Shown: in pieces, positions 1 to 64,000 of the stretch
How positions within the stretch are numbered: the first letter of the stretch is position 1
Layout of the letters: every line of letters starts with the position of its first letter
Assembly: GCA_018402525.1 (NCBI GenBank)
Contig: JAGYIR010000011.1
Location: 62,001-126,000, forward strand
Length of the DNA stretch: 64,000 bases
Origin: Crocinitomicaceae bacterium
GTDB lineage: Bacteria; Bacteroidota; Bacteroidia; Flavobacteriales_D; Crocinitomicaceae
Direction: 5' to 3'
Notes under the pieces: model-generated
Seen by the model: the letters and a program-made list of their open reading frames with translations, nothing else
Told to the model about the DNA's origin: nothing
The model's database searches: none
Program-made: the position numbers and the translations under genes

Positions 1-178
1 TGAATTTTAACAATTCAGCCGTTCCACCGTTTGCTTTGATGGTATCTAATGTTTCTTGCGCTGCGGCATCGTTTGAGGCGTAGTTAATGATGATGTGTAA
101 TCCCAAATCCTTTGCCAACTGAATGGCTATGGCTCTTCCTATCCCTCGTGAAGAACCCGTTACTAATGCACATTTCAT
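1..178 (-). CDS. 3-oxoacyl-ACP reductase-like SDR (N-terminal part)
   Basis: The reverse strand from 178 encodes the first ~59 residues of a short-chain dehydrogenase/reductase and runs off the left edge. It starts MKCALVTGSSRGIGRA, the TGxxxGIG dinucleotide-binding motif of classical SDRs, and continues with a typical second beta strand (HIIINYASND). FabG-type reductases reduce the 3-keto group of ACP-bound chains. It lies 31 bp downstream of the ammonia-lyase on the same strand, so it probably belongs to the polyene-pigment operon as the ketoreductase for chain building. The family is clear; the pigment role is inferred from position. Confidence 0.85.
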   Translation of the reverse strand, partial: MKCALVTGSSRGIGRAIAIQLAKDLGLHIIINYASNDAAAQETLDTIKANGGTAELLKF

Positions 179-209
179 AAGTTACTAGTTTGTTTTATCA
201 TTACTTGTA

Positions 210-1739
210 CTATAAACTAATGTTTGTTGAACGTAAAATAGCAATTATCCTCTTTATATTTTCTGATTGGGGGACATCATCTGTAATTGCTGGCATTATT
301 CCACGAATCATATCGTAGATTTTCTTTGTTTTAGATGAAAGACGCTCAAGCTGACTTTGCTCTAATAAATCGATTGCTTGACAAACGGCCATCATGTGAA
401 TAGCCATTACTTGGTATCCATTCTCGATCACTTTTTTCGTCAATACAGCACTGTTTGTTCCCATACTCACGATGTCTTGGTTATCGTTGTTGTTTGGAAT
501 ACTGTGCACGTACATTGGATTCGATAATGTTTGGTTTTCAGCTGTTGTCGAAGTCGCAGTGAACTGTAATCCTTGAATTCCGAAGTTGAAGCCTAATTTT
601 CCAAGGTTTAAGAATGCAGGGAATTTATCGTTCAATTTTGCATTCAGCAAGAAATTCAACTGACGTTCCGCTAACATCGTTAAACGCGTCACAACAATCT
701 TCACCTTGTCCATTTCCAATGAAATGTAATCTCCGTGGAAATTTCCACCGTGGAATACGTTTTGCTCTTCGACACTTACAATTGGATTGTCGTTGGTAGA
801 GTTCAATTCATTTTCAATCACACTTTTGGCATAATTCAATGTTTCGAGCACTGGTCCCAAAATTTGAGGCACACAGCGAATAGAATAATATTCTTGTATT
901 TTCTTTTTGAACTCAGAGCGACCCATTTCTTCGCTGTCCTTGAACAACTCTTCACGCTTGCGAATCAAATCGCTGTCCGACAAGAACGAGCGCATATCAG
1001 CAGCCACTTTTTGTTGACCTGGGTGATGTTTTACCCCGTTTAAGCCCTGCGAGAATGAATCGTCGAATGCTTCAACCACTTCGTTGATGATAGAAGAAGA
1101 AGCTATTGACCAGTTCAATAAGCGGTATGCGTAGATTAAGTTCACAGCTCCAATTCCTGTCATGCAAGAAGTACCGTTCATTAATCCCAATCCATCGCGT
1201 AATTTTACATCAAGCGGGGAGATGCCTTTCGCTTTCAATACTTCAGCAGTTGGTTTGCGTTCACCATCAATAGTAACAAACCCTTCACCGATTAGATTAA
1301 GAGCTAAGTGCGCTAATTGGACTAAATCACCACTTGCTCCGACACCACCGTGCTCGTATATTTCCGGAGAAATTCGTTCATTTAAAAATTCCACCAATTT
1401 CTCAATAACTCCTAAACTAATTCCAGAATTAGCCTGTAAGAAATTGTTGATACGTGCAATAAGCACTGCTCGTACGTATTCTTCGTCTAAAATATTTCCA
1501 GTCCCCGTAGAGTGACTGCGAATAAGGTTGTACTGAAGTTGGTTTAACTTATCTTCATCAATTTTGAATTGCGCCATTGGCCCAAAACCGGTATTGATTC
1601 CGTAAATAATTTTGTCACTTGAAAAATCCTTTAAAAAATCGAAAGATGCATTAACAGAGGCGATAAGCTCTTTGTTCAAGGTAAAAGGCTTGAATTCAAG
1701 CGCATATTTTTCAAGGTCTGATAAGTTAATCTGATTCAT
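210..1739 (-). CDS. Tyrosine ammonia-lyase (aromatic amino acid lyase, MIO family)
   Basis: This 509-aa protein belongs to the HAL/PAL/TAL family. The MIO prosthetic group would form from A135-S136-G137, and the catalytic tyrosine is Y46 in IIYGINTGFGP. It deaminates an aromatic amino acid to the trans-acrylate. The S75-H76 pair in NLIRSHSTGTG would suggest histidine under the classic selectivity rule, but as I recall it the characterised Flavobacterium johnsoniae tyrosine ammonia-lyase carries nearly the same segment and resembles this protein along its length. The context is pigment genes with no hut genes nearby, so 4-coumarate as the flexirubin/aryl-polyene starter is the best reading. 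A promoter with a good -7 box lies about 55 bp upstream. Confidence 0.88.
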   Translation of the reverse strand: MNQINLSDLEKYALEFKPFTLNKELIASVNASFDFLKDFSSDKIIYGINTGFGPMAQFKIDEDKLNQLQYNLIRSHSTGTGNILDEEYVRAVLIARINNFLQANSGISLGVIEKLVEFLNERISPEIYEHGGVGASGDLVQLAHLALNLIGEGFVTIDGERKPTAEVLKAKGISPLDVKLRDGLGLMNGTSCMTGIGAVNLIYAYRLLNWSIASSSIINEVVEAFDDSFSQGLNGVKHHPGQQKVAADMRSFLSDSDLIRKREELFKDSEEMGRSEFKKKIQEYYSIRCVPQILGPVLETLNYAKSVIENELNSTNDNPIVSVEEQNVFHGGNFHGDYISLEMDKVKIVVTRLTMLAERQLNFLLNAKLNDKFPAFLNLGKLGFNFGIQGLQFTATSTTAENQTLSNPMYVHSIPNNNDNQDIVSMGTNSAVLTKKVIENGYQVMAIHMMAVCQAIDLLEQSQLERLSSKTKKIYDMIRGIMPAITDDVPQSENIKRIIAILRSTNISL

Positions 1740-1793
1740 CTGGTTATCTGTGGTCTAATTGACTTAAATATAAGTTATATTAACACGAAGTAA

Positions 1794-1822
1794 CAAAAGT
1801 AATTTTTTTTTCTGAAACGCAA
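1794..1822 (-). promoter_or_regulatory. Bacteroidota-type promoter of the ammonia-lyase
   Basis: On the reverse strand TTG (1820-1822) is followed after 18 bp by TACTTTTG (1794-1801). This fits the Bacteroidota consensus TTG-N17-23-TAnnTTTG for the primary sigma factor. The predicted transcript would start about 45-50 bp before the ATG at 1739. Confidence 0.65.
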
Positions 1823-1884
1823 TTAAATCAACGTTTAATCAGAAGTAACAAAGTATTTACAATTGTGTCAATTCGTGGTGTAGG

Positions 1885-2937
1885 TTACTTTCGTTTTAAT
1901 TCCAAAATTGTATGAAAACTATCTCCGTGCAAGTGGTGTTCATCCACACATTCAAATCCAGCCTTATCTACAATGTATTTCATTGCAGAAGAAGAGTACA
2001 TTTTACTGTTTCCATTTGCAATTGCCGTGAAATAAAGTGAAGTCGCAACCAAACTGTAGGTTGCTGCTGGGAAACGTTGGTTATCGATGAACGTCTCCAT
2101 GATGTACACACGTGCATCTGGTGACATGTTCTTTCTAATTTTCAACAAGATCGCTTCAATTTCCGGCTCACTGAAGCAATCCAAGAATTGACTCATCCAA
2201 TAAACGTCAGCACCAGCAGGAATTTCTGAGGTAGCGTCCAACATATCCGTTTCTTGGAAATCAATACGGTCTTTAATTTCCTGCATTGTTCCAATGTTCT
2301 CCTTAGCTGCGCGAATTTGCACAGGTAAATCGAAAATGGTTACGTTGACATCTTTATTATGTTTTGTACTCGCAATTGCCCATTTACCTGTGTTTCCACC
2401 AATGTCATAGATGCGAGAAGGACTGTCTTTGAAGATGATTTTTAGTGCGTCATCGAATGAGTTATCGGAGTAGAAGTGATCGAAATCAAACCATGATTTT
2501 TTCAAGCGACCTGGCAAGATAGATAATCCTTCGTAGATTGTTTTCCAATCTCCCAATGTTTTTAATCCTTCCGGTTTTCCGTTGACAATGGAATCTTTCA
2601 AATAAAACAATCCATTGTAGCAAATATCGTGTGTGAAGTATAGATTCACACGGGTCATTTCATCACGCAATAAAAAGTATCCAACTTTTGTTGCTACGTA
2701 ATTGCCGTTTTCTGTTTTTTCAACAATCTCCGCTGCTTCAGCCATTTCAACCAATACGCGCACACCGTATTCAGAAACATTTGTTTCCTTTGCTAATTCT
2801 TCAATCGACGCACCTTCACGTTTGTGGTTGTGAATTGCCTCTAAGATTCCAAGTTCCAACATGGTATATGCGGTCTCGAAAACAAAGGGGTTGAATGCAA
2901 TTTTATGTGCTTCGTATAAGGCTTCTAGTGCTTTCAT
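1885..2937 (-). CDS. SAM-dependent methyltransferase (plant-type O-methyltransferase fold) of the pigment locus
   Basis: This 350-aa class I methyltransferase has an N-terminal winged-helix dimerisation region (about residues 10-100). A SAM-binding motif YDIGGNTGKWA follows, with D178, G180, G181 and G184. Later come the acidic FDLP loop that contacts the ribose and a conserved MSQFLDCFS stretch. The layout matches O-methyltransferase family 2 proteins, which methylate phenolic hydroxyls or related small molecules. It is transcribed leftward ahead of the tyrosine ammonia-lyase gene (gap ~145 bp with its own promoter) and back-to-back with the rightward pigment arm. Methylation of the flexirubin aryl ring or of a precursor is a reasonable inference; the substrate cannot be read from the sequence. 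Confidence 0.82.
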   Translation of the reverse strand: MKALEALYEAHKIAFNPFVFETAYTMLELGILEAIHNHKREGASIEELAKETNVSEYGVRVLVEMAEAAEIVEKTENGNYVATKVGYFLLRDEMTRVNLYFTHDICYNGLFYLKDSIVNGKPEGLKTLGDWKTIYEGLSILPGRLKKSWFDFDHFYSDNSFDDALKIIFKDSPSRIYDIGGNTGKWAIASTKHNKDVNVTIFDLPVQIRAAKENIGTMQEIKDRIDFQETDMLDATSEIPAGADVYWMSQFLDCFSEPEIEAILLKIRKNMSPDARVYIMETFIDNQRFPAATYSLVATSLYFTAIANGNSKMYSSSAMKYIVDKAGFECVDEHHLHGDSFHTILELKRK

Positions 2938-2996
2938 GCTACAGTTAAAGTGTTAAAATGAGTGGTGAATTTTATCCATCTCGATTAAAAGTTGTG

Positions 2997-3004
2997 CAAA
3001 ATTA
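2997..3004 (-). promoter_or_regulatory. -7 box for the leftward methyltransferase
   Basis: The reverse strand reads TAATTTTG, a match to TAnnTTTG, about 60 bp upstream of the ATG at 2937. I see no good TTG -33 element at the usual distance, so this is a weaker call. Confidence 0.45.
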
Positions 3005-3077
3005 AAAAAATATTGTTTTAAATAGCTTCGCTTCAAACTCTCTTATATTTAAATAAGTGATTCTTCTTCTAATTATT

Positions 3078-3085
3078 TACTTTTG
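3078..3085 (+). promoter_or_regulatory. -7 box of the rightward pigment operon
   Basis: TACTTTTG matches TAnnTTTG and lies 30 bp before the ATG at 3116. A TTG codon in frame at 3083 is part of this box, so transcription should begin after it. The downstream ATG is therefore the real start of the first gene. No clear -33 TTG was seen. Confidence 0.55.
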
Positions 3086-3115
3086 CGGGGCTTGAACCAA
3101 ACTCAATCAATTTGC

Positions 3116-4708
3116 ATGGAAATCGAACAGTTTGATGTTATTATAATAGGCGCTGGAATAAGTGGTCTGACTTCTGCCGCGTTGCTTTCCAAGGCTGGAT
3201 TGAAAGTCTGCGTGTTAGAGCGACATTACCTGATTGGCGGCTATTTGCAAGGATTTGAACGAAAAGAATTCACCTTCGACACTGCCATTCACTGGTTGAA
3301 TCAATGTGGAAAGGACGGTACAGTGACGAAGGTGTTTAGCTACATCGGAGAAGATTTTCCACGTCCGATTGAAATGAAAACGATTCAGCGTCATATTGGC
3401 GATCACCACGATTATTTCTTGACGAACAATCCAGAAGAATTACGTGAACAGTTGATTCGTGATTTTCCCGAAGATGAAAATGGGATCAATCGTTTTTTTA
3501 AAGATGCACGCCGTGTAGCAAAGATCTCTCGAAAATTCCCCAAATTATTTAGATCTACTGAAACGATGAATTTCTTTCAGCGGATTGCTTACGGTTTACG
3601 ACGCATGTCGATTGGTTTGCCGATGGTGAAGTACATTTTTTACAGCGGAGAAGAGGGAATGAAAAAAGGTCTGTCAAAGTATTTTTCAAATCTTGCTTTG
3701 CACCAATTGTTTTGTTCTGAGCGTGATTTGCTTTCTTGCTTGTTTCCAATCGCTTGGGCATACAACAACGATTATCAAAACCCACCAATTGGAGGGAGTC
3801 AAGCATTTCCACGCTGGTTGGAGACGAAATTGGTGACAGAAAACGGTTCCCAAATCGTTCTAAGCGCCGATGTCAAAGAGATTTTAGTGGAAAACGGTAT
3901 TTTTAAGGGGGTAAAGTACATTAAACGTCACAAGGAATATGAAGTTCATGCTTCACATCTTATCGCTGCGTGTGATGTAGAAAAATTGTATTCACAGTTG
4001 CTGCCAGATTATGTCTTCACGAATCAGCTCAAAGAGAAAATGGACAGTTCAGAATTGTACAGCAGTTCTGTAACGATTTCCATGGCGCTGGACTGTTCCG
4101 CAGAAGATCTTGGTTTTGGAACGGAATTGACGTTAATTTGCAACGATGAAAGCACACGTGACGAGCACAGCAGTGGAGATCCACATAAATCGGCAATTAG
4201 TGTTTTAGCCCCAACCGTGCGTGATAAGACACTATCTCCTGTCGATAAGGGAACATTGACATTGTATGTTCCAGCGTGGATTATCTACGAGAATTATTGG
4301 AAGACCGAACGCAATGAAAATGGGGGGTTCATCCGAACAGAAGCTTACAAATCATTGAAAGAAACGTATGCAAATGTCATTATCGATCGTGTCGTGAAGA
4401 AAATGTGTCCAAATTTGAGGGAGCATATTTTGTTTTATGAAGTCGCGACTCCAATTACCTATTACCGCTATACGCAAAACAGGGATGGTTCCATGATGGG
4501 AACACGTCCAGGGAAAATCAATATGCAATCAAAAATTGCGCATTATAAAACTCCAGTAAAAAATGTTATTATTGGGGGACATTGGGCGGAGCTTGGTGGG
4601 GGAGTGCCCATCGCAACAAAAGCAGCGTACAATGCATCTTTAATTGTATTGAAGGATAAAAACATGGAGGCTTACAACGAATTGGTCGACGTAATGGAGA
4701 ACGCGTAA
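3116..4708 (+). CDS. CrtI/RetSat-like FAD-dependent oxidoreductase, first copy
   Basis: This 530-aa flavoprotein has the Rossmann motif GAGISG (G12, G14, G17), an ERHYLIGG segment after the second strand, and the FDTAIHW stretch typical of phytoene-desaturase/retinol-saturase-like enzymes. Its C-terminal FAD motif is GGHWAELGGGVPIATKAAYNA. Family members desaturate, saturate or isomerise polyene chains. I placed the start at ATG 3116 rather than the in-frame TTG at 3083, because that TTG lies inside the probable -7 promoter box. The stop abuts the ATG of the exporter fusion (TAAATG), indicating tight coupling. Action on a polyene pigment intermediate is inferred from family and context. Confidence 0.85.
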   Translation: MEIEQFDVIIIGAGISGLTSAALLSKAGLKVCVLERHYLIGGYLQGFERKEFTFDTAIHWLNQCGKDGTVTKVFSYIGEDFPRPIEMKTIQRHIGDHHDYFLTNNPEELREQLIRDFPEDENGINRFFKDARRVAKISRKFPKLFRSTETMNFFQRIAYGLRRMSIGLPMVKYIFYSGEEGMKKGLSKYFSNLALHQLFCSERDLLSCLFPIAWAYNNDYQNPPIGGSQAFPRWLETKLVTENGSQIVLSADVKEILVENGIFKGVKYIKRHKEYEVHASHLIAACDVEKLYSQLLPDYVFTNQLKEKMDSSELYSSSVTISMALDCSAEDLGFGTELTLICNDESTRDEHSSGDPHKSAISVLAPTVRDKTLSPVDKGTLTLYVPAWIIYENYWKTERNENGGFIRTEAYKSLKETYANVIIDRVVKKMCPNLREHILFYEVATPITYYRYTQNRDGSMMGTRPGKINMQSKIAHYKTPVKNVIIGGHWAELGGGVPIATKAAYNASLIVLKDKNMEAYNELVDVMENA

Positions 4709-7700
4709 ATGGGGAAGTTGTTTGCTCATATCGTCCAGTTTTTTAACCGAAATGTCGTCTTCTATCTTACGGTTTTGGTTGGGATAATTGTCTTTGCTTT
4801 CTTTGGATTCAAACGTCTCCAGCTCGATGAAAATATTTATTCCATTTTCCCCCAGGGAAAGGAGTTTCGACAATTCAACACGATTCTAAAAGGTAATAAT
4901 CTCAACAAACAGGTTTTATTTTCAATAAACGCCGAAGGAAAGGATAATTTTGACTTGGAGATCGAGCTGGATTCAATTGCTGGAATCCTCAGTGCAGAAA
5001 CGAAAGGGTTGTTAACCGATTTTATCGTTGTACGTGCGAATCAAGAAGATGCAGTGCTCAATTATCTCTATGCGCACTATCCATCGCTGTTGCAGGTTGA
5101 GGACTATAACACGATAACCCAAAAACTTGACAAGGATTCCATTCGTGTCTCCATCGGAACGGTCGCTGAGCGCTTATCTTCAGCAAGTTCCTTGTTCATG
5201 CGGAATATCCTTGCGCGTGATCCGCTTGGATTGGCGTGGCAACAGCTTCAATTGCTGAATCCGCAATCAGACTCGAGTTCCATGACAGTCGAAGACGGAA
5301 TTTTGTTCGGGAAAAACAAAGAAAAAGCCATTTTTACAGCCATTCTAGCGTTTGAATTGGACGATTCAGAAAAGAATGAAGCGCTGAATAAAACTTTAGA
5401 AAGCTTAAAGGTAAAACTCAATTCAGGACCGTCAGAAATTGACTTTGATTACTTCGGAACTTTTCAGATTTCATACGAAAATGCGCGACAAGTCAAGGAG
5501 GACACATACATTACTATGCTCGTCAGCGTAGGATTAATTCTACTGCTTTTGATTGTTTATTACAGAAGTGTATTAACGCCTATTTACTTTGTTTTACCTG
5601 CTTTATTTTCAGCTTTTTGTGGTTTAGGAGTTGTGGGATACATTCAACCTGAAATATCAGCAATCTCGATTGCGACGTCAGCTGTGTTGTTAGGGATTGT
5701 GTTGGATTATTCCTTTCACTTTTTCACCCATTACACCCATACGCGTGACTTATCAAAAACAGTAAAAGAACTTAGTTTCCCAATGTTGGTGGGTAGCTTC
5801 ACGACAGTCGCGGCATTTGCAGCATTACTCTTCACTGATTCTATAGTTTTGAAGAATTTTGGATTGATTGCACTGGTGACCCTTTCCTCTGCGGCATTGT
5901 TTACGCTTTTGTTGCTTCCGCCGTTGATTCACTTTACGCGATTCAAACCCAAAGAGCGCAAAACGAAGGAGAAACGCTTCAACGTACCAAAGCTCGTAAT
6001 GCGCTTGTCTATTTTTGCCATTCTAGCCATTTCAGTGGTGTTTCTGTTTACTTCTAACACGTTTCAGTTTGACGCGGATTTAAACAATCTTAGTTACCAC
6101 ACCGAGGAATTGGCTCAAAAAGAGGATTATTACACAGGAATCAATCCACGTGAAGAGAAGAAAATTCACTTGTTCGTAACCGGTGACTCGAAAGAAGAAG
6201 CATTGGAGAAGAACTTTGCATTGTACGAGGAATTGATACATTACAAGTCGAACCATGGTTTAGACGAGCTGATTTCCGTTGGAAGTTACGCTATTCCCAA
6301 ATCGGTGCAAGAAGAACGCTTCAGTCAGTGGAGTGCTTTCTGGAAGGGTAAATCAACGCAGACACTAGCTGAAATTAATAATAACGCTGTGGCACATGAT
6401 TTTTCTCCGTCAGCCTTTGAGCCGTTCAAAAATTGGATTTCTTCAACTTCTTCAAGGGTTACGCTTCAGGAACAAGAGGAACTGTTGGATAATTTGGGAC
6501 TTTCCTCATTGATTTATGAAAGGGATGGAGAGTGGAGCGTGACATCAAGCGTTGTGCTGCAGAAAGAGGATGTCGCGCAATTTAAGAACGCAATATCGCA
6601 AAATAGCGATGTGTTCATTTTTGACGTGTCCGAAATGGCGAACCAACTGATGCTCTCTGTTCAGGACGATTTCAATTATTTATTGTTCTTCTCGTCAATG
6701 CTGGTTTTTTTATCCTTGCTGATCATCTACGGTCGCATTGAATTGGCATTGTTTGCCTTCTTCCCAATGGTGATTAGTTGGATTTGGATCATTGGTATTT
6801 CAGGTTACGCAGGACTAGAGTTTAACTTCGTGAACATTATCATTGTGACCTTTATTTTCGGACTGGGAGACGATTTCAGTATTTTTGTCACCGATGGACT
6901 GATTCAACAATACAAGACAAAATCAACCTCGTTAGGAGCTTACAAATCGGCGATTATTCTCTCTGGAATTACAACCATCATCGGTACGGGAGTACTGTAT
7001 TTCGCGAAACATCCAGCTATTCATTCAATAGCGCTCATAAGCGTAGTTGGAATTGGTTGTATAATGCTCGTAACATTAGTCGTTCAACCGTCCATCTTCA
7101 GATACTTTGTAACAAATAGAACGAAGAAAAAACGTTCGCCAATGACGTTTTTCGGCTTGATTTACAGTATGTTTTTATTTCTCTACTTTTTTGTAGGCTG
7201 TATGGTGCTGAATGTACTGCTGGCATTGTTGTTACCCCTACCATTTCTATCCAGCAAGAAGCGTGCGATTATGAATTTTACCTTGTCAAAACTGGCAAAA
7301 TCAACGCTAGATCTAGGGTTTCACATTCGTAAAGATATAAGAAACAGAGAGCGTCTTGATTTCGCGAAGCCCTCGATCATTGTTCCGAATCACTCTTCAT
7401 TTTTGGATATTTTATTGGTGATTTCAATGAATCCAAAGGTAATCATCATGGTAAAGAAGTGGGTGTATTATTCGCCATTTTTCGGCTTGTTCATCCGCTA
7501 TTGTGGTTACTTGCACATTGCAGAAGGAACGGAGTACAACTTGAAACAAATTCAACGTAGAATTGACGAAGGTTATTCCATCGTGATTTTTCCAGAAGGA
7601 ACAAGGAGTTTAGACGGAGAGATCAAACGTTTTCACAAAGGGGCATTTTTCTTGGCTAAGGAAATGAATCTGGACATTCAACCTATTTTGATTGTAGGAG

Positions 7701-8527
7701 CGAATTATGTGAATCCAAAGAACGATTTAATTATAAAATCTGGACACCTCGTTCTTCACGTGCTCGATCGTATTAAAACAAGCGATGAAATCTACCAAAA
7801 GCGCTTTGGTGAGCTCACAAAGGAGGTCGTTACTACTATGAGAAAAGAGCTGATTGAAGCACGAAAACAAGAAAACACGTCAGATTTCTTAAGAAAACGT
7901 ATCATCTATAATTATTTGTACAAAGGGCCTGGATTGGAGTGGTATATTCGAATCAAAATGCGCTTTGAAACAAAGAACTTCGATTTTTACGAGCAACAAA
8001 TTGGAAATCGAAAGAACATTTTGGATGTAGGTTGTGGGCTAGGGTACTTAGGTTATTTCTTGCATTATAGAGACGCATCGAGAAGCATTCTTGGAGTTGA
8101 TTATGACGAAGAAAAAATTGCGATTGCGCAAAACGGCTATGATAAAACCGATCAACTTCAGTTCGAGTCCGGTGATCTTCGATCCATTGATTTCGGAAAT
8201 CAAGATGTGATATTCTTCAATGATGTCCTACATTACTTGTCTCCAATAGAACAAAAAACAGCGCTGAAGAATGCGATTGGATCACTTTCTGAAAACGGAT
8301 TGTTGTTCATTAGAGACGGTATTACCGACGATGCTGAGAAACACGCATTGACGCAACGAACTGAAAAGTATTCCACGCGCATCATTAACTTTAACAAGAC
8401 GAGCAACGATTTGCACTTTTTTTCCTCTGAGGATATGATTAAATTCGCAGATGAGCATGGATTGGAATGTCAACTGATTGAGCAATCAAAACGCACATCG
8501 AACGTGCTTTTTATTCTACGTAAATAA
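4709..8527 (+). CDS. RND/MMPL exporter fused to a PlsC-type acyltransferase and a SAM methyltransferase
   Basis: This 1272-aa protein has three modules. Residues 1-800 are an RND/MMPL-type exporter: TM1 at ~14-34, an exported loop to ~265, a TM cluster at ~268-410, a TM at ~431-448, a second loop, and TM helices at ~655-800. TM4-type acidic residues sit in LGIVLDYSFHF (D333) and GLGDDFSIF (D721-D722 region). Another TM pair (~812-845) leads into a PlsC-like acyltransferase (~870-1050) with NHSSFLD (H895, D900) and FPEGTRS (961-967). Residues ~1085-1272 are a class I methyltransferase with LDVGCGLG (1105-1112). Related pigment loci encode exporter, acyltransferase and methyltransferase functions; a single chain with all three is unusual. 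It could export and acylate the polyene. Confidence 0.85.
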   Translation: MGKLFAHIVQFFNRNVVFYLTVLVGIIVFAFFGFKRLQLDENIYSIFPQGKEFRQFNTILKGNNLNKQVLFSINAEGKDNFDLEIELDSIAGILSAETKGLLTDFIVVRANQEDAVLNYLYAHYPSLLQVEDYNTITQKLDKDSIRVSIGTVAERLSSASSLFMRNILARDPLGLAWQQLQLLNPQSDSSSMTVEDGILFGKNKEKAIFTAILAFELDDSEKNEALNKTLESLKVKLNSGPSEIDFDYFGTFQISYENARQVKEDTYITMLVSVGLILLLLIVYYRSVLTPIYFVLPALFSAFCGLGVVGYIQPEISAISIATSAVLLGIVLDYSFHFFTHYTHTRDLSKTVKELSFPMLVGSFTTVAAFAALLFTDSIVLKNFGLIALVTLSSAALFTLLLLPPLIHFTRFKPKERKTKEKRFNVPKLVMRLSIFAILAISVVFLFTSNTFQFDADLNNLSYHTEELAQKEDYYTGINPREEKKIHLFVTGDSKEEALEKNFALYEELIHYKSNHGLDELISVGSYAIPKSVQEERFSQWSAFWKGKSTQTLAEINNNAVAHDFSPSAFEPFKNWISSTSSRVTLQEQEELLDNLGLSSLIYERDGEWSVTSSVVLQKEDVAQFKNAISQNSDVFIFDVSEMANQLMLSVQDDFNYLLFFSSMLVFLSLLIIYGRIELALFAFFPMVISWIWIIGISGYAGLEFNFVNIIIVTFIFGLGDDFSIFVTDGLIQQYKTKSTSLGAYKSAIILSGITTIIGTGVLYFAKHPAIHSIALISVVGIGCIMLVTLVVQPSIFRYFVTNRTKKKRSPMTFFGLIYSMFLFLYFFVGCMVLNVLLALLLPLPFLSSKKRAIMNFTLSKLAKSTLDLGFHIRKDIRNRERLDFAKPSIIVPNHSSFLDILLVISMNPKVIIMVKKWVYYSPFFGLFIRYCGYLHIAEGTEYNLKQIQRRIDEGYSIVIFPEGTRSLDGEIKRFHKGAFFLAKEMNLDIQPILIVGANYVNPKNDLIIKSGHLVLHVLDRIKTSDEIYQKRFGELTKEVVTTMRKELIEARKQENTSDFLRKRIIYNYLYKGPGLEWYIRIKMRFETKNFDFYEQQIGNRKNILDVGCGLGYLGYFLHYRDASRSILGVDYDEEKIAIAQNGYDKTDQLQFESGDLRSIDFGNQDVIFFNDVLHYLSPIEQKTALKNAIGSLSENGLLFIRDGITDDAEKHALTQRTEKYSTRIINFNKTSNDLHFFSSEDMIKFADEHGLECQLIEQSKRTSNVLFILRK

Positions 8528-8528
8528 A

Positions 8529-10061
8529 ATGAGTACAGCGAGCAAAATATATGATTTTGTCATCATTGGAAGTGGAATAGGGGGATTGATCTCCGCTGTT
8601 TTACTTGCGATGGAAGGTAAATCTGTCATGGTGCTCGAGAAAAATCACCAAATCGGTGGAAGTCTTCAGGTGTTCAGTCGTGATAAACGTGTATTCGATA
8701 CAGGCGTGCACTACATCGGCAGCCTAGACGAAGGAGAAAACCTCTATCAGATTTTTAAATATGTTGGCATTCTCGACGATCTAAACATGTACCGAATGGG
8801 CGATGATTGTTACGATTTGATTCGCTTAGCGGATGGATCTTCATTCAAGCATGGACAAGGATACGAGCAATTCAAAAAAGGTTTGTACACTGATTTTCCA
8901 GATGAAAAAGAGGCGATCGATCAATTTTGCGACAAATTACAGGAGTATTGTAGCTATTTTCCGCTTTACAACTTGGAAATGTATGATCCTGCGAAGAAAA
9001 ATTACATCGATTCACCTGATTTACTTACGTTGAGCGGGTGGGATTTTGTCACTTCTATCACTTCAAACAAAAAAATGCAATCGGTATTGTTGGGCAATGG
9101 TCATTTATACGCTGGAGATTACAAACGAACCCCATTCTTTGTGGTAGCCTTAATCATGAACAGTTACCTCAAAGGCAGTTACCGCATGGTTGACGGGGGA
9201 TCGCAAATCGCCAAAGCGTTACAGAAGAGGTTGCGTCAGTTGGGTGGAGAAGTGCTGAAGCATCAAGAAGTTATTGGTGCGGTAAGCGATGAACAGGGGA
9301 TTGTGGCGGTATCGACAAAAGTAGGTGATATATTTCATGGCAAAAATTTCATTTCGAATGTGCATCCGCGACAAACGGTTAAAATGTTTGGAGAAGAACG
9401 TTTTCGTCCAGCCTATATGAAACGACTGGAGAATTTGAAAGATACCGTTTCGTCATTTATGCTCTATTTATCGTTGGAGGAGGATCGTTTCCCTTTTCTC
9501 AATCACAACGTGTACGCCTATGCGAATGATAATGTTTGGGATTCGGTAGAATATAATTCTGAGACGTGGCCTCAGGCGATGTTCATTTGTACACCTCCTT
9601 CGAAAAATCAAAACGATTTCGCAACTTCGCTCTCTGTCATGTGTTACATGGATTTCAGTGAAGTTAAGCGCTGGGAGTCATCGTTTAACACGGTGTCAAT
9701 TTCTGATGGAAGAGACGAAACCTACCATGCATTTAAAAAACGAAAAGAAGAACAGGTCATCTGTAAATTGGAAGAAATTTATCCTGATATTCGCAGTGCG
9801 ATTAAGGGTGTGTACAGTTCGACACCGCTGACATATAGGGATTATATCGGGACAGAAAACGGTTCGTTGTATGGCATTGAAAAAGACGTGAATACCATCA
9901 TGATCTCAAAAATGCACGCAAAAACGAAACTGCCAAATGTGTATCAGACGGGACAAAACCTGGTCTTTCATGGTATCTTAGGTGCTTCGATAGGTGCTTT
10001 GGTGACGTGTTTTCATTTTTTGGATGAAAAGGAACTGATAGAAAGAATAAAATCTGCTTAA
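8529..10061 (+). CDS. CrtI/RetSat-like FAD-dependent oxidoreductase, second copy
   Basis: This 510-aa flavoenzyme has GSGIGG (G14, G16, G19) and the FDTGVHYIG stretch that is characteristic of retinol-saturase/carotenoid-isomerase relatives. Its C-terminal FAD motif is GQNLVFHGILGASIGA. It is a paralogue of the gene at 3116-4708 and flanks the exporter fusion on the other side. ATG 8529 lies one base after the exporter stop; an in-frame start at 8478 would overlap that gene by 50 bp and add 17 residues not seen in the family, so I rejected it. The likely role is a redox step on the polyene or on an alkyl-aryl partner; the substrate is not determinable. Confidence 0.85.
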   Translation: MSTASKIYDFVIIGSGIGGLISAVLLAMEGKSVMVLEKNHQIGGSLQVFSRDKRVFDTGVHYIGSLDEGENLYQIFKYVGILDDLNMYRMGDDCYDLIRLADGSSFKHGQGYEQFKKGLYTDFPDEKEAIDQFCDKLQEYCSYFPLYNLEMYDPAKKNYIDSPDLLTLSGWDFVTSITSNKKMQSVLLGNGHLYAGDYKRTPFFVVALIMNSYLKGSYRMVDGGSQIAKALQKRLRQLGGEVLKHQEVIGAVSDEQGIVAVSTKVGDIFHGKNFISNVHPRQTVKMFGEERFRPAYMKRLENLKDTVSSFMLYLSLEEDRFPFLNHNVYAYANDNVWDSVEYNSETWPQAMFICTPPSKNQNDFATSLSVMCYMDFSEVKRWESSFNTVSISDGRDETYHAFKKRKEEQVICKLEEIYPDIRSAIKGVYSSTPLTYRDYIGTENGSLYGIEKDVNTIMISKMHAKTKLPNVYQTGQNLVFHGILGASIGALVTCFHFLDEKELIERIKSA

Positions 10062-10089
10062 GTTGGCAGATGTTTAAATTGAATTGAGA

Positions 10090-11322
10090 ATGACAAATGA
10101 TTTTGATGTTGTTGTAATCGGTGCTGGCCCTTCTGGGTCCGTTGCTGCTGCGCGCTTGATGCAAGATGGGTTCACTGTGCTGGTTTTGGAGAAAATGGAA
10201 TTTCCACGATTTGTAATTGGAGAGAGCTTATTACCGCAGTGCATGAATTATTTGGAAGCGGTTGATTTACTTTCGAGTGTCGATCGTCTTGGATTTCAAA
10301 TAAAAACTGGGGTGGCCTTTTTTCACAACAACCAGGTGTGTGATTTTCTATTTAAGGAGCGCTTTTCTGAAGGTTGGGATTATACTTTTCAGGTCAAACG
10401 AGCGGAATTTGATCATGCGCTAATCAAAGAAACGGAGCGAAAAGGAGCTGTGGTTGAATTTGGTGCAACAGTCACAAATGTGGTGACATCGGAAGAACAA
10501 CAAATCGTAACCTATACAAATAAGGAGGAGACCGAAAAGTCGATTCGTACACGATTCGTCATGGATGCCAGTGGTTATGGACGAGTCCTGCCTCGAATGT
10601 TCGATATGGAAGTCCCTGTGAGTTCACCTCCGCGAGGAGCGATTTTTTCGCATGTTCAAGACACCAAACGTTCAACAAAAGCTTCAGAAAACATATTTGT
10701 ATTTGATTTCAACAACAATACTTCTTGGATTTGGTCGATTCCTTTCTCAGATGGAACAGCATCCGTAGGTGTGGTTGGGAATACCGACTTCATTATCGAG
10801 TGCGGAGAAAACGGTGGTGAAAAATTCAAAGAGCTAGTGGATAATTTCCCGGGATTAAACGGACGATTTAAAGGAGAAGAGTATATTTTCGAACCAAAGC
10901 AGATCCTCAATTACGCTGTTTCTGTGAAGAAAATGTACGGAACTGGATTTGTGTTGTGCGGAAACAGCACGGAGTTCCTAGATCCGATTTTTAGTTCTGG
11001 AGTGACTTTAGCAATTGCTTCTGGTTACGAAGCTGCTGATCTCGTTGTAAAGCACTTAGACGGCAAACCTGTCGATTGGGAAAACGATTACGAAAAACGT
11101 ATAAAACATGGTATTGATGTGTTCAGAAGTTACGTTGAGGCCTGGTACAACGGCGATTTACACACCATTTTCTTTGTCGACGAAGGAAGCTTTGAGTTCA
11201 AAACGCAAATTTGCTCTGTTTTAGCGGGTTATGTGTGGGATCAAACGAATCCATTTGCGAAGAAGCACAAGACGGTGTTGAAGACGTTAGCGAAGGTGAT
11301 TAAGATTAGAGACGGGGAGTAG
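10090..11322 (+). CDS. FAD-dependent halogenase-like monooxygenase
   Basis: This 410-aa protein has the Rossmann motif GAGPSG (11-16), the segment FPRFVIGESLLP (38-49) typical of flavin-dependent halogenases, and a lysine (K72) in IKTGVAFF at the position of the catalytic Lys. W213-I-W215-S-I217-P218 is an exact WxWxIP motif, which marks halogenases and is proposed to block monooxygenation. DASGYGRVL (159-167) is also typical. Some flexirubins are chlorinated, so aryl-ring chlorination is a plausible job, though geranylgeranyl-reductase-like relatives share the fold. ATG 10090 follows an in-frame TTG at 10084; I prefer the ATG. It ends the rightward pigment operon, 28 bp after the preceding gene. 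Confidence 0.75.
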   Translation: MTNDFDVVVIGAGPSGSVAAARLMQDGFTVLVLEKMEFPRFVIGESLLPQCMNYLEAVDLLSSVDRLGFQIKTGVAFFHNNQVCDFLFKERFSEGWDYTFQVKRAEFDHALIKETERKGAVVEFGATVTNVVTSEEQQIVTYTNKEETEKSIRTRFVMDASGYGRVLPRMFDMEVPVSSPPRGAIFSHVQDTKRSTKASENIFVFDFNNNTSWIWSIPFSDGTASVGVVGNTDFIIECGENGGEKFKELVDNFPGLNGRFKGEEYIFEPKQILNYAVSVKKMYGTGFVLCGNSTEFLDPIFSSGVTLAIASGYEAADLVVKHLDGKPVDWENDYEKRIKHGIDVFRSYVEAWYNGDLHTIFFVDEGSFEFKTQICSVLAGYVWDQTNPFAKKHKTVLKTLAKVIKIRDGE

Positions 11323-11503
11323 ACTACAAGAGCCAAGACTGTAAGGGTCAAGACTTGTATTTTTGAACTGTCATATTCTATATTAGAACCTCATAGTTGC
11401 GTATCGAGCATCGGTCATCGAGCTTGTCGAGATGCGAGATGCGAGATGCCGAAACGAAGAAAAATTAAGTCTTGTTATCTTGACTCTTGAAGTCTTGAAT
11501 CTC
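11323..11503. repeat. Nested intergenic inverted repeat (outer AAGACTT arms, inner TCGAG core)
   Basis: This spacer between convergent genes has outer arms rich in CAAGACT/AGTCTTG: CCAAGACTGTAAG at 11333-11345, CAAGACTT at 11349-11356, and AAGTCTTG at 11467-11474. At the centre (11411-11434) is a core containing CATCGAGCTTGTCGAGATG, followed by a short GCGAGAT tandem. The same core recurs at 15501-15594 and 21725-21755, and the outer arm recurs at 58265-58277. It may act as a bidirectional terminator. No gene was seen here. Confidence 0.7.
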
Positions 11504-12541
11504 TCATTGCCCGTAGATCCCAATAAACATCGTTCCATTCTCCGTAATATACGCACGATACATTCCTGCAGTATTGAACGGCATAGCGACATTTCCATTT
11601 TTATCCAGGCCAATAAGTCCACCAGAGCCACCTATTTCAGTTTGTTTACGAATTACTTCTGCTGTCGCTTCTTCAAGCGTTAATCCTTTGTATTCCATCA
11701 AGGCACAGACATCGTAAGCGACAACGTTTCGCATGAAAAATTCCCCATGTCCCGTGCATGAGATTCCAGCAAAGTCGTTGGCATACGTTCCTGCTCCAAT
11801 AATGGGTGAATCGCCGACTCTGTTGTAGCGCTTGTTGGTCATTCCACCAGTGGAAGTCCCTGCGGCAATGGTTCCTTGATTGTCCAGTGCTACAGCACCA
11901 ACAGTTCCAAATTTTTTATCTTCAATGTAATCGATATTGAATTCATCTTCAGATGAGTCGACACTTCCTTGGTCACCATCGTGATCCAAGACCATTTTTT
12001 CTTTTTCCTGTACGCGTTTAAGCTGCTTGTGGCGGACATCGCTTCTAAAATAGGAAGTGTCGACAATTTCTACACCTTGACTTGCGGCAAATTCTTCCGC
12101 TCCAGCGCCGGTCAACAAGACATGTTCAGACTTCTCCATGACAGCAATAGCTGCATCTATTGGGTTTTTAATTGTACTGACTCCCGCAACGGCACCAGCA
12201 TTCTTATCCGAACCTCGCATAATCGAGGCATCCATTTCTTGTGTTTCTTTATTCGTGTAAACGGCACCTTTTCCAGCATTAAAAAGAGGTGAGTCCTCCA
12301 TAATGTTGATGGCCGCTTTCACAGCTTCAGTGCTTGTTTTTCCTGATTTTAGCTGGTTGTAGCCAGCGAGTAAAGCTTCTTCTAGTTTGTCATGGTATGC
12401 TTTCTCCTTTTCAGGAGTCATGTTCTTTTTCAGAATGGTTCCAGCACCGCCGTGGATGACTAAAATGATCTTTGAGGAATCGCTTTGCGCGAAGGTAGAA
12501 GTAATTGTGGACATAAGGACAAGGAAGAAAATTGTTTTCAT
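11504..12541 (-). CDS. Isoaspartyl peptidase / L-asparaginase (Ntn hydrolase), exported
   Basis: This 345-aa type 2 asparaginase-family protein starts with a signal peptide (residues 1-18, ending STFAQ), so it probably acts in the periplasm. The mature chain begins with VIHGGAG, the family signature. The autocleavage site is before T213 in FGTVGAVALD, which becomes the N-terminal nucleophile of the beta subunit, and AGTSTGGMTNK follows. The enzyme cleaves beta-aspartyl dipeptides and L-asparagine. It is a single gene, convergent with the pigment operon across a repeat-filled spacer. The linker before the cleavage site is acidic and may be mobile. The family assignment is firm; the preferred substrate is not. 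Confidence 0.92.
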   Translation of the reverse strand: MKTIFFLVLMSTITSTFAQSDSSKIILVIHGGAGTILKKNMTPEKEKAYHDKLEEALLAGYNQLKSGKTSTEAVKAAINIMEDSPLFNAGKGAVYTNKETQEMDASIMRGSDKNAGAVAGVSTIKNPIDAAIAVMEKSEHVLLTGAGAEEFAASQGVEIVDTSYFRSDVRHKQLKRVQEKEKMVLDHDGDQGSVDSSEDEFNIDYIEDKKFGTVGAVALDNQGTIAAGTSTGGMTNKRYNRVGDSPIIGAGTYANDFAGISCTGHGEFFMRNVVAYDVCALMEYKGLTLEEATAEVIRKQTEIGGSGGLIGLDKNGNVAMPFNTAGMYRAYITENGTMFIGIYGQ

Positions 12542-12621
12542 GCACTGAAAGTATTTCTTTTTAGGCAGTTTAACAAGAGATAATCCGTTAAGTTATAATG
12601 AAATGTCAATATTCATTTCAA

Positions 12622-12800
12622 AGTCCTCCCCCTGCGCCCCCTCCAAAGGGGGAACGTGTCGAAACTAATTCTTCTTTGGGTATCCAATTTATTAGTATCA
12701 TAATTACCCGAAAAGATTTCACTTTTCGAAGTTAGATGTGGATTTCCCCCTTTGGAGTATAAGAAGCGAGAGCTTCTGATGGTAAAAGGGGGAGGATCAA
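12622..12800. repeat. C-rich/G-rich inverted repeat
   Basis: The spacer between asparaginase and trxB carries a C-rich arm (TCCCCCTGCGCCCCCTCC at about 12627-12644, then AAAGGGGGA) and a second arm at ~12743-12797 (CCCCCTTTGGAG ... AAAAGGGGGAGGAT). The second arm contains a small hairpin, AGAAGC-GAGA-GCTTCT, at 12762-12777. Runs of this type are scattered between genes in many Bacteroidota. There is no coding signal. Confidence 0.55.
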
Positions 12801-12833
12801 CATTAAATAAACTCAGTATTATTTAACGTTAAC

Positions 12834-13781
12834 CTATTCTTTTGAAGCTAAATAGCGCTCTGCATCTAAAGCAGCCATGCAACCAGTTCCCGCAGCTGTA
12901 ATTGCTTGACGATAGGTTTTATCAGCAGCATCACCAGCGACAAATACGCCAGGTACATTTGTTTTTGATGTTCCTGGTTGCGCATATTTAATGTAACCAG
13001 TTTCATCCAAATCGATGTAATCTTTGAAAATATCTGTGTTCGGTTTGTGCCCGATCGCCACGAAAAATCCAGTGCAAGGAATGTCTTTCTCTTCACCTGT
13101 TTGATTGTTCTTTACTCTCGCTCCTGTCACACCGTTATCGTCTCCAAGTACCTCAACCGTTTCCGTATTGAACAAAATCTCAATGTTTTTTGTGTTTTTA
13201 ACACGCTCTGCCATGATTTTCGAAGCTCTAAACTCATCCTTGCGCACGAGCATAGTGACTTTAGTACACAACTTTGAAAGGTAGTGCGCTTCTTCGCAAG
13301 CTGAATCACCAGCACCAACGATTACAACCTCTTGTCCACGGTAGAAGAAACCATCACACACCGCACAAGCAGAGACACCGCCACCCATTTTTAGGTAATG
13401 TTGTTCGCTTTCCAGTCCTAGGTATTTTGCGGAAGCGCCGGTTGAAATAATCACTGTTTCAGCGTGAATTTCCTTACCGTCTTCCACCCAACATTTGTGC
13501 ACATCACCTGAAAAATCAACTTTTGAAATAAAACCGAAACGAACATCCGTGTCAAAGCGCTTCGCTTGAGCTTCTAACTGAATCATCATTTCTGGGCCCG
13601 TTACACCATCAGGATAACCTGGAAAATTCTCGACTTCATTGGTGGTAGTCAACTGTCCACCTGGCTCCATACCTTGATACAAAACAGGCTTCATGTCTGC
13701 GCGAGCTGCGTAGATTGCTGCAGTATATCCTGCGGGACCTGAACCAATGATCAAACACTTTACTTTTTCTATTTCACTCAT
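12834..13781 (-). CDS. trxB: Thioredoxin-disulfide reductase
   Basis: This 315-aa protein is the usual length for low-Mr thioredoxin reductase. It has an FAD-binding GSGPAG (13-18), the redox-active C139-A-V-C142 followed by DGFF, an NADPH-binding GAGDS (157-161), and a C-terminal FAD motif ending in GDAADKTYRQAITAAGTGC. It passes electrons from NADPH to thioredoxin in the cytoplasm; a thioredoxin gene lies at 35726. It is monocistronic by spacing, with a promoter at 13822-13829. Nothing is missing from the active site. Confidence 0.96.
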   Translation of the reverse strand: MSEIEKVKCLIIGSGPAGYTAAIYAARADMKPVLYQGMEPGGQLTTTNEVENFPGYPDGVTGPEMMIQLEAQAKRFDTDVRFGFISKVDFSGDVHKCWVEDGKEIHAETVIISTGASAKYLGLESEQHYLKMGGGVSACAVCDGFFYRGQEVVIVGAGDSACEEAHYLSKLCTKVTMLVRKDEFRASKIMAERVKNTKNIEILFNTETVEVLGDDNGVTGARVKNNQTGEEKDIPCTGFFVAIGHKPNTDIFKDYIDLDETGYIKYAQPGTSKTNVPGVFVAGDAADKTYRQAITAAGTGCMAALDAERYLASKE

Positions 13782-13821
13782 GTCTTTATTGCTTAGCTAT
13801 TGATGTTAATTTTAATTGTCA

Positions 13822-13829
13822 CAAAAATA
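13822..13829 (-). promoter_or_regulatory. -7 box for trxB
   Basis: The reverse strand reads TATTTTTG, matching TAnnTTTG, about 40 bp upstream of the trxB ATG. No strong -33 TTG is visible. Confidence 0.45.
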
Positions 13830-13929
13830 ACTGTTTCCTACACATATGAAAGTAATTTAAGTTACACTTCAATACACGAATAGAAATTCAGCAATCCATG
13901 AATAAAATGGAATTGAATCCACGTTCTTT

Positions 13930-13959
13930 TTGTTATTGACGAAAAAGACACTACTTTTG
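13930..13959 (+). promoter_or_regulatory. Promoter of the SF2 helicase gene
   Basis: TTG at 13930-13932, a 19-bp spacer, then TACTTTTG at 13952-13959 form a full match to the Bacteroidota consensus. It is placed 26 bp before the ATG at 13986. Confidence 0.65.
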
Positions 13960-13985
13960 TACCCGCTTTTTGCGCCAATTACGAT

Positions 13986-15497
13986 ATGATAGATACAGAA
14001 CTTTACCAAGCTAAAACCCTTTATCCCTTTCAAGAATCCACGGTACACAAAATTCTTGATGAGTTTAGTAAAAGCGGGAAGGACTTTAACTTGTTGTTCC
14101 AATTACCTACGGGAGGAGGGAAGACTGTTATTTTTTCTGAGATAGCTAAGAAATACATTGAAGATTCAAAGGAGAAGGTGTTGATTTTAACACACCGAAT
14201 TGAACTTTCTGTGCAGACATCTAAGCAACTCAGCGCAATAGGCGTCAACAATAAAGTCATCAACAGCGAAGTCAAGGAGATTGAAAATCCAGATGATTAC
14301 CAGTGTTTTATTGCAATGGTGGAAACTCTGAACAATCGATTGAATGACGATGAGAATTTTATTGAAAACATTGGGTTGGTAATCGTTGACGAGGCGCACT
14401 ACAACAGTTTTAGAAAGATCTTTCAATTTTACCAAAACGCAAATATTTTAGGTGTTACGGCGACTCCATTAAGCAGTAACAAGGCACTTCCTCTTAACGA
14501 TAACTACAATAAATTGATCGTTGGGGAAAGTATTTCTTCGTTGATCGAGTCGGGTTATCTTGCTGATGCTGATTCGTATACGTACGATGTCAACCTCCAT
14601 GGATTGAAAATTGGATCTAATGGTGATTTCACGGTCAATAGTTCAGACGTTGTTTACGGTAATTACTTCATGCAAGAGAAATTACTTTTTGCTTATGAGG
14701 AAGTCGCTATAGGAGATAAAACATTGATTTTCAACTCAGGAATTGATACTTCTATTCGTGTAGAAGAGACATTTAAGAAGCGAGGATATAAAATTCGTCA
14801 CTTAGATTCGACATTTAGCGATAAAGATAGAAAAGACGTACTGAGTTGGTTTAAAGAGACTCCAGACGCTATTCTAACTTCAGTTGGAATTTTGACGACT
14901 GGATTTGATGAACCAACAGTGAATACGATTATTTTGAATCGCGCAACGCGTTCATTGACCCTGTATCATCAAATGATTGGGCGTGGATCGAGAAAATTGC
15001 CTAAAAAAGATCGTTTTAAACTAATTGACCTGGGGAACAATGTTCGTCGCTTTGGCTTATGGCAAGACTATATCAACTGGCAGGATGCGTTTGCTTTTCC
15101 AGATCGCTTTTTGGAATCGCGCTTGAGTGAGTCAGACGATATTGAATTTGAAGTTGAATTTGAATTTCCACGTGGTGCCGAAGATGTGATCAACGTTGAA
15201 GCACTTGACAGTTTTAACATCAAAGAAGTTTACTATGATTGTATTGATAATGGTCTAAAAGGTAAAGAGGCAGTTGAGAAATCGTTGGAGAACCATTTCA
15301 ACGTGATTCGTGATGCCGCTACAGATTATTTTCATGGATTGGAGATAATGGCGATATTACAAGATCATATTGAACATCGTTTAAAACACTATACAAAGTG
15401 CATCACGAAAAGCACACCTAATTACTACAAGTATATTATTGAGACCTATAACCGCCAGTTGCAACAGAAGTTGAGAGCTGTGTTGGATGATGAGTAA
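13986..15497 (+). CDS. DEAD/DEAH-box superfamily 2 helicase
   Basis: This 503-aa protein has the SF2 motifs in order: Walker A PTGGGKT (41-47), motif Ia THRIELS (69-75), DEAH (135-138) within VIVDEAHYN, motif III GVTATPL (156-162), and motif VI QMIGRGSRK in the second RecA-like domain. The ~120 residues after the helicase core are helical and not recognised. It resembles the stand-alone RadD/type III restriction-like helicases that remodel DNA or RNA; no methylase or nuclease partner is adjacent, so a restriction role is not supported. It has its own promoter and ends at an inverted-repeat pair. Confidence 0.85.
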   Translation: MIDTELYQAKTLYPFQESTVHKILDEFSKSGKDFNLLFQLPTGGGKTVIFSEIAKKYIEDSKEKVLILTHRIELSVQTSKQLSAIGVNNKVINSEVKEIENPDDYQCFIAMVETLNNRLNDDENFIENIGLVIVDEAHYNSFRKIFQFYQNANILGVTATPLSSNKALPLNDNYNKLIVGESISSLIESGYLADADSYTYDVNLHGLKIGSNGDFTVNSSDVVYGNYFMQEKLLFAYEEVAIGDKTLIFNSGIDTSIRVEETFKKRGYKIRHLDSTFSDKDRKDVLSWFKETPDAILTSVGILTTGFDEPTVNTIILNRATRSLTLYHQMIGRGSRKLPKKDRFKLIDLGNNVRRFGLWQDYINWQDAFAFPDRFLESRLSESDDIEFEVEFEFPRGAEDVINVEALDSFNIKEVYYDCIDNGLKGKEAVEKSLENHFNVIRDAATDYFHGLEIMAILQDHIEHRLKHYTKCITKSTPNYYKYIIETYNRQLQQKLRAVLDDE

Positions 15498-15500
15498 TCT

Positions 15501-15594
15501 CGGCATCTCGACAAGCTCGACGACCGAGCTAAATTAGTCAGGTAAATCGAGTTATACTTTTCCGGTAATCGGTCATCGAGCTTGTCGAGATGCC
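15501..15594. repeat. Inverted pair of the TCGAG core repeat
   Basis: Two copies of the core face each other: GGCATCTCGACAAGCTCG... at 15502-15526 and the matching ...CGAGCTTGTCGAGATGCC at 15569-15594, with ~42 bp between them. Together they can form a ~25-bp stem. The pair sits exactly between a rightward and a leftward gene, as a bidirectional terminator would. Confidence 0.75.
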
Positions 15595-15598
15595 TAGA

Positions 15599-16240
15599 TT
15601 ACCACTGCAATAAAATCTCCGTTGTATCAAAAGCCACAGTGATTGCTGAGTTTAACTCCGAAGAATTTCCAGGGAGTACGTATTGATACGAATAAACGGT
15701 ATTGCCGTCGTTGATACAGTAAACGGATGTGTCAATAGGACCAGAAATGCTGTACACACCTGTGGGACAGCATTCATCGCAATCCACCTTGCCTTGCTCA
15801 CGGTTGTATTGCACAAAACTAGAGGATGATGTTACAAAACGTAATTTCGCCCAAGATTTAGCCGTCGTGGCGTAATTTCTTATATTTCCATGCTCAACAG
15901 TTAAATCGGAAAAACTGATGTCCTCTTCGATTGAAAAGTAATTTTCCTTTTCGACTTTAATCTGATACTTTAACACGGTATTTCTAGGGAAAGAAAAACT
16001 GTAGGCCCCGTCACTAGAAGTAGTTGTTTCATCCAATAGTAGAACATTACTGCCACTCGCATCGACTTCATAAAGCGAAACAGTTGCCCCTGCGAGTCCA
16101 TTTGAGAACGTTTGATCTACAATTACCCCGTGTAAATCGAAATTTGCCTTCCCTTTTTTACAGCTAGAATTAACAGTTATTAACACGACTAAACCACAGA
16201 GGTAAATAGCCTGTTTTAATCGATTTTTATACCAATTCAT
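15599..16240 (-). CDS. Lipoprotein with carboxypeptidase-regulatory-like domain
   Basis: This 213-aa protein has a signal sequence and a lipobox (TVNSSC followed by KKG), so it is probably lipid-anchored. An N-terminal beta-sandwich region (FDLHGVIVDQTF ... GLAGATVSLYEV ... SDGAYSFSF) fits the CarboxypepD_reg-like fold common in Bacteroidota surface proteins. The C-terminal half has a CDECC cluster and is not recognised. The first ATG of the frame is at 16240; a TTG six codons upstream is less likely. It is convergent with the helicase and alone in its operon. Function unknown. Confidence 0.7.
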   Translation of the reverse strand: MNWYKNRLKQAIYLCGLVVLITVNSSCKKGKANFDLHGVIVDQTFSNGLAGATVSLYEVDASGSNVLLLDETTTSSDGAYSFSFPRNTVLKYQIKVEKENYFSIEEDISFSDLTVEHGNIRNYATTAKSWAKLRFVTSSSSFVQYNREQGKVDCDECCPTGVYSISGPIDTSVYCINDGNTVYSYQYVLPGNSSELNSAITVAFDTTEILLQW

Positions 16241-16364
16241 GCTACCGAAATTACGCAATTAAAAGTAAATTGTTAATATGTTTTTATACATTTTTTTTTA
16301 CTTTATGAACCAACTCAGCGAATGATTTTCATATATTAGCGCTATAACTTAAATTATTATTATT

Positions 16365-16766
16365 ATGTCAGAAGTAAACAATGGAACACAACCACAAGGG
16401 AAACAAATTGGAATTGCTGGATTTGTACTAGCACTTGTAACCTTGGTATTGTCTAATTGGATCGCAGCTCTTTCAGTTGCAGCTATAATCACTGGTGGAA
16501 GTGGTTGGCTAATGTATGTATGGTTAGTACTTGCTATTGTAAGTGTTGTACTAAGTGGTATGGCAATGTCAAAACTAGGGAAAACAGGCGGTAAAAAAGG
16601 TTTAGCGGTTGCTGGATTGGTTATCGGTATTGTTTCTGTAGTTTGGTCAGGAATTCTTGTTGCTGGATTGTCTATCGCAGCTTCAGCTTCAAGTGACTTA
16701 GGAAGTGAGTGGCAAGATGCCATGGACCAGTTAGAGCAGTCTTTAGAAGATGCTAATAACGAGTAA
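16365..16766 (+). CDS. DUF4190-like small membrane protein
   Basis: This 133-aa protein has hydrophobic segments at about residues 16-40, 46-66 and 78-105, a GKKGLAVAGLVIG stretch between the second and third, and an acidic C-terminal tail. The glycine-rich repeats resemble DUF4190 membrane proteins. It heads a run of four small membrane genes. A hairpin with a GCAA loop lies just after the stop and may limit read-through into the next gene. The function of the family is unknown. Confidence 0.7.
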   Translation: MSEVNNGTQPQGKQIGIAGFVLALVTLVLSNWIAALSVAAIITGGSGWLMYVWLVLAIVSVVLSGMAMSKLGKTGGKKGLAVAGLVIGIVSVVWSGILVAGLSIAASASSDLGSEWQDAMDQLEQSLEDANNE

Positions 16767-16787
16767 GAAAAACTAGTTAATATGTTG

Positions 16788-16820
16788 CAACCCTCTGAGC
16801 AATCAGGGGGTTGTTTCGTT
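16788..16820 (+). terminator. GNRA-loop hairpin, probable terminator/attenuator
   Basis: CAACCCTCTGA (16788-16798), loop GCAA, and TCAGGGGGTTG (16803-16813) form an 11-bp stem with one T-G wobble. TTTCGTTT follows. It lies between two small membrane-protein genes and supports placing the next start at 16830 rather than at an upstream in-frame ATG (16797 area or 16782). The T tract is interrupted, so termination may be partial. Confidence 0.6.
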
Positions 16821-16829
16821 TGGAGCGAC

Positions 16830-17333
16830 ATGAAAAATGAATTAGACCTTCTCGACGGTGAGTTAAATAGTGAAGTACGAGTTTTAGAACGTCCTTCGTT
16901 TTTAACGGTACTTTGTATCTTAACATTTGTTGGAGTTGGTTTTGCTATCATATCAGCGATTTTTGGACTTTTCACGATGTCCCTTGTAGAAGGTATGATG
17001 ACGGGTTTGAGTGATGTTTCAGGAAATGGAGACGATTTTTCGCAAAGTATCGGGAATAGTTACCGTTGGACAAAAATTATCTATTTACTTTCTATTGCTG
17101 GAAGTCTTTTTTGTTTAGTCGGTGCTTTGTTCATGTGGAAACTGCGTAAAATCGGTTATTTTATTTACATAATTGGTCAACTTATCCCTTTGACTGGAAC
17201 AGTGTTAAGTGTTGGTTCAACATTTAGCGGTATTTTTGCTGGTTTGGGCATGTTCTCAATAATACTATCAATGGTATTCCCTGTCGGTTTTATCATTATG
17301 TACGGTTTACATTTAAAATATATGAAAAAATGA
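16830..17333 (+). CDS. Four-TM membrane protein of unknown function
   Basis: This 167-aa protein has an acidic N-terminus followed by hydrophobic segments at ~25-50, 80-105, 110-130 and 135-160. I start it at ATG 16830; an upstream in-frame ATG at 16782 would place the terminator-like hairpin inside the coding sequence. Its last codons overlap the next ATG by 4 bp (ATGA), so the two are translationally coupled. I do not recognise a named family. It belongs to the same membrane-protein cluster as its neighbours. Confidence 0.65.
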   Translation: MKNELDLLDGELNSEVRVLERPSFLTVLCILTFVGVGFAIISAIFGLFTMSLVEGMMTGLSDVSGNGDDFSQSIGNSYRWTKIIYLLSIAGSLFCLVGALFMWKLRKIGYFIYIIGQLIPLTGTVLSVGSTFSGIFAGLGMFSIILSMVFPVGFIIMYGLHLKYMKK

Positions 17334-17677
17334 GTGATTTTGATGAGTTATTGGATCCAGGAGTTAAAGATAACCCAAGTAATGTTGTTGGGTCGAGCCT
17401 TCCGAATGCTAATGCAGTTTTGACTTTAGGTATATTGTCTATTGTTGGTTGTTTACTCTATTACATTCCTGGCTTGATTTGCGGAATAATTGCATTGTCG
17501 ATGTATCCAAAAGTGAAAAGACAATACATGCAAGATCCGGCGCGATTTGAAGCCTCTTTTAAAAATGCTAAGGGTGGGTATGTTTGTGCGATTATTGGTA
17601 CGTCTCTATCTGCGTTCTGTATTCTTATTGTTGTTATTGCTTTAGGAGTTGGAGCATCATTGTTTGGTCGATTTTGA
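17330..17677 (+). CDS. CCC-motif membrane protein (DUF4190-related)
   Basis: This 115-aa protein has two hydrophobic regions (~30-58 and ~85-112) joined by a basic loop (YPKVKRQY). Cysteines in SIVGCLLYYIPGLICGIIAL and GYVCAIIGTSLSAFC fit the Bacteroidota CCC-motif membrane protein group. It overlaps the upstream stop by 4 bp and the downstream TTG start by 4 bp, which makes a coupled three-gene unit with the DUF2752 gene. Role unknown. Confidence 0.7.
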   Translation: MSDFDELLDPGVKDNPSNVVGSSLPNANAVLTLGILSIVGCLLYYIPGLICGIIALSMYPKVKRQYMQDPARFEASFKNAKGGYVCAIIGTSLSAFCILIVVIALGVGASLFGRF

Positions 17678-17982
17678 TTGAATGTACTTGGAAATCGACT
17701 TTTGGGATCGACTGCTTAACCTGTGGGTTTCAGCGCTCTGTTGAATTACTTTTTCAAGGTGAATTCTACTCGAGCTTAACTCTGTTTCCAGCAACGATTC
17801 CTTTACTTCTAACTTTTCTTCTTTTGCCACTACACCTGATTTTCAAATTCAAGAAGGGGGCAAAGGCAATAGTCGTATTGTTTAGCCTTTCTGCTGCGCT
17901 CATTGTTGTCAATTTTTCAATCAAAATAGCCAACGGATCACTTTTTGATCAACAATTTCACGAAATCAGTGCTCATTTTTAG
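17674..17982 (+). CDS. DUF2752 membrane protein
   Basis: This is a 102-aa protein with the family hallmark CLTCGFQRSVELLFQGEF (the CxxCG-x-x-R core) near the N-terminus, then two hydrophobic segments. The frame stays open upstream into the preceding gene, but those residues look non-native. The best start is TTG 17674, which overlaps the previous stop as TTGA. DUF2752 proteins often sit beside CCC-motif or TM2 membrane proteins, as here; their function is unknown. A start at 17584 would add 30 residues translated from another gene's alternate frame. Confidence 0.72.
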   Translation: MIECTWKSTFGIDCLTCGFQRSVELLFQGEFYSSLTLFPATIPLLLTFLLLPLHLIFKFKKGAKAIVVLFSLSAALIVVNFSIKIANGSLFDQQFHEISAHF

Positions 17983-17991
17983 TCCTTTTGC

Positions 17992-17999
17992 TACCTTTG
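17992..17999 (+). promoter_or_regulatory. -7 box for ettA
   Basis: TACCTTTG matches TAnnTTTG and ends 21 bp before the ATG at 18021. An in-frame TTG at 17988 would place the start codon before this box, so it is rejected as a start. No clear -33 element. Confidence 0.45.
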
Positions 18000-18020
18000 A
18001 GGAAATCTCAAACAAAAGCA

Positions 18021-19706
18021 ATGTCAGACGATAAAAAAATCATTTTTTCAATGGTCGGCGTGTCAAAAAACACGCCTCAAGGAAAACAAATCATAAAGGA
18101 TATTTACCTTTCATTTTACTATGGTGCTAAGATCGGTATCATCGGTCTCAATGGTTCAGGTAAATCTACAGTAATGAAAATTATTGCGGGATTGGATCAA
18201 TCCTACCAAGGAGATGTCGTTTTTTCAGACGGATATACGGTTGGTTATTTGCCACAAGAACCAGAATTGGACGAGACCAAGACAGTAAAAGAGATTGTGA
18301 TGGAAGGCGTTCAAGAAACGGTTGACATTCTGCAAGAATTTGAAGATATCAACAACTCGTTTATGGACGAAGAAATCATGAACGATCCTGATAAAATGGA
18401 CAAATTGATTACACGTCAAGGAGTTGTACAAGATAAAATTGATGCACTTGATGCATGGGAATTGGATACAAAACTTGAGCGTGCAATGGACGCACTGAGA
18501 TGTCCACCCGATGATCAAAAAATTGGAACACTTTCCGGTGGTGAGCGAAGAAGAGTCGCATTATGTCGATTATTGTTAAAAACCCCAGATATTTTATTAC
18601 TGGATGAGCCTACCAACCACTTGGATGCTGAATCGATTGAATGGTTAGAGCAACACTTGCAACAGTACAAAGGAACTGTCATCGCTGTAACGCACGACCG
18701 TTACTTCTTGGACAATGTTGCAGGATGGATTCTTGAATTAGATCGTGGTCAAGGGATTCCATGGAAAGGAAATTATTCTTCGTGGTTGGAGCAGAAAGGA
18801 AAACGACTAAAAGACGAAGAGAAAACGGAATCGAAGCGACAAAAAATGTTAGCGCGTGAGTTGGAGTGGGTGAGAATGAACCCGAAAGGTCGACACGCTA
18901 AGAATAAAGCGCGTATTACAAATTATGATAAAATGCTCGCCGAAGATGTTGGTGCGAAAGAAGCAATGCTTGAAATGCCTATTCCGAACGGACCTCGTTT
19001 AGGAACGAATGTAATTGATGCAGAGCACGTTTCGAAAGCGTTTGGAGATAAATTATTGTACGGAGATTTGAATTTCAAACTTCCTCCAGCAGGAATTGTT
19101 GGGATTGTTGGTCCAAACGGTGCCGGTAAGACGACCATTTTTAATATGATCATGGGTAATCTTCAACCTGATAGCGGTGAATTTAAAGTCGGAGATACGG
19201 TGAAATTAGGCTATGTAGATCAAACGCATGAAGATATTAGCCCAGAAAAAACCGTATTTGACGTCGTTTCGGATGGATTGGAATTTATTGAAATCGGAAG
19301 TCAGAAAGTCAATGCGCGTGCGTATTTGTCAAAATTCAACTTCAACGGTTCTGATCAAAACAAGAAAGTAGGTGTTTTATCCGGAGGTGAGCGAAATCGC
19401 TTACATTTAGCCATGACCTTGAAAACGGAAGCGAATGTATTGTTGCTCGATGAGCCAACGAATGATATCGATGTCAACACCTTGCGTGCACTGGAGGAAG
19501 GAATTCAAAATTTCGCGGGTTGTGCGGTTGTTATTTCTCACGATAGATGGTTTTTAGATCGAATTTGTACGCATATTTTGGCGTTTGAAGGTGATTCAGA
19601 AGTTTATTGGTTTGAAGGATCTTACTCAGAATACGAAGAAAATCGTAAGAAACGATTAGGTGATCATGGACCAAAACGAATTCGCTACAAAAAACTGGTA
19701 AAATAA
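18021..19706 (+). CDS. ettA: Energy-dependent translational throttle protein EttA (ABC-F ATPase)
   Basis: This 561-aa protein has two ABC domains: Walker [10 protein letters not shown] (42-50) and GPNGAGKTT, and signature [16 protein letters not shown] and [12 protein letters not shown], each followed by a LLLDEPTN Walker B. A charged arm and linker lie between them. Near-identity to E. coli EttA in stretches such as [20 protein letters not shown] makes the assignment firm. EttA binds the ribosomal E site and gates the first elongation steps according to ATP/ADP ratio. ATG 18021 is chosen over the in-frame TTG at 17988, which precedes the promoter box. The stop overlaps the next ATG by one base (TAATG). 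Confidence 0.95.
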
Positions 19707-19939
19707 TGTCAGAACAGCCCAACAACCCATTGCACGGAAAACGATTGGACGATATGCTCAAGGAACTCGTTGAAAATCTTGGATGGGAACAGATGGGGTA
19801 TTTAGTTCCAATCAATTGTTTTCTAAAAGATCCAAGTATGAAGAGCAGTTTGGTGTTTTTAAGAAAAACTCCATGGGCGAGAGCGAAGGTGGAGAACTTG
19901 TACATTGAGCGCATCATTCAGTTTAATGCGAAAAAATAA
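19706..19939 (+). CDS. VF530 family (DUF2132) DNA-binding protein
   Basis: This 77-aa protein has the full VF530 pattern: [18 protein letters not shown], a GW motif, INCFLKDPS, and [13 protein letters not shown] near the C-terminus. The Aliivibrio VF530 structure shows a small DNA-binding fold; the cellular role is not known. Its ATG overlaps the ettA stop (TAATG), so the two are probably co-transcribed, and pepD follows 24 bp later. Length is normal for the family. Confidence 0.88.
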
Positions 19940-19963
19940 TTTTCAACTCATTAACTTTTTAAA

Positions 19964-21421
19964 ATGTCAATAAGAAATTTAGAGCCAAAAGCATTGTGGA
20001 ATCATTTTGCAGATTTGAACGCAGTTCCACGTCCATCGAAGAAAGAAGAGCGTGTTATCCAGTTTATGCTGGATTTCGGAAAAGGACTTGGATTGGAAAC
20101 AATAAAAGACGCTATTGGTAACGTGGTCATCAAAAAACCAGCGACGGCGGGAATGGAAGACCGAAAAACGGTGATTTTGCAGTCGCATTTGGACATGGTG
20201 CATCAAAAAAATGCAGCGACTGAGTTTGATTTTGATACGCAAGGAATTGAGATGATTGTCGATGGAGACTGGGTCAGAGCGAATGGAACAACATTGGGAG
20301 CGGACAATGGAATAGGGGTCGCAGCAATTATGGCAGTGTTATCATCAGATACGATTGTACATCCAGCACTTGAAGCAATGTTCACCATTGATGAAGAGAC
20401 AGGAATGACAGGAGCAATAAAGCTCGATCCGTCAAATTTTTCGGGGGAGATTTTGTTGAATTTGGACACGGAAGACGATGATGAGTTGTCCATTGGTTGT
20501 GCGGGTGGAATTGATACAAATACAAAGTATACGTGTCAATTGGAATCTATTGAAGAAGATTACGCAACGTTCAAAATTTCGGTGAATGGCTTATTGGGTG
20601 GACATTCAGGAATGGATATCGACAAGGGTAGAGGGAACGCCAATAAAATTTTAACCCGTATTTTATCGCATATAGACGCACAACGTAGTTTTCAGTTGAT
20701 TCAAATCGATGGTGGAAGTTTGAGAAATGCAATTCCTCGAGAAGCTACGGCGATTATTGCAGTAGATCATGAATTTGAAGGACAGTTGGAAATTGAATTC
20801 TACAGCATTGTCACGTTGATTAAAAACGAATTCAAAACCATTGAGAGAAACCTAAATTGTACACTAGCACCGGTAATTTCAACTGCAAAAGCGGTTTATA
20901 ACTCTGACAAAGAAATGATTTTAAGGGTATTGCAATCTGTTCATAATGGCGTTTTTAGAATGAGTCCTGATATTGAGGGATTGGTAGAAACGTCTTCCAG
21001 TTTAGCACGTGTTATTTTAGAGAAAGGCGAATTTTCCACGCAGTCATTGCAACGTTCAAGTGTTGAAAGCACAAAAGACGATGTTGCCAATACTATTCGC
21101 GCAACATTTGAATTAGGTGGTTGTGAAGTCGTTCAAGGAGGTGATTACCCAGGATGGCAGCCAAAACCAGATTCAGAGATTTTACATTTGATGGCAGATT
21201 TATACAAAAAACGCTACAACGAAGCGCCACAAATCAAAGCCTGTCACGCTGGACTAGAATGTGGAATTTTACTGAAGCATTTGCCTAAGGTCGATATGAT
21301 TTCTTTCGGACCGAATATTCGCGCTGCGCATTCTCCTGACGAAAAAGTACAAATTTCTTCTGTTCAAAAATTCTGGGGATATTATTTGGAAGCTTTGGAG
21401 CGAATACCAAAAAGAGGGTAG
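19964..21421 (+). CDS. pepD: Aminoacyl-histidine dipeptidase (cytosol nonspecific dipeptidase, M20)
   Basis: This 485-aa protein is the usual PepD length. Metal-binding and catalytic residues of clan MH are visible: H75-x-D77 in SHLDMVH, D114 in GADNGIG, E144-E145 in DEETGMTG, and a C-terminal HAGLECG segment. The lid domain lies between about residues 190 and 380. It hydrolyses a broad range of Xaa-His and other dipeptides in the cytoplasm. It sits in a rightward group after ettA and the VF530 gene and is followed 2 bp later by a GTG-started DUF3820 gene. Confidence 0.93.
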   Translation: MSIRNLEPKALWNHFADLNAVPRPSKKEERVIQFMLDFGKGLGLETIKDAIGNVVIKKPATAGMEDRKTVILQSHLDMVHQKNAATEFDFDTQGIEMIVDGDWVRANGTTLGADNGIGVAAIMAVLSSDTIVHPALEAMFTIDEETGMTGAIKLDPSNFSGEILLNLDTEDDDELSIGCAGGIDTNTKYTCQLESIEEDYATFKISVNGLLGGHSGMDIDKGRGNANKILTRILSHIDAQRSFQLIQIDGGSLRNAIPREATAIIAVDHEFEGQLEIEFYSIVTLIKNEFKTIERNLNCTLAPVISTAKAVYNSDKEMILRVLQSVHNGVFRMSPDIEGLVETSSSLARVILEKGEFSTQSLQRSSVESTKDDVANTIRATFELGGCEVVQGGDYPGWQPKPDSEILHLMADLYKKRYNEAPQIKACHAGLECGILLKHLPKVDMISFGPNIRAAHSPDEKVQISSVQKFWGYYLEALERIPKRG

Positions 21422-21423
21422 AG

Positions 21424-21642
21424 GTGAGCGATTCACAACATGAACTCGTTGAACTTGCGAATGCACGAATGCCATTTGGCAAGCATCAGGGAAAATATTT
21501 AATTCATTTACCCGAATTTTATCTCGTTTGGTACAAAAACAAAGGATTTCCTGCAGGCAAACTAGGTCGACAATTGGAATTGGTGCTGGAACTGAAGGTG
21601 AATGGGCTGGAAAATTTAATTTATCCATTGATTCGAAAGTAG
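21424..21642 (+). CDS. DUF3820 family protein
   Basis: This 72-aa protein contains MPFGKHQGKYLIHLPEFYL, the DUF3820 hallmark (PFGKxKG...L...YL.W), and ends in a basic helix. It uses a GTG start two bases after the pepD stop, so it is probably coupled to pepD. The family is annotated as a quorum-regulated virulence-factor-like domain, but its function is unknown. Downstream lies a repeat-rich spacer. Confidence 0.82.
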   Translation: MSDSQHELVELANARMPFGKHQGKYLIHLPEFYLVWYKNKGFPAGKLGRQLELVLELKVNGLENLIYPLIRK

Positions 21643-21649
21643 AACCAGT

Positions 21650-21815
21650 TAGAGTTGAGAGTTAAGAATTTAGAGTTAAGAATACCTATTCTTTTGAACC
21701 GTCTTAACTTTTCTTCGAATTATTATCGGTCATCGAGCCTGTCGAGATGCGAGATTATAATTCTAAGAAGGATTAAGACCTAACTCTAAATTCTAAACTC
21801 TAAATTCTAAAAAAA
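21650..21815. repeat. Nested inverted repeat: TAGAGTT arms around the TCGAG core
   Basis: Left-arm repeats of AGAGTT(A/G)AGA at ~21651-21682 face right-arm repeats of CTCTAAATTCTAA at ~21783-21812. The core ATCGGTCATCGAGC(C)TGTCGAGATG lies at 21725-21749, between the arms. The core matches 11411-11434 and 15568-15594 with one change. The rest of the spacer to 21993 is AT-rich; I see no further gene and no good promoter match in it. Confidence 0.7.
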
Positions 21816-21993
21816 AATCATTCTAGTTACATTTCTAAATAACGACCTAAATAGTTAAACATCAATTAATTAATTTACCACTATTAAATCTTTTTTTTGC
21901 TACTCTCGTTCACAACATTAAATTCTCACCAAATTTTGTAACATTCTTGAAGCGCTTACCGTAAATGTGGCTGTAATTATTATTTAAACAGAT

Positions 21994-22185
21994 ATGCAAC
22001 CAATATTTATAGATATGATTGAGAATAAAATTAAATCAGCACAATTCAAATTATCGCAACACAAAGCGCAAGGTTCTAACAGTTCACTTTCGATTTTTGA
22101 AGTTGCTTCATTAATGGATTTGGTTAGAAGAGGGGGGAGTGGTCAACAAGACAATTCATCCAATTCTCAGTTTCTATTGAATTAA
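21994..22185 (+). CDS. Small hypothetical protein
   Basis: This is a 63-aa open frame after an AT-rich leader. It begins MQPIFIDMIENKIK and has a predicted helix rich in K/Q, then a central SIFEVASLMDLVRRGG and a serine/asparagine-rich tail. It lacks TM segments or a signal peptide and I recognise no family. A good factor-independent terminator 24 bp after the stop supports its being a real expressed gene. It could be a small regulatory or structural protein; no function is assigned. Confidence 0.5.
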   Translation: MQPIFIDMIENKIKSAQFKLSQHKAQGSNSSLSIFEVASLMDLVRRGGSGQQDNSSNSQFLLN

Positions 22186-22208
22186 TCAATAAATAAGAAC
22201 TTTTTAAG

Positions 22209-22238
22209 GTCGTTCATCGTTTGGTGAGCGACTTTTTT
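22209..22238 (+). terminator. Factor-independent terminator
   Basis: GTCGTTCATC (22209-22218), loop GTTT, and GGTGAGCGAC (22223-22232) give a 10-bp stem with two wobble pairs. Six Ts follow. It terminates the small gene at 21994-22185 just before the XRE gene promoter. Confidence 0.8.
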
Positions 22239-22240
22239 GT

Positions 22241-22271
22241 TTGTGTAAAATGTAAATTATGATTACTTTTG
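22241..22271 (+). promoter_or_regulatory. Promoter of the XRE-family gene
   Basis: TTG at 22241-22243, 20 bp, then TACTTTTG at 22264-22271 form a full Bacteroidota consensus. It is 22 bp upstream of the ATG at 22294. Confidence 0.65.
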
Positions 22272-22293
22272 TAAATAAACCAATAATTTACAA

Positions 22294-22656
22294 ATGTTAA
22301 TCTCAGAACGCATCCAGTTAATCATAAAAGCCAACAATGAATCACCATCGTCATTTGCTGATAAGATTGGGATTCAACGTTCCAGTTTATCGCATGTAAT
22401 CAGCGGTAGAAACAAGCCTAGTCTTGATTTCTTATCGAAAATTATTACCTATTATCCTAAAGTCAACGCGTCTTGGTTGATCACAGGCGTTACGCGAGAA
22501 GGGGAGTTTGAAGAAGAGACGGTAAAGGTCAAATCGTCAGTGGGCTCAGAACAAACTGTAGAAGCCAAGCATTCGTACGATTCAAAAGAAATAGAGCGCA
22601 TCGTGGTATTTTATACGGATGGGACTTTTAAGCCTTACACGCCTAATGAGCAATAA
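22294..22656 (+). CDS. XRE-family helix-turn-helix transcriptional regulator
   Basis: This 120-aa protein has an N-terminal Cro/CI-type HTH (about residues 5-62: ISERIQLIIKANNESPSSFA, then IQRSSLSHVISGRNKPS as the recognition part). Its C-terminal ~55 residues are charged and unrecognised. There is no S24 peptidase domain, so it is not a LexA-like repressor. The C-terminal coding end overlaps the 3' end of mnmA by 14 bp in convergent orientation. The target is unknown; autoregulation is possible since it has its own promoter. Confidence 0.85.
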   Translation: MLISERIQLIIKANNESPSSFADKIGIQRSSLSHVISGRNKPSLDFLSKIITYYPKVNASWLITGVTREGEFEEETVKVKSSVGSEQTVEAKHSYDSKEIERIVVFYTDGTFKPYTPNEQ

Positions 22657-23821
22657 CGCCACTAGCCACTAGCTCCTCGCCGTCATAGAGTGCGGCAAAC
22701 TGTCCAGGAGTGATTCCTCGTTGGATTTCCTTGAACAAAATGTACACGCCATCTGGTTTAATGTAAACACATCCTTCTTGCAGCGCTTGTCGATATCTTA
22801 TTCTAATACTATAAGTGGTGGTGTCTAAATCAATAATTTCTAATCGATTAGATATAAAATGTAGATCGTCTAATTCAATCTTCAATGCATAACGATTCAA
22901 TCCAGGGTGTTCATCTGTTTGACCTGAATAAACAATATTTTCTTCGACGTCTAAACCAATGACAAACGACGGTTCCGGTCGTCCGCCGATATGCAGCCCT
23001 CTGCGCTGACCTATCGTATAATAATGTGCACCCTGGTGTTCAGCTACCTTTTTGCCCATTTCGCGACTGTAAACAAAGGGTTTGGCTAATTCAACCACGT
23101 TCTCTGCGGTTGGGTGCAGGGAGGCGTAATCAATATACCGCTGCAGTGTTGTTGGGAGTTCAATGATATCTCCTTGAATCGGGTCCAGTTTCTGCTGTAA
23201 GAACTGTGGTAGACTTATCTTACCTACGAAGCACAATCCTTGTGAATCTTTCTTATCAGCGGTGTGGAGCCCGTTTTCTTCAGCAATAGTGCGAACTTCT
23301 GATTTTAACAACTCACCAATAGGGAATAGTGCTTTTGAAAGCTGCTCCTGGCTTAATTGGCAAAGAAAATATGATTGATCCTTGCTTGGATCTCTTCCTG
23401 CAAGCAACCCAAAACTTCCGTCCGAATGCTCTATTTTACGGCAGTAATGACCAGTAGCGACGTAATCAGCACCTAATTCCATCGCTGCTTTTAGGAATAC
23501 ATCGAATTTAATCTCTCTGTTGCATAACACATCAGGATTTGGAGTTCGGCCTCGCTGGTATTCGTTGAACATGTAATCGACAATGCGCTCTTTGTATTCT
23601 ACACTTAAATCTATGACTTGAAAAGGTATATCTAGCTGTTGTGCAATCAAGAGTGCATCGTTGGAGTCATCTATCCAGGGACAATCGTCAGATAGGGTAA
23701 CGGTTTCGTCGTGCCAATTGCGCATAAACATCCCAATTACCTCATACCCTTGTTGTTTAAGGAGCAATGCGGTAACGCTGGAATCGACTCCACCTGATAA
23801 TCCAACTACGACTCGCTTCAT
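22643..23821 (-). CDS. mnmA: tRNA-specific 2-thiouridylase MnmA
   Basis: This 392-aa protein has the PP-loop motif SGGVDSS (9-15) that binds ATP. The catalytic pair is C100 (NPDVLCNREIKF) and C197 (GLCFVGKI). It also has the TGHYCR tRNA-contact region and a C-terminal beta-barrel. It makes s2U34 in tRNAs for Lys, Glu and Gln. It is a single gene whose -7 promoter box ends only 4 bp before the ATG, so its mRNA may have almost no leader. The fit in length and motifs leaves little doubt. Confidence 0.96.
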   Translation of the reverse strand: MKRVVVGLSGGVDSSVTALLLKQQGYEVIGMFMRNWHDETVTLSDDCPWIDDSNDALLIAQQLDIPFQVIDLSVEYKERIVDYMFNEYQRGRTPNPDVLCNREIKFDVFLKAAMELGADYVATGHYCRKIEHSDGSFGLLAGRDPSKDQSYFLCQLSQEQLSKALFPIGELLKSEVRTIAEENGLHTADKKDSQGLCFVGKISLPQFLQQKLDPIQGDIIELPTTLQRYIDYASLHPTAENVVELAKPFVYSREMGKKVAEHQGAHYYTIGQRRGLHIGGRPEPSFVIGLDVEENIVYSGQTDEHPGLNRYALKIELDDLHFISNRLEIIDLDTTTYSIRIRYRQALQEGCVYIKPDGVYILFKEIQRGITPGQFAALYDGEELVASGVIAH

Positions 23822-23825
23822 GCTG

Positions 23826-23833
23826 CAAAATTA
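23826..23833 (-). promoter_or_regulatory. -7 box immediately upstream of mnmA
   Basis: The reverse strand reads TAATTTTG, then 4 bp, then the ATG. If this box is used, transcription starts at or next to the start codon and gives a leaderless or near-leaderless mRNA. Confidence 0.4.
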
Positions 23834-23944
23834 CTACTTATTTGTTGAATTAAATGTAAATTCATCTGTTTACAAAAGTAAATTACAAATGTAATCAGTG
23901 TGAATTAACAAATGTTCTCAATTCATCTCTAAAACATAAGGCAC

Positions 23945-23952
23945 TATTTTTG
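23945..23952 (+). promoter_or_regulatory. -7 box of the 23967 gene
   Basis: TATTTTTG matches TAnnTTTG and lies 14 bp before the TTG start codon at 23967, implying a very short leader. No convincing -33 TTG. Confidence 0.4.
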
Positions 23953-23966
23953 TAATTTCGTAATCG

Positions 23967-24704
23967 TTGAAAAGAATCATCTTCATATTACTAGTCGCAA
24001 CAACCTGCTCTTCTGCATCTGCTCAGCAGTGTGATAATGTATTATTTACAGGAAAAGTCGTGGATACCTTGCGTCCTCAGTCTTTTTATAACTTAATGAT
24101 CGTGAATCGCAGCTCAGGAAAAGGTGTATTCGGTCAGCCCAACGGGACATTTTCTGTATATGCATCGAATGGAGATACTATTTCTCTCTCTGTACGCGGC
24201 TATCCACTGATTAATGTCATTATTAAAGCAAACGACGAATGTCGACATGTTGGGATGTATATCGTTGAAAATAAAGTGCAAGATGTTTCTGAGGTGATTG
24301 TTCGTCCTTTGAAAACGCTGGATCAGATCAAAGAGGAGCGACAATCATTGGTATTGCGAGAAACCCGCATGGTTACGGGAATTGAGGTCTTGCAGAGTCC
24401 AATTACGGCGCTGTATCAAGCGTTTTCGAAAAAAGAAAAGGCAAAGCGCTGGGTGGCTGAGCAAGAGCATTTGGACAGTCAGCGTGACGTATTGAAAGAA
24501 TTGTTAAGATTGTACGTGGCTTATGAAGTAATTGAACTGACGGATGAAGAATTTGAAGAGTTCATTTATTTCTTGAACATGGATGAAACGTTCTTGAAAA
24601 CAGCATCTGAAATGGATTTGATTACGTTTATTCAGGATAAATTCGACCATTACCAGTGGATGAGAGTGAAGGAGCTGAATGGAAGTCATAACGATGAAAA
24701 ATAG
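23967..24704 (+). CDS. Exported protein with carboxypeptidase-regulatory-like domain
   Basis: This 245-aa protein begins with a signal peptide (about residues 1-19, cleaved after SASAQ). The region ~25-100 (VLFTGKVVDT ... GKGVFGQPNGTFSVYASNGDTISLSVRGYP) fits the CarboxypepD_reg-like beta-sandwich. The C-terminal ~130 residues are charged and helical. It uses a TTG start; no in-frame ATG precedes the signal peptide. It is likely periplasmic or surface-exposed. The fold is common in Bacteroidota, but I cannot name the function. It is alone in its operon, followed by a dispersed repeat. Confidence 0.72.
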   Translation: MKRIIFILLVATTCSSASAQQCDNVLFTGKVVDTLRPQSFYNLMIVNRSSGKGVFGQPNGTFSVYASNGDTISLSVRGYPLINVIIKANDECRHVGMYIVENKVQDVSEVIVRPLKTLDQIKEERQSLVLRETRMVTGIEVLQSPITALYQAFSKKEKAKRWVAEQEHLDSQRDVLKELLRLYVAYEVIELTDEEFEEFIYFLNMDETFLKTASEMDLITFIQDKFDHYQWMRVKELNGSHNDEK

Positions 24705-24739
24705 AGATGCTATTTGAAATACTGCGGGTAACTCATGAT

Positions 24740-24912
24740 GCGGTTAACCGCTAATGGTGCTAAGTTCTATTTTAAAACATTGGCGAAATACGGTCGCTAA
24801 GTATCAAAAGTCGTCTAAAGACGACTTCTTTCCTGCTTGTCGGCAGACAGGGCGTGCTTTATTCGCCAGTAACAAAGATATCCTTTCCTAGCCACTTTAC
24901 CTTCGGTGTTAC
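24740..24912. repeat. Dispersed palindromic element, copy 1
   Basis: One of three related intergenic elements in the window. It carries GGTTAACCGCTAA near the left end, GGTCGCTAAGTATCAAA, the perfect hairpin AAGTCGTCTAAAGACGACTT (24808-24827), and TTCGCCAGTAAC. Relative to the other copies it has an extra CCTGCTTGTCGGCAGACAGG (24832-24851), itself partly palindromic. It fills the spacer between a rightward and a leftward gene. Confidence 0.8.
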
Positions 24913-24920
24913 TCCTCGTG

Positions 24921-24933
24921 GTGCGATTTAAAA
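24921..24933. repeat. 13-bp direct repeat, left copy
   Basis: GTGCGATTTAAAA occurs here and at 25786-25798. The two copies closely bracket the DUF1853 gene. Confidence 0.5.
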
Positions 24934-24938
24934 GTCAT

Positions 24939-25751
24939 TCACTTCCACCAAACAACAAAGAACTTTTTTAATTCACCAGAATCGGCTTTAGACCAGCACA
25001 TGGGTGACATTTTATTCTTTAGCAGTTCATCGATTTGAATCTCAAATTCATCAAAATTCACCCAATCTACATTTTGGTGCGGAATTGTCAACCAGTCTAG
25101 TTTAGCGGGAATGTAAAAGCTTAAACCATTCAAGTTGTTCAATTGATCTCTTGATATGTAAACACCTTCAATACAGTCAATGTTTACATCTGTATAGCGC
25201 TTTTCTTCTGAATTGTAAGGAATAAACAATTGTGCTTTGAAATTTACTTTTTGCTGAAAGTCATCAGCTTGATAACCTAAACGCACTAGTTCTTCATTCG
25301 TTCTTGGGTGATAAAACAAGGGTAATTGATTGTTTTTCAGTTTTTTTAACTTCTCTACCAGTGAATCCCTTCTGTTTGGACCGATCCAACATTCTAGTTC
25401 GTTCTGACTGATTTTAGGATCATACAAATAGAACTTGTAAACGATTTCTATGTGGATCAGTTCATTACTTACCTTCAGCAGTGCATCCAGCTCTCCAAGA
25501 GTAATTTTATCCTCAATAATCTGCAAATTCTTCGCGATTATCTTGTTCGATGGATCTTGAGCGATTTGATGAAGGAGGAATTCCTCAGCTAACATTCCTA
25601 AGCGCCTTGCTGGGAATTCGTAATTAAGGTGGTAGTTCGTAGGTTCTAATTTCAACTGCTCCAACCCAATAATAGATGCATTCGACCATAATTCAGGTGT
25701 TTTTAAGTATCCTTCGAATTGCAACTGCTGCAGAAATCTCGCTGTATCCAT
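24939..25751 (-). CDS. DUF1853 family protein
   Basis: This 270-aa protein fits DUF1853 in length and pattern: an N-terminal LGMLAEEFLLHQIA segment, then TLGELDALLKVSNELIHIEIVYKFYLYDP, which resembles a PD-(D/E)XK nuclease-like core (ExD...ExxxKF). An aromatic-rich C-terminus ends in VVWWK. The nuclease-like reading is my inference from the E-x-D and E-x-(V/Y)-K spacing and has not been tested. It is monocistronic and is bracketed by a 13-bp direct repeat. Function unknown. Confidence 0.8.
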   Translation of the reverse strand: MDTARFLQQLQFEGYLKTPELWSNASIIGLEQLKLEPTNYHLNYEFPARRLGMLAEEFLLHQIAQDPSNKIIAKNLQIIEDKITLGELDALLKVSNELIHIEIVYKFYLYDPKISQNELECWIGPNRRDSLVEKLKKLKNNQLPLFYHPRTNEELVRLGYQADDFQQKVNFKAQLFIPYNSEEKRYTDVNIDCIEGVYISRDQLNNLNGLSFYIPAKLDWLTIPHQNVDWVNFDEFEIQIDELLKNKMSPMCWSKADSGELKKFFVVWWK

Positions 25752-25785
25752 TTGTTTGCTAAAAATAAGAATTAACTATTTGGTA

Positions 25786-25798
25786 GTGCGATTTAAAA
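25786..25798. repeat. 13-bp direct repeat, right copy
   Basis: GTGCGATTTAAAA, identical to 24921-24933. Confidence 0.5.
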
Positions 25799-25853
25799 AC
25801 ACTTTGTGTGCATTGCACTGGACTGGTTAAGCCATGTTGGATTGCTAGGTTCG

Positions 25854-27446
25854 CTATTGCTTGTTGATCAGATAGGTCATCGAGCGAATCATAGATTCAT
25901 TCGAATTGTTTATTTCTCGTGTTAGATTGAACAGTGTTGAGCTGTTTATCTCCAATTCACCTTGTCGCTTGAGTAATTCATACAAGCTTTCAATTTCTTC
26001 TTCGTGCAGTTCCTTTTGAAAATCATTGAGTTGTTCAATGTCTGGAAAACCTATAGTGTCAATGTTCTCCAATAAGAGCGACAATTCTTTATTGAATTTA
26101 TCTTGGTTCTTTCGGATTTTCTTGTAAAAACCGTACAAATTATCGGCGACTGAGCTCTTTAGTTCATCAATGTTGTGTTTAACGTCTTTTAAGTCCTTTG
26201 TGGAGAGTGTGGCATTGCGAACACTTGCGATTAAGTGGTTAATGGTGTTGACTTCTTCTGCGTTCAACGGGTGCTGCTGGAGTTGAATATGAAAACTGAC
26301 AATCTCTGTCTCGTATTCCTTCAGGTAAAAATAGGCAGCGTTCACGTTTTCTTTGCTCTCCTTTTCAAGGTAGAAATACAATTGGTTGACATGAATGGCC
26401 TTTTTTAAAAACGTAATAGACTCCATGTGGAGAGCTTCAATTGCTGCGTGACTTTCTTCTGGATTAGCGAGCATGAGGTTTTTTGCCTTTTTATTTTCTT
26501 TTGTCGATACAAGTTTGTCAATCAGCTGGGTAAAACGATTCAAAAACGGCAGAAGGAGCAAGATTCCTGTCAGATTAAAGAAACTGTGAAAAGTCACTAG
26601 TCCAATCAGTGGATCCTTGATTTGAATCAGGTCGAAAATCAAATAAAAATAGAAGGGAAGGAATAGAATGGCAATGATTCCATTGAACGCGTTAAACGTA
26701 AATTGCGACCAACCGACTTTCTTTCGAATAGAGTTAGCGTTAATCGTACCAATAATTGCTGTCACTGTCGTTCCAAGATCGCCACCGATAACGAGATAAA
26801 ATCCCTGTTCGACCGTGATAAGTCCCGCCGAGAGCGAAGATAAAAAGATCATCATTGCTGCAGAACTCGACTGAATAGCTGCAGAAAGAACCAATCCAAT
26901 TGCAACAAAAAGAATAGGGGATTGACCTTTAAAAAATGAGAAATCAATGTGTTCAGCGAAGACCTCAAAGCCGTTTTGCATGTAGTCTAATCCTAGGAAC
27001 ATGAAGCTGAACCCCATCAAAAACTTACTAATTTGCGACAGGCGTTCTGATTTTAGAAAGATAATCCCTAATCCACCGATGGCTAAAAAAGGGAGGATGA
27101 ATGATCCTATGTCGAGTTTAAATCCAACTAGAGAGACAATCCAGCCAGTCATGGTGGTTCCGAGGTTGGCACCGAGTATCATTCCAATTCCATTCTTCAA
27201 TCCAATGATTCCCGCACCCGCAAAGGACATCACCAACAACGAAACCATGGAGCTACTTTGTAGAATGGCTGTCACTAATGTCCCTGAGAATACAGCTTTA
27301 ATAGGGTGATTGGTATGTTTACGTAAGAATTTCTTGAATGAACGTCCCGCCATTGCCTTGAGCGCTTCTTCGAGCATGTACATCCCGAAAAGAAAGAGCC
27401 CTAGTCCCGCCAATAGTGGCCAAATTTCAATTGCTGAAAAATCCAT
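25854..27446 (-). CDS. Na+/phosphate cotransporter family protein with PhoU-like tail
   Basis: This 530-aa protein has about eight to ten hydrophobic segments in the first ~310 residues. It carries the duplicated QSSS motif of the NptA/SLC34-type fold (ILQSSSMV and AIQSSSAAM) and twin GxNLGTTMT/GGDLGTTVT loops. Residues ~330-530 are a helical PhoU-like cytoplasmic domain. It moves phosphate with sodium across the inner membrane. No pst or pho genes are nearby. The gene is monocistronic, with convergent and divergent neighbours that look unrelated. Family assignment is firm; the transported anion is inferred. Confidence 0.9.
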   Translation of the reverse strand: MDFSAIEIWPLLAGLGLFLFGMYMLEEALKAMAGRSFKKFLRKHTNHPIKAVFSGTLVTAILQSSSMVSLLVMSFAGAGIIGLKNGIGMILGANLGTTMTGWIVSLVGFKLDIGSFILPFLAIGGLGIIFLKSERLSQISKFLMGFSFMFLGLDYMQNGFEVFAEHIDFSFFKGQSPILFVAIGLVLSAAIQSSSAAMMIFLSSLSAGLITVEQGFYLVIGGDLGTTVTAIIGTINANSIRKKVGWSQFTFNAFNGIIAILFLPFYFYLIFDLIQIKDPLIGLVTFHSFFNLTGILLLLPFLNRFTQLIDKLVSTKENKKAKNLMLANPEESHAAIEALHMESITFLKKAIHVNQLYFYLEKESKENVNAAYFYLKEYETEIVSFHIQLQQHPLNAEEVNTINHLIASVRNATLSTKDLKDVKHNIDELKSSVADNLYGFYKKIRKNQDKFNKELSLLLENIDTIGFPDIEQLNDFQKELHEEEIESLYELLKRQGELEINSSTLFNLTREINNSNESMIRSMTYLINKQ

Positions 27447-27535
27447 GGAGTAAAATTAAAGAAATTTCGGAGCTATTTCACTGACATTTAGGGCAAGGGT
27501 GTTCTTTGATAAAAAAAAACAGTATTTTACACTCC

Positions 27536-28234
27536 ATGAGCAACTATTCTAAGAAGTATACGAGTATTAAAAACGACAATCATCATTTGTTTTTAACCTG
27601 GGAGTCAGGGTACAAAAATCTAAAAGTTTATCACGAAGGCGAGGTGATTCATACTGAAGTTTCACCGAGTAATTTTATGAAGGGGGTGACATTTGAGCAT
27701 CCTTTGCTGCAATCGGTTCAACTTAAGTTTTCATCAGGGTCTCCAATCATTATGCAGTTGAAGGTGAATGGGGTGAAGTATTTACCGGAAAACAACATTA
27801 AAAAAATGAAAGAGAGTACGTTAGGTGGACTTGCACATTTATTTACAATATTGGCCTTTTTATCCGTTGTGGGTGCTTTTCTTATACAGTTAACTTTTGG
27901 CTTTAACTTAAGTGTTCCAGCTGCATTGATTCAATTGGTATTTGATATTGTCGTGATAGGGATTTATGTGACTTCAGCAGTGCTTCTCTATAAAAACAAA
28001 CCTTGGGCATACTTTTTAGGCTCTATCACTTTTGTCTGCATGACGTTGCTTACAGTTTTTGTTGTGGCGTTATCTGGCTTCGGATTCGCAAATTTATTCA
28101 ATATGGTCATTCGTGTTGCTATTATTGTGTATATCGTTCGACACTTCAATGACGTTATGGCGCTTATGCGTACAAAAGAAACAGAAAACCCAGATTTATT
28201 GGATAATTCATCCTCCATCGATTTTGAGGTTTAG
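27536..28234 (+). CDS. Membrane protein of unknown function
   Basis: This 232-aa protein has a soluble N-terminal ~105 residues rich in beta-type sequence, then hydrophobic segments at ~110-130, 137-160, 167-190 and 193-212, and an acidic C-terminus. ATG 27536 is preferred over an in-frame TTG ten codons upstream. I recognise no family. It is divergent from the Na/Pi transporter gene and precedes the dnaE operon by 140 bp of AT-rich sequence containing a palindrome. Confidence 0.65.
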   Translation: MSNYSKKYTSIKNDNHHLFLTWESGYKNLKVYHEGEVIHTEVSPSNFMKGVTFEHPLLQSVQLKFSSGSPIIMQLKVNGVKYLPENNIKKMKESTLGGLAHLFTILAFLSVVGAFLIQLTFGFNLSVPAALIQLVFDIVVIGIYVTSAVLLYKNKPWAYFLGSITFVCMTLLTVFVVALSGFGFANLFNMVIRVAIIVYIVRHFNDVMALMRTKETENPDLLDNSSSIDFEV

Positions 28235-28323
28235 GTTGCTCTAGCGCTTTTCTTGGGATAATCACAGTTAACGGACTTCTATCAAGTCGATTGGATTTAT
28301 TGTTGAAAACTATTTTGATTATT

Positions 28324-28346
28324 TATTAATCAAATAACGATTAATA
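28324..28346. promoter_or_regulatory. Palindromic operator candidate upstream of dnaE-dinB
   Basis: TATTAATC (28324-28331), 7 bp, GATTAATA (28339-28346) is a perfect 8-bp inverted repeat centred 40 bp before the dnaE ATG. Its size and position suit a dimeric repressor, such as a damage-response regulator. No such regulator is encoded beside it. Confidence 0.5.
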
Positions 28347-28374
28347 TTTAATAGTTTAGCGTTAAAATCCATCG

Positions 28375-31300
28375 ATGTACCTCAATACGCATACGTATTA
28401 CAGCTTGTGTTACGGCACAATTGATACCTCTGAATTATTGAGGCTGGGGAAGGAGTGTGGCGTTCAACAATTGGTGCTCACGGATATCAATACAACCTCT
28501 GCATGCATCGATTTTGTGCGGAAAGCACCAGGGTATGGTCTAAAGCCGATTGTTGGAATTGATTTTAGAAACGGTGTACAACAGCAATTTGTTTGTATTG
28601 CGAAGAATAACGAGGGATTTGAGGAAATCAACAACTACTTGAGCGAATTGTTGCACGCGACAGAAAAATGTCCTGAAAAAGCTCCTGAATTCAAACATGT
28701 CTTTACCGTTTACCCTTTCAAGAAAGGAAAAGCGTACGAGTTAGGTAAGGATGAATACATTGGGGTTAGAATCAAAGATCTTCCGTACATACGTCTCAAA
28801 AATGAGAACACGGATAAAATGGTCATCCTGCATACAGTAACGTTTCGAACGAAGAAGGATTTCAATGCACACCGCTTGCTCCGTTCGATTGATAATAATA
28901 CCCTGTTGAGTAAGCTTAATTCTACTGAGCAAGGACAAGAGAGCGACTGCATGCTTCCTGTTGCAGATTTACGTGTAGCCTTTGAAGAGTACCCGGAAAT
29001 CATCGCAAATACGCAATACCTACTCGATCAGTCGCACATTGAGTTTGATTTTTCAGAAAAACGATCGGAAAACCAGCATTCCTACACGGGCTCCATGGAG
29101 GAAGACGTGAAATTGCTCCGTCAACTGTGTTTAGAGGGATTGGATTATCGTTATCCTGTATTGTCTGACATCATTCAGGAACGAGTGGAAAAGGAATTGG
29201 AGGCCATTCAGCAAATGAATTTTGTGTCCTATTTTTTGATTAATTGGGACATTGTGTCTTACGCTCAATCAAAGGGATATTACTACGTCGGTAGAGGTAG
29301 TGGCGCGAACAGTATTGTTGCTTACTTGTTGAAAATCACAGATGTTGACCCCATTGAATTAGACTTATACTTTGAACGATTTATCAATTTATTTCGGAAG
29401 AATCCACCTGATTTTGACATTGATTTTGCTTGGACGGACCGTGACGATGTCATGCGCTACATTTTTGAACGGTTTCCGTACGTTGCACTTGTCGCGACGT
29501 ACAACACGTTTAAAGATCGCTCTGTCGTGCGTGAACTAGGAAAGGTATTCGGACTTCCGAAAGAAGAAATTGACCGTTTAACGCGCTCGCATCATGCGCA
29601 AGATGAACTTTCCTCCTTGGTATTGAAGTACAGCAGTTACATTCAAGGATTTCCGAGTCATTTGAGCTTGCACCCCAGTGGAATGGTTATTTCTGAGCGA
29701 CCTGTTCATTACTTTTCGCCAACGTTTATTTCACAAAAAGGCTATAAAACCATTCAATTTGACATGCATACCGCCGAAGATATGGGCTGGTACAAATTCG
29801 ATGTTTTAAGTCAGCGTGGGTTAAGTAAAATCAAAGATGCAGTTAGGATTATCGGTTACAACCGACCTGAACTGGAGCCAATTGATGTGCATGACATTCA
29901 ACGATTCAAGCACGATGAGCGGATCAAAGGGTTGTTGCGTGAAGCTGATGCCGTGGGATGTTTTTATGTGGAATCGCCCGCCATGCGGATGTTACTGCGG
30001 AAGTTGCAAGTCGACAATTACCTAGGATTGGTGGCAGCGAGTTCGGTAATTCGTCCCGGCGTTGCAAAATCAGGAATGATGCAGGAATACATCAAGCGTT
30101 ATCGGCATCCTGAACGGATTGAGAAAGAGGGGGATGTACTTTACACACTGATGCCTGAAACCTTTGGGGTGATGGTGTACCAGGAGGATGTGATTAAAGT
30201 CGCGCATTACTTTGCGGGGTTGACCTTGGGAGAAGCCGATAAAATGCGCCGAGGAATGTCAGGGAAATTCAGGTCGCGCGAAGAGTTTGCACAAGTGAAG
30301 GAGCAGTTTTTTGAAACGAGCATCAATGTAAAAGGAAACTCGTATGAGTTGACAAAAGAAGTGTGGCGTCAAACGGAAAGCTTTGCGGGATATGCCTTTG
30401 CGAAGGGACACTCAGCTTCTTACGCAGTGGAAAGTTACCAATGTTTGTTTCTGAAAGCGTACTATCCGCTCGAATTCCTCGTGGCGACAATCAACAATTA
30501 CGGCGGGTTTTTCTCCACCGAACTGTATGTGCTTGAAGCGAAACGACTAGGAGCGAAGATTTCTTCCATTTGTGTAAATAAAAGTGGTATTGAGACAACT
30601 ATCTACGGAACAGAGGTTTACTTGGGGTTTCACCTGTTGCATTCACTGGAGAGCAAAATGGCTCGAGCAATTCTCCGCGAACGCTTGCAAAACGGAGATT
30701 TTATCGATTTGCAGGATTTCGTCGATCGCGTAAGGATTTCATTGGAACAAATCACCTTGCTCATTCGTATCAACGCCTTTCGATTCACGGGGAAGAACAA
30801 GCGTCAATTGCTCTGGGAAGCACACATGAAAGTCGCTCCAGCAAAGAAGGTCAATCCCGAAAAAAGTCTTTTTGCTGTCGCGACAAAAACGTATGAACTG
30901 CCTGAATTGAACTGTTCAACCCAAGAAGATGCGTTTGATGAACTGGAATTATTGGGATTCACACTCGACAGTTATTTCAATCTTTTACGGTCGGAAAGTC
31001 AACGAGAAGTAGTTCTCTCGAGTCAACTAAGCGCTTTAAACGGACAAAAAGTGTGGGTGAGGGGGTATTTGATCCATGTGAAAAAAACGCACACATCCCA
31101 AGGTGGATTGATGGGGTTCGGCTGTTTTCTGGATTCTAAAGGGAATTGGTTGGATACTGTTCACTTCCCTGAGATCATGCGAAAATACCCGTTTCGTGGC
31201 AAGGGCGTGTATGAAGTCTACGGGAAAGTCACCGTGGAATACGACTGCGTCAACATTGAAGCGGAACACATGGAGAAGATGGAAATCATTGAAGATCCTC

Positions 31301-31389
31301 GTTATTCAGTAATTGCGCCTAAGCCGTTATCGAATGGTGTGGTGGTTAACAACGACAAAATTGATTATTGGCAGAAGGAGCGTAAATAG
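28375..31389 (+). CDS. dnaE: DNA polymerase III alpha subunit, short translesion-type DnaE
   Basis: This 1004-aa C-family polymerase is shorter than the ~1150-aa replicative DnaE. It has an N-terminal PHP domain (first motif altered to LNTHTYYS, so HxH is NxH) and a catalytic core with PPDFDIDF (D348 and D350 as metal ligands). GRGSGANSIVAYLL, the MRRGMSGK finger region, and a C-terminal OB-fold-like part from ~890 follow. It is paired with the Y-family polymerase gene 29 bp downstream, as in bacterial damage-tolerance cassettes. The recA-like imuA partner is absent here. A palindrome upstream may be its operator. Error-prone repair is the likely role; the replicative dnaE should be elsewhere. 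Confidence 0.88.
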   Translation: MYLNTHTYYSLCYGTIDTSELLRLGKECGVQQLVLTDINTTSACIDFVRKAPGYGLKPIVGIDFRNGVQQQFVCIAKNNEGFEEINNYLSELLHATEKCPEKAPEFKHVFTVYPFKKGKAYELGKDEYIGVRIKDLPYIRLKNENTDKMVILHTVTFRTKKDFNAHRLLRSIDNNTLLSKLNSTEQGQESDCMLPVADLRVAFEEYPEIIANTQYLLDQSHIEFDFSEKRSENQHSYTGSMEEDVKLLRQLCLEGLDYRYPVLSDIIQERVEKELEAIQQMNFVSYFLINWDIVSYAQSKGYYYVGRGSGANSIVAYLLKITDVDPIELDLYFERFINLFRKNPPDFDIDFAWTDRDDVMRYIFERFPYVALVATYNTFKDRSVVRELGKVFGLPKEEIDRLTRSHHAQDELSSLVLKYSSYIQGFPSHLSLHPSGMVISERPVHYFSPTFISQKGYKTIQFDMHTAEDMGWYKFDVLSQRGLSKIKDAVRIIGYNRPELEPIDVHDIQRFKHDERIKGLLREADAVGCFYVESPAMRMLLRKLQVDNYLGLVAASSVIRPGVAKSGMMQEYIKRYRHPERIEKEGDVLYTLMPETFGVMVYQEDVIKVAHYFAGLTLGEADKMRRGMSGKFRSREEFAQVKEQFFETSINVKGNSYELTKEVWRQTESFAGYAFAKGHSASYAVESYQCLFLKAYYPLEFLVATINNYGGFFSTELYVLEAKRLGAKISSICVNKSGIETTIYGTEVYLGFHLLHSLESKMARAILRERLQNGDFIDLQDFVDRVRISLEQITLLIRINAFRFTGKNKRQLLWEAHMKVAPAKKVNPEKSLFAVATKTYELPELNCSTQEDAFDELELLGFTLDSYFNLLRSESQREVVLSSQLSALNGQKVWVRGYLIHVKKTHTSQGGLMGFGCFLDSKGNWLDTVHFPEIMRKYPFRGKGVYEVYGKVTVEYDCVNIEAEHMEKMEIIEDPRYSVIAPKPLSNGVVVNNDKIDYWQKERK

Positions 31390-31418
31390 ATTACGGAGTA
31401 AATCTCGAATTTTGGAAC

Positions 31419-32627
31419 ATGGATAGAGCAATTGCACATATGGATTTAGACACTTTTTTTGTCTCTTGCGAGCGACTCATCGACAGTCGGTTGAACAATC
31501 GCCCTGTGTTGATTGGCGGAACATCGGACAGGGGAGTAGTGGCATCTTGCAGTTATGAAGCCAGGAAGTTTGGGATTCACTCTGCAATGCCGATGAAAAT
31601 GGCGCGCATGCTTTGTCCCGAAGCGATTGTTTTACGTGGGAATTCAGGAATTTACTCGAAGTATTCTAACCTTGTGACGGACATCATTAAGGAGACTGTT
31701 CCCTTGTATGAAAAAACCTCTGTGGATGAGTTTTACCTTGATTTAACAGGCATGGATCGCTTTTTCGGCTGTCAACAACTGGCGTCTGAATTACGTGCTA
31801 AAATCATCCGAGAGAGTGGACTTCCCATTTCTTTTGGCTTATCGCTTAATAAAACAGTCTCAAAAATTGCCACAGGAGAAGCGAAACCGAACAACGAACT
31901 CAACATTTTGCGGGGAACGGAAAAGCCGTTTTTAGCTCCGCTGTCCGTGCGTAAAATTCCCATGATTGGTGATAAATCCTTTCGAATGCTCTGCGATTTA
32001 GGCGTTAAACGCATTCAATCTATTCAAGAAATGCCTGTTGAATTAATGGAAAAGGTGTTTGGAAAACACGGCATTGTGATGTGGAAAAAGGCAAATGGCA
32101 TTGATAACAGCCCTGTGATGCAATACAGCGAGCGGAAATCCATTTCCACGGAAAGAACGTTTGACAAGGATACGATTGATGTACAAAAACTAGAATCGAT
32201 CATGATCGCTATGGCAGAAAACCTGGTGTATCAATTGCGAAGAGGGAATAAACTCACAGCATGCGTCACGGTAAAACTCCGTTATTCTGATTTTCAAACC
32301 TTCACGCTTCAGCAAAAAATTCCCTACAGTGCTGCCGACCACGTATTGATTCCCATTGTGCTCGATTTGTTCCGAAAACTCTACAATCGTCGTGTGTTAG
32401 TCCGCTTGATTGGAGTGCGTTACAGCCATTTGGTTGAAGGGGCACATCAAATCAGTTTGTTCGAAGATGAAAATATGTTGCACCTCTACAAAGCCATGGA
32501 TCGCATCCGTGAGAAATATGGAGATAGGGCTGTGATGCGTGCTTCGGGGATGACGGCGAAAAGTATCAGTCGCTGGAACCCGTTTAATGGAGAGCCACCG
32601 CCGTTGTTGGCGAATCGGAGACGGTGA
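31419..32627 (+). CDS. dinB: Y-family translesion DNA polymerase (DinB/Pol IV-like)
   Basis: This 402-aa protein has the Y-family catalytic motifs HMDLDTFF (D9) and SVDEFY (D103, E104), with F12-F13 at the steric-gate region. It also has LSLNKTVSKIA and a C-terminal little-finger domain. QISLF near residue 343-347 is a good beta-clamp-binding motif. Because the catalytic acids are intact, it should be an active polymerase, unlike ImuB, whose catalytic acids are lost. It is co-oriented with the short dnaE 29 bp upstream and so shares its regulation. Confidence 0.92.
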   Translation: MDRAIAHMDLDTFFVSCERLIDSRLNNRPVLIGGTSDRGVVASCSYEARKFGIHSAMPMKMARMLCPEAIVLRGNSGIYSKYSNLVTDIIKETVPLYEKTSVDEFYLDLTGMDRFFGCQQLASELRAKIIRESGLPISFGLSLNKTVSKIATGEAKPNNELNILRGTEKPFLAPLSVRKIPMIGDKSFRMLCDLGVKRIQSIQEMPVELMEKVFGKHGIVMWKKANGIDNSPVMQYSERKSISTERTFDKDTIDVQKLESIMIAMAENLVYQLRRGNKLTACVTVKLRYSDFQTFTLQQKIPYSAADHVLIPIVLDLFRKLYNRRVLVRLIGVRYSHLVEGAHQISLFEDENMLHLYKAMDRIREKYGDRAVMRASGMTAKSISRWNPFNGEPPPLLANRRR

Positions 32628-32662
32628 GTTTTTTACAGAAATGGCGTATGTAGTTGACTTCT

Positions 32663-32819
32663 GTGGTGCGGGTTTACCGCAAGGGCGCAAAGGGATTTTG
32701 CAAATGAACTCGGCAAAAAAGGTCGCTAAGTAGTAAAAGTCGTCTAAAGACGACTGCCTTAGCGTTCTTTCTTTGCCAGTAACTACGTCCCTTTACCTAG
32801 CGCCTCTGCGGTTAAACTT
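32663..32819. repeat. Dispersed palindromic element, copy 2
   Basis: This ~157-bp element starts with GGGTTTACCGCAAGGGCGC and ends with AGCGCCTCTGCGGTTAAA, so the ends are imperfect inverted repeats. The central hairpin AAGTCGTCTAAAGACGACT is at 32737-32755, and TTTGCCAGTAAC follows. It has the same orientation as copy 1 and is inverted relative to copy 3. The remaining spacer to 32917 has no gene. Confidence 0.8.
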
Positions 32820-32917
32820 ATTAGTACAAATGGTCGCAAGCGCCTAACTTTCCAAATCCATTCATAATAATTTGAGTAGTTTAGCTTACGATTCATAAAA
32901 ATGTATCAAAGTGTCTT

Positions 32918-33349
32918 ATGAAATTGGAATTAAAAAAAATACACTGGTCAATCTGGAAGTCACTTGCTTCTAGAAAAAAGGGATTTTGGCAATTCATTCT
33001 TCGTTTATTTGTCTCACCAGATACGATTACTGAAGATTTAAAAATAGGTGAGTGGCAGTATTACCGAAGATTAAATTGCGGTTCTATGGACATTGATTTT
33101 TCACCTGAATTTTGGGAACAGCTCGCAATTTACCGCAAGAACACAACGGCTACCGCAGAAAAACTCAACGATGATGATGTGCTTCGAGCCATACGTCCAC
33201 TTGAAAATGACTATTTGGTAATTTCAACAACCACGGAAAATCTCACATTTACTTATAAAACAAATAGTTGGGAGCCAGTATTCTATAACGAAGAAATGAT
33301 AGACTGGAAGTGTTGGCTCGCTTACGAAGGGATTATTGCTGAAGATTAG
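32918..33349 (+). CDS. Hypothetical protein
   Basis: This 143-aa protein is rich in tryptophan and aromatic residues. A basic N-terminus (KIHWSIWKSLASRKKG) comes first, a DEWQYY-like middle follows (GEWQYYRRLNCGSMDIDF), and the C-terminal stretch reads WKCWLAYEGII. It has no signal peptide or TM helix. I do not recognise it. Its end overlaps that of the next gene by 17 bp in convergent orientation. Both lie between two inverted copies of the dispersed repeat. Confidence 0.55.
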   Translation: MKLELKKIHWSIWKSLASRKKGFWQFILRLFVSPDTITEDLKIGEWQYYRRLNCGSMDIDFSPEFWEQLAIYRKNTTATAEKLNDDDVLRAIRPLENDYLVISTTTENLTFTYKTNSWEPVFYNEEMIDWKCWLAYEGIIAED

Positions 33350-33752
33350 TCAATTCATAAAAAGCTCCTGATCTCAACTGATAATCCAAATCAGCAATAA
33401 AAACACGAAGTTCACCGGTTTTACGCTCAATCTCGCCAATAATTTCTCCTAACGACCTGTAATAGCTTAACCAATGATGCTCACTTGCATTGAGCGCATA
33501 AAGGTTGCACCATTTTAAAAAATCATCTTCCTCCTTGTAATCGATGATGCTTCTCAGGACTAAGTACAAACATAATGATTGATTCTCCTCATCAAAATCC
33601 TTGTATTCATCATCGATATAGAGGTTGTAATTTGTTCCATTAAATAAAAAGTCCACGCAAATGAGGTGGTCACGAATGGTGCCATCTGACTTCACTTGGC
33701 AGCCGAATTGTTTGCCCCATTCGATTAATTGTAGAACTTCTGCATGTTTCAT
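33333..33752 (-). CDS. Hypothetical protein
   Basis: This is a 139-aa acidic cytoplasmic-looking protein. It begins MKHAEVLQLIEWGKQFGCQ, has NLYIDDEYKDFDEENQ in the middle, and a helical C-terminus. No motif is recognised. It lies 17 bp downstream of the class V aminotransferase gene on the same strand and is probably co-transcribed with it. Confidence 0.55.
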   Translation of the reverse strand: MKHAEVLQLIEWGKQFGCQVKSDGTIRDHLICVDFLFNGTNYNLYIDDEYKDFDEENQSLCLYLVLRSIIDYKEEDDFLKWCNLYALNASEHHWLSYYRSLGEIIGEIERKTGELRVFIADLDYQLRSGAFYELTNLQQ

Positions 33753-33769
33753 AATAAGGTTGCTTGATT

Positions 33770-34927
33770 TTATGATTGTATCAACAACGTCCCCTTCTTA
33801 ATCTCACTTAGCCTCTGCACCAAATACTCAATCTGTGCAACTGAATTAAACGCCTGAAACGAAAAGCGGATGTAGCATTTGTCGGCTTGGCGCATGATTG
33901 GAATTTCGATGCGGTATTTTTCAAACAACAAGCGCTGTAGCTTTTCGGGTTCTTTCGTTTTTATTTCGACACTGCACATTTGCCCGAAAAATTCCTCGGT
34001 TAAAGGCGCTAAAGGTTGTGCATTGAGTAATTCGAACAGTGGGGGAGCGGCAGCTAATACATTGTCTTTGGATTTCTCAGAAACATTCTTCCAGTCGTGC
34101 TTTTGCATGAACTCAATGGCTTTTGGAACGGTTAGATAAGCTGAAAAATCACGTGTTCCATTGAATTGGTGATAATCAAAAAACTTTGAATCGCTTGGTG
34201 CTGCACTTTGGTAGCCCCAACTGACAATTAATGGGTCGAGTATGGACTGAAATTCAGGCTTCGCGTACAGAAACGAGCAACCTTTCGGCGTCATCATCCA
34301 TTTGTGACAAGCGCCCGTGTAGAAATCGGCTTGCAAGTCGGCAAGGTCTAAATCGATGTGTCCAGGAACATGCGCGCCATCGACAACGGTTATTAATCCT
34401 CGTTTTTTTGCTTCCTCACAAATCTCTTTGACAGGGAAGATCAATGCTGTCGTGCTTGTAATTTGACTGATAAATACCACTTTCGTCTTCTCAGAATATC
34501 CTTTCCAAAATTCCTCAATAAATGCTTCTTTGCTTGTTAATGGAAGACTAATCGGTTGCTGAATGTACTTCGCACCAGCGGCTTTGCAGTAATAGTTCCA
34601 TGTTCGGTCAATAGCGCCGTATTCCAGGTTTGTACTGAGCACTTCGTCACCAGCAGCTAGCTTCATGTTTTTGGCTAGCAGGTTTACCGCATGCGTTGGA
34701 TTGGGGACAAACACCAAATCATTCGCATCGCAATTGATAAACTTGGCCAAAGCTGAACGGGAGTTTTTTAGGTAATTAACACCCTCAAAAGCGATAAATT
34801 GAACAGGTTCCTTCTCCAATAAATACTGCCATTGGATGTAATCCTCAAATACTTCTTTGGGGCAGGCTCCAAATGAACCAAAATTGAGAAAGGTGATGTC
34901 GCTGTCGAGTAAAAAGAGGTCTTTCAT
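33770..34927 (-). CDS. Class V aminotransferase-fold PLP enzyme (isopenicillin N epimerase-like)
   Basis: This 385-aa fold-type I PLP protein begins with FLNFGSFGACPKEVFEDY, the N-terminal signature of isopenicillin-N-epimerase/cysteine-desulfurase-like enzymes. D in VVDGAHVPGHIDLD contacts the cofactor, and the Schiff-base lysine sits in GACHKWMMTPKG. The reaction cannot be named from sequence: relatives include epimerases, desulfurases and EgtE-type lyases. There are no Suf or beta-lactam genes nearby. It leads a two-gene leftward unit with an unknown protein. Confidence 0.85.
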   Translation of the reverse strand: MKDLFLLDSDITFLNFGSFGACPKEVFEDYIQWQYLLEKEPVQFIAFEGVNYLKNSRSALAKFINCDANDLVFVPNPTHAVNLLAKNMKLAAGDEVLSTNLEYGAIDRTWNYYCKAAGAKYIQQPISLPLTSKEAFIEEFWKGYSEKTKVVFISQITSTTALIFPVKEICEEAKKRGLITVVDGAHVPGHIDLDLADLQADFYTGACHKWMMTPKGCSFLYAKPEFQSILDPLIVSWGYQSAAPSDSKFFDYHQFNGTRDFSAYLTVPKAIEFMQKHDWKNVSEKSKDNVLAAAPPLFELLNAQPLAPLTEEFFGQMCSVEIKTKEPEKLQRLLFEKYRIEIPIMRQADKCYIRFSFQAFNSVAQIEYLVQRLSEIKKGTLLIQS

Positions 34928-35010
34928 GCGTGTTTTTGGATAAAGGTAGGAATTATTGGAATTCTGTGAATCTGTTTTTACTGCAATGGTAGATGTGTGA
35001 TTGACTTATG

Positions 35011-35168
35011 TTGTGAGGTTTAACCGCTAAGACGCAAAGAATCGGGAAGTGGTTACTGGCGAAGAAAGAACACCAAGAAGTCGTCTTTAGACGACTTGTG
35101 ATACTTAGCGATCTTTTTTCGCCGAGTTTATTTACAGAACCCTTAGCGTCTTAGCGGTTAAACCACGC
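35011..35168. repeat. Dispersed palindromic element, copy 3 (inverted)
   Basis: GAGGTTTAACCGCTAAGACGC at the left and GCGTCTTAGCGGTTAAACC at the right are near-perfect inverted ends (about 18 bp). The central hairpin AAGTCGTCTTTAGACGACTT is at 35078-35097. The reverse complement of this element aligns with copy 2 over nearly its whole length. Confidence 0.85.
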
Positions 35169-35190
35169 ATGGGGCTCACCAAAAGCTAAA

Positions 35191-35622
35191 CTACGCCTCA
35201 ACTTCTCCTTCCGTTTCCACATCTCCACCAGTGACAGTGCCAACGGCAATTTCTCCCAAATGTACCATCATACGTTCCAAGCAAATCGTTAAAATACGCT
35301 TATTGACATCTGCTGAAATAGTCGTATACGTTTTAAACTCCTCTACTGTAAATTGCCCCAGAATCAATCCAGTTAATCGGTGTTTGAAGGTGTTGTCTTT
35401 TAGAAATAGGTTGGTCACAAACGTCCGCTGTTTCCCTTTTGATAACTCTAAGAATCCTTTATTGAACTTAAGCACATGGTCGGACACAAACGCCAATAAC
35501 AAATGATGCTGCATTTTAATAATGGGGCGCAAGGTCTCATTTTGAAACGATTCGTTCAGGTTGGTTTGATCCCCTACAAGAGCGGATTCAACAACGGGGC
35601 GCAGTGCAATTCTTTTATCCAT
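35191..35622 (-). CDS. Conserved Bacteroidota protein of unknown function
   Basis: This 143-aa mostly helical protein has the pattern FQNETLRPIIKMQHHLL, then F..GL..GQFTVEEFKTY, and an acidic tail. I recall related Bacteroidota proteins sometimes labelled 'glyoxalase', but no vicinal-oxygen-chelate motif is visible, so I do not use that name. The first ATG is at 35622; a TTG ten codons upstream is less likely. It is divergent from the thioredoxin gene, with about 100 bp between. Confidence 0.65.
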   Translation of the reverse strand: MDKRIALRPVVESALVGDQTNLNESFQNETLRPIIKMQHHLLLAFVSDHVLKFNKGFLELSKGKQRTFVTNLFLKDNTFKHRLTGLILGQFTVEEFKTYTTISADVNKRILTICLERMMVHLGEIAVGTVTGGDVETEGEVEA

Positions 35623-35725
35623 GGCGTAAATTAATGTCACGAAATTACGCAAAAAGCCGCTACGTGACTTTGGTTACAATCCATGCGTATGAGAATATCG
35701 ATCTTTGTAGAAAATTAGTAAACAC

Positions 35726-36085
35726 ATGGCGACAATTAATTTAAGTTCAGAAAAATTTAAATCAGATATATTTGATTACACGGCATCTCAAGAATGGGAT
35801 TACAAAGATGATGTTCCCGCAATCATTGACTTTTATGCGGACTGGTGTGGGCCGTGCAAGATGGTAGCACCTATTTTAGAGGAATTATCCGAAGAATACG
35901 CTGGAAAATTAAAAATTTACAAAGTAAATACAGAGGTTGAACAAGAGCTCTCTGGTGTCTTTCAGATTCGCAGCATTCCAAGTATTTTGTTTATTCCAGT
36001 AGGAGGGAAGCAGCCTATGATGCAGGCCGGTGCCTTGCCAAAAGGAGCATTAAAAGAAATAATTGAAAAAGAGTTGATTTCATAA
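35726..36085 (+). CDS. trxA: Thioredoxin
   Basis: This 119-aa protein has the active site W40-C41-G-P-C44-K within FYADWCGPCKMVAP, the cis-proline loop RSIPSILF, and the usual length plus a ~15-residue N-terminal extension. It would be reduced by the TrxB encoded at 12834-13781. It is monocistronic, ending at a strong terminator. It could also belong to the thioredoxin-like group with specialised partners, but no signal peptide is present, so it is cytoplasmic. Confidence 0.93.
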   Translation: MATINLSSEKFKSDIFDYTASQEWDYKDDVPAIIDFYADWCGPCKMVAPILEELSEEYAGKLKIYKVNTEVEQELSGVFQIRSIPSILFIPVGGKQPMMQAGALPKGALKEIIEKELIS

Positions 36086-36110
36086 TAAGTTAAGTTTCGT
36101 TTAAATGATT

Positions 36111-36143
36111 AGCCGTCCGACTCAGAGTTGGATGGCTTTTTTT
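36111..36143 (+). terminator. Factor-independent terminator of trxA
   Basis: AGCCGTCCGACT (36111-36122), loop CAG, and AGTTGGATGGCT (36126-36137) give a 12-bp stem with two wobbles. A run of Ts follows through 36143. Confidence 0.85.
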
Positions 36144-36160
36144 GTTGATTTTTTTTCATT

Positions 36161-36328
36161 ATTGTCCGATAAAAGTTTTATAGACCTCTCCCGATGGTCA
36201 AGGTGACAGTTCGGAGAGGTAATTATTAAGGTCATGTGGGGTGATATTTTGACAAAGTCACCTCGAATGCCTGTCTGACTGGCGCAGAACAGGCAGGAAA
36301 TGAGAGGTCTCAGCTTTTATCGGACAAT
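36161..36328. mobile_element. MITE-like element with 15-bp terminal inverted repeats
   Basis: ATTGTCCGATAAAAG (36161-36175) and its exact reverse complement (36314-36328) bound a 168-bp non-coding unit. Sub-terminal GACCTCTC/GAGAGGTC extend the symmetry. Inside lies CCTGTCTG...CAGGCAGG (36270-36297), related to the insert in dispersed-repeat copy 1. There is no transposase and no clear target duplication. It looks like a non-autonomous element mobilised in trans, or a large structured RNA. The rest of the 36144-36433 spacer has only a promoter candidate. Confidence 0.6.
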
Positions 36329-36391
36329 ACTGATTTTTTTAGGAATTACAAAACTGACTGCTGTAAACCGGCCTTTGCATAAATATTTTAT

Positions 36392-36399
36392 TATTTTTG
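36392..36399 (+). promoter_or_regulatory. -7 box of the 36434 gene
   Basis: TATTTTTG matches TAnnTTTG, 34 bp before the TTG start at 36434. The nearest TTG upstream is only 14 bp away, shorter than the consensus spacing. Confidence 0.45.
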
Positions 36400-36433
36400 G
36401 AATCTAATACTGTGAAACTAATCAACATTTAAA

Positions 36434-36844
36434 TTGAACTACACTCAAGAAATTAAACTCGAGTTCTGTACGATAGCATTGCGCAACGACGGAATTATTG
36501 AAAACCGTTTTTCCCAAGAAGAACCCTACGAAATCGATGCATATCACGTGCGGGAAATTGCCGATTCTGTTGCATTACTTTCCAAAGGAGAGAAGTGCGT
36601 CGTACTAAATGTAGCAGGGCTCTACGGCTCAATTACCCCAGAAGCGAGAAAAGTCGACATCAACGACGCAGACAAATACACATTAGCCTTAGCGCTCGTT
36701 ATCAGCGAACTTCACCAACGTTTACTCGCCAATTTCTATTTTAAATTAAAACAGGTAAATTACCCCGTAAAAACGTTTAAAAATGAAGGCGATGCGGTAG
36801 AATGGTTGCATCAGCAGGTGAGAGCGAGTCAGATGGTGGGGTAG
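36434..36844 (+). CDS. STAS/SpoIIAA-like hypothetical protein
   Basis: This 136-aa protein starts at TTG 36434. The alternation of strands and helices (CTIALRNDGIIENRF, KCVVLNVAGLYGSITPEAR, ALALVISELHQRLLANFYFKL, KTFKNEGDAVEWL) is like SpoIIAA/STAS-type domains seen in Bacteroidota. No catalytic motif is evident. There is a 52-bp gap to the next rightward gene. Function unknown. Confidence 0.6.
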   Translation: MNYTQEIKLEFCTIALRNDGIIENRFSQEEPYEIDAYHVREIADSVALLSKGEKCVVLNVAGLYGSITPEARKVDINDADKYTLALALVISELHQRLLANFYFKLKQVNYPVKTFKNEGDAVEWLHQQVRASQMVG

Positions 36845-36896
36845 TTTCGCCAATCTCTTTTTTTTTTAGTGGTTTTATATAGTCGCGGCAAAATTT

Positions 36897-37412
36897 ATGT
36901 TTGAATATGAAGAAAATGAGGGGTTCGGTGCTTACAAAAAAGTACCTGTCTACATTAAAGCAGTTGAAATAACTGATTTAGTTGATAAAATTGTCACTTT
37001 CATTAATGAATCCATTGACCTAAATCTTGAAGAAACGGAATTATTAATGGCGAAATCATATGCTGACGACATTGTTTTGAACGCTCAAACTATTGTTGCA
37101 AAAATTGCTGGAGCCGAGTCTGGAGAATTATATGACATAAAGATGGAAAACGCTTCACTCATTAGAAAAGCAGCGCGTGAAATCAGTACAAATTGCACAG
37201 GATTAAAAATGTTTGAAATTAAAGGATTTGATTATTTAGATTTACTGCGGGAAGAAATGGAATCATTTCGTGTTGAATTCGCTGAATGGGTGAAATCGTT
37301 TGATCCATGGAATTATCATATTGACAGATGGGGTTTATTTAATCCTCCCGGAGTTAATTACGACGACCACGATCCAGATGATGATTTCTCTATTGAGGGC
37401 GATGATTTTTAG
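36897..37412 (+). CDS. Hypothetical acidic protein
   Basis: This 171-aa soluble protein is mostly helical, with a strongly acidic C-terminus (DDHDPDDDFSIEGDDF). The DADDIVL-like stretch MAKSYADDIVLNAQTIVAKIAG and a REISTNCTGLKMFEIKGFDYLDLLREEME helix pair are visible; no known domain. It could be a partner or immunity-type protein, but nothing beside it supports that. Start ATG 36897. A 168-bp AT-rich gap follows with nothing notable. Confidence 0.55.
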   Translation: MFEYEENEGFGAYKKVPVYIKAVEITDLVDKIVTFINESIDLNLEETELLMAKSYADDIVLNAQTIVAKIAGAESGELYDIKMENASLIRKAAREISTNCTGLKMFEIKGFDYLDLLREEMESFRVEFAEWVKSFDPWNYHIDRWGLFNPPGVNYDDHDPDDDFSIEGDDF

Positions 37413-37580
37413 GGAAGGGATTAAACGATAGAACGCGTGGAGCAATTTACACATAACGTCGAATTATGCTAACAAAAATGATTTTCATACTGTCTCATAA
37501 TTAATATTATGTTAAATAGATAAATATGCTAATTTCAGCTAACATACCAAACTACTGCTATTCTTCTTATATTTAGCCAC

Positions 37581-38054
37581 ATGAAAAGCTTCTACATCTT
37601 ATCCTTTATTTGTGCGGGAGTTATTTTGCTGTCACTTTTTCTGCCGTATGAGGAAACCTATTACACTGCACCACAATCAACATACAACAACGATCATGAG
37701 TTTAAAACCGGTTTAGATATCTTCATTGCCACTGTTATTCCGATTGTAATCATCGGACTGATCATTGGTTTAAATAGAATTCGTGAGAATCTGGCAACTG
37801 CAATTATAGGTTTGTTGCTTGGTCTTTCAAACCTGTTTTATATGGGACTTCTAGCAGTTCTGATTACCTTGAATTTAAACTTTTTTGGACCGTCCCGTAC
37901 CTCTGAGATCGAAATTGGGTACTTTGTCGCGTTGCTCGCCGTTTTGGTGCATACAGCAATCATGGTTATTCACTTGATTCAGGTTATTCGGAATAGAAAA
38001 AAACCTAAGAAGAATCCTATTATTTCGGATGATTTGCTGGATAGAGAATTCTAG
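37581..38054 (+). CDS. Small integral membrane protein
   Basis: This 157-aa protein has hydrophobic segments at ~5-22, 50-66, 74-98 and 113-138 and a basic C-terminal tail (RNRKKPKKNP). The loop after TM1 contains YEETYYTAPQSTYNNDHEF. No family is recognised. Its last 4 bp overlap the 3' end of the convergent P450 gene. Confidence 0.6.
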   Translation: MKSFYILSFICAGVILLSLFLPYEETYYTAPQSTYNNDHEFKTGLDIFIATVIPIVIIGLIIGLNRIRENLATAIIGLLLGLSNLFYMGLLAVLITLNLNFFGPSRTSEIEIGYFVALLAVLVHTAIMVIHLIQVIRNRKKPKKNPIISDDLLDREF

Positions 38055-39454
38055 ACTCTTTTCGTCAATTTCACCTTGTACGGAGATGACATCATCGTAA
38101 ATGCTAGAATCTCGTTGATCTCCTTAGGTTTTGTGACCATTTCCACATTAAAATTCTTGAAAAGCATCGAAAGCACCATTTTTATTTCCAGTAAGGCTAG
38201 GTTTCTACCAGGACAAAATCGGGGTCCTGCGCCAAATGGCATGAATGCGTCTGTATTATGCATGGGACAACGTGAAACAGCTAGCCAACGTTCTGGTTGG
38301 AAAATGTTGGCGTTTGTGAAATACTGCTCGCTCGTCGCTCCGATCTGCGTTTGAAGTACTATACGATGTCCTTTTTCGAACAAATACCCCTCAATTTCAA
38401 TGTCTTCAAAGGGTTCGTTAAGCAACAACGGTGCTACAGGTTTTAAACGCATCGTCTCGTTGGCTACAGCTTCTGCATATTTCAATTTTGAATGATCTTC
38501 GTAGGCTTGAAAACACGTAGCGTCTCCCAAGATGCCGTCTGCTTCCTTTTGTAAGGAGTAGATTGCTTCTGGATACTGTGTTAATTGCTGAATCGACCAT
38601 GCCAAGGTGTGCGCTGTGGTGTCCTCCCCTGCCATTAGCAAGGTTAACAGGTTGCCTTTCACTTCTTCGTCACCAAAGCCTTCCATGGTCTCCGCTGCGA
38701 CTAAAATGGCTTGAAGCACGTTGGTCGGTTCTGTTACTAATTTTGGGTCGTTTGCAATTGCAGATTTTCCGTTCGTAATAATCTCATCGATAAACTTATG
38801 AATTTCCTTCAGTGCATAATCAAATTCTCGAGTTCGCTTTGATTTTACCACCTTGTAAAACGCAATAGGGTCGTTGATGCGTTTGAAAATCACAGGAAAA
38901 ATCTTCTCCAAATGATCTTGAATCACTCCCCCCTGCTCTTCAATCGTGTTCATTTCAATTCCAAACGCCAAGGAAGTCGTGACGTCGACCGTATAGCGCA
39001 GAAAATCTTGCTGAATGTCAATTTCGCGACCTAATTCCGTATCCCTCAACCATTTTCGGTACAAGCGTTCTGTAATTTCTTTTAACTCAGGAAAGAATTG
39101 TTTCTGGTGTTTAACATCAAGACCTTTCGTAATAATTGCGCGGTGTTTCGCCCAATCGTCATGTTCCGCATTGAATAATCCATGAATTCCCTGCTCTCGA
39201 ATCACGCGATTCATCTTTGAAGCACGCTGAAATTCAGTCGGGCGCAACTTTAAAATAGATTGAATTACTTCTGGTTTCGTAACGACAATCAGTTTGACAC
39301 CCGCCAACGTCAACTTAAAAACATCTCCGTGCTCTTTTCTCCACTCCTCAATTTGTCGGTGCAAATTCGGAAGGTCGATACTCAAAATATTACCAATAAA
39401 GGGTAATCCCTTAGGTCCTTTTAGCTGGTTAAATGTTTTTACTTCTCTCTCCAT
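38051..39454 (-). CDS. Cytochrome P450
   Basis: This 467-aa protein has the haem-thiolate motif FGAGPRFCPGR (C414), the I-helix AGEDTT (275-280) and the K-helix ETMR (333-336), all canonical. There is no N-terminal membrane anchor, so it is a soluble bacterial monooxygenase that needs a ferredoxin/reductase pair encoded elsewhere. The PERW meander motif (387-390) is present. It lies 3 bp downstream of a rhodanese lipoprotein gene on the same strand. The substrate is unknown; fatty-acid or terpenoid hydroxylation is only a guess from general family behaviour. Confidence 0.93.
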   Translation of the reverse strand: MEREVKTFNQLKGPKGLPFIGNILSIDLPNLHRQIEEWRKEHGDVFKLTLAGVKLIVVTKPEVIQSILKLRPTEFQRASKMNRVIREQGIHGLFNAEHDDWAKHRAIITKGLDVKHQKQFFPELKEITERLYRKWLRDTELGREIDIQQDFLRYTVDVTTSLAFGIEMNTIEEQGGVIQDHLEKIFPVIFKRINDPIAFYKVVKSKRTREFDYALKEIHKFIDEIITNGKSAIANDPKLVTEPTNVLQAILVAAETMEGFGDEEVKGNLLTLLMAGEDTTAHTLAWSIQQLTQYPEAIYSLQKEADGILGDATCFQAYEDHSKLKYAEAVANETMRLKPVAPLLLNEPFEDIEIEGYLFEKGHRIVLQTQIGATSEQYFTNANIFQPERWLAVSRCPMHNTDAFMPFGAGPRFCPGRNLALLEIKMVLSMLFKNFNVEMVTKPKEINEILAFTMMSSPYKVKLTKRV

Positions 39455-39457
39455 TCA

Positions 39458-39856
39458 TTATTTATGAGGCCATGCGTTGTATCCACCTCTTAAATCGTAG
39501 ACTTCAGTAAACCCCATTGTTTCCAACATTTTTGCTGCGTTTCCACTGCGTCCACCCGAAGCACAATATATCAGCAAAGGTTTTGATTTATCCAATTTAG
39601 CCATTTTTGCTTTGAACTCATCATCGTAAAAATCGATGTTTTTTGCATTGCCAATTCTTCCACCGCTATACTCGCCTGGTGTTCTCACATCAATGAGTTG
39701 TACGTCCTTCTCGGCCATCATCGTCTTAAACTCTTGTGCATTCAAGACTTTCGAGGTCGTCTGGGTCGTTTCTGTTTTTGTCACTGTACGCTGAGCCTCT
39801 GAGCATGAGGAGATTGCCAGCATGCCGATTGTTAAAATTACTAATTTGTTCATCAT
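39458..39856 (-). CDS. Rhodanese-like lipoprotein
   Basis: This 132-aa protein has a signal peptide and lipobox (AISSC, C18), a Thr-rich linker, then a single rhodanese domain from ~38. The active-site loop is YCASGGRSG with C98 as the sulfur-carrying cysteine. VRTPGEYSGGRIGNAKNIDF is the conserved N-terminal part of the domain. It is probably anchored in the envelope and may handle sulfane sulfur or redox-active thiols. It precedes the P450 gene by 3 bp. Confidence 0.85.
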   Translation of the reverse strand: MMNKLVILTIGMLAISSCSEAQRTVTKTETTQTTSKVLNAQEFKTMMAEKDVQLIDVRTPGEYSGGRIGNAKNIDFYDDEFKAKMAKLDKSKPLLIYCASGGRSGNAAKMLETMGFTEVYDLRGGYNAWPHK

Positions 39857-39928
39857 GTATTTTATTAATTTCAGTAAACGTAGGGAATATTAGCCCAGGC
39901 AAAGTAACCAAAGTTACAGAGTTTAGCG

Positions 39929-39936
39929 TATTTTTG
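39929..39936 (+). promoter_or_regulatory. -7 box of the DUF4268 gene
   Basis: TATTTTTG, matching TAnnTTTG, ends 26 bp before the ATG at 39963. No clear -33 element. Confidence 0.45.
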
Positions 39937-39962
39937 CAATAATTCAATGAAATCATTTACAC

Positions 39963-40427
39963 ATGTTATCAAAAGAAGCACTTAAGGAAAAAAACACTGA
40001 ATTTTGGACGCAGTTCAGAAAATCAATGAACAGTCAACCTTCTGCTTCTGGTCGTCAAGTCAACTGGATCAACTACCCTACTGGCGTGAAGGATGTATAC
40101 ATGCGTATGGAAGTCGACGGGAAAGGTGCACGTGTTTGTTTTGATATTCAACCAAAAGACGATGGCGTTCGCGCAATTATCTGGGAACAAATGATGGAAT
40201 TGAAAAACCTCATGCAGACCGAAATGGGAATTGAGGCGGATTTCAATGAGAAAAGTCATTACTGGAACGAACGATTGATTTCCCGTATCAAGTGGGAGGA
40301 CAATAGGCTGAATTACTTCAATGACGAGGATATTCCCAAAATTATAGCATTCTTAAAGGACAAACTGGTACGCTTCGATAAGTTTTACCAAGAATACAAA
40401 GACATATTGATCAATCTGACTAGTTAA
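39963..40427 (+). CDS. DUF4268 domain protein
   Basis: This 154-aa protein matches DUF4268: FWTQFRKSMN near the N-terminus, VYMRMEVDGKGARVCFDI in the middle, and a W..R..FY-type C-terminus. The domain is found alone or at the end of nuclease-like proteins. Here it stands alone with no restriction or defence genes nearby. It has its own promoter and is divergent from the rhodanese-P450 pair. Function unknown. Confidence 0.8.
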   Translation: MLSKEALKEKNTEFWTQFRKSMNSQPSASGRQVNWINYPTGVKDVYMRMEVDGKGARVCFDIQPKDDGVRAIIWEQMMELKNLMQTEMGIEADFNEKSHYWNERLISRIKWEDNRLNYFNDEDIPKIIAFLKDKLVRFDKFYQEYKDILINLTS

Positions 40428-40438
40428 ATCCTTTTCAT

Positions 40439-40446
40439 TATTTTTG
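40439..40446 (+). promoter_or_regulatory. -7 box directly before the T9SS cargo gene
   Basis: TATTTTTG ends 4 bp before ATG 40451, which implies a leaderless or near-leaderless transcript if used. A TTG lies 29 bp upstream, outside the normal spacing. Confidence 0.35.
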
Positions 40447-40450
40447 ACCT

Positions 40451-41254
40451 ATGATAAAGACCTTACATACATTAAGTTTTATTTTAATTGGAGCTGTATT
40501 AAATGCTCAAACAGAGATCTATAACGAAGATTTTGAATCTGGAATTCCAGCAACGTATACCCTAGTTGATAATGATGGAAATACACCCAATGCAGCTGTT
40601 GCAGAATATACAGATGCATGGATTGGAATTGTGGATCCGGACAATGATGGGAACCACATAGCAGCATCGACTTCTTACTTTGAGCCTACTGGAGAAGCGA
40701 GTAGATGGTTGATTACTCCATCGATCAATTTGGGTGCTTTTGGAAATTTCTTGTATTGGGATGCACGGTCTCACGACCCTTCTTTTCCAGACGGATATAG
40801 AATTCTTGTTTCTCGCACAGATACCCAATTATCGAGCTTTACAGATACACTTTACTTGATTTTTCAAGAAGTAGCAAAAGATTGGCAAAGTCGCTCAGCA
40901 AATTTGAGCGAAATCGGACTGGACAACGAAACAGTACACATTGCTTTTATCAATGAGACCGACAACGGATTTAAATTGTATTTGGACAATATTCGCGTTG
41001 AAATGGAAGATCCTGTTGGATTGAATGAAACAGCTACAATGAACATTCGAATATTTCCAAATCCAACTACAGACGTAATTACGGTGACAGGAATAGACAA
41101 TATTCAATCCGTGTCGATGTATGGAATGGATGGAAAACTGTTGTTGAAGTCTAATGGAAACAAGGTTTCTCTGCAACATTTAACTTCCGGAAAGTACATT
41201 GTGGAAGTTCAGAGTGAAACTGATATCGTTCGCTCGACCGTTGTTAAATACTAA
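40451..41254 (+). CDS. T9SS-secreted protein with cleaved-adhesin/choice-of-anchor J domain
   Basis: This 267-aa protein has a signal peptide (1-19, ending VLNAQ). A jelly-roll domain (~22-185: IYNEDFESGIPATYTLVDND ... RWLITPSINLG ... LYLDNIRVE) is typical of choice-of-anchor J/cleaved adhesin modules. A type A sorting domain (~195-267) has FPNPTTDVITV and GKYIVEVQS. The sorting domain sends it through the type IX secretion system to the surface or medium. It has no catalytic domain, so it is likely a binding or structural surface protein. Its 3' end overlaps the convergent lipoprotein gene by 4 bp. Confidence 0.85.
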   Translation: MIKTLHTLSFILIGAVLNAQTEIYNEDFESGIPATYTLVDNDGNTPNAAVAEYTDAWIGIVDPDNDGNHIAASTSYFEPTGEASRWLITPSINLGAFGNFLYWDARSHDPSFPDGYRILVSRTDTQLSSFTDTLYLIFQEVAKDWQSRSANLSEIGLDNETVHIAFINETDNGFKLYLDNIRVEMEDPVGLNETATMNIRIFPNPTTDVITVTGIDNIQSVSMYGMDGKLLLKSNGNKVSLQHLTSGKYIVEVQSETDIVRSTVVKY

Positions 41255-41673
41255 AGCTCTGGAAACGGAATTAATTGAATCGAAATCTGGATGTCTGAAT
41301 CGGGTTTTGCTTGGAGCAATACGCTGTCTTCGGTGATGTAAGGGAATTCAACGCTCCAAATTTCACCTTGTTTAAAATCAATCGTCATCGAACTCGTTTT
41401 AGAGCTCAAATCGAAATATCCTTTTCGCACAGGTTTGCGGGTTAAATCACGCATTGGAATATAATCACAATGCCCGTTGTGATGAAATACGAAAATATCC
41501 TTATCAATAATGTCAACAGGAGCAATGTTCGCATTGTCCACAATCACCTTGTTGACGAGCCATACTTTGCTATTCGAATCGGTAAAAAGCGTTGTGTAAT
41601 CCACTGTGTCCAAATCGATACCATTCGTGCACGAAGACAACACCAAAGGAAATATGAACCAAAGTCGACTCAT
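41251..41673 (-). CDS. Hypothetical lipoprotein
   Basis: This 140-aa protein has a signal peptide and a lipobox LVLSSC (C15). A region of beta-type sequence (VWLVNKVIVDNANIAPVDIIDKDIFVFHHNGHCDYIPM) fits a lipocalin-like small-ligand barrel, but this is only a shape impression. It overlaps the upstream lipoprotein stop by one base (TAATG), so the two are coupled. It ends a four-gene leftward unit headed by pyrD. Confidence 0.65.
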   Translation of the reverse strand: MSRLWFIFPLVLSSCTNGIDLDTVDYTTLFTDSNSKVWLVNKVIVDNANIAPVDIIDKDIFVFHHNGHCDYIPMRDLTRKPVRKGYFDLSSKTSSMTIDFKQGEIWSVEFPYITEDSVLLQAKPDSDIQISIQLIPFPEL

Positions 41674-42332
41674 TAAAACAACATGGCATTAGACATAAGC
41701 GATTGGTATACGATTTCTGAGATCGAATCTTTCACCGCTGCCTTGACGCTCCCATGTCCACCTCCGCCATCAATGGCTTCGACTGATTTAAAACGATAGC
41801 GTTTATCTTCCCACTCGAATAAGCAATTTAAAAAGGCTTCGTCTTCTGGGATGTAGAACCGAACAACCAAATCCTTCACTCCCGAAGCACTTTCTCGCGT
41901 TGCGATTAAGTTACCCCTGAACCCATTCACTTTGACCAATTTATCGTTTTCACGTTCAAATACAATTAGGTGCCGCATCGGAAGTGGCTCTGCTTGACCT
42001 TTAATGACAGTTAATGCTTTAATTTGTAGCATAAATGCGTCCTTTAATTCGATATCATTTCGAAAAGGCATCAATTTAAAGTTTTTTGAGCTGCACAATG
42101 CAAATGGGCTCCCTTCTATTTCAACGGTATCACAAATGTCTAGCTCTTTTAGCAGGCCAAATTCAAGTGAACTTTGAGTTTCTGCACCATCGAATAGGTT
42201 TTCGATGTGCTCAATTTCCCCAACCTTCAATCCATCGTCTGGTGTATCAGGTGACTCTTCTCCTCCATCTTTACAAGATAATAGCGCCGTCACTAGCAGA
42301 AATCCGAAAGTAAGCTGTTTCATAAAGTTCAT
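41673..42332 (-). CDS. Hypothetical lipoprotein
   Basis: This 219-aa protein has a signal peptide and a lipobox ALLSC (C20), followed by an acidic linker (KDGGEESPDTPDDG). The mature part is mixed, with ELDICDTVEIEGSPFALCSSKNF and a glycine-rich IDGGGGHGSVKAA near the end. It is not recognised. It lies 20 bp downstream of the HMG-CoA lyase gene and probably shares its transcript. Confidence 0.65.
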   Translation of the reverse strand: MNFMKQLTFGFLLVTALLSCKDGGEESPDTPDDGLKVGEIEHIENLFDGAETQSSLEFGLLKELDICDTVEIEGSPFALCSSKNFKLMPFRNDIELKDAFMLQIKALTVIKGQAEPLPMRHLIVFERENDKLVKVNGFRGNLIATRESASGVKDLVVRFYIPEDEAFLNCLFEWEDKRYRFKSVEAIDGGGGHGSVKAAVKDSISEIVYQSLMSNAMLF

Positions 42333-42352
42333 AATTCAAAAAGTAGGATTAG

Positions 42353-43204
42353 TTACGGAAAAACGGTCAATGAATGATTCATTGCGCGCATAAAAGCTTC
42401 TTGGTTTATTCCTGTTTCGATGGATTGATCTTCAAACCATTCCAGCATTTTTTCTGTCGGCATGTTACCCGTGAGTGCATCCGCTGCCATTGGACAGCCA
42501 CCAAAACCTTTGATAGCTCCGTCAAAACGTCGACAACCAGCAGTGTAGCCAGCTTCGACCAAAGCTTTTGCATTTCCAGGAACGGTATGGAGGTGTGCGC
42601 CGAACTCAACACTAGGGAGGCTTGGAATCAATGTTTCAAAAAGCGATTTAACCACGCTAGGATCCGCGGCGCCAATGGTATCCGAAACTGCTTGAATTCT
42701 CACGTCCAGCTTTTCATATAGCTTTTGTGCCCATTCGCTAACAATATCTGGATGCCACTTTTCTCCGTAAGGATTCCCAAAACCCATCGATAGGTAGAGC
42801 ACCAATTCTTTGTTGCTTTTCTTAGCAATGTTTTGAATTGCCTCCACGCGGGAAAATGATTCTTCAATGGTTGAATTGGTATTTCGCTTTTGAAATTCTT
42901 CTGAAACGGAGAATGGATAGCCTAAGTAGTCGATGCGCTCAAAATGTGCAGCATCCTCTGCCCCACGCTCATTTGCAACGATTGCCAAGAGTTTAGAGTC
43001 ACTGATATCCAATCCTGCCAACACTTCTGCTGTATCGCGTAACTGTGGAATCGCTTTGGGCGAAACAAAACTTCCGAAATCCACAGTGTCAAATCCACAA
43101 CGTAGTATCGAATTGATGTAAAGTACCTTATCGATCGTTGGAACAAAATCATGCAAGCCTTGCATTGCATCGCGTGGACATTCAATCAATTTTAAATTTT
43201 CCAT
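42353..43204 (-). CDS. mvaB: Hydroxymethylglutaryl-CoA lyase
   Basis: This 283-aa DRE-TIM-barrel protein has the N-terminal ECPRDAMQ (R11, D12), a metal-binding HLH (204-206) with N211 downstream, and the active-site loop GFGGCPMAADALTGNMPTE carrying C237. It cleaves HMG-CoA to acetoacetate and acetyl-CoA in leucine breakdown. Length is normal (~290). It lies 22 bp after pyrD on the same strand; the biochemical link to pyrimidine synthesis is not obvious and probably reflects operon history. Confidence 0.92.
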   Translation of the reverse strand: MENLKLIECPRDAMQGLHDFVPTIDKVLYINSILRCGFDTVDFGSFVSPKAIPQLRDTAEVLAGLDISDSKLLAIVANERGAEDAAHFERIDYLGYPFSVSEEFQKRNTNSTIEESFSRVEAIQNIAKKSNKELVLYLSMGFGNPYGEKWHPDIVSEWAQKLYEKLDVRIQAVSDTIGAADPSVVKSLFETLIPSLPSVEFGAHLHTVPGNAKALVEAGYTAGCRRFDGAIKGFGGCPMAADALTGNMPTEKMLEWFEDQSIETGINQEAFMRAMNHSLTVFP

Positions 43205-43226
43205 AGTTAAAAATACATTTTTTGAA

Positions 43227-44261
43227 TCAAGATTGTTTTAAAATCGCCTGATTAATCTTTTTGATCAATCGTGGTCCTTCGTAGATGAATCCTGTATAGA
43301 CTTGAATTAAATCCGCTCCAGCATTGATTTTTTCTAGTGCATCCTCTGCTGAGTGAATTCCCCCTACTCCAATTATTGGGAATGCCTTGTTTGATTTTTC
43401 GGATAAATAGCGCACCACTTCAGTCGATCTAACCTTGACTGGTTTTCCTGATAAGCCTCCTGCGCCAATTTTACTTAATACTTCATCAGAGGTCTTCAAT
43501 CCTTCTCGAGAAATGGTGGTATTCGTGGCTATGACCCCATCCAGCTTCACTTCTTTTACAATGTCAATGATATCGTCGAGCTGTTCATTTGTCAAGTCTG
43601 GCGCGATTTTAAGTAGTACAGGTTTGCGCTGTTCCTTTTTCGCATTGAGCTCTTGTAGCGTTCGTAATAATTCCGTGAGTGGACCTTTTTCCTGCAATTC
43701 ACGCAGGTTTGGCGTATTAGGTGAAGAAACATTGACTACAAAGTAATCTACGTATGGGAATAGCGCATTAAATGAGAGGACGTAATCGTCTGTTGCGCTT
43801 TCGTTCGGAGTGACCTTATTCTTCCCAATATTCCCACCTATGATGATGGAAGTCTTGCGCTTCTTTAAATTTTCAATGGCATTTTCTACACCTTCGTTGT
43901 TAAAACCCATGCGGTTGATAATTCCGCTATCTTCTTTCACTCTGAACAAACGTGGTTTGTCATTTCCAGGTTGACCGACTGGAGTTACTGTTCCAATTTC
44001 AATAAATCCAAAACCGCAATATGCCAGGTCATTGTACATAGAACCGTTTTTATCGAACCCTGCTGCAAGTCCAACTGGATTTTTGAAGGTAATTCCAAAA
44101 AGTTTGCGCTCCAGACGTTTATCTTCAACGCTGTACATTTTCTTCCAAATGGACTTCATTCCAGGAATAGAAAGTGTGAAACGAATGAGTTTGGCAGTGA
44201 AGTAATGAATCTTTTCTGGATCGAATAAAAAGAAGAGCGAGCGGATTAATTTATACATCAA
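43227..44261 (-). CDS. pyrD: Dihydroorotate dehydrogenase (quinone), class 2
   Basis: This 344-aa protein has the class 2 N-terminal extension ([13 protein letters not shown]) for quinone and membrane contact. [43 protein letters not shown] with the catalytic serine region, and GGLSGKPVK and [11 protein letters not shown] for FMN binding follow. It oxidises dihydroorotate at the inner membrane, fourth step of UMP synthesis. It heads the unit pyrD-mvaB-lipoprotein-lipoprotein. Confidence 0.95.
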
Positions 44262-44288
44262 TTTGGATTTTCACAAAGGTAAAAACGA

Positions 44289-44316
44289 CAACGAGGTGAC
44301 CATGGCCACCTCGTTG
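44289..44316 (-). terminator. Terminator after the DUF6089-like gene
   Basis: CAACGAGGTG (44289-44298) and CACCTCGTTG (44307-44316) form a perfect 10-bp stem. On the reverse strand it is followed by TCGTTTTTACC. It separates the outer-membrane protein gene from pyrD. Confidence 0.75.
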
Positions 44317-44346
44317 AATTCTTTCAAGAAAATATTAACAATTCTA

Positions 44347-45300
44347 CTAGAACTTGTAGCGTCCTTTCCATCTGTACGATCTTCTTTGTTTTCCGTAATC
44401 TTTATAAGTAATATTTCTAGCCACTACTAAATTTAAGTAGAAGTAAGCATCTTTTTGTTTATCTCCACGTTGCTGCCCCGCACCAAACCATGTCGTATTT
44501 TCAACGCTAGGATTCGATAAGAAAGCTGATTCTTGACCGTAATACGTCGCTAACAAATCTCTGTCGTAATAAGTCGTTCCGACGTCATCAATGTAATCTG
44601 TAAATGTTTTAACGTAGGTCGCCTCAATACCAATTCTCCACATTCTATTAATTCCAACACGGAAACCTACACCGGCAGGAATTGTCGCTGTAATTGGCAT
44701 CGACTTTTCCGCCCCATCTGCAAGTCCTTGACCTTCTGTATTTAAAGGACGTAAAGCTGTCCACGAGCCTTGGTACTTAGCTTTTGGATTGAAATAAGAA
44801 ATACCAACACCACCAAACACGTACAATTGAAAGTTTTTATCTCTCATCTTAGTACTATGCCCTCTGAGGTTGTATCTGTTACCGTATTTCTCATTCGCTA
44901 AGAGAATCAACTCCAAGCGTTGAGAAAGTTCAATGATAATACTTCTGAAATGTAAGTTACGTGAATTACGGATGACTTCTTGGGTTTGAGAATCATCACC
45001 TCTTAACAATCCTATATTAAAAGATGTTGTTGTTGCCCAGTAAGGGTGAAAACGGTAACGGAATCCTATCATTCCACCGTAACCAGTGGATGGTAAATCT
45101 AAATCGGCAAGACTGTAGTCAGTTCCAATTTGATTTCTACCACCAAGATCTCCTAGGAATTGTGTTGCTCCAACACCACCCATTATTTCTTTTTTGTTCA
45201 ATGACCAGTTTCGTTGTGTGTTAAAATTCGTATGCTGCGCATAGGAACTAAAAGAAACAACAACCGCAATCAGCAGAACGAGGTTAGATAAATATTTCAT
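44347..45300 (-). CDS. Outer-membrane beta-barrel protein (DUF6089-like)
   Basis: This 317-aa protein has a signal peptide (1-21, ending SSYAQ), then alternating strands with aromatic girdle residues. GGVGATQFLGDLGGRNQIGTDY is near the N-terminus, then YRFHPYWATTTSFNIG, VFGGVGISYFNPKA and PAGVGFRVGINRMWRIGIE. These are typical of the DUF6089/PorG-like small barrel group in Bacteroidota. The basic C-terminus (RRSYRWKGRYKF) is notable. A structural or secretion-linked outer-membrane role is likely; PorG-like proteins belong to T9SS, but I cannot prove that here. Confidence 0.78.
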   Translation of the reverse strand: MKYLSNLVLLIAVVVSFSSYAQHTNFNTQRNWSLNKKEIMGGVGATQFLGDLGGRNQIGTDYSLADLDLPSTGYGGMIGFRYRFHPYWATTTSFNIGLLRGDDSQTQEVIRNSRNLHFRSIIIELSQRLELILLANEKYGNRYNLRGHSTKMRDKNFQLYVFGGVGISYFNPKAKYQGSWTALRPLNTEGQGLADGAEKSMPITATIPAGVGFRVGINRMWRIGIEATYVKTFTDYIDDVGTTYYDRDLLATYYGQESAFLSNPSVENTTWFGAGQQRGDKQKDAYFYLNLVVARNITYKDYGKQRRSYRWKGRYKF

Positions 45301-45455
45301 ATTTTATACAAGTACAAATGGATTAAATCCAATATTTATTACGCACGAAATTAGGAAATGTTTTCGTATGCACCAAAAAGCATTACTTTTTTTTATTAAA
45401 ATTTGATTGTTAATGAATTAATCCGTGCTGCGAATGATTATTTATGGTCACTTGA

Positions 45456-46235
45456 TTAATGAATCAATTTGTAGTTAATGGCGGGCAACACGAATATTCG
45501 GTCCATTTCGTCGATGGCTTTAATATTAGTAATGAATACCATGTTTCCTACATTGTAATTTCGAATAATGGTCTTTAATTCTGATGGGATAACATTTCCT
45601 CGGTACGATTCCACTACGTTTGATTTACCGTTGTAAAAGTTTAAGTCGAATGAAATGATTGTGTATCCTTCCCTTAACTGAATTCCATCAGCATCAAACA
45701 ACGCTTCAACTGGGACTTCTCCTGTAAAATATCCTGCAATATGAGGAAAACGATTGTCCTTAGGAACTGTTCTTTTTGTTATCACTTGGGCCTTGTTTTC
45801 GATGTTCGCTTCGCGCTCTTTGGATTGTGTATTAATATCTTCAGCAACCTCCTTCTCAAGTGTGACCTGCTCCTTTTTAGCAACTTCTGCTTGTGTAGAA
45901 ACACTTTTCTCTATCGGAGGAGATTCAACTTTGTCAGCATTTTCAACAAGTAGAATTTTATCCTCCTCAATGATTTCAGGTTTTTGTGGTACATCACTCT
46001 TTGGTAACACCTGTGCTTGAGGAGTTGGTTTTTCCGTTGCACTACTCGATTGCACAGTAACTAAAGAGATACAAACTGCCAATGTCGCTAATCCTACTGG
46101 TCCATAAAACCAAGGCGTTTTCCAAGTGGGTGTTAATTGTTGAACCTGTGTGCATATAGATTCAAAATTTTGCTTCGACGCTATATAGTCGGAACCTAGA
46201 GGCTCACGATCTACTAGGGTTTTTACTTTTTTCAT
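45456..46235 (-). CDS. Single-pass membrane protein with GldM C-terminal-like domain (candidate anti-sigma partner)
   Basis: This 259-aa protein has a cytoplasmic N-terminus (1-43), one TM helix (~44-61), a long charged Glu/Lys/Pro-rich spacer (~65-165), and a C-terminal domain (~170-259). That domain, with GEVPVEALFDADGIQLREGYTIISFDLNFYN split by spacing, ends VFITNIKAIDEMDRIFVLPAINYKLI, and its pattern is that of the GldM/PorM periplasmic C-terminal domain (G-x-I-P-K-x-x-L...VxSFxV...IxDIKA). It starts 9 bp after the ECF sigma gene. The topology suits an anti-sigma or signal-relay protein sensing the secretion apparatus or an envelope protein. No canonical anti-sigma domain is visible. Confidence 0.65.
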   Translation of the reverse strand: MKKVKTLVDREPLGSDYIASKQNFESICTQVQQLTPTWKTPWFYGPVGLATLAVCISLVTVQSSSATEKPTPQAQVLPKSDVPQKPEIIEEDKILLVENADKVESPPIEKSVSTQAEVAKKEQVTLEKEVAEDINTQSKEREANIENKAQVITKRTVPKDNRFPHIAGYFTGEVPVEALFDADGIQLREGYTIISFDLNFYNGKSNVVESYRGNVIPSELKTIIRNYNVGNMVFITNIKAIDEMDRIFVLPAINYKLIH

Positions 46236-46244
46236 GTGGTAGTG

Positions 46245-46811
46245 TTATTTCATAAATAGTAATTTCAATCGTTCAATAGCTCTGAAAGCTTTTACTTTTG
46301 CATTGTTTTCAGTGACATCTAAAATTTCACCTATTTCTCTATAGGATCTTTTTTCAAAATACCGCATCTCAATAATTTGTAAATCCACATCCTTCAATTG
46401 CGACAAACAATTGATCAATCGGTTTTTATTTTTTGAGTTATCTTCTTCTTCAAATTCTTCTATCATTTCAAATAAATGCATACTCTCAACATTTATCGTT
46501 TTTCTAGCTTTTCTATCTCGGTAAGCCTGGTATAACTCACTTTTCGCAATACGATACAACCAAGACGAAAATGGAACTCCTCGGTATTCATATTTATGTA
46601 AATTGCTCATTGCTTTAATGAATACTTGAGATGTCACATCAAATGCTAAATCTTCATCATCCATCCGCTGATAGATGTAGCGAAATATCTGCTCGTGATA
46701 CTTCTTGTACAGTGGACCGAAACGCTCCGGGTCCTTCTTTGCACTCCTAATCCAGGATAACTCCTCTTGGAGAATATCACTAGTTTGGTGATAAACTGGG
46801 TTCACTGACAT
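46245..46811 (-). CDS. ECF sigma-70 family RNA polymerase sigma factor
   Basis: This 188-aa protein has region 2 (~30-95: LYKKYHEQIFRYIYQRMDDEDLAFDVTSQVFIKAM ... FSSWLYRIAKSEL, read in pieces) and region 4 (~130-185: IIEMRYFEKRSYREIGEILDVTENNAKVKAFRAIERLK). It recruits core RNA polymerase to envelope-response promoters. The next gene on the strand, 9 bp later, is a membrane protein with a GldM-like domain and is a likely regulator or partner. I saw no strong TAnnTTTG promoter upstream; a self-recognised promoter is possible. Confidence 0.92.
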   Translation of the reverse strand: MSVNPVYHQTSDILQEELSWIRSAKKDPERFGPLYKKYHEQIFRYIYQRMDDEDLAFDVTSQVFIKAMSNLHKYEYRGVPFSSWLYRIAKSELYQAYRDRKARKTINVESMHLFEMIEEFEEEDNSKNKNRLINCLSQLKDVDLQIIEMRYFEKRSYREIGEILDVTENNAKVKAFRAIERLKLLFMK

Positions 46812-47018
46812 TGTTTCTGGTTTTAGTTTCTAGTTTTTGAAAAAAGCTTGCAGTCCTTCTTCAGGTACATAACAGTTACAAACTAATTTCGTTACAGCTA
46901 TAAACGTCAATTTCGCATAACTATTATGCATGCATCGCTTTATTTTAAATGAAAGGGAATGATGATTACACTCTAATCGATTGTAAGCTATTGATTATAA
47001 ATTATTTATGTGTAAATC

Positions 47019-47993
47019 TTATTCTTCAAAATTATTATCTGAGAGTGCGCCTAAAAATTCAATCAATGCCTTTTTTTCATCAACATTTAGATGGAATGGT
47101 TGAATAATTGGTGACTTATTCACGTGCTGCTCTCCTCCTCTACTATAATGTTCAATGACTTCTTGTAACGTCCCCATAGAACCATCATGCATGTATGGAC
47201 CTGTCAACTTAATATTACGAAGCGTCGGAATTTTAAATTTTCCTTTATCTGTCGAATCGCCGTGAATTCTGAAGCGACCTTGATCATCGATATAATCAAG
47301 ATATAACCCATTGTTTTCTGCTTTAAAATTTGTGAAATGTGGAGGTGTGTGACATTGGATGCAATACAATTTCTCTGAGAAAATTTTCCATCCCCTTTTG
47401 GCCGATTCAGAAATAGCACCCCTTTCTCCTTTATAATAATAACGGTCAAATGGTGAATTGTCGGAGATGAGGGTCCGCTGAAAAGTTGCTAAGCTTCGTG
47501 TGATTGCCCAGGCGTCAATTTCCCTGTTGTATATTTTTCGGACAGCCTGCACGTAATAAGGATCTTTAGAAAGCTTGTCAATAATTGCTTTGATCGTCGC
47601 AGCCATCTCGTTCGCATCAAGGATGGGTACCAACGCTTGTTCTTCGAGCGAAGTGATATGTGCATCAAACATGAAGGTGGGTGAAAACCCGACATTGTAA
47701 AGCGAAGGTGTGTTTCGAAATGCCTTTCGTCCCTTCACTCCTTCTGCGATGGCTAAACCATCAGTAAAGGCCTTTTCAGGAAGGTGACAACTTGCACATG
47801 ACATAGAGTTATCCAGCGACAGGCGCTTATCAAAAAACAACTTCTTACCAAGGGCTAATTTCTCTTCTGAATAAGAATTGTCTTGAGGAATGACCATTTC
47901 GCCAAGTATCGATACATCAGAAGTGGAATCACAACTGACGAGTACGGTCAAGCCGAGTAGGAACGATAAAGGAATCGAATATTTCACTATCAT
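47019..47993 (-). CDS. Di-haem cytochrome c peroxidase (MauG/CcpA family), lipoprotein
   Basis: This 324-aa protein has a lipobox LVSC (C21) and two haem c sites: CASCH (66-70) and CIQCH (211-215). LGKKLFFDKRLSLDNSMSC and the C-terminal GPYMHDGSMGTLQEVIEHYSRGG are the family signatures. It reduces hydrogen peroxide in the periplasm with electrons from small cytochromes, though MauG-like oxidation of a protein partner is possible. It is separated from the sigma gene by ~200 bp in which I see no gene. A methyltransferase gene follows upstream on the same strand with a 30-bp gap. Confidence 0.9.
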   Translation of the reverse strand: MIVKYSIPLSFLLGLTVLVSCDSTSDVSILGEMVIPQDNSYSEEKLALGKKLFFDKRLSLDNSMSCASCHLPEKAFTDGLAIAEGVKGRKAFRNTPSLYNVGFSPTFMFDAHITSLEEQALVPILDANEMAATIKAIIDKLSKDPYYVQAVRKIYNREIDAWAITRSLATFQRTLISDNSPFDRYYYKGERGAISESAKRGWKIFSEKLYCIQCHTPPHFTNFKAENNGLYLDYIDDQGRFRIHGDSTDKGKFKIPTLRNIKLTGPYMHDGSMGTLQEVIEHYSRGGEQHVNKSPIIQPFHLNVDEKKALIEFLGALSDNNFEE

Positions 47994-48023
47994 TAAAATT
48001 GATCAAAGACGTACCTAACGCCT

Positions 48024-48794
48024 CTATTTTGATACAATATAAAGTTTTTCCGAAGCTAACAGACGATACCTAGCAATGATTTCTGTTGAATAATGGGCTT
48101 CTTTATTGAATTCAACCACCTTAAATCCTGCTTTCTCAAGCCACTGGGGATAATCGTTTCCAAACAAACGCACGTGATCCTTCTGCCAATAGTGCTTTTC
48201 TCTGTCCTCTGGTGTTACGATACTCGGATCTTCATATGTCGTGTCCCTGTTATAATCTTGAGGGACTTGCATAATCCCCCATCCACCTGGTTTCATAACG
48301 CGATGCAACTCTTTCATACACTGAAGAGCATCCTCCACGTGTTCCAACACATGATTACAAAATACCACGTCAAAACGGCTGTCTTCTAGCGGAATACTGT
48401 GTAAATCAAAGTGCATATCGGCAATCGGCGAAACCAAATCCCCCGTCAAATAATTTAAATTTGATTGATTTTTGAACTTCTTATGAAAACACTGCTCTGG
48501 TGCTATATGCAGCACATCTAGTTGATCTGCAGTAAAGAAATTGGAGTGATTTTTTAAATACAACCACATCAAACGATGACGCTCTAATGTTAAATCGTAG
48601 GGACAAAGTACATTTTCACGATGCGCAACGTCAGAACCGTAGGATAAAAATTTTGAGAAACTTTTTTCGCAAACAGGACATTCTACTTTGTCTCCCTTGT
48701 AAAGCAATGGTGCAACGAGTTTAAACGGGTAACTCAATCGAATTAACAGTGGTCGTGGGAGTTTGTTCAATAAAAATTTATACAGTTTCTTCAT
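48024..48794 (-). CDS. SAM-dependent methyltransferase with N-terminal zinc-finger-like cysteines
   Basis: This 256-aa protein has an N-terminal amphipathic stretch, a CPVC...CPYD four-cysteine-type pattern (~38-42 and ~62-65) that could bind zinc, and then a class I methyltransferase core. Core features are VLHIAPEQCF at motif I, FDVVFCNHVLEHVEDA, and LHRVMKPGGWGIMQVP. The target is unknown; similar proteins sit in polysaccharide or lipid modification loci. It has a -7 box at 48812-48819. Confidence 0.82.
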   Translation of the reverse strand: MKKLYKFLLNKLPRPLLIRLSYPFKLVAPLLYKGDKVECPVCEKSFSKFLSYGSDVAHRENVLCPYDLTLERHRLMWLYLKNHSNFFTADQLDVLHIAPEQCFHKKFKNQSNLNYLTGDLVSPIADMHFDLHSIPLEDSRFDVVFCNHVLEHVEDALQCMKELHRVMKPGGWGIMQVPQDYNRDTTYEDPSIVTPEDREKHYWQKDHVRLFGNDYPQWLEKAGFKVVEFNKEAHYSTEIIARYRLLASEKLYIVSK

Positions 48795-48811
48795 CCAATT
48801 TTATTCTGTCA

Positions 48812-48819
48812 CAAATGTA
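48812..48819 (-). promoter_or_regulatory. -7 box of the zinc-finger methyltransferase gene
   Basis: The reverse strand reads TACATTTG, matching TAnnTTTG, 17 bp upstream of the ATG at 48794. Confidence 0.45.
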
Positions 48820-48891
48820 CACAATCAAGTCTAATATTTTAATTGAAGCATGGCTTTATTCGAACCTGTCGAATTGTAATACTAGGAAGTT

Positions 48892-49899
48892 ATGCTTAAT
48901 TTTGTCGCGTTGAAACCAATCGTATACATAGCTGTTTTTCTAATTCTGAGCGCGACATCAGTTCGGTCACAGTCCAATGATTCATTGCCTTTTCGTATGT
49001 TTAAGAGTGATGTCATATTAGCAACAGATCTTGGGTTTTACTCAGCTCCATTTAGCCTTAAGGACAATTACAACCTTGGTGTTAATCGCATCAAATTTAA
49101 GAACAATCCTAAACTTGTTTTAGGCTTAGGGTTTGCCTATAAATGGTTTTCATTCCGTTTGGGTTTTGCCCTTCCTGTCGATTTACGTTCAACTAAAAAA
49201 TTCGAGGAGACAAATTATTTTGATGTCGGATTAAGATTCAGCATCAAACAAACATATAGCACCCTTGAATTTAGAAATTACCAGGGTTTTACAATTAAAA
49301 ATGCATCACACTGGAACGATTCGCTCGACAGTCCTAACCAATTTAGAGCGAAAACAAGTTCCATCAACGTTTCAGCGAATGTGTACTATTTCAAATCGAA
49401 AAGTTTCAATTTTAAAGCAGCAATGGGGAAGGCAGGACATTACACCGGCTCAGCGCAAACGTGGTATTTCAAGAGTTCGCTTAACTTTTTCGGTGTAATC
49501 AACGAGGCAGGATCTCTTGTTCCTGTAGAATTGACGGATAGTAGTGATCGTACCAATGCGAGTTCCGTTGGTGCGTTAGATATGGGATTTATTCCAGGAT
49601 ATGCCTATGCAAATCGAATCAACAACTGGCAATTTGCCATTTTTGGTGGATTGGGTGGTGTTATACAATCAAAGTACTACACGTATCTCGGGACTACGCG
49701 TAGTTTCCTTGGTATTGCTCCACGATTAGATTTCAGATTAATTGTAGGCTACTCTCGACCGAGGTACTTTTTAATTCTATCAGGCGATTTTGATATTAAA
49801 TCTGCTCAAATTCAAGATTTAACTTATAACCAGACCTACTACAATGTCCGATTGACAAGTGGTTTTAGAATAAAAACGAAAGCTTCTAAAGAGAATTAA
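48892..49899 (+). CDS. DUF4421 outer-membrane beta-barrel protein
   Basis: This 335-aa protein has a signal peptide (~1-26, ending SVRSQ) and a barrel. Characteristic DUF4421 stretches are NLGVNRIKFKNNPKLVLGLGFAYKWFSFRLGF and NVSANVYYFKSKSFNFKAAMG, described here in part. Alternating aromatic strands run to the C-terminus, which ends in a basic tail. Function of the family is not known; it may act as an outer-membrane channel or assembly factor. Its 3' end overlaps the convergent gene by 14 bp. Confidence 0.8.
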   Translation: MLNFVALKPIVYIAVFLILSATSVRSQSNDSLPFRMFKSDVILATDLGFYSAPFSLKDNYNLGVNRIKFKNNPKLVLGLGFAYKWFSFRLGFALPVDLRSTKKFEETNYFDVGLRFSIKQTYSTLEFRNYQGFTIKNASHWNDSLDSPNQFRAKTSSINVSANVYYFKSKSFNFKAAMGKAGHYTGSAQTWYFKSSLNFFGVINEAGSLVPVELTDSSDRTNASSVGALDMGFIPGYAYANRINNWQFAIFGGLGGVIQSKYYTYLGTTRSFLGIAPRLDFRLIVGYSRPRYFLILSGDFDIKSAQIQDLTYNQTYYNVRLTSGFRIKTKASKEN

Positions 49900-50338
49900 A
49901 GGGACTTTTACTGACCTGAATGCGCCAAGAAGTTCTAAACTCACTTAATGATGTAATCATTGGATTGTAGACGTCCCAGGTGGTATATTCTCTTAACTCT
50001 GAGACATGTACATAGTTGAATTCATCACCTTTTCGAATTACGAGGAACAAGCGATTGAAGAAATCCACGTTCAATTTTGTCCCCATTGATTTTACGAATT
50101 TCACAGAACTGTCAATAGAGCAGCCAGAAGCATTGACTTCAGTTTCATCTGCGGCGAGCACCAAGAAGCGATTTTCCAATACCACTCCCCTTGCCTTCAG
50201 TCCATTGCCATGAGCCGCCCAACCGTTAACAAAGGTGTTTGTCTCAGTTTGCAGTAGGTTTACCTCTACATCGCTCAATTCGCGATTAGCAGTGTATACC
50301 CATACCTTGCTCAATCCACTTAATTCTGGAAATAACAT
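49886..50338 (-). CDS. Conserved Bacteroidota protein, no ATPase motifs
   Basis: This 150-aa protein begins MLFPELSGLSKVWVYTANRELSD and has a conserved NGWAAHGNGLKARGVVLENRFLVLAAD segment (shown in parts elsewhere). Orthologues are commonly labelled 'ABC transporter ATPase', but there is no Walker A, signature or Walker B here, so I do not use that label. It lies one base after the Fe-S protein stop and ends a six-gene leftward operon. Its repeated position beside these electron-transfer genes, if conserved, would be the best clue to its role. Confidence 0.75.
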   Translation of the reverse strand: MLFPELSGLSKVWVYTANRELSDVEVNLLQTETNTFVNGWAAHGNGLKARGVVLENRFLVLAADETEVNASGCSIDSSVKFVKSMGTKLNVDFFNRLFLVIRKGDEFNYVHVSELREYTTWDVYNPMITSLSEFRTSWRIQVSKSPFNSL

Positions 50339-50339
50339 A

Positions 50340-51128
50340 TTATAAGTCTGCCGCCGTGGCGATTAATTCTGCAATGTCCAACACTTGAACTTCTTCTTCT
50401 TTATTGAAGTTTTTAACTCCATCTGTCATCATTGTGTTGCAAAATGGACAGCCTGTCGCTATAATATTTGGTTTCAACTCCAACGCTTCTTCTGTACGCT
50501 CAATGTTTATTTCCTTGTTTCCTTTCTCTGCTTCTTTGAACATTTGCGCTCCACCTGCTCCACAGCATAAACCGTTCGTTTTACAGCGTTTCATCTCTAC
50601 CAATTCACCATCCAATTTCTCAATTAACTCACGTGGCGCTTCGTAAACATCATTTGCACGTCCAAGGTAACAAGGATCGTGAAACGTGATCTTTTTTCCT
50701 TTGAAGGTTCCTCCATCTTTCAATGTCAATTTCCCTTGATTGATTAACTCCTGAATCAACTGCGTATGGTGGATGACTTCGTAATTTCCTCCCAATTCAG
50801 GGTATTCGTTTTTCAAAGTATTGAAGCAATGAGGGCAAGCAGTCACAATTTTTTTTACTTCGTAACCGTCTAGGACTTGAATGTTCATCATTGCCTGCAT
50901 CTGAAATGTAAATTCATTTCCAGCACGTTTTGCAGGATCGCCTGTACAACTTTCTTCAGCACCTAGCACTGCAAAATTGACATTGCAATTGTTCAAGATT
51001 TTCACCAAAGCCTTCGTGATCTTTTTTGCCCGATCGTCAAAACTTCCGGAACAACCCACCCAAAACAAAATTTCAGGGGATTCTCCTTTCGCCATCATTT
51101 CGGCCATCGTTGGTACAGTCAAACTCAT
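50340..51128 (-). CDS. (Fe-S)-binding protein with CCG domains (HdrD/GlpC-like)
   Basis: This 262-aa protein has two cysteine-rich domains of the heterodisulfide-reductase type: CSGSFD...CPHCFNTLKNEYP and CCGAGGAQMF...CPFCNTMM. These bind a non-cubane [4Fe-4S] cluster and occur in HdrB/HdrD, GlpC and LldE. It lies 3 bp downstream of a HAD gene and pairs with the membrane ferredoxin-type protein at 51547-52860. Together they resemble a two-subunit HdrDE/GlpC-like electron-transfer complex that might link cytoplasmic donors to quinone. The donor is unknown. Confidence 0.88.
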   Translation of the reverse strand: MSLTVPTMAEMMAKGESPEILFWVGCSGSFDDRAKKITKALVKILNNCNVNFAVLGAEESCTGDPAKRAGNEFTFQMQAMMNIQVLDGYEVKKIVTACPHCFNTLKNEYPELGGNYEVIHHTQLIQELINQGKLTLKDGGTFKGKKITFHDPCYLGRANDVYEAPRELIEKLDGELVEMKRCKTNGLCCGAGGAQMFKEAEKGNKEINIERTEEALELKPNIIATGCPFCNTMMTDGVKNFNKEEEVQVLDIAELIATAADL

Positions 51129-51131
51129 AAT

Positions 51132-51557
51132 CTATTTCTTAAATACTTGAATACTTACCTTTTCCTCCACTAAATCCGAAAAAGTACCATCATAGCGTGT
51201 TGCACGCACAATATGATTATCGATCCAGTGGTAATTCCCTCCTCTCGGTTTCCCCATTAGCAATCCATGGTATGAAAATCCGTGCTTATCCAACCATTGT
51301 TCCGTTACTTCTCTGTGTTCTTCTACACGTGAAGTGAAAAAGGTGATGATATGTCCTTCGTCGTACCACTTGTTAATTGTTATCAACGCGTCTGGATACA
51401 ATGCGGCTGTCGCCATACGTTCTGGCTCTTCGTTCGGAATATCGTCACAAATGGTCCCGTCGATATCAATCAAATAATTCTTTACCTCTTCAGGTAAAAC
51501 GGGAGACAACTTTTTGCCATCTACCACCAATTCATTCAATTCCTGGTTAGTCTTCAT
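51132..51557 (-). CDS. HAD-superfamily phosphatase-like protein
   Basis: This 141-aa protein has HAD motif I D31-I-D33-G-T-I in YLIDIDGTICDD, motif II FTSRV, and GKPRGGNYHWIDNHIVRATRYDG near the end, described in parts. Its length and motifs fit a small HAD phosphatase (LNS2/PNKP-like). It is sometimes labelled phosphoheptose isomerase, which the HAD motif does not support. It overlaps the upstream ferredoxin-type gene by 11 bp, so it is translated from the same mRNA. Confidence 0.78.
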   Translation of the reverse strand: MKTNQELNELVVDGKKLSPVLPEEVKNYLIDIDGTICDDIPNEEPERMATAALYPDALITINKWYDEGHIITFFTSRVEEHREVTEQWLDKHGFSYHGLLMGKPRGGNYHWIDNHIVRATRYDGTFSDLVEEKVSIQVFKK

Positions 51558-52860
51558 TCGCCCAGTTTAAACGGTCAGCTTGACTAAATTGCCATGGTGC
51601 TCCGTTGTTTTCAATATTGGTCAACATACCAGTCAATTCGGTTGGAACTTTTGATTCCTCCATGACTAAAAATCTTCTCAAATCAACTATAATTCCAAGT
51701 GGATCAATGTTGACCGGACATTCTTGTACACACGCATTACACGATGTACATGCCCAAATTTCTTCTTCCGTGATGTAATCGCCTAATAAGCTTTTCCCAT
51801 CCACATGATCCTTTCCGTGCTTTCGGATGTTATTCCCAACCTCTTCCAAACGATCACGGGTATCCATCATGATTTTTCGAGGTGATAATAATTTCCCTGT
51901 GATATTAGCTGGACAAACTGAAGTACAACGACCACACTCAGTACATGTGTAGCTGTCCATTAGATTTTTCCAGGTTAGGTCGGTAACATCTTTCGCTCCA
52001 AAGCGTTGTGGTTCATCTGCTCCTTCTACTGGTGCAGCAAATGGGTCTGCGCTTGGATCCATCATTAACTTCACCTCCTTGGTCACTGCTTCCATGTTGG
52101 TGAATTTTCCTTTCTTCTCAAGGTTGGAATAATAGGTGTTCGGAAATGCCAAGAAAATATGGAAATGCTTCGAGTAAGGCAAGTAATTCATAAATGCAAA
52201 TACCATGATGATATGTCCCCACCAGCCGATACGTTCCAACGTGTGCAGTGTTTCCATTCCCATTCCATCAAACAACAGCGGTCCAAGAGTACTTGTTACG
52301 GCAAACCCATAGGATTCACCTGTTTTTGCTAAATGCATGACTTCATCCGCACCGTTCATTGTAAAAATGCACGAAACCAGAATAATTTCCATGAAAAGGA
52401 TCATGTTGGCATCCATTTTTGGCCAGCCTTTCATTTCACTCATATTCAAGCGAGGTAATTTTAAAAGATTTCTTCTCCAAAGGAAAATAATTGTTGCTAC
52501 TAAGGCTAACAAGGAGAGTACTTCAATAAAACTGATGAGAAACGTGTAGAATCCGCCGAGGGCATCTTTAAAGACACGATGAGAACCAGAAATTCCATCT
52601 ACTACGATTTCAATCAACTCAATTTGAGTAATCATGAAAGCAGCGTAGATCATCAAGTGCAACAATGCTGGGACGATACGCGTAAACATTTTGCGTTGAC
52701 CGAAAGCAACCAATAGCATTGTTTTCATCCGTTCTGCCTTTTTATCGTTCCGCTGAACGTCTCTTCCGAGGCGAATGTTGTTTCTGACTTTTAATACGTT
52801 CCATGTAAAAAAGCCAAATCCAAGAACTAATAATACACTAAAAAAGATAGCTGAAATCAT
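51547..52860 (-). CDS. Membrane iron-sulfur protein (HdrE/NarI-like plus two [4Fe-4S] sites)
   Basis: This 437-aa protein has about five TM helices in the first ~245 residues. Histidines suited to haem b ligation lie in LLHLMIYAAF and WWGHIIMVFAF. A soluble domain follows with CTECGRCTSVCP and CTSCNACVQECP, two classical [4Fe-4S] sites. With the CCG protein (50340-51128) it likely forms a membrane complex passing electrons to or from quinone. It lies 9 bp after the MlaD-like gene in a tight leftward operon. Confidence 0.88.
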   Translation of the reverse strand: MISAIFFSVLLVLGFGFFTWNVLKVRNNIRLGRDVQRNDKKAERMKTMLLVAFGQRKMFTRIVPALLHLMIYAAFMITQIELIEIVVDGISGSHRVFKDALGGFYTFLISFIEVLSLLALVATIIFLWRRNLLKLPRLNMSEMKGWPKMDANMILFMEIILVSCIFTMNGADEVMHLAKTGESYGFAVTSTLGPLLFDGMGMETLHTLERIGWWGHIIMVFAFMNYLPYSKHFHIFLAFPNTYYSNLEKKGKFTNMEAVTKEVKLMMDPSADPFAAPVEGADEPQRFGAKDVTDLTWKNLMDSYTCTECGRCTSVCPANITGKLLSPRKIMMDTRDRLEEVGNNIRKHGKDHVDGKSLLGDYITEEEIWACTSCNACVQECPVNIDPLGIIVDLRRFLVMEESKVPTELTGMLTNIENNGAPWQFSQADRLNWANED

Positions 52861-52869
52861 TCTTTTAAT

Positions 52870-53907
52870 TTAGTTTGGGATGGAATCTAATAACTTTCTG
52901 AGTTTCTTTTCTTCGCCTGTTGTCAATGGAACGCCCTTAGTTTTAGCTCCAAGTACAGAGAAATGAATGTATCGCTCAGGATGTAATTGAATGTCATTGA
53001 CCAAGTTTTGCAGTTCTTGATTTGATTTAACTAACTCGTTGTAAAGCTGTTCATCTCCAAGGAGTTTGCCTAAGGTTCCTTCACCCGTTTTCGCTTGATC
53101 TAGCACGTCGTTAATTGACCCCAACGTGTTCTTTGCATTGTTGATCACTCCTTTAAAGTCTGCCGTTACTAAGTCATCTGTGATACGTTCAACATTTCCA
53201 ACAATCGCCTTCACCTGATCGTTGCTTCTTTTCAGGTTCAGCGTAATCTCTTCTACATTTGAAAGAATTCGACTTAACTTAATGCGCTCATCAGCAACCA
53301 TCGATTCAATTTCCTCAGCAGCGTTACCAAAGCGTTTAATGGCAATTTTGATTTCCTTCAGACTTCCTTCCAATTCAGATGTGGCCGTTGTATCCCAAAA
53401 GGCACTAACGTTTGTTACCATTTTATCAATAGACGACATCATTGCCTGTACTTTTTGACTAATAGGATCGGCGTAATCTTTGACTTGTGTCACCATATCC
53501 AGGGCAACAGTTCCAATTAGCTCGTCACCAGATTGGTGATACCCTTTAGATAGATCTGTATTGAACTGGAGTAGGATTCCCTTATTAAACAAGTCAAGGG
53601 AGCCAATTTGTACAACAGAACCTTTAGGAATTTTTACCTTTGCGTCTTGAACATTGAAAACAATTTTAACTGCTTTTTCTGGAGGATTTCCTGGAGAAAA
53701 TTCGACGCTTAATACACGTCCAACGATAACTCCGTTCAGCGTTACCGGACTCGAAGGAGCTAATTGACCAGAATTAGAAAAATACGCATAGTACTCTTCA
53801 TCACCTCCAAAAAAACTATTTCCTTTCAGAAAATTAACACCAGCGACCAGCAAGGCAATTGCGGCAACAGTTATTAAACCTGTAATTACTTCTTTAGATA
53901 TCTTCAA
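52870..53907 (-). CDS. MlaD-family MCE domain protein
   Basis: This 345-aa protein has an N-terminal TM anchor (~8-26: VITGLITVAAIALLVAGVNF), one MCE domain (~38-115: YYAYFSNSGQLAPSSPVTLNGVIVGRV), and a long helical coiled-coil region. MCE proteins form hexameric rings that shuttle phospholipids between membranes. It lies 4 bp after the amidase stop and 9 bp before the Fe-S gene. No mlaE or mlaF partner is adjacent. Lipid transport is the known family role; its substrate here is inferred. Confidence 0.9.
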   Translation of the reverse strand: MKISKEVITGLITVAAIALLVAGVNFLKGNSFFGGDEEYYAYFSNSGQLAPSSPVTLNGVIVGRVLSVEFSPGNPPEKAVKIVFNVQDAKVKIPKGSVVQIGSLDLFNKGILLQFNTDLSKGYHQSGDELIGTVALDMVTQVKDYADPISQKVQAMMSSIDKMVTNVSAFWDTTATSELEGSLKEIKIAIKRFGNAAEEIESMVADERIKLSRILSNVEEITLNLKRSNDQVKAIVGNVERITDDLVTADFKGVINNAKNTLGSINDVLDQAKTGEGTLGKLLGDEQLYNELVKSNQELQNLVNDIQLHPERYIHFSVLGAKTKGVPLTTGEEKKLRKLLDSIPN

Positions 53908-53911
53908 AACA

Positions 53912-55045
53912 TTAATTTTCTGCTAATTTAATAGCTTTTTGCAAATTAATCCGTTCATTTTTGAGGAATGCTACAACAAAAGCATGTTGAAAACCACTTT
54001 CACGAAGTTTATTTTTCATTGCATTCGCAGCATTGTAATCATTTGAATAGTGACCTATGGTGTATTTATAAAGTCCATCCTGTTGGTATTCATGCACCGT
54101 ATATCCCTTGAATTTCGGGTCCGTAAGCTGAACTCGTTTTTCTGATGTCTCGATTTGAACTCTAAAAATTATAGCGTCGTTCTCTGCTTTTGTTGCATCG
54201 TTTTCTTTCTCCGTTTTGTTGATAACATTTGTTGTTTTTTCAATCTCACCTTCGATTCCTTCTAATTCGTTTTTATATTTCTTGAATGCCGTAAACATTG
54301 AATTCGCCATCAATCGCTGCGATTCTGGCGATGCTAGAAATTTTTCTTCTGCTGGATTCGTCAAAAAGCCCGTTTCAATCAATACACTTGGCATTGTAGT
54401 TTTGTATAAAACTAAAAATCCTGCTTGTTTCACACCTCGGTCGTGGCGCCCGATTGCTTTAAATTCACTTTGCAGTTTGGAAGCGAAATTAATCGATTGA
54501 TCCAGAAACACACTCAGCTGAATCTGGCGCGCTATGATGGCATCTGGCGACATATCAAAATCTTTGTATTTTGCACCACCGTCTTCTTCTAGATGAATAA
54601 TTGAGTTTTCTCGTTCTGCTACCTGTTGTTGCGATTCGGTTCTGTGTAGCCCCAATACATATGTTTCTGTCCCGTATGCTTGCGGGCTAGCGGCATTGGC
54701 ATGAATACAAATGAACAAATCTGCATTGTTTTGATTGGCAATTTTTGCGCGTTCTCCCAATTCAACAAAGACATCTTTGTCACGTGTGTATACAACCTTA
54801 ATCTCTGGATAATTCTTTTTGATCATGTCTCCCAACATCAGCGCCATGGATAAACAGACATGTTTTTCTTGTGCTGACGCACCGTGACAGCCGGGGTCCT
54901 TACCACCGTGACCCGCATCTATAACTACCGTCTTAATTGCCGCAAATCCACTTTCGTCAGACTGTGCATAACTGAATTGCATACCAACCAACAGAATCAT
55001 GGTAATAATGGCATAAAATCTGTTGAGCTCCTTCTTTTTTTCCAT
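53912..55045 (-). CDS. N-acetylmuramoyl-L-alanine amidase (Amidase_3) with SPOR-like tail
   Basis: This 377-aa protein has a signal peptide (~1-28), then an Amidase_3 domain: VVIDAGHGGKDPG (zinc ligand H46), E60 in SAQEKH, CIHANAA with the second histidine, and IETGFLTN. The C-terminal ~70 residues (FRVQIETSEKRV ... YKYTIGHYSNDYNAANAMKNKLRESGF) look like a SPOR/peptidoglycan-binding module. It cleaves the amide between muramic acid and stem peptides in daughter-cell separation. It is divergent from lptD with about 60 bp between and heads the leftward envelope operon. Confidence 0.92.
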   Translation of the reverse strand: MEKKKELNRFYAIITMILLVGMQFSYAQSDESGFAAIKTVVIDAGHGGKDPGCHGASAQEKHVCLSMALMLGDMIKKNYPEIKVVYTRDKDVFVELGERAKIANQNNADLFICIHANAASPQAYGTETYVLGLHRTESQQQVAERENSIIHLEEDGGAKYKDFDMSPDAIIARQIQLSVFLDQSINFASKLQSEFKAIGRHDRGVKQAGFLVLYKTTMPSVLIETGFLTNPAEEKFLASPESQRLMANSMFTAFKKYKNELEGIEGEIEKTTNVINKTEKENDATKAENDAIIFRVQIETSEKRVQLTDPKFKGYTVHEYQQDGLYKYTIGHYSNDYNAANAMKNKLRESGFQHAFVVAFLKNERINLQKAIKLAEN

Positions 55046-55065
55046 CGAATGATACGTAATTTTAA

Positions 55066-55073
55066 TAGTTTTG
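55066..55073 (+). promoter_or_regulatory. -7 box of lptD
   Basis: TAGTTTTG matches TAnnTTTG. It contains the TTG at 55071 that is otherwise the first in-frame start, so translation should begin further downstream. Confidence 0.45.
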
Positions 55074-55112
55074 CTTCGTTTAAAGCGTCAGTCAAACAAA
55101 AATAACACAGAA

Positions 55113-57641
55113 TTGTTTTTCAAAAAGTGTACCATACATCTAGTTTTGCCCTTGACATTGTTAATAATGTTGGTTTCACTGTTTGGTTACGGTCAGAAAG
55201 TTGATACGCTTTACCTTGATGATTCAGCTGTGGATCAACCCATTATCTACAGCGCAAAAGATTCCATTTACACTGATTTAAAAAATAAACAGGTGCATCT
55301 TTTTAATGAGGCAAAAGTCGATAATGGTGAAATTAAACTAAAGGCAGGTTATATTTTAATTGATCTAGGTAAAAATGAGGTTTACGCTCGTTACAGCTAT
55401 GATGAAGATTCCAACCGTGTGCAGTTGCCTGAATTTAGCGACGGAAAGGAGGTAATGAATGCTTCAGCAATTCGCTATAACACAGAAACGAAGAAAGGAT
55501 ATATCGAAGAAGTTGCAATCAAACAGGACGAGAACTACTTGTACATGGAGGTAGCAAAACGTCACTCCAACGAAGAAATTCACTTTTTAAAAGGCCGATT
55601 TACGACATGTGACTTGCCCGATCCCCATTATCATTTCCAATTGTCACGCGCCGTAATGATTCCCGAGAAACGCATTGTTTCGGGACCAATGAACTTATGG
55701 CTCAAAGGGGTCCCTACACCACTTGGATTGCCTTTCATTGTGATTCCACAATCTGAAGATCGTACTTCGGGACTGGTGTTTCCGCAAATCGTTCCGACTT
55801 CGCAATACGGATTTGGATTGCAAGATTTAGGCTACTATATACCGATCAATGATCGCTTGCAAACAACGTTGTATGGGAGTCTATACAGTCGCGGTACGTG
55901 GGGATTAAGAAATCTAACGGAATATGCCAAACGCTACAAATACCAGGGAGATGTAGATCTAGGTTTTCAACAATTTCGTTCGGGTTTTCCAACGAATACC
56001 AATAGAAACAAATTGAGTTTATTATGGAATCACCGTCAGGACACAAAAGCCAACCCATTTTGGAATTTCTCATCCAACGTTAATTTTGTTTCTGACAACA
56101 CGACAAAAAATGATTTAGATCCACTGAATGAACAGTATTTTAACAATACATTGTATTCCGATATCAACCTGAATCGCTCTTTTCCCGGCAAGCCAATTAC
56201 TGCAGGGATGAAAATTTCCTTGCGTCAAAACTCATTATCGAAAAATATTTCGTTGACCAGTCCTTCGGTGAATGTCAACGTTACCCGTTTCTTTCCGTTT
56301 AAAAAGATGATCAATGGAACAGGAACACTGAAGGATATTGTTTCACGCATTGGTGTCGCTTACAATTTTGAAGGAATCAATAAATCGGAATTTGGTGATT
56401 CGTTGCTTTCCCGAGGTGATTTTGCAGGAATTGGCAATCAATACATGAATGGTATGAACCAAACAATGGTCGTTCAAACAACTGCAGGATTCTTTAAAAA
56501 CACGTGGAAGTTAACCCCTTCATTGAATTATGGTAATCGGATGAACTTTCAGCAAGTGCGTAAATCTTACGATGCTATCAATAATGCAACAATCACCGAT
56601 ACTATCGGCGAGTTCGGCATGGCACACAGTTTATCGATGACGGCGCAAATGACTACAGCGGTTTATAGTTATTACAAATTCATCGGTAAGCGTCAATCGC
56701 TTTTAAGGCATGTTTTGACTCCTTCTTTTGGGTTTTCTTATGTTCCCGCATTAAATAGATTAATTACGGATAGTGTTGGGGTGAACATGGCTCCGGTCAC
56801 CTATTCTCCTTTTGAACGCAGTGCTTATACGAGCGGGGTGGTAAATGACCAAGCACTGTTGACGTTTGGATTCAATAACACCTTCGAGTTAAAACGAAAA
56901 TCGGACAAAGACACCATCACAGGCTTCAAAAAAACGCGCATCATCGATGCCCTTTCTATCAATGGAACATACGACTTAATGAAGGACTCCATGAATCTTT
57001 CTGATATTCGAATCAACATGCGAATTAGTCCCATGACATGGCTAAATTTTGTGGCTAGTTCAAGTTTTTCACCCTACAATTGGAGTGATTCTACAGGTGC
57101 AACGCTTGGAGATTATGCCATTAACGGAAATGGACGTTTAGGACGTTTTATTACGAATTCATTTTCTACCACGTTGACCATCACCTCTAAAGAAAGTCAC
57201 AAAAAACTGGAATCCACCAAAGAAAACATAGAAACGAACTGGAACGCAGACTACGAATATTTTATGCTGTATCCTGAACGTGTAGTCAATTTTGAAATTC
57301 CCTGGAAAATGACTTTGTCACATGTCTATACCATCAATGCGAACCGCAATATCTCGACATTTAATCCAGATCGATGGACACAAGTCCAAACGCTAGTGTT
57401 AGATGGAGATTTAAGTTTTACCAAACGCTGGAAAGTTGTTGGAAACATTAGTTTTGATATGAAGGAAAAGAGAGCGACCAATGCGCGATTTGCGTTAACA
57501 AGAGACATGCACTGCTGGGCACTTTCGTTCAACTGGGTACCTTTGGGTGGAAACAAGAGTTTCCTGTTCAGTATTCGTTCCACTTCTCAGTTGTTTAAGG
57601 ATGCAAAAATTGACATCCGAAAACCACCATTGTTTTTATAA
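55113..57641 (+). CDS. lptD: LPS-assembly protein LptD (OstA-type)
   Basis: This ~842-aa outer-membrane protein has a signal peptide, an OstA-like beta-taco domain (~35-200: DSIYTDLKNKQVHLFNEAKVD ... YIEEVAIKQDENYLYM, given in parts), a GRFTTCDLPDPHYHF segment, and then a large C-terminal barrel with many aromatic strands. LptD inserts lipopolysaccharide into the outer leaflet. The frame is open from TTG 55071, but that codon lies in the promoter box. I prefer TTG 55113, which gives a compact signal peptide, though the exact start is uncertain. It is divergent from the amidase gene, an arrangement I recall from other Flavobacteria. Confidence 0.85.
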   Translation: MFFKKCTIHLVLPLTLLIMLVSLFGYGQKVDTLYLDDSAVDQPIIYSAKDSIYTDLKNKQVHLFNEAKVDNGEIKLKAGYILIDLGKNEVYARYSYDEDSNRVQLPEFSDGKEVMNASAIRYNTETKKGYIEEVAIKQDENYLYMEVAKRHSNEEIHFLKGRFTTCDLPDPHYHFQLSRAVMIPEKRIVSGPMNLWLKGVPTPLGLPFIVIPQSEDRTSGLVFPQIVPTSQYGFGLQDLGYYIPINDRLQTTLYGSLYSRGTWGLRNLTEYAKRYKYQGDVDLGFQQFRSGFPTNTNRNKLSLLWNHRQDTKANPFWNFSSNVNFVSDNTTKNDLDPLNEQYFNNTLYSDINLNRSFPGKPITAGMKISLRQNSLSKNISLTSPSVNVNVTRFFPFKKMINGTGTLKDIVSRIGVAYNFEGINKSEFGDSLLSRGDFAGIGNQYMNGMNQTMVVQTTAGFFKNTWKLTPSLNYGNRMNFQQVRKSYDAINNATITDTIGEFGMAHSLSMTAQMTTAVYSYYKFIGKRQSLLRHVLTPSFGFSYVPALNRLITDSVGVNMAPVTYSPFERSAYTSGVVNDQALLTFGFNNTFELKRKSDKDTITGFKKTRIIDALSINGTYDLMKDSMNLSDIRINMRISPMTWLNFVASSSFSPYNWSDSTGATLGDYAINGNGRLGRFITNSFSTTLTITSKESHKKLESTKENIETNWNADYEYFMLYPERVVNFEIPWKMTLSHVYTINANRNISTFNPDRWTQVQTLVLDGDLSFTKRWKVVGNISFDMKEKRATNARFALTRDMHCWALSFNWVPLGGNKSFLFSIRSTSQLFKDAKIDIRKPPLFL

Positions 57642-57662
57642 ATTATTATCTTAGATATCGTT

Positions 57663-58241
57663 TTGATTGATTTTAGCTTCGAAAATAACAACGACTTAAC
57701 CCCAGGAGGAATTTTAATCTCCGAACCATTCATGAACGACGATTATTTTTCGCGTTCGGTGATTTTTCTATGCGACCACTCCGAAGAAGGAAGTTATGGG
57801 TTCGTACTTAACAAGTACATCACCAATGAAATTTCAGAAGTGGTTGACGGTTTTCCTGCTATTAATACAAAAATCAGCTTAGGTGGACCGGTAGACACCT
57901 CTAACCTCTTCTACATTCACGCACTTGGCGAAGAAATTCCCAACAGCATTCCTACAGCGCATGGTTTATACATCGGTGGTGACTTTGAAGCAATCAAAGC
58001 ATTGTTAACTGCGGACCCGAAAAAAGCACAGAAAATTCGGTTTTTCATTGGTTACTCAGGTTGGTCACAAAATCAATTGCAGCAAGAAATTGACGAGAAA
58101 TCATGGGTAATTCTGAATAAAGTCCCTGAGAAATACATCCTAGATACTTCTAACAAAGACATTTGGAAGAAAATCATGGAGCAAATGGGCGGAAAATTCA
58201 AGATTATGGCGAAGTTTCCGAAGAATCCGTCGGATAACTAG
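57663..58241 (+). CDS. YqgE/AlgH family protein
   Basis: This 192-aa protein has the family pattern: LTPGGILISEPFMNDDYFSRSVIFLC (in parts), GSYGFVLNK, LGGPVDTSNLFYIH, and FIGYSGWSQNQLQQEI. It starts at TTG 57663, 21 bp after lptD, and is probably co-transcribed with it. The family is broadly conserved with an unclear role. The sequence has no TM helix or signal peptide. Confidence 0.9.
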   Translation: MIDFSFENNNDLTPGGILISEPFMNDDYFSRSVIFLCDHSEEGSYGFVLNKYITNEISEVVDGFPAINTKISLGGPVDTSNLFYIHALGEEIPNSIPTAHGLYIGGDFEAIKALLTADPKKAQKIRFFIGYSGWSQNQLQQEIDEKSWVILNKVPEKYILDTSNKDIWKKIMEQMGGKFKIMAKFPKNPSDN

Positions 58242-58345
58242 TTTTAGAGTCAAGACCACAAGATCCAAGACTGTAAGACTCAATACTTCAAAAGATCGGG
58301 TCTTTCCTCTTGAATCTTTTAGTCTTATAGTCCATTATTTCCTAT
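58242..58345. repeat. Intergenic inverted repeat, AGACT family
   Basis: TAAGACT (58274-58280) with AGTCTTA (58321-58327) and AAAAGAT (58290-58296) with ATCTTTT (58314-58320) build a long imperfect stem. CCAAGACTGTAAG at 58265-58277 is identical to 11333-11345. It lies after the AlgH-family gene and may serve as a terminator. Confidence 0.65.
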
Positions 58346-58377
58346 CTTTACATTCGCTTAATATCGAAACTCATTAC

Positions 58378-59658
58378 ATGAACATTACCGCTCCATTAGC
58401 CGAGAGAATGCGCCCTAAAACACTCGATGAGTACAAGGGACAAGACCATCTTTTGAAGAAGGGAGCTTCACTGCGCTTGAATTTGGATGCTGGAATGATT
58501 CCCTCAATGATTTTCTGGGGTCCACCAGGTGTAGGTAAAACTACCTTAGCACATTTGATTGCACATCATTTAAAACGTCCGTTTCATACTTTGTCGGCTA
58601 TTTCTTCTGGAGTGAAAGACGTGCGTGAAGTGATTCAAAAAGTCGAGTCGGCTGGAATGTTTCAGCAATCTGGGACATTGCTCTTTATTGATGAAATTCA
58701 CCGTTTTTCTAAAGCTCAACAGGATTCATTGCTCGGTGCTGTGGAAAAGGGAATTGTCACGCTAATTGGTGCAACGACCGAGAATCCTTCGTTTGAAGTG
58801 ATTTCAGCTTTGCTCTCTCGTTGTCAAGTCTACACATTGAAGGAACACACCAAGGAATCTTTGTTGGAAATCCTTACTTCAGCAATTGCAGAAGATGTGC
58901 AATTGAAAAAGAAAAAGATTGAGCTCAAAGAAACGAACGCATTGCTGGCGATTTCTGGTGGTGATGCCCGTAAGTTATTGAACATATTTGAGATTATTGT
59001 CGGAACGTTTAAATCAGACAAGATCGTAATTACCGATGAAGTTGTGATGCAGAGCGCACAGCAGTCCATTGCCATGTATGACAAAGACGGAGAACAGCAT
59101 TACGATATCATTTCGGCGTTTATCAAATCCATTCGTGGAAGTGACCCAAATGCCGCTGTTTATTGGTTGGCACGAATGGTGGAAGGTGGTGAAGACCCCA
59201 AATTCATCGCACGGCGACTGATAATTTCTGCATCGGAAGATATTGGATTAGCGAATCCAAACGCGTTGCTGATGGCGAACAATACATTTCAAGCGATTCA
59301 ATCGGTTGGCTGGCCTGAAGCTCGGATCATACTTGCTCAATGTACCTTGTACCTCGCTGCTTCACCGAAAGGAAACGCTGCATATTTAGCTATTAACCGT
59401 GCGCAACAATTGGTGAATGAAACGGGGAATTTGGGTGTACCTCTCCCCTTGCGGAATGCACCGACAAAATTGATGAAGGATTTGGGTTACGGAAAAGGAT
59501 ACTTGTATTCACATGATTTCCCAGGCAACTTTGCACAACAGGATTTTCTCCCAGAAGAAGTTAACGGAACCAACTTCTTTCAAGCGGGCAGCAGTCCAAA
59601 AGAAAAAGAAATCGAAGCGAACATCGAACGTTTGTGGGAAAAAAAATACACGAAATAA
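58378..59658 (+). CDS. rarA: Replication-associated recombination protein A (RarA/MgsA)
   Basis: This 426-aa AAA+ protein has Walker A GPPGVGKTT (48-56), the ISSGVKDVREVI segment, Walker B LLFIDEIHRF with FSKAQQDSLL, sensor 1 IGATTENPSFE, and a C-terminal tetramerisation domain. RarA acts at stalled forks as a clamp-loader-like ATPase. It heads a tight rightward operon: its stop abuts the ATG of the acyltransferase gene. Length is normal. Confidence 0.95.
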   Translation: MNITAPLAERMRPKTLDEYKGQDHLLKKGASLRLNLDAGMIPSMIFWGPPGVGKTTLAHLIAHHLKRPFHTLSAISSGVKDVREVIQKVESAGMFQQSGTLLFIDEIHRFSKAQQDSLLGAVEKGIVTLIGATTENPSFEVISALLSRCQVYTLKEHTKESLLEILTSAIAEDVQLKKKKIELKETNALLAISGGDARKLLNIFEIIVGTFKSDKIVITDEVVMQSAQQSIAMYDKDGEQHYDIISAFIKSIRGSDPNAAVYWLARMVEGGEDPKFIARRLIISASEDIGLANPNALLMANNTFQAIQSVGWPEARIILAQCTLYLAASPKGNAAYLAINRAQQLVNETGNLGVPLPLRNAPTKLMKDLGYGKGYLYSHDFPGNFAQQDFLPEEVNGTNFFQAGSSPKEKEIEANIERLWEKKYTK

Positions 59659-60579
59659 ATGGGAAAAGTTGCCTACTACATTTTCGTGATTCCCCTCTCC
59701 TACCTACCGTTGGGTGTTCTGTACGTCTTTACTGACTTTTTCTATCTATTACTGATCTCAATAATTCCCTACCGAAAAACCGTCATTGAACAAAATATTC
59801 AACGCAGTTTTCCTGACAAATCTCCCGCAGAACACAGACGTATCAAACGACAATTCTACCGTCACCTGACGCAGCTATTGGCTGAGAGTGTTAAAGGATT
59901 AAGCATTTCCAAAGAAGAACTCACCAAACGAATTTCTGTCGCCAATCCTGAGGTGATGCAAGATTTATACGCTAAGAAAAAGAATGTTCTTCTTGTTTCG
60001 GGACATTACAACAATTGGGAATGGGTCATTCTTATGCAAGCACTATTCTTTCAACACAGCGCATTGGGAATTGGTATGCCGATGACATCGAAATTTTGGG
60101 ACAAGAAAGTAAATCAACGTCGTTCACGATTCGGAATGCAGGTAATTCACTCAAAAAATTACAAAAACGAATTAAAGGCGCGCGAAGATGAATGCAAATC
60201 TGTACTGGTACTTGCGGATCAATCACCCGGAGACTCTCTAAAAAGCTATTGGACAACGTTTTTGAACCAAGATACCGCTGTGCTCTTCGGGACAGAAATC
60301 ATGGCTCACCAATTGGATTACGCCGTCGTGTTTTATGCCTTACGAAAGGTAAAACGAGGAAAATACACCATGGAATTGACATTGATTACAGAAACACCAA
60401 GCACGATGAAATGGGGAGAAATCACCGAAAAACACACGCAACTGCTGGAAAATGAAATTAAAGCAGCGCCTGCTTATTGGCTCTGGTCGCACAAACGCTG
60501 GAAGCGAGAAGTACCGAAAAATTTGGATGAATTAAAACAACAACAACGTGAGCAGTTTAATCAGAAATTTGGGAATTAG
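59659..60579 (+). CDS. Lipid A biosynthesis acyltransferase (LpxL/HtrB family)
   Basis: This 306-aa protein has an N-terminal TM helix (~5-35), the catalytic HX4E motif H116-YNNW-E121 in SGHYNNWEW, and DQSPG further on. It transfers a secondary acyl chain onto lipid A at the inner membrane. With lptD in the neighbouring unit it supports outer-membrane building, although the two are in separate operons. The stop lies inside the next gene, which overlaps by 32 bp. Confidence 0.9.
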   Translation: MGKVAYYIFVIPLSYLPLGVLYVFTDFFYLLLISIIPYRKTVIEQNIQRSFPDKSPAEHRRIKRQFYRHLTQLLAESVKGLSISKEELTKRISVANPEVMQDLYAKKKNVLLVSGHYNNWEWVILMQALFFQHSALGIGMPMTSKFWDKKVNQRRSRFGMQVIHSKNYKNELKAREDECKSVLVLADQSPGDSLKSYWTTFLNQDTAVLFGTEIMAHQLDYAVVFYALRKVKRGKYTMELTLITETPSTMKWGEITEKHTQLLENEIKAAPAYWLWSHKRWKREVPKNLDELKQQQREQFNQKFGN

Positions 60580-61573
60580 TCTTTTGTTGGGCGCGCTCTC
60601 CCTTCCTCTTTTCGCACAGCAGAAAGGCAAACGTATTGTAACTGATACTGTGCAGTATTCCAAATCAACTACTTATGCACGTGGAATCTTATCGGACGGT
60701 GAACGTTTATTCCTAAGTAATTCAGACGGTTCTGTGTATTGCCACAATCTCAAAACGAAAAGAAACACCTTAATTTTCAAACTGAATAAAATCAATGAAA
60801 TGCGTGATGTGGAAAAAAGTGGTGCCTTCATCCTTGCCATGCACAGCGGTGAAAATGGGAAAATGGTAAAAATTGGTTTGGATGGTAGTCACCAAATCAT
60901 CGCTCCAGAAATGTGGAACGGCGTATTTCTAGATGGAATGGATTTTATTGAAGAGCGTGGTTTCATGATGGGAGATCCCACAAACGGACAATTCAACCTC
61001 TTTCATACCAATGACGGTGGAGCAACATGGTCACGCTGTGAAGGAATTGTAAAAGCCAAAGAAGGCGAAGCTGGATTTGCAGCAAGTGGAACGAATGTCC
61101 AGATGCTCGATAAAAACACCTACGTCTTTGTTTCTGGAGGGACTGTGAGCAACTTTTTTAAGAGCTCAGACAATGGGAAAACTTGGAGCGCAGTTGTTCT
61201 TCCCTATTACCCAGGACCGTCTTCTGGTGGTTATTCATTATGTTTTTCTGACGATAAACACGGTGTGATTGTCGGAGGAGATTATGCCGCATCCACTTTG
61301 TACATGAATACGTGCTTTTATACAAATGACGGCGGTGACAACTGGTACAATTCGGAAAAACCCGTTCGAGGCTACCGCTCTTGTGTATACGCTACCAATG
61401 GTGTTTTTTATGCGTGTGGTACAAATGGGATAGATTATTCGACTAATAACGGTGTCGACTGGAAACCATTTGCTGAAGGTGCATATTTCACAATGACAGC
61501 GAATGAGACGCACCTGATTGCCACGACGAAAAACGGAACAATTCACTTTTATGACTTAATCAACAAGAAATGA
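60548..61573 (+). CDS. Exported beta-propeller protein (Ycf48/BNR-repeat-like)
   Basis: This 341-aa protein has a signal peptide (~1-23, cleaved after LFAQ) and BNR/Asp-box repeats: TNDGGATWSR, SSDNGKTWSA, TNDGGDNWYN and STNNGVDWKP. These mark a sialidase-like or Ycf48-like propeller. It starts at GTG 60548 and overlaps the acyltransferase gene by 32 bp. No sialidase catalytic residues are evident, so a binding or assembly role is more likely than hydrolysis. Its 3' end overlaps the next gene by 4 bp. Confidence 0.82.
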   Translation: MSSLIRNLGISLLLGALSLPLFAQQKGKRIVTDTVQYSKSTTYARGILSDGERLFLSNSDGSVYCHNLKTKRNTLIFKLNKINEMRDVEKSGAFILAMHSGENGKMVKIGLDGSHQIIAPEMWNGVFLDGMDFIEERGFMMGDPTNGQFNLFHTNDGGATWSRCEGIVKAKEGEAGFAASGTNVQMLDKNTYVFVSGGTVSNFFKSSDNGKTWSAVVLPYYPGPSSGGYSLCFSDDKHGVIVGGDYAASTLYMNTCFYTNDGGDNWYNSEKPVRGYRSCVYATNGVFYACGTNGIDYSTNNGVDWKPFAEGAYFTMTANETHLIATTKNGTIHFYDLINKK

Positions 61574-62226
61574 ATTTAGTAGAACGTATCCAAGACGAAA
61601 TTCGAAGTCAATTTGAAGGAGAAGCGACGGGGCACGATTGGCACCACATCATGCGCGTTTTTAATACGGCTACCTACATTCAGTCCAAAGAAGGTGGTGA
61701 TTTAGACGTCGTGCAATTAGCTGCCCTGCTCCACGATATTTCCGATCATAAATTCAACGGAGGAAAATTGGATGAAGGCGGCAAAGTTGCTTCAGAAATA
61801 TTAGAAAGACATGGCGCTTCAAATGAATTAACACATCAAGTCCGCTACATTGTTGATAATATCAGTTTCAAAGGTGCAAAGACCAAATTTGAAATGAATT
61901 CACTCGAAGGACAGATTGTACAAGACGCTGATCGTCTGGATGCCATTGGCGCGATTGGAATTGCTAGAACCTTTGCTTATGGTGGACATAAGAACCAACC
62001 GATTTACGAACCAGCAGGGACTATTGAGCTGCACGAGAGTTTTGAAGCGTATGCAACTGCAAATACAAGCTCAATTCATCATTTTTACGAGAAATTATTA
62101 CTTTTAGCGGAGCGATTGAACACGCCAACAGGCATTGAGCTAGGAAAACAGCGCCATCAGATTATGGAACAATTCTTAGCAGATTTTCACCACGAGTGGA
62201 ATTTTAATACGACAAAAAACACATGA
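61570..62226 (+). CDS. HD-domain phosphohydrolase
   Basis: This 218-aa protein has the HD signature: H22 in GHDWHHIMRV, then H55-D56 in LAALLHDISDH, and a distal D in QDADRLDAIGAIGI, all on the pattern of YedJ/YpgQ-type enzymes. It probably hydrolyses nucleotides or phosphate esters with a divalent metal. It overlaps both neighbours by 4 bp (ATGA), within the operon. Confidence 0.9.
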   Translation: MNLVERIQDEIRSQFEGEATGHDWHHIMRVFNTATYIQSKEGGDLDVVQLAALLHDISDHKFNGGKLDEGGKVASEILERHGASNELTHQVRYIVDNISFKGAKTKFEMNSLEGQIVQDADRLDAIGAIGIARTFAYGGHKNQPIYEPAGTIELHESFEAYATANTSSIHHFYEKLLLLAERLNTPTGIELGKQRHQIMEQFLADFHHEWNFNTTKNT

Positions 62227-63167
62227 AGAAATTAGCACTTGGAGTAGATATTGGTGGTACCAACAGTAAATTTGGCTTGGTCGATGCGGATGGGGAATTG
62301 CATTATTCAAACTCCATCAAAACAAATACAGCCTCTACTCCCACTCGTTTGGTTAACGCCATTTACGAGGAAATTAAGGAGAAAACAGACTTGATTGATC
62401 AAATTGGCGGAATTGGAATTGGTGCTCCGAACGGAAATTATTTCTCTGGATCCATTGAATTTGCACCGAACCTAGCATGGAAAGGTATTGTACCATTAGC
62501 AAATCTATTCGAACAGCGCTTTGATGTGAAAGCCGTTCTAACCAACGATGCGAACGCTGCTGCTGTGGGTGAACAACTCTATGGAAACGCGCGTGACTTG
62601 ACTAATTTCGTGACAATTACGCTTGGAACAGGGCTCGGAAGTGGTGTGATTGCCGACAACACGTTGATCTACGGTCACAACGGTATGGCGGGTGAATATG
62701 GACATATCCGCGTAGTGAAGGACGGGAGAAGCTGCGGCTGCGGAAGAAAAGGATGCCTGGAAACGTATGCGTCAGCTACAGGTGTCGTGCGATCCATTGA
62801 ATTATTAGATACAGAATTTAAAGCAGGATCAAAGATTCACACTATTGAAAACCCACGTGCGGAACACGTGTTTGAACTGGCAAACCAAGGCGACGTCTTT
62901 TGTTCAGAAATTATTGATTACACTGCGGAAATTTTAGGAAATGCATTGGCCGATTTTGCGTGCTTTTCAAACCCAGAAGCTTATGTCCTGTTTGGTGGAA
63001 TTGCCCAAAGCGGAGATGATTTCGCTACCAAGGTAAAGGGTTTTATGGAAGAAGGAATTTTGAACATTTACCGCGGAAAGATTGAAATCCGCATTTCCTC
63101 GCTTCACGATAGAAACGCTGCTGTACTTGGCGCTGCGTCACTGATTCGAAAGGAAATTAATTTTTAA
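62223..63167 (+). CDS. ROK-family sugar kinase (glucokinase-like)
   Basis: This 314-aa protein has the phosphate-binding DIGGTNSKFGLV (9-20), NDANAAAVGE (active-site Asp in this stretch), TLGTGLGSGVI, GEYGHIRV, and the ROK zinc motif CGCGRKGCLE. It phosphorylates glucose or a related sugar. The ATG overlaps the HD gene by 4 bp, and a GH92 mannosidase gene follows 3 bp downstream, so a sugar freed by that enzyme, such as mannose, is a candidate substrate. Confidence 0.92.
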   Translation: MKKLALGVDIGGTNSKFGLVDADGELHYSNSIKTNTASTPTRLVNAIYEEIKEKTDLIDQIGGIGIGAPNGNYFSGSIEFAPNLAWKGIVPLANLFEQRFDVKAVLTNDANAAAVGEQLYGNARDLTNFVTITLGTGLGSGVIADNTLIYGHNGMAGEYGHIRVVKDGRSCGCGRKGCLETYASATGVVRSIELLDTEFKAGSKIHTIENPRAEHVFELANQGDVFCSEIIDYTAEILGNALADFACFSNPEAYVLFGGIAQSGDDFATKVKGFMEEGILNIYRGKIEIRISSLHDRNAAVLGAASLIRKEINF

Positions 63168-63170
63168 GGT

Positions 63171-64000
63171 ATGAAGAAATCATTTAGTTTAAGCCTTCTA
63201 ATTATTGGATGCTCAGCCATCGTATTTGCACAAGTCGATGAGCTTAAAAAGGCGCAAGACAAACGAAAGGACTATATCAATCGAACCTCAGAAAAGCCAA
63301 CTTACTTCTCAAAGACCCCCTATGTCAATCCATTTATTGGAACGGGTGGACATGGGCATACCTACCCCGGCGCAAGTGCTCCGTTTGGGATGATGCAGTT
63401 AAGTCCAGATACGCGGTACGATGGCTGGGACGGCTGCTCTGGCTATCATTATTCAGATTCCATCATTTATGGATTTTCGCACACGCATTTGAGCGGGACA
63501 GGGGTCAGCGATTACGGTGATTTATTGATCGTTCCGCAAAGCGGCGTGGCCAAAACAACGCCCGGCTACCTCGATAAAAACGGTTACGGCGATCGTTTTT
63601 CGCATGAAAAGGAAAGTGCAAGTCCCGGTTATTACAGTGTTCATCTCGAAAATGGAGATATTGATGTCCAATTAGCAGTCACAGAAAGAGCAGGAATTCA
63701 CAACTATAAGTTCAATAAGACGAAAGGAAAAAAATACATTTTGCTGGATTTAGATCACCGAGACAAAGTCCTTTCAGCTGGATTTAATATCATGGATAAA
63801 AAAACTGTTCTAGGACATCGTGTATCTCATGCTTGGGCAACCGAACAACATTTTTATTTCTATTTGAAACTAGACCTTCCGTATGAAAAGGCGGAGTTAA
63901 TTCAAAAGAATGGCGCTCATAAATTGCTATTGACCTTTCCTGAGAGAACGAAAGAACTCAATATCAGCGTTGGTATGTCAAGTGTTGACACCAAAGGAGC
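63171..64000 (+). CDS. GH92 family alpha-mannosidase (N-terminal part)
   Basis: This gene starts at ATG 63171 and is open to the window edge (277 residues seen). It has a signal peptide (~1-20, SAIVFAQ) and then YVNPFIGTGGHGHTYPGASAPFGMMQLSPDT, given here in parts, followed by DGCSGYHYSDSIIYGFSHTHLSGTG. These are the hallmark of GH92 calcium-dependent alpha-mannosidases. GH92 enzymes of Bacteroidota trim mannose-rich glycans in the periplasm or outside. The C-terminal catalytic domain is beyond the window. Confidence 0.93.
   Translation, partial: MKKSFSLSLLIIGCSAIVFAQVDELKKAQDKRKDYINRTSEKPTYFSKTPYVNPFIGTGGHGHTYPGASAPFGMMQLSPDTRYDGWDGCSGYHYSDSIIYGFSHTHLSGTGVSDYGDLLIVPQSGVAKTTPGYLDKNGYGDRFSHEKESASPGYYSVHLENGDIDVQLAVTERAGIHNYKFNKTKGKKYILLDLDHRDKVLSAGFNIMDKKTVLGHRVSHAWATEQHFYFYLKLDLPYEKAELIQKNGAHKLLLTFPERTKELNISVGMSSVDTKG

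Follow-up and report, generated by a model that had tools for sequence, protein, structure and literature searches.

Flexirubins have long served as a marker in taxonomy. In the flexirubin cluster of Chitinophaga pinensis, flxP-flxU encode a polysaccharide deacetylase, a phospholipid/glycerol acyltransferase, LolA, a glycosyltransferase and a predicted exporter (PMC3992019, the part considered here). In that part of the work, only a ligase-like enzyme was suggested for the step joining the polyene to the dialkylresorcinol. An acyltransferase and an adjacent exporter-like gene are also conserved in proteobacterial polyene clusters (PMC3949708, considered in part). Comparable roles have been proposed for ApeM, ApeD and ApeB of E. 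coli (PMC8253772, considered in part), which are encoded by separate genes, and the aryl polyene cluster of E. coli CFT073 also has an RND exporter. In RefSeq, a 'trifunctional MMPL family transporter/lysophospholipid acyltransferase/class I SAM-dependent methyltransferase' is recorded on plasmid pAUEa of Aureispira anguillae (WP_264793640.1), where its neighbours are an FAD oxidoreductase, C45 and an AMP-binding protein.

In this study, we analysed a stretch of 64,000 nucleotides (the window) from a genome whose nearest named neighbours place its source as a relative of Crocinitomicaceae. The features around the gene of interest were as follows.

210..1739, minus strand: FlxA tyrosine ammonia-lyase (NCBIfam NF053541, 818 bits, cut-off 700)
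1885..2937, minus strand: FlxJ/ApeB-type methyltransferase (NCBIfam NF053543, 455 bits, below the cut-off of 560)
3083..4708, plus strand: CrtI-like FAD oxidoreductase 1; its stop abuts the fusion ATG at 4709
4709..8527, plus strand: MMPL-acyltransferase-methyltransferase fusion gene, an open frame of 1272 aa from ATG to stop
4709..7138, plus strand: exporter part, HpnN-like RND/MMPL (residues 1-810)
7151..7843, plus strand: PlsC-like acyltransferase (residues 815-1045)
7391-7408, plus strand: acyltransferase motif H895-X4-D900 (residues 895-900)
7589-7606, plus strand: acyltransferase motif FPEGTR (residues 961-966)
7889..8524, plus strand: class I methyltransferase domain (residues 1061-1272)
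8024-8044, plus strand: methyltransferase motif I, DVGCGLG (residues 1106-1112)
8529..10061, plus strand: CrtI-like FAD oxidoreductase 2 (CrtI2); its likely ATG lies one base past the fusion stop
10084..11322, plus strand: FAD-dependent halogenase-like protein (Pfam Trp_halogenase)

The spacing of CrtI-like oxidoreductase 1, the fusion gene and CrtI2 is as in a tight operon, and CrtI2 was found near the fusion in 67 of 82 loci within the flank examined. Three Pfam families matched the 1272-aa protein above their gathering cut-offs: MMPL in two stretches (the better at 259-423), Acyltransferase at 877-995 and Methyltransf_25 at 1104-1197. Together with the open frame, these matches agree with the order of exporter, acyltransferase and methyltransferase given in a preliminary description of this DNA, and the catalytic signatures that it reported as intact (H-X4-D, FPEGTR and DVGCGLG) were all found. 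AlphaFold2 models of the exporter (residues 1-814; pLDDT 84.8, pTM 0.75) and of the two enzyme domains (residues 800-1272; pLDDT 91.9, pTM 0.88) were obtained. The exporter part has the MMPL Pfam domain and an RND fold, the acyltransferase has both the HX4D and FPEGTR blocks and a PlsC fold, and the methyltransferase has the GxGxG of motif I, the acid of motif II and a class I fold.

Among solved structures, the hopanoid transporter HpnN (6wu0, 5khn) is closest to the exporter part in sequence and ranks near the top in fold; it differs in having neither enzyme domain and in its cargo. Against the NCBIfam cut-offs for HpnN, the exporter scored far too low (TIGR03480, 105.7 against 751.85; NF052374, 55.6 against 1100). 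Residue 722, which we take to be the conserved TM10 Asp of the RND/MMPL superfamily, is Asp in all 139 aligned sequences. Position 333, presumably the TM4 Asp of the proton relay as in MmpL proteins, is Asp in the window protein and is Asn or Ser in 55 of the 139, with a gap in one. The acyltransferase matched the fold of Thermotoga maritima PlsC (5kym) over 240 residues and shares the HX4D and FPEGTR of PlsC-like acyltransferases; PlsC itself is free-standing and is named a lysophosphatidic acid acyltransferase. E. coli ApeM scored 147 bits with a profile of the fused exporter. With a profile of the fused acyltransferase, E. coli ApeD scored 89.5 bits, slightly more than the 76.3 of the PlsC-like protein of the window's genome.

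We examined whether the fusion is shared by relatives. L067, the nearest row in the tree, is an uninterrupted single frame with 71% identity to the window protein over 1041 exporter and acyltransferase columns. A single frame of at least 1200 aa was present in 80 of 82 named loci; L087 is split into two frames and L120 is shortened to 1101 aa. Among 395 genomes drawn evenly from the phylum, 30 others have a homologue, encoded by an open frame of 1165-1305 aa. When 395 genomes were drawn evenly from the class, 69 matched the fusion protein at E <= 1e-40, and in 53 of the 395, the window included, a single frame ran from residue 150 or earlier to residue 1205 or later. Ten of the remaining 16 end short of the methyltransferase end, six of these being genomes with a pseudo-methyltransferase; four start past residue 500 and are fragments, except for G501, whose 1451-aa frame was matched in two pieces; and two carry the exporter part only (MMPL-only). 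Across GTDB r220 contigs, at least 594 stretches matched the pattern, and 592 of those 594 coded for a relative, in a count where one protein may appear twice. The best 80 loci were kept; they include Fluviicola, Crocinitomix, Dyadobacter, Chitinophaga, Mucilaginibacter and Phocaeicola vulgatus ATCC 8482, and C. pinensis is not among them. The split in L087, and a separate methyltransferase frame in G607, whose genome is 71% complete, are what an artefact of assembly or annotation joining separate genes could appeal to, and nothing in the window points that way. Given the one-frame relatives, it is very unlikely that positions 7080-8000 hold a frameshift or misassembly, and we regard an artefact as having a negligible chance of being true.

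The Aureispira homologue, 32% identical to the window protein, has the same domains in the same order in a similar length, and the window protein, with its three domains in that order in one frame, is a member of this named kind. The Persicobacter homologue is named after its acyltransferase alone. The three-domain architecture is thus already known and common, as a component of the flexirubin genes of Bacteroidota. The search among relatives that the preliminary description had called for found the order recurring in one frame, and the nearest relative did not show the split frame that would have spoken against it; the comparison gave no support to surprise at the fusion.

The window's genome carries a flexirubin gene set, as judged from profile scores. 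FlxA, FlxY (546 bits), DarB (614 bits) and DarH (460 bits) all scored above NCBI cut-offs, and FlxJ was a near miss. The link to a polyene pigment made in the preliminary description was right. Over 350 residues, FlxJ of the window shares 47% identity with E. coli ApeB. To the left of the window lie ketosynthases, acyl carrier proteins, dehydratases, a thioesterase, an LpxL-like acyltransferase, a polysaccharide deacetylase and LolA, named from sequence and homologues (with Pfam for the LpxL-like acyltransferase only). This content is similar to that of the C. pinensis cluster for the same pathway. Unlike in C. pinensis, the genes are spread over three sites: the window with its left flank, contig C2 with one gene run that holds DarB and DarH, and C7:653 kb with C45 and FlxY. 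In this separation of C45 and FlxY the genome also differs from Aureispira anguillae. The fusion also occurs in other species of Chitinophaga. The order LolA...GT2-DUF2062, fusion, CrtI2-like, C45, FlxY-like was found in Chitinophaga (L089), Phocaeicola vulgatus (L112), Persicobacter (L146) and a genome of family f6 (L148); in a genome of family f5 (L149), the fusion adjoins DarB and DarH. The fusion protein is a probable counterpart of the exporter among flxP-flxU, and gene order suggests that it is probably FlxU and that the C45 gene is probably FlxW.

Since some homologues carry the exporter alone, we investigated the relationship between the acyltransferase and the dialkylresorcinol genes. 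Among 299 f6 genomes, 71 carry the protein, and 14 of these 71 are MMPL-only, with open frames of 809-1002 aa. G347 of family f12 is also MMPL-only, giving 15 such genomes. CrtI2 was present in all 17 acyltransferase-bearing genomes compared (14 of f6, three of f5) and in none of the 14 MMPL-only f6 genomes. DarB was present in 27 of 28 acyltransferase-bearing genomes, the exception being G394, and in none of the 15 MMPL-only genomes. These 43 genomes were hand-picked, the 28 being drawn from longer lists, and the Fisher p of 1e-10 ignores both kinship and this choice. In the class sample, DarB was found in 60 of 67 acyltransferase-bearing genomes, in neither of the two MMPL-only ones and in 11 of the 326 that have no fusion protein; this table assumes that both draws are the same 395 genomes, and their settings and all listed handles agree. 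Four acyltransferase-bearing genomes without a DarB match (G394, G588, G606 and G690) are at least 99% complete, and the other three (G523, G585 and G607) reach a completeness of only 71-78%. Six of the 11 DarB-positive genomes without the fusion protein have a longer form of 617-635 aa. In a FastTree built on exporter columns from 70 rows, three changes are needed to account for the MMPL-only label, whose rows fall in three places: ten f6 rows, four f6 rows and G347, which sits on a long, unsure branch. The association therefore rests on two or three events.

A search with the fused-acyltransferase profile found no fused-type acyltransferase elsewhere in the 15 MMPL-only genomes. Fourteen of them gave only PlsC-level matches (56-73 bits), and in G347 a free acyltransferase reached 94.6 bits, which exceeds the housekeeping level; four fused acyltransferases scored 252-353 bits in the same search. 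G347 also keeps an adjacent, distant CrtI2-like gene (30% identity). At the 14 MMPL-only f6 loci, GT2-DUF2062 and LolA are kept in all 14, and C45 and the FlxY-like gene in 13, which indicates that the latter two do not track the dialkylresorcinol genes. These comparisons suggest that the acyltransferase tracks the dialkylresorcinol branch, though not as a perfect rule. It is thus a candidate flexirubin ester synthase. The preliminary description had proposed that the polyene may be joined to a lipid or a dialkylresorcinol; the tracking of DarB by the acyltransferase and the dialkylresorcinol genes of the genome favour the latter, as a correlation.

Our main reading, to which we give a probability of about 0.5, is that the fusion is a membrane finishing-and-export protein of the flexirubin pathway, in which the acyltransferase would make the polyene-dialkylresorcinol ester and the exporter would pass it outward. 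The HpnN-like RND exporter would sit in the inner membrane, with the acyltransferase at its C-terminus, probably on the cytoplasmic side, followed by the methyltransferase. The acyltransferase would take the finished aryl-polyene acyl group from an acyl carrier protein and, as co-occurrence and PlsC chemistry suggest, esterify the DarA/DarB product, a dialkylresorcinol, at its phenolic hydroxyl. The linked exporter may then hand the membrane-bound ester to LolA and the outer membrane, as the analogy to HpnN and ApeM/ApeL suggests. The methyltransferase would methylate one partner as an optional decoration and has lost catalysis in two families. The orientation of the acyltransferase, the substrate hand-over and the methyl acceptor are the parts that we infer. 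The joint absence of the fused acyltransferase, CrtI2 and DarB offers one candidate domain for the joining step and weakens the case for the C45 enzyme.

Several observations count against this reading. Seven of the 67 acyltransferase-bearing class genomes have no DarB match, and DarB occurs in 11 of 326 without the protein. G347 combines its CrtI2-like neighbour with the 94.6-bit free acyltransferase, and in 29 of 30 f5 sequences FPEG is replaced by FPEA or FPES. In E. coli CFT073, the PlsC-like ApeD belongs to an aryl polyene cluster without an annotated dialkylresorcinol gene, and its score with the fused-acyltransferase profile is close to that of the PlsC-like protein of the window's genome. 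Deletion of apeD leaves partial pigment, according to the part of PMC8253772 considered.

A possible but somewhat doubtful alternative is that the acyltransferase acylates a membrane lipid or glycolipid anchor, that another enzyme such as C45 makes the ester, and that the link with DarB comes only from both being part of a fuller pigment type. PlsC is a glycerolipid enzyme, the E. coli cluster has separate ApeM, ApeD and ApeB with no annotated dialkylresorcinol gene, and four nearly complete acyltransferase-bearing genomes lack DarB. Anchoring by ApeD/ApeJ has been proposed (PMC8253772, in part), as has formation of the ester by the ligase-like FlxW (Schoener et al., PMC3992019, in part). However, C45 is kept in 13 of the 14 MMPL-only f6 loci, in genomes without DarB, which argues that it is not specific to dialkylresorcinol, and no fused-type acyltransferase was found in the 15 MMPL-only genomes.

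Next, the fused methyltransferase was compared among 139 aligned sequences. Motif I (DxGCGxG) was kept in 115 of 115 sequences outside the clade L011-L034 (families f5 and f6) and in 0 of 24 inside; 80 of the 115 were chosen as best matches to the window protein, and some rows are identical. W1078, Y1079, D1106, G1110, D1131, H1175, Y1176 and R1202 showed the same division (115/115 against 0/24). The 24 decayed domains were still recognisable by hmmsearch (E 3e-14 to 7e-7, with 0.07 as the best value for shuffled copies) and by hhalign (probability 97.6). On a FastTree of exporter and acyltransferase columns only (137 rows), they formed one side of a branch with support of 100, indicating a single loss. 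Among the best 30 of 71 f6 matches and the best 30 of 55 f5 matches, the domain was broken in all 60; 12 of these were already among the 24, so that it was intact in 0 of 72 distinct f5/f6 genomes examined. No replacement copy was found in 13 such genomes searched. The pN/pS of the decayed domain was 0.14-0.34 (10 non-independent pairs), compared to 0.05-0.12 for the exporter and acyltransferase of the same pairs; intact methyltransferases in eight control pairs gave 0.03-0.16. As these values are far below 1, the domain is being kept, presumably as structure. Judged by its residues, the methyltransferase of the f5 and f6 genomes examined is a dead remnant, its SAM motif gone, that is still fused and conserved. 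We tentatively read the fused PlsC-like domain as the flexirubin ester synthase, joining polyene and dialkylresorcinol on the exporter. The methyltransferase would then be an optional tailoring domain, turned into a pseudoenzyme by a single event in the ancestor that the f5 and f6 copies share.

The idea that the fusion is mainly a localisation device, with both enzymes tethered to the exporter and the dead domain of f5 and f6 serving as a structural cap or linker, would fit a pseudo-methyltransferase that stays fused and constrained. It is unlikely given the 15 homologues without both enzyme domains and the separate methyltransferase frame of the incomplete G607 genome.

The fused methyltransferase was also considered as the head-group enzyme ApeB/FlxJ, and this was rejected. 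Its intact profile matched neither ApeB nor FlxJ at E 0.1, and blastp gave no match to ApeB and a superfamily-level match to FlxJ (E 9e-4, with 24% identity across 160 residues). ApeB is instead a relative of FlxJ, which is likely the aromatic head-group methyltransferase. The earlier suggestion that the fused domain modifies the polyene before export is thereby weakened, and the decay of this domain in 72 of 72 distinct genomes examined in two families indicates that catalysis by it is not needed for export in general.

Neither the methyltransferase decay nor the association with DarB was found in the searchable literature, which excludes most subscription journals and all preprints. The decay predicts methylation in the products of species with an intact domain and its lack in the two families with a dead one. 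For copies in those families, the name 'trifunctional' would overstate their abilities.

In family f5, in which the fused methyltransferase is decayed, the acyltransferase block of the fusion protein was also altered. FPEG was replaced by FPEA or FPES in 29 of 30 fusions read from this family (loci L192-L221), and NHX4D was intact in 30/30. A free-standing acyltransferase of 252 aa was observed at another locus (L125:6226-6984), approximately 3 kb upstream of the fusion at the same locus, and scored 234 bits with the fused-acyltransferase profile.

In clusters of MMPL-only homologues, the place of CrtI2 was occupied by a frame of approximately 290 aa. The frame at locus L150 (L150:10499-11371), which the domain test covered, was cupin-like (Cupin_8), and a frame of similar size was found at L230:9785-10666. 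Four MMPL-only homologues (L231, L232, L241, and L242) were 991-996 aa long and carried approximately 170 additional C-terminal residues, for which no NCBIfam assignment was obtained in the two that were scanned.

DarB-like frames of 617-635 aa, compared to the usual 380, were observed in six genomes (G405, G422, G559, G600, G687, and G722), all of which are without the fusion protein. These frames possibly belong to a different dialkylresorcinol system.

In the window itself, 28375-32624 encodes a DnaE-type polymerase of 1004 aa (PHP, DNA_pol3_alpha, finger, and HHH_6 domains) and, immediately after it, a polymerase of the Y family (IMS, IMS_C), an arrangement like that of a mutagenesis cassette. 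An LptD-like protein is encoded at 55071-57638, with an LptD_2 match of 398 bits.
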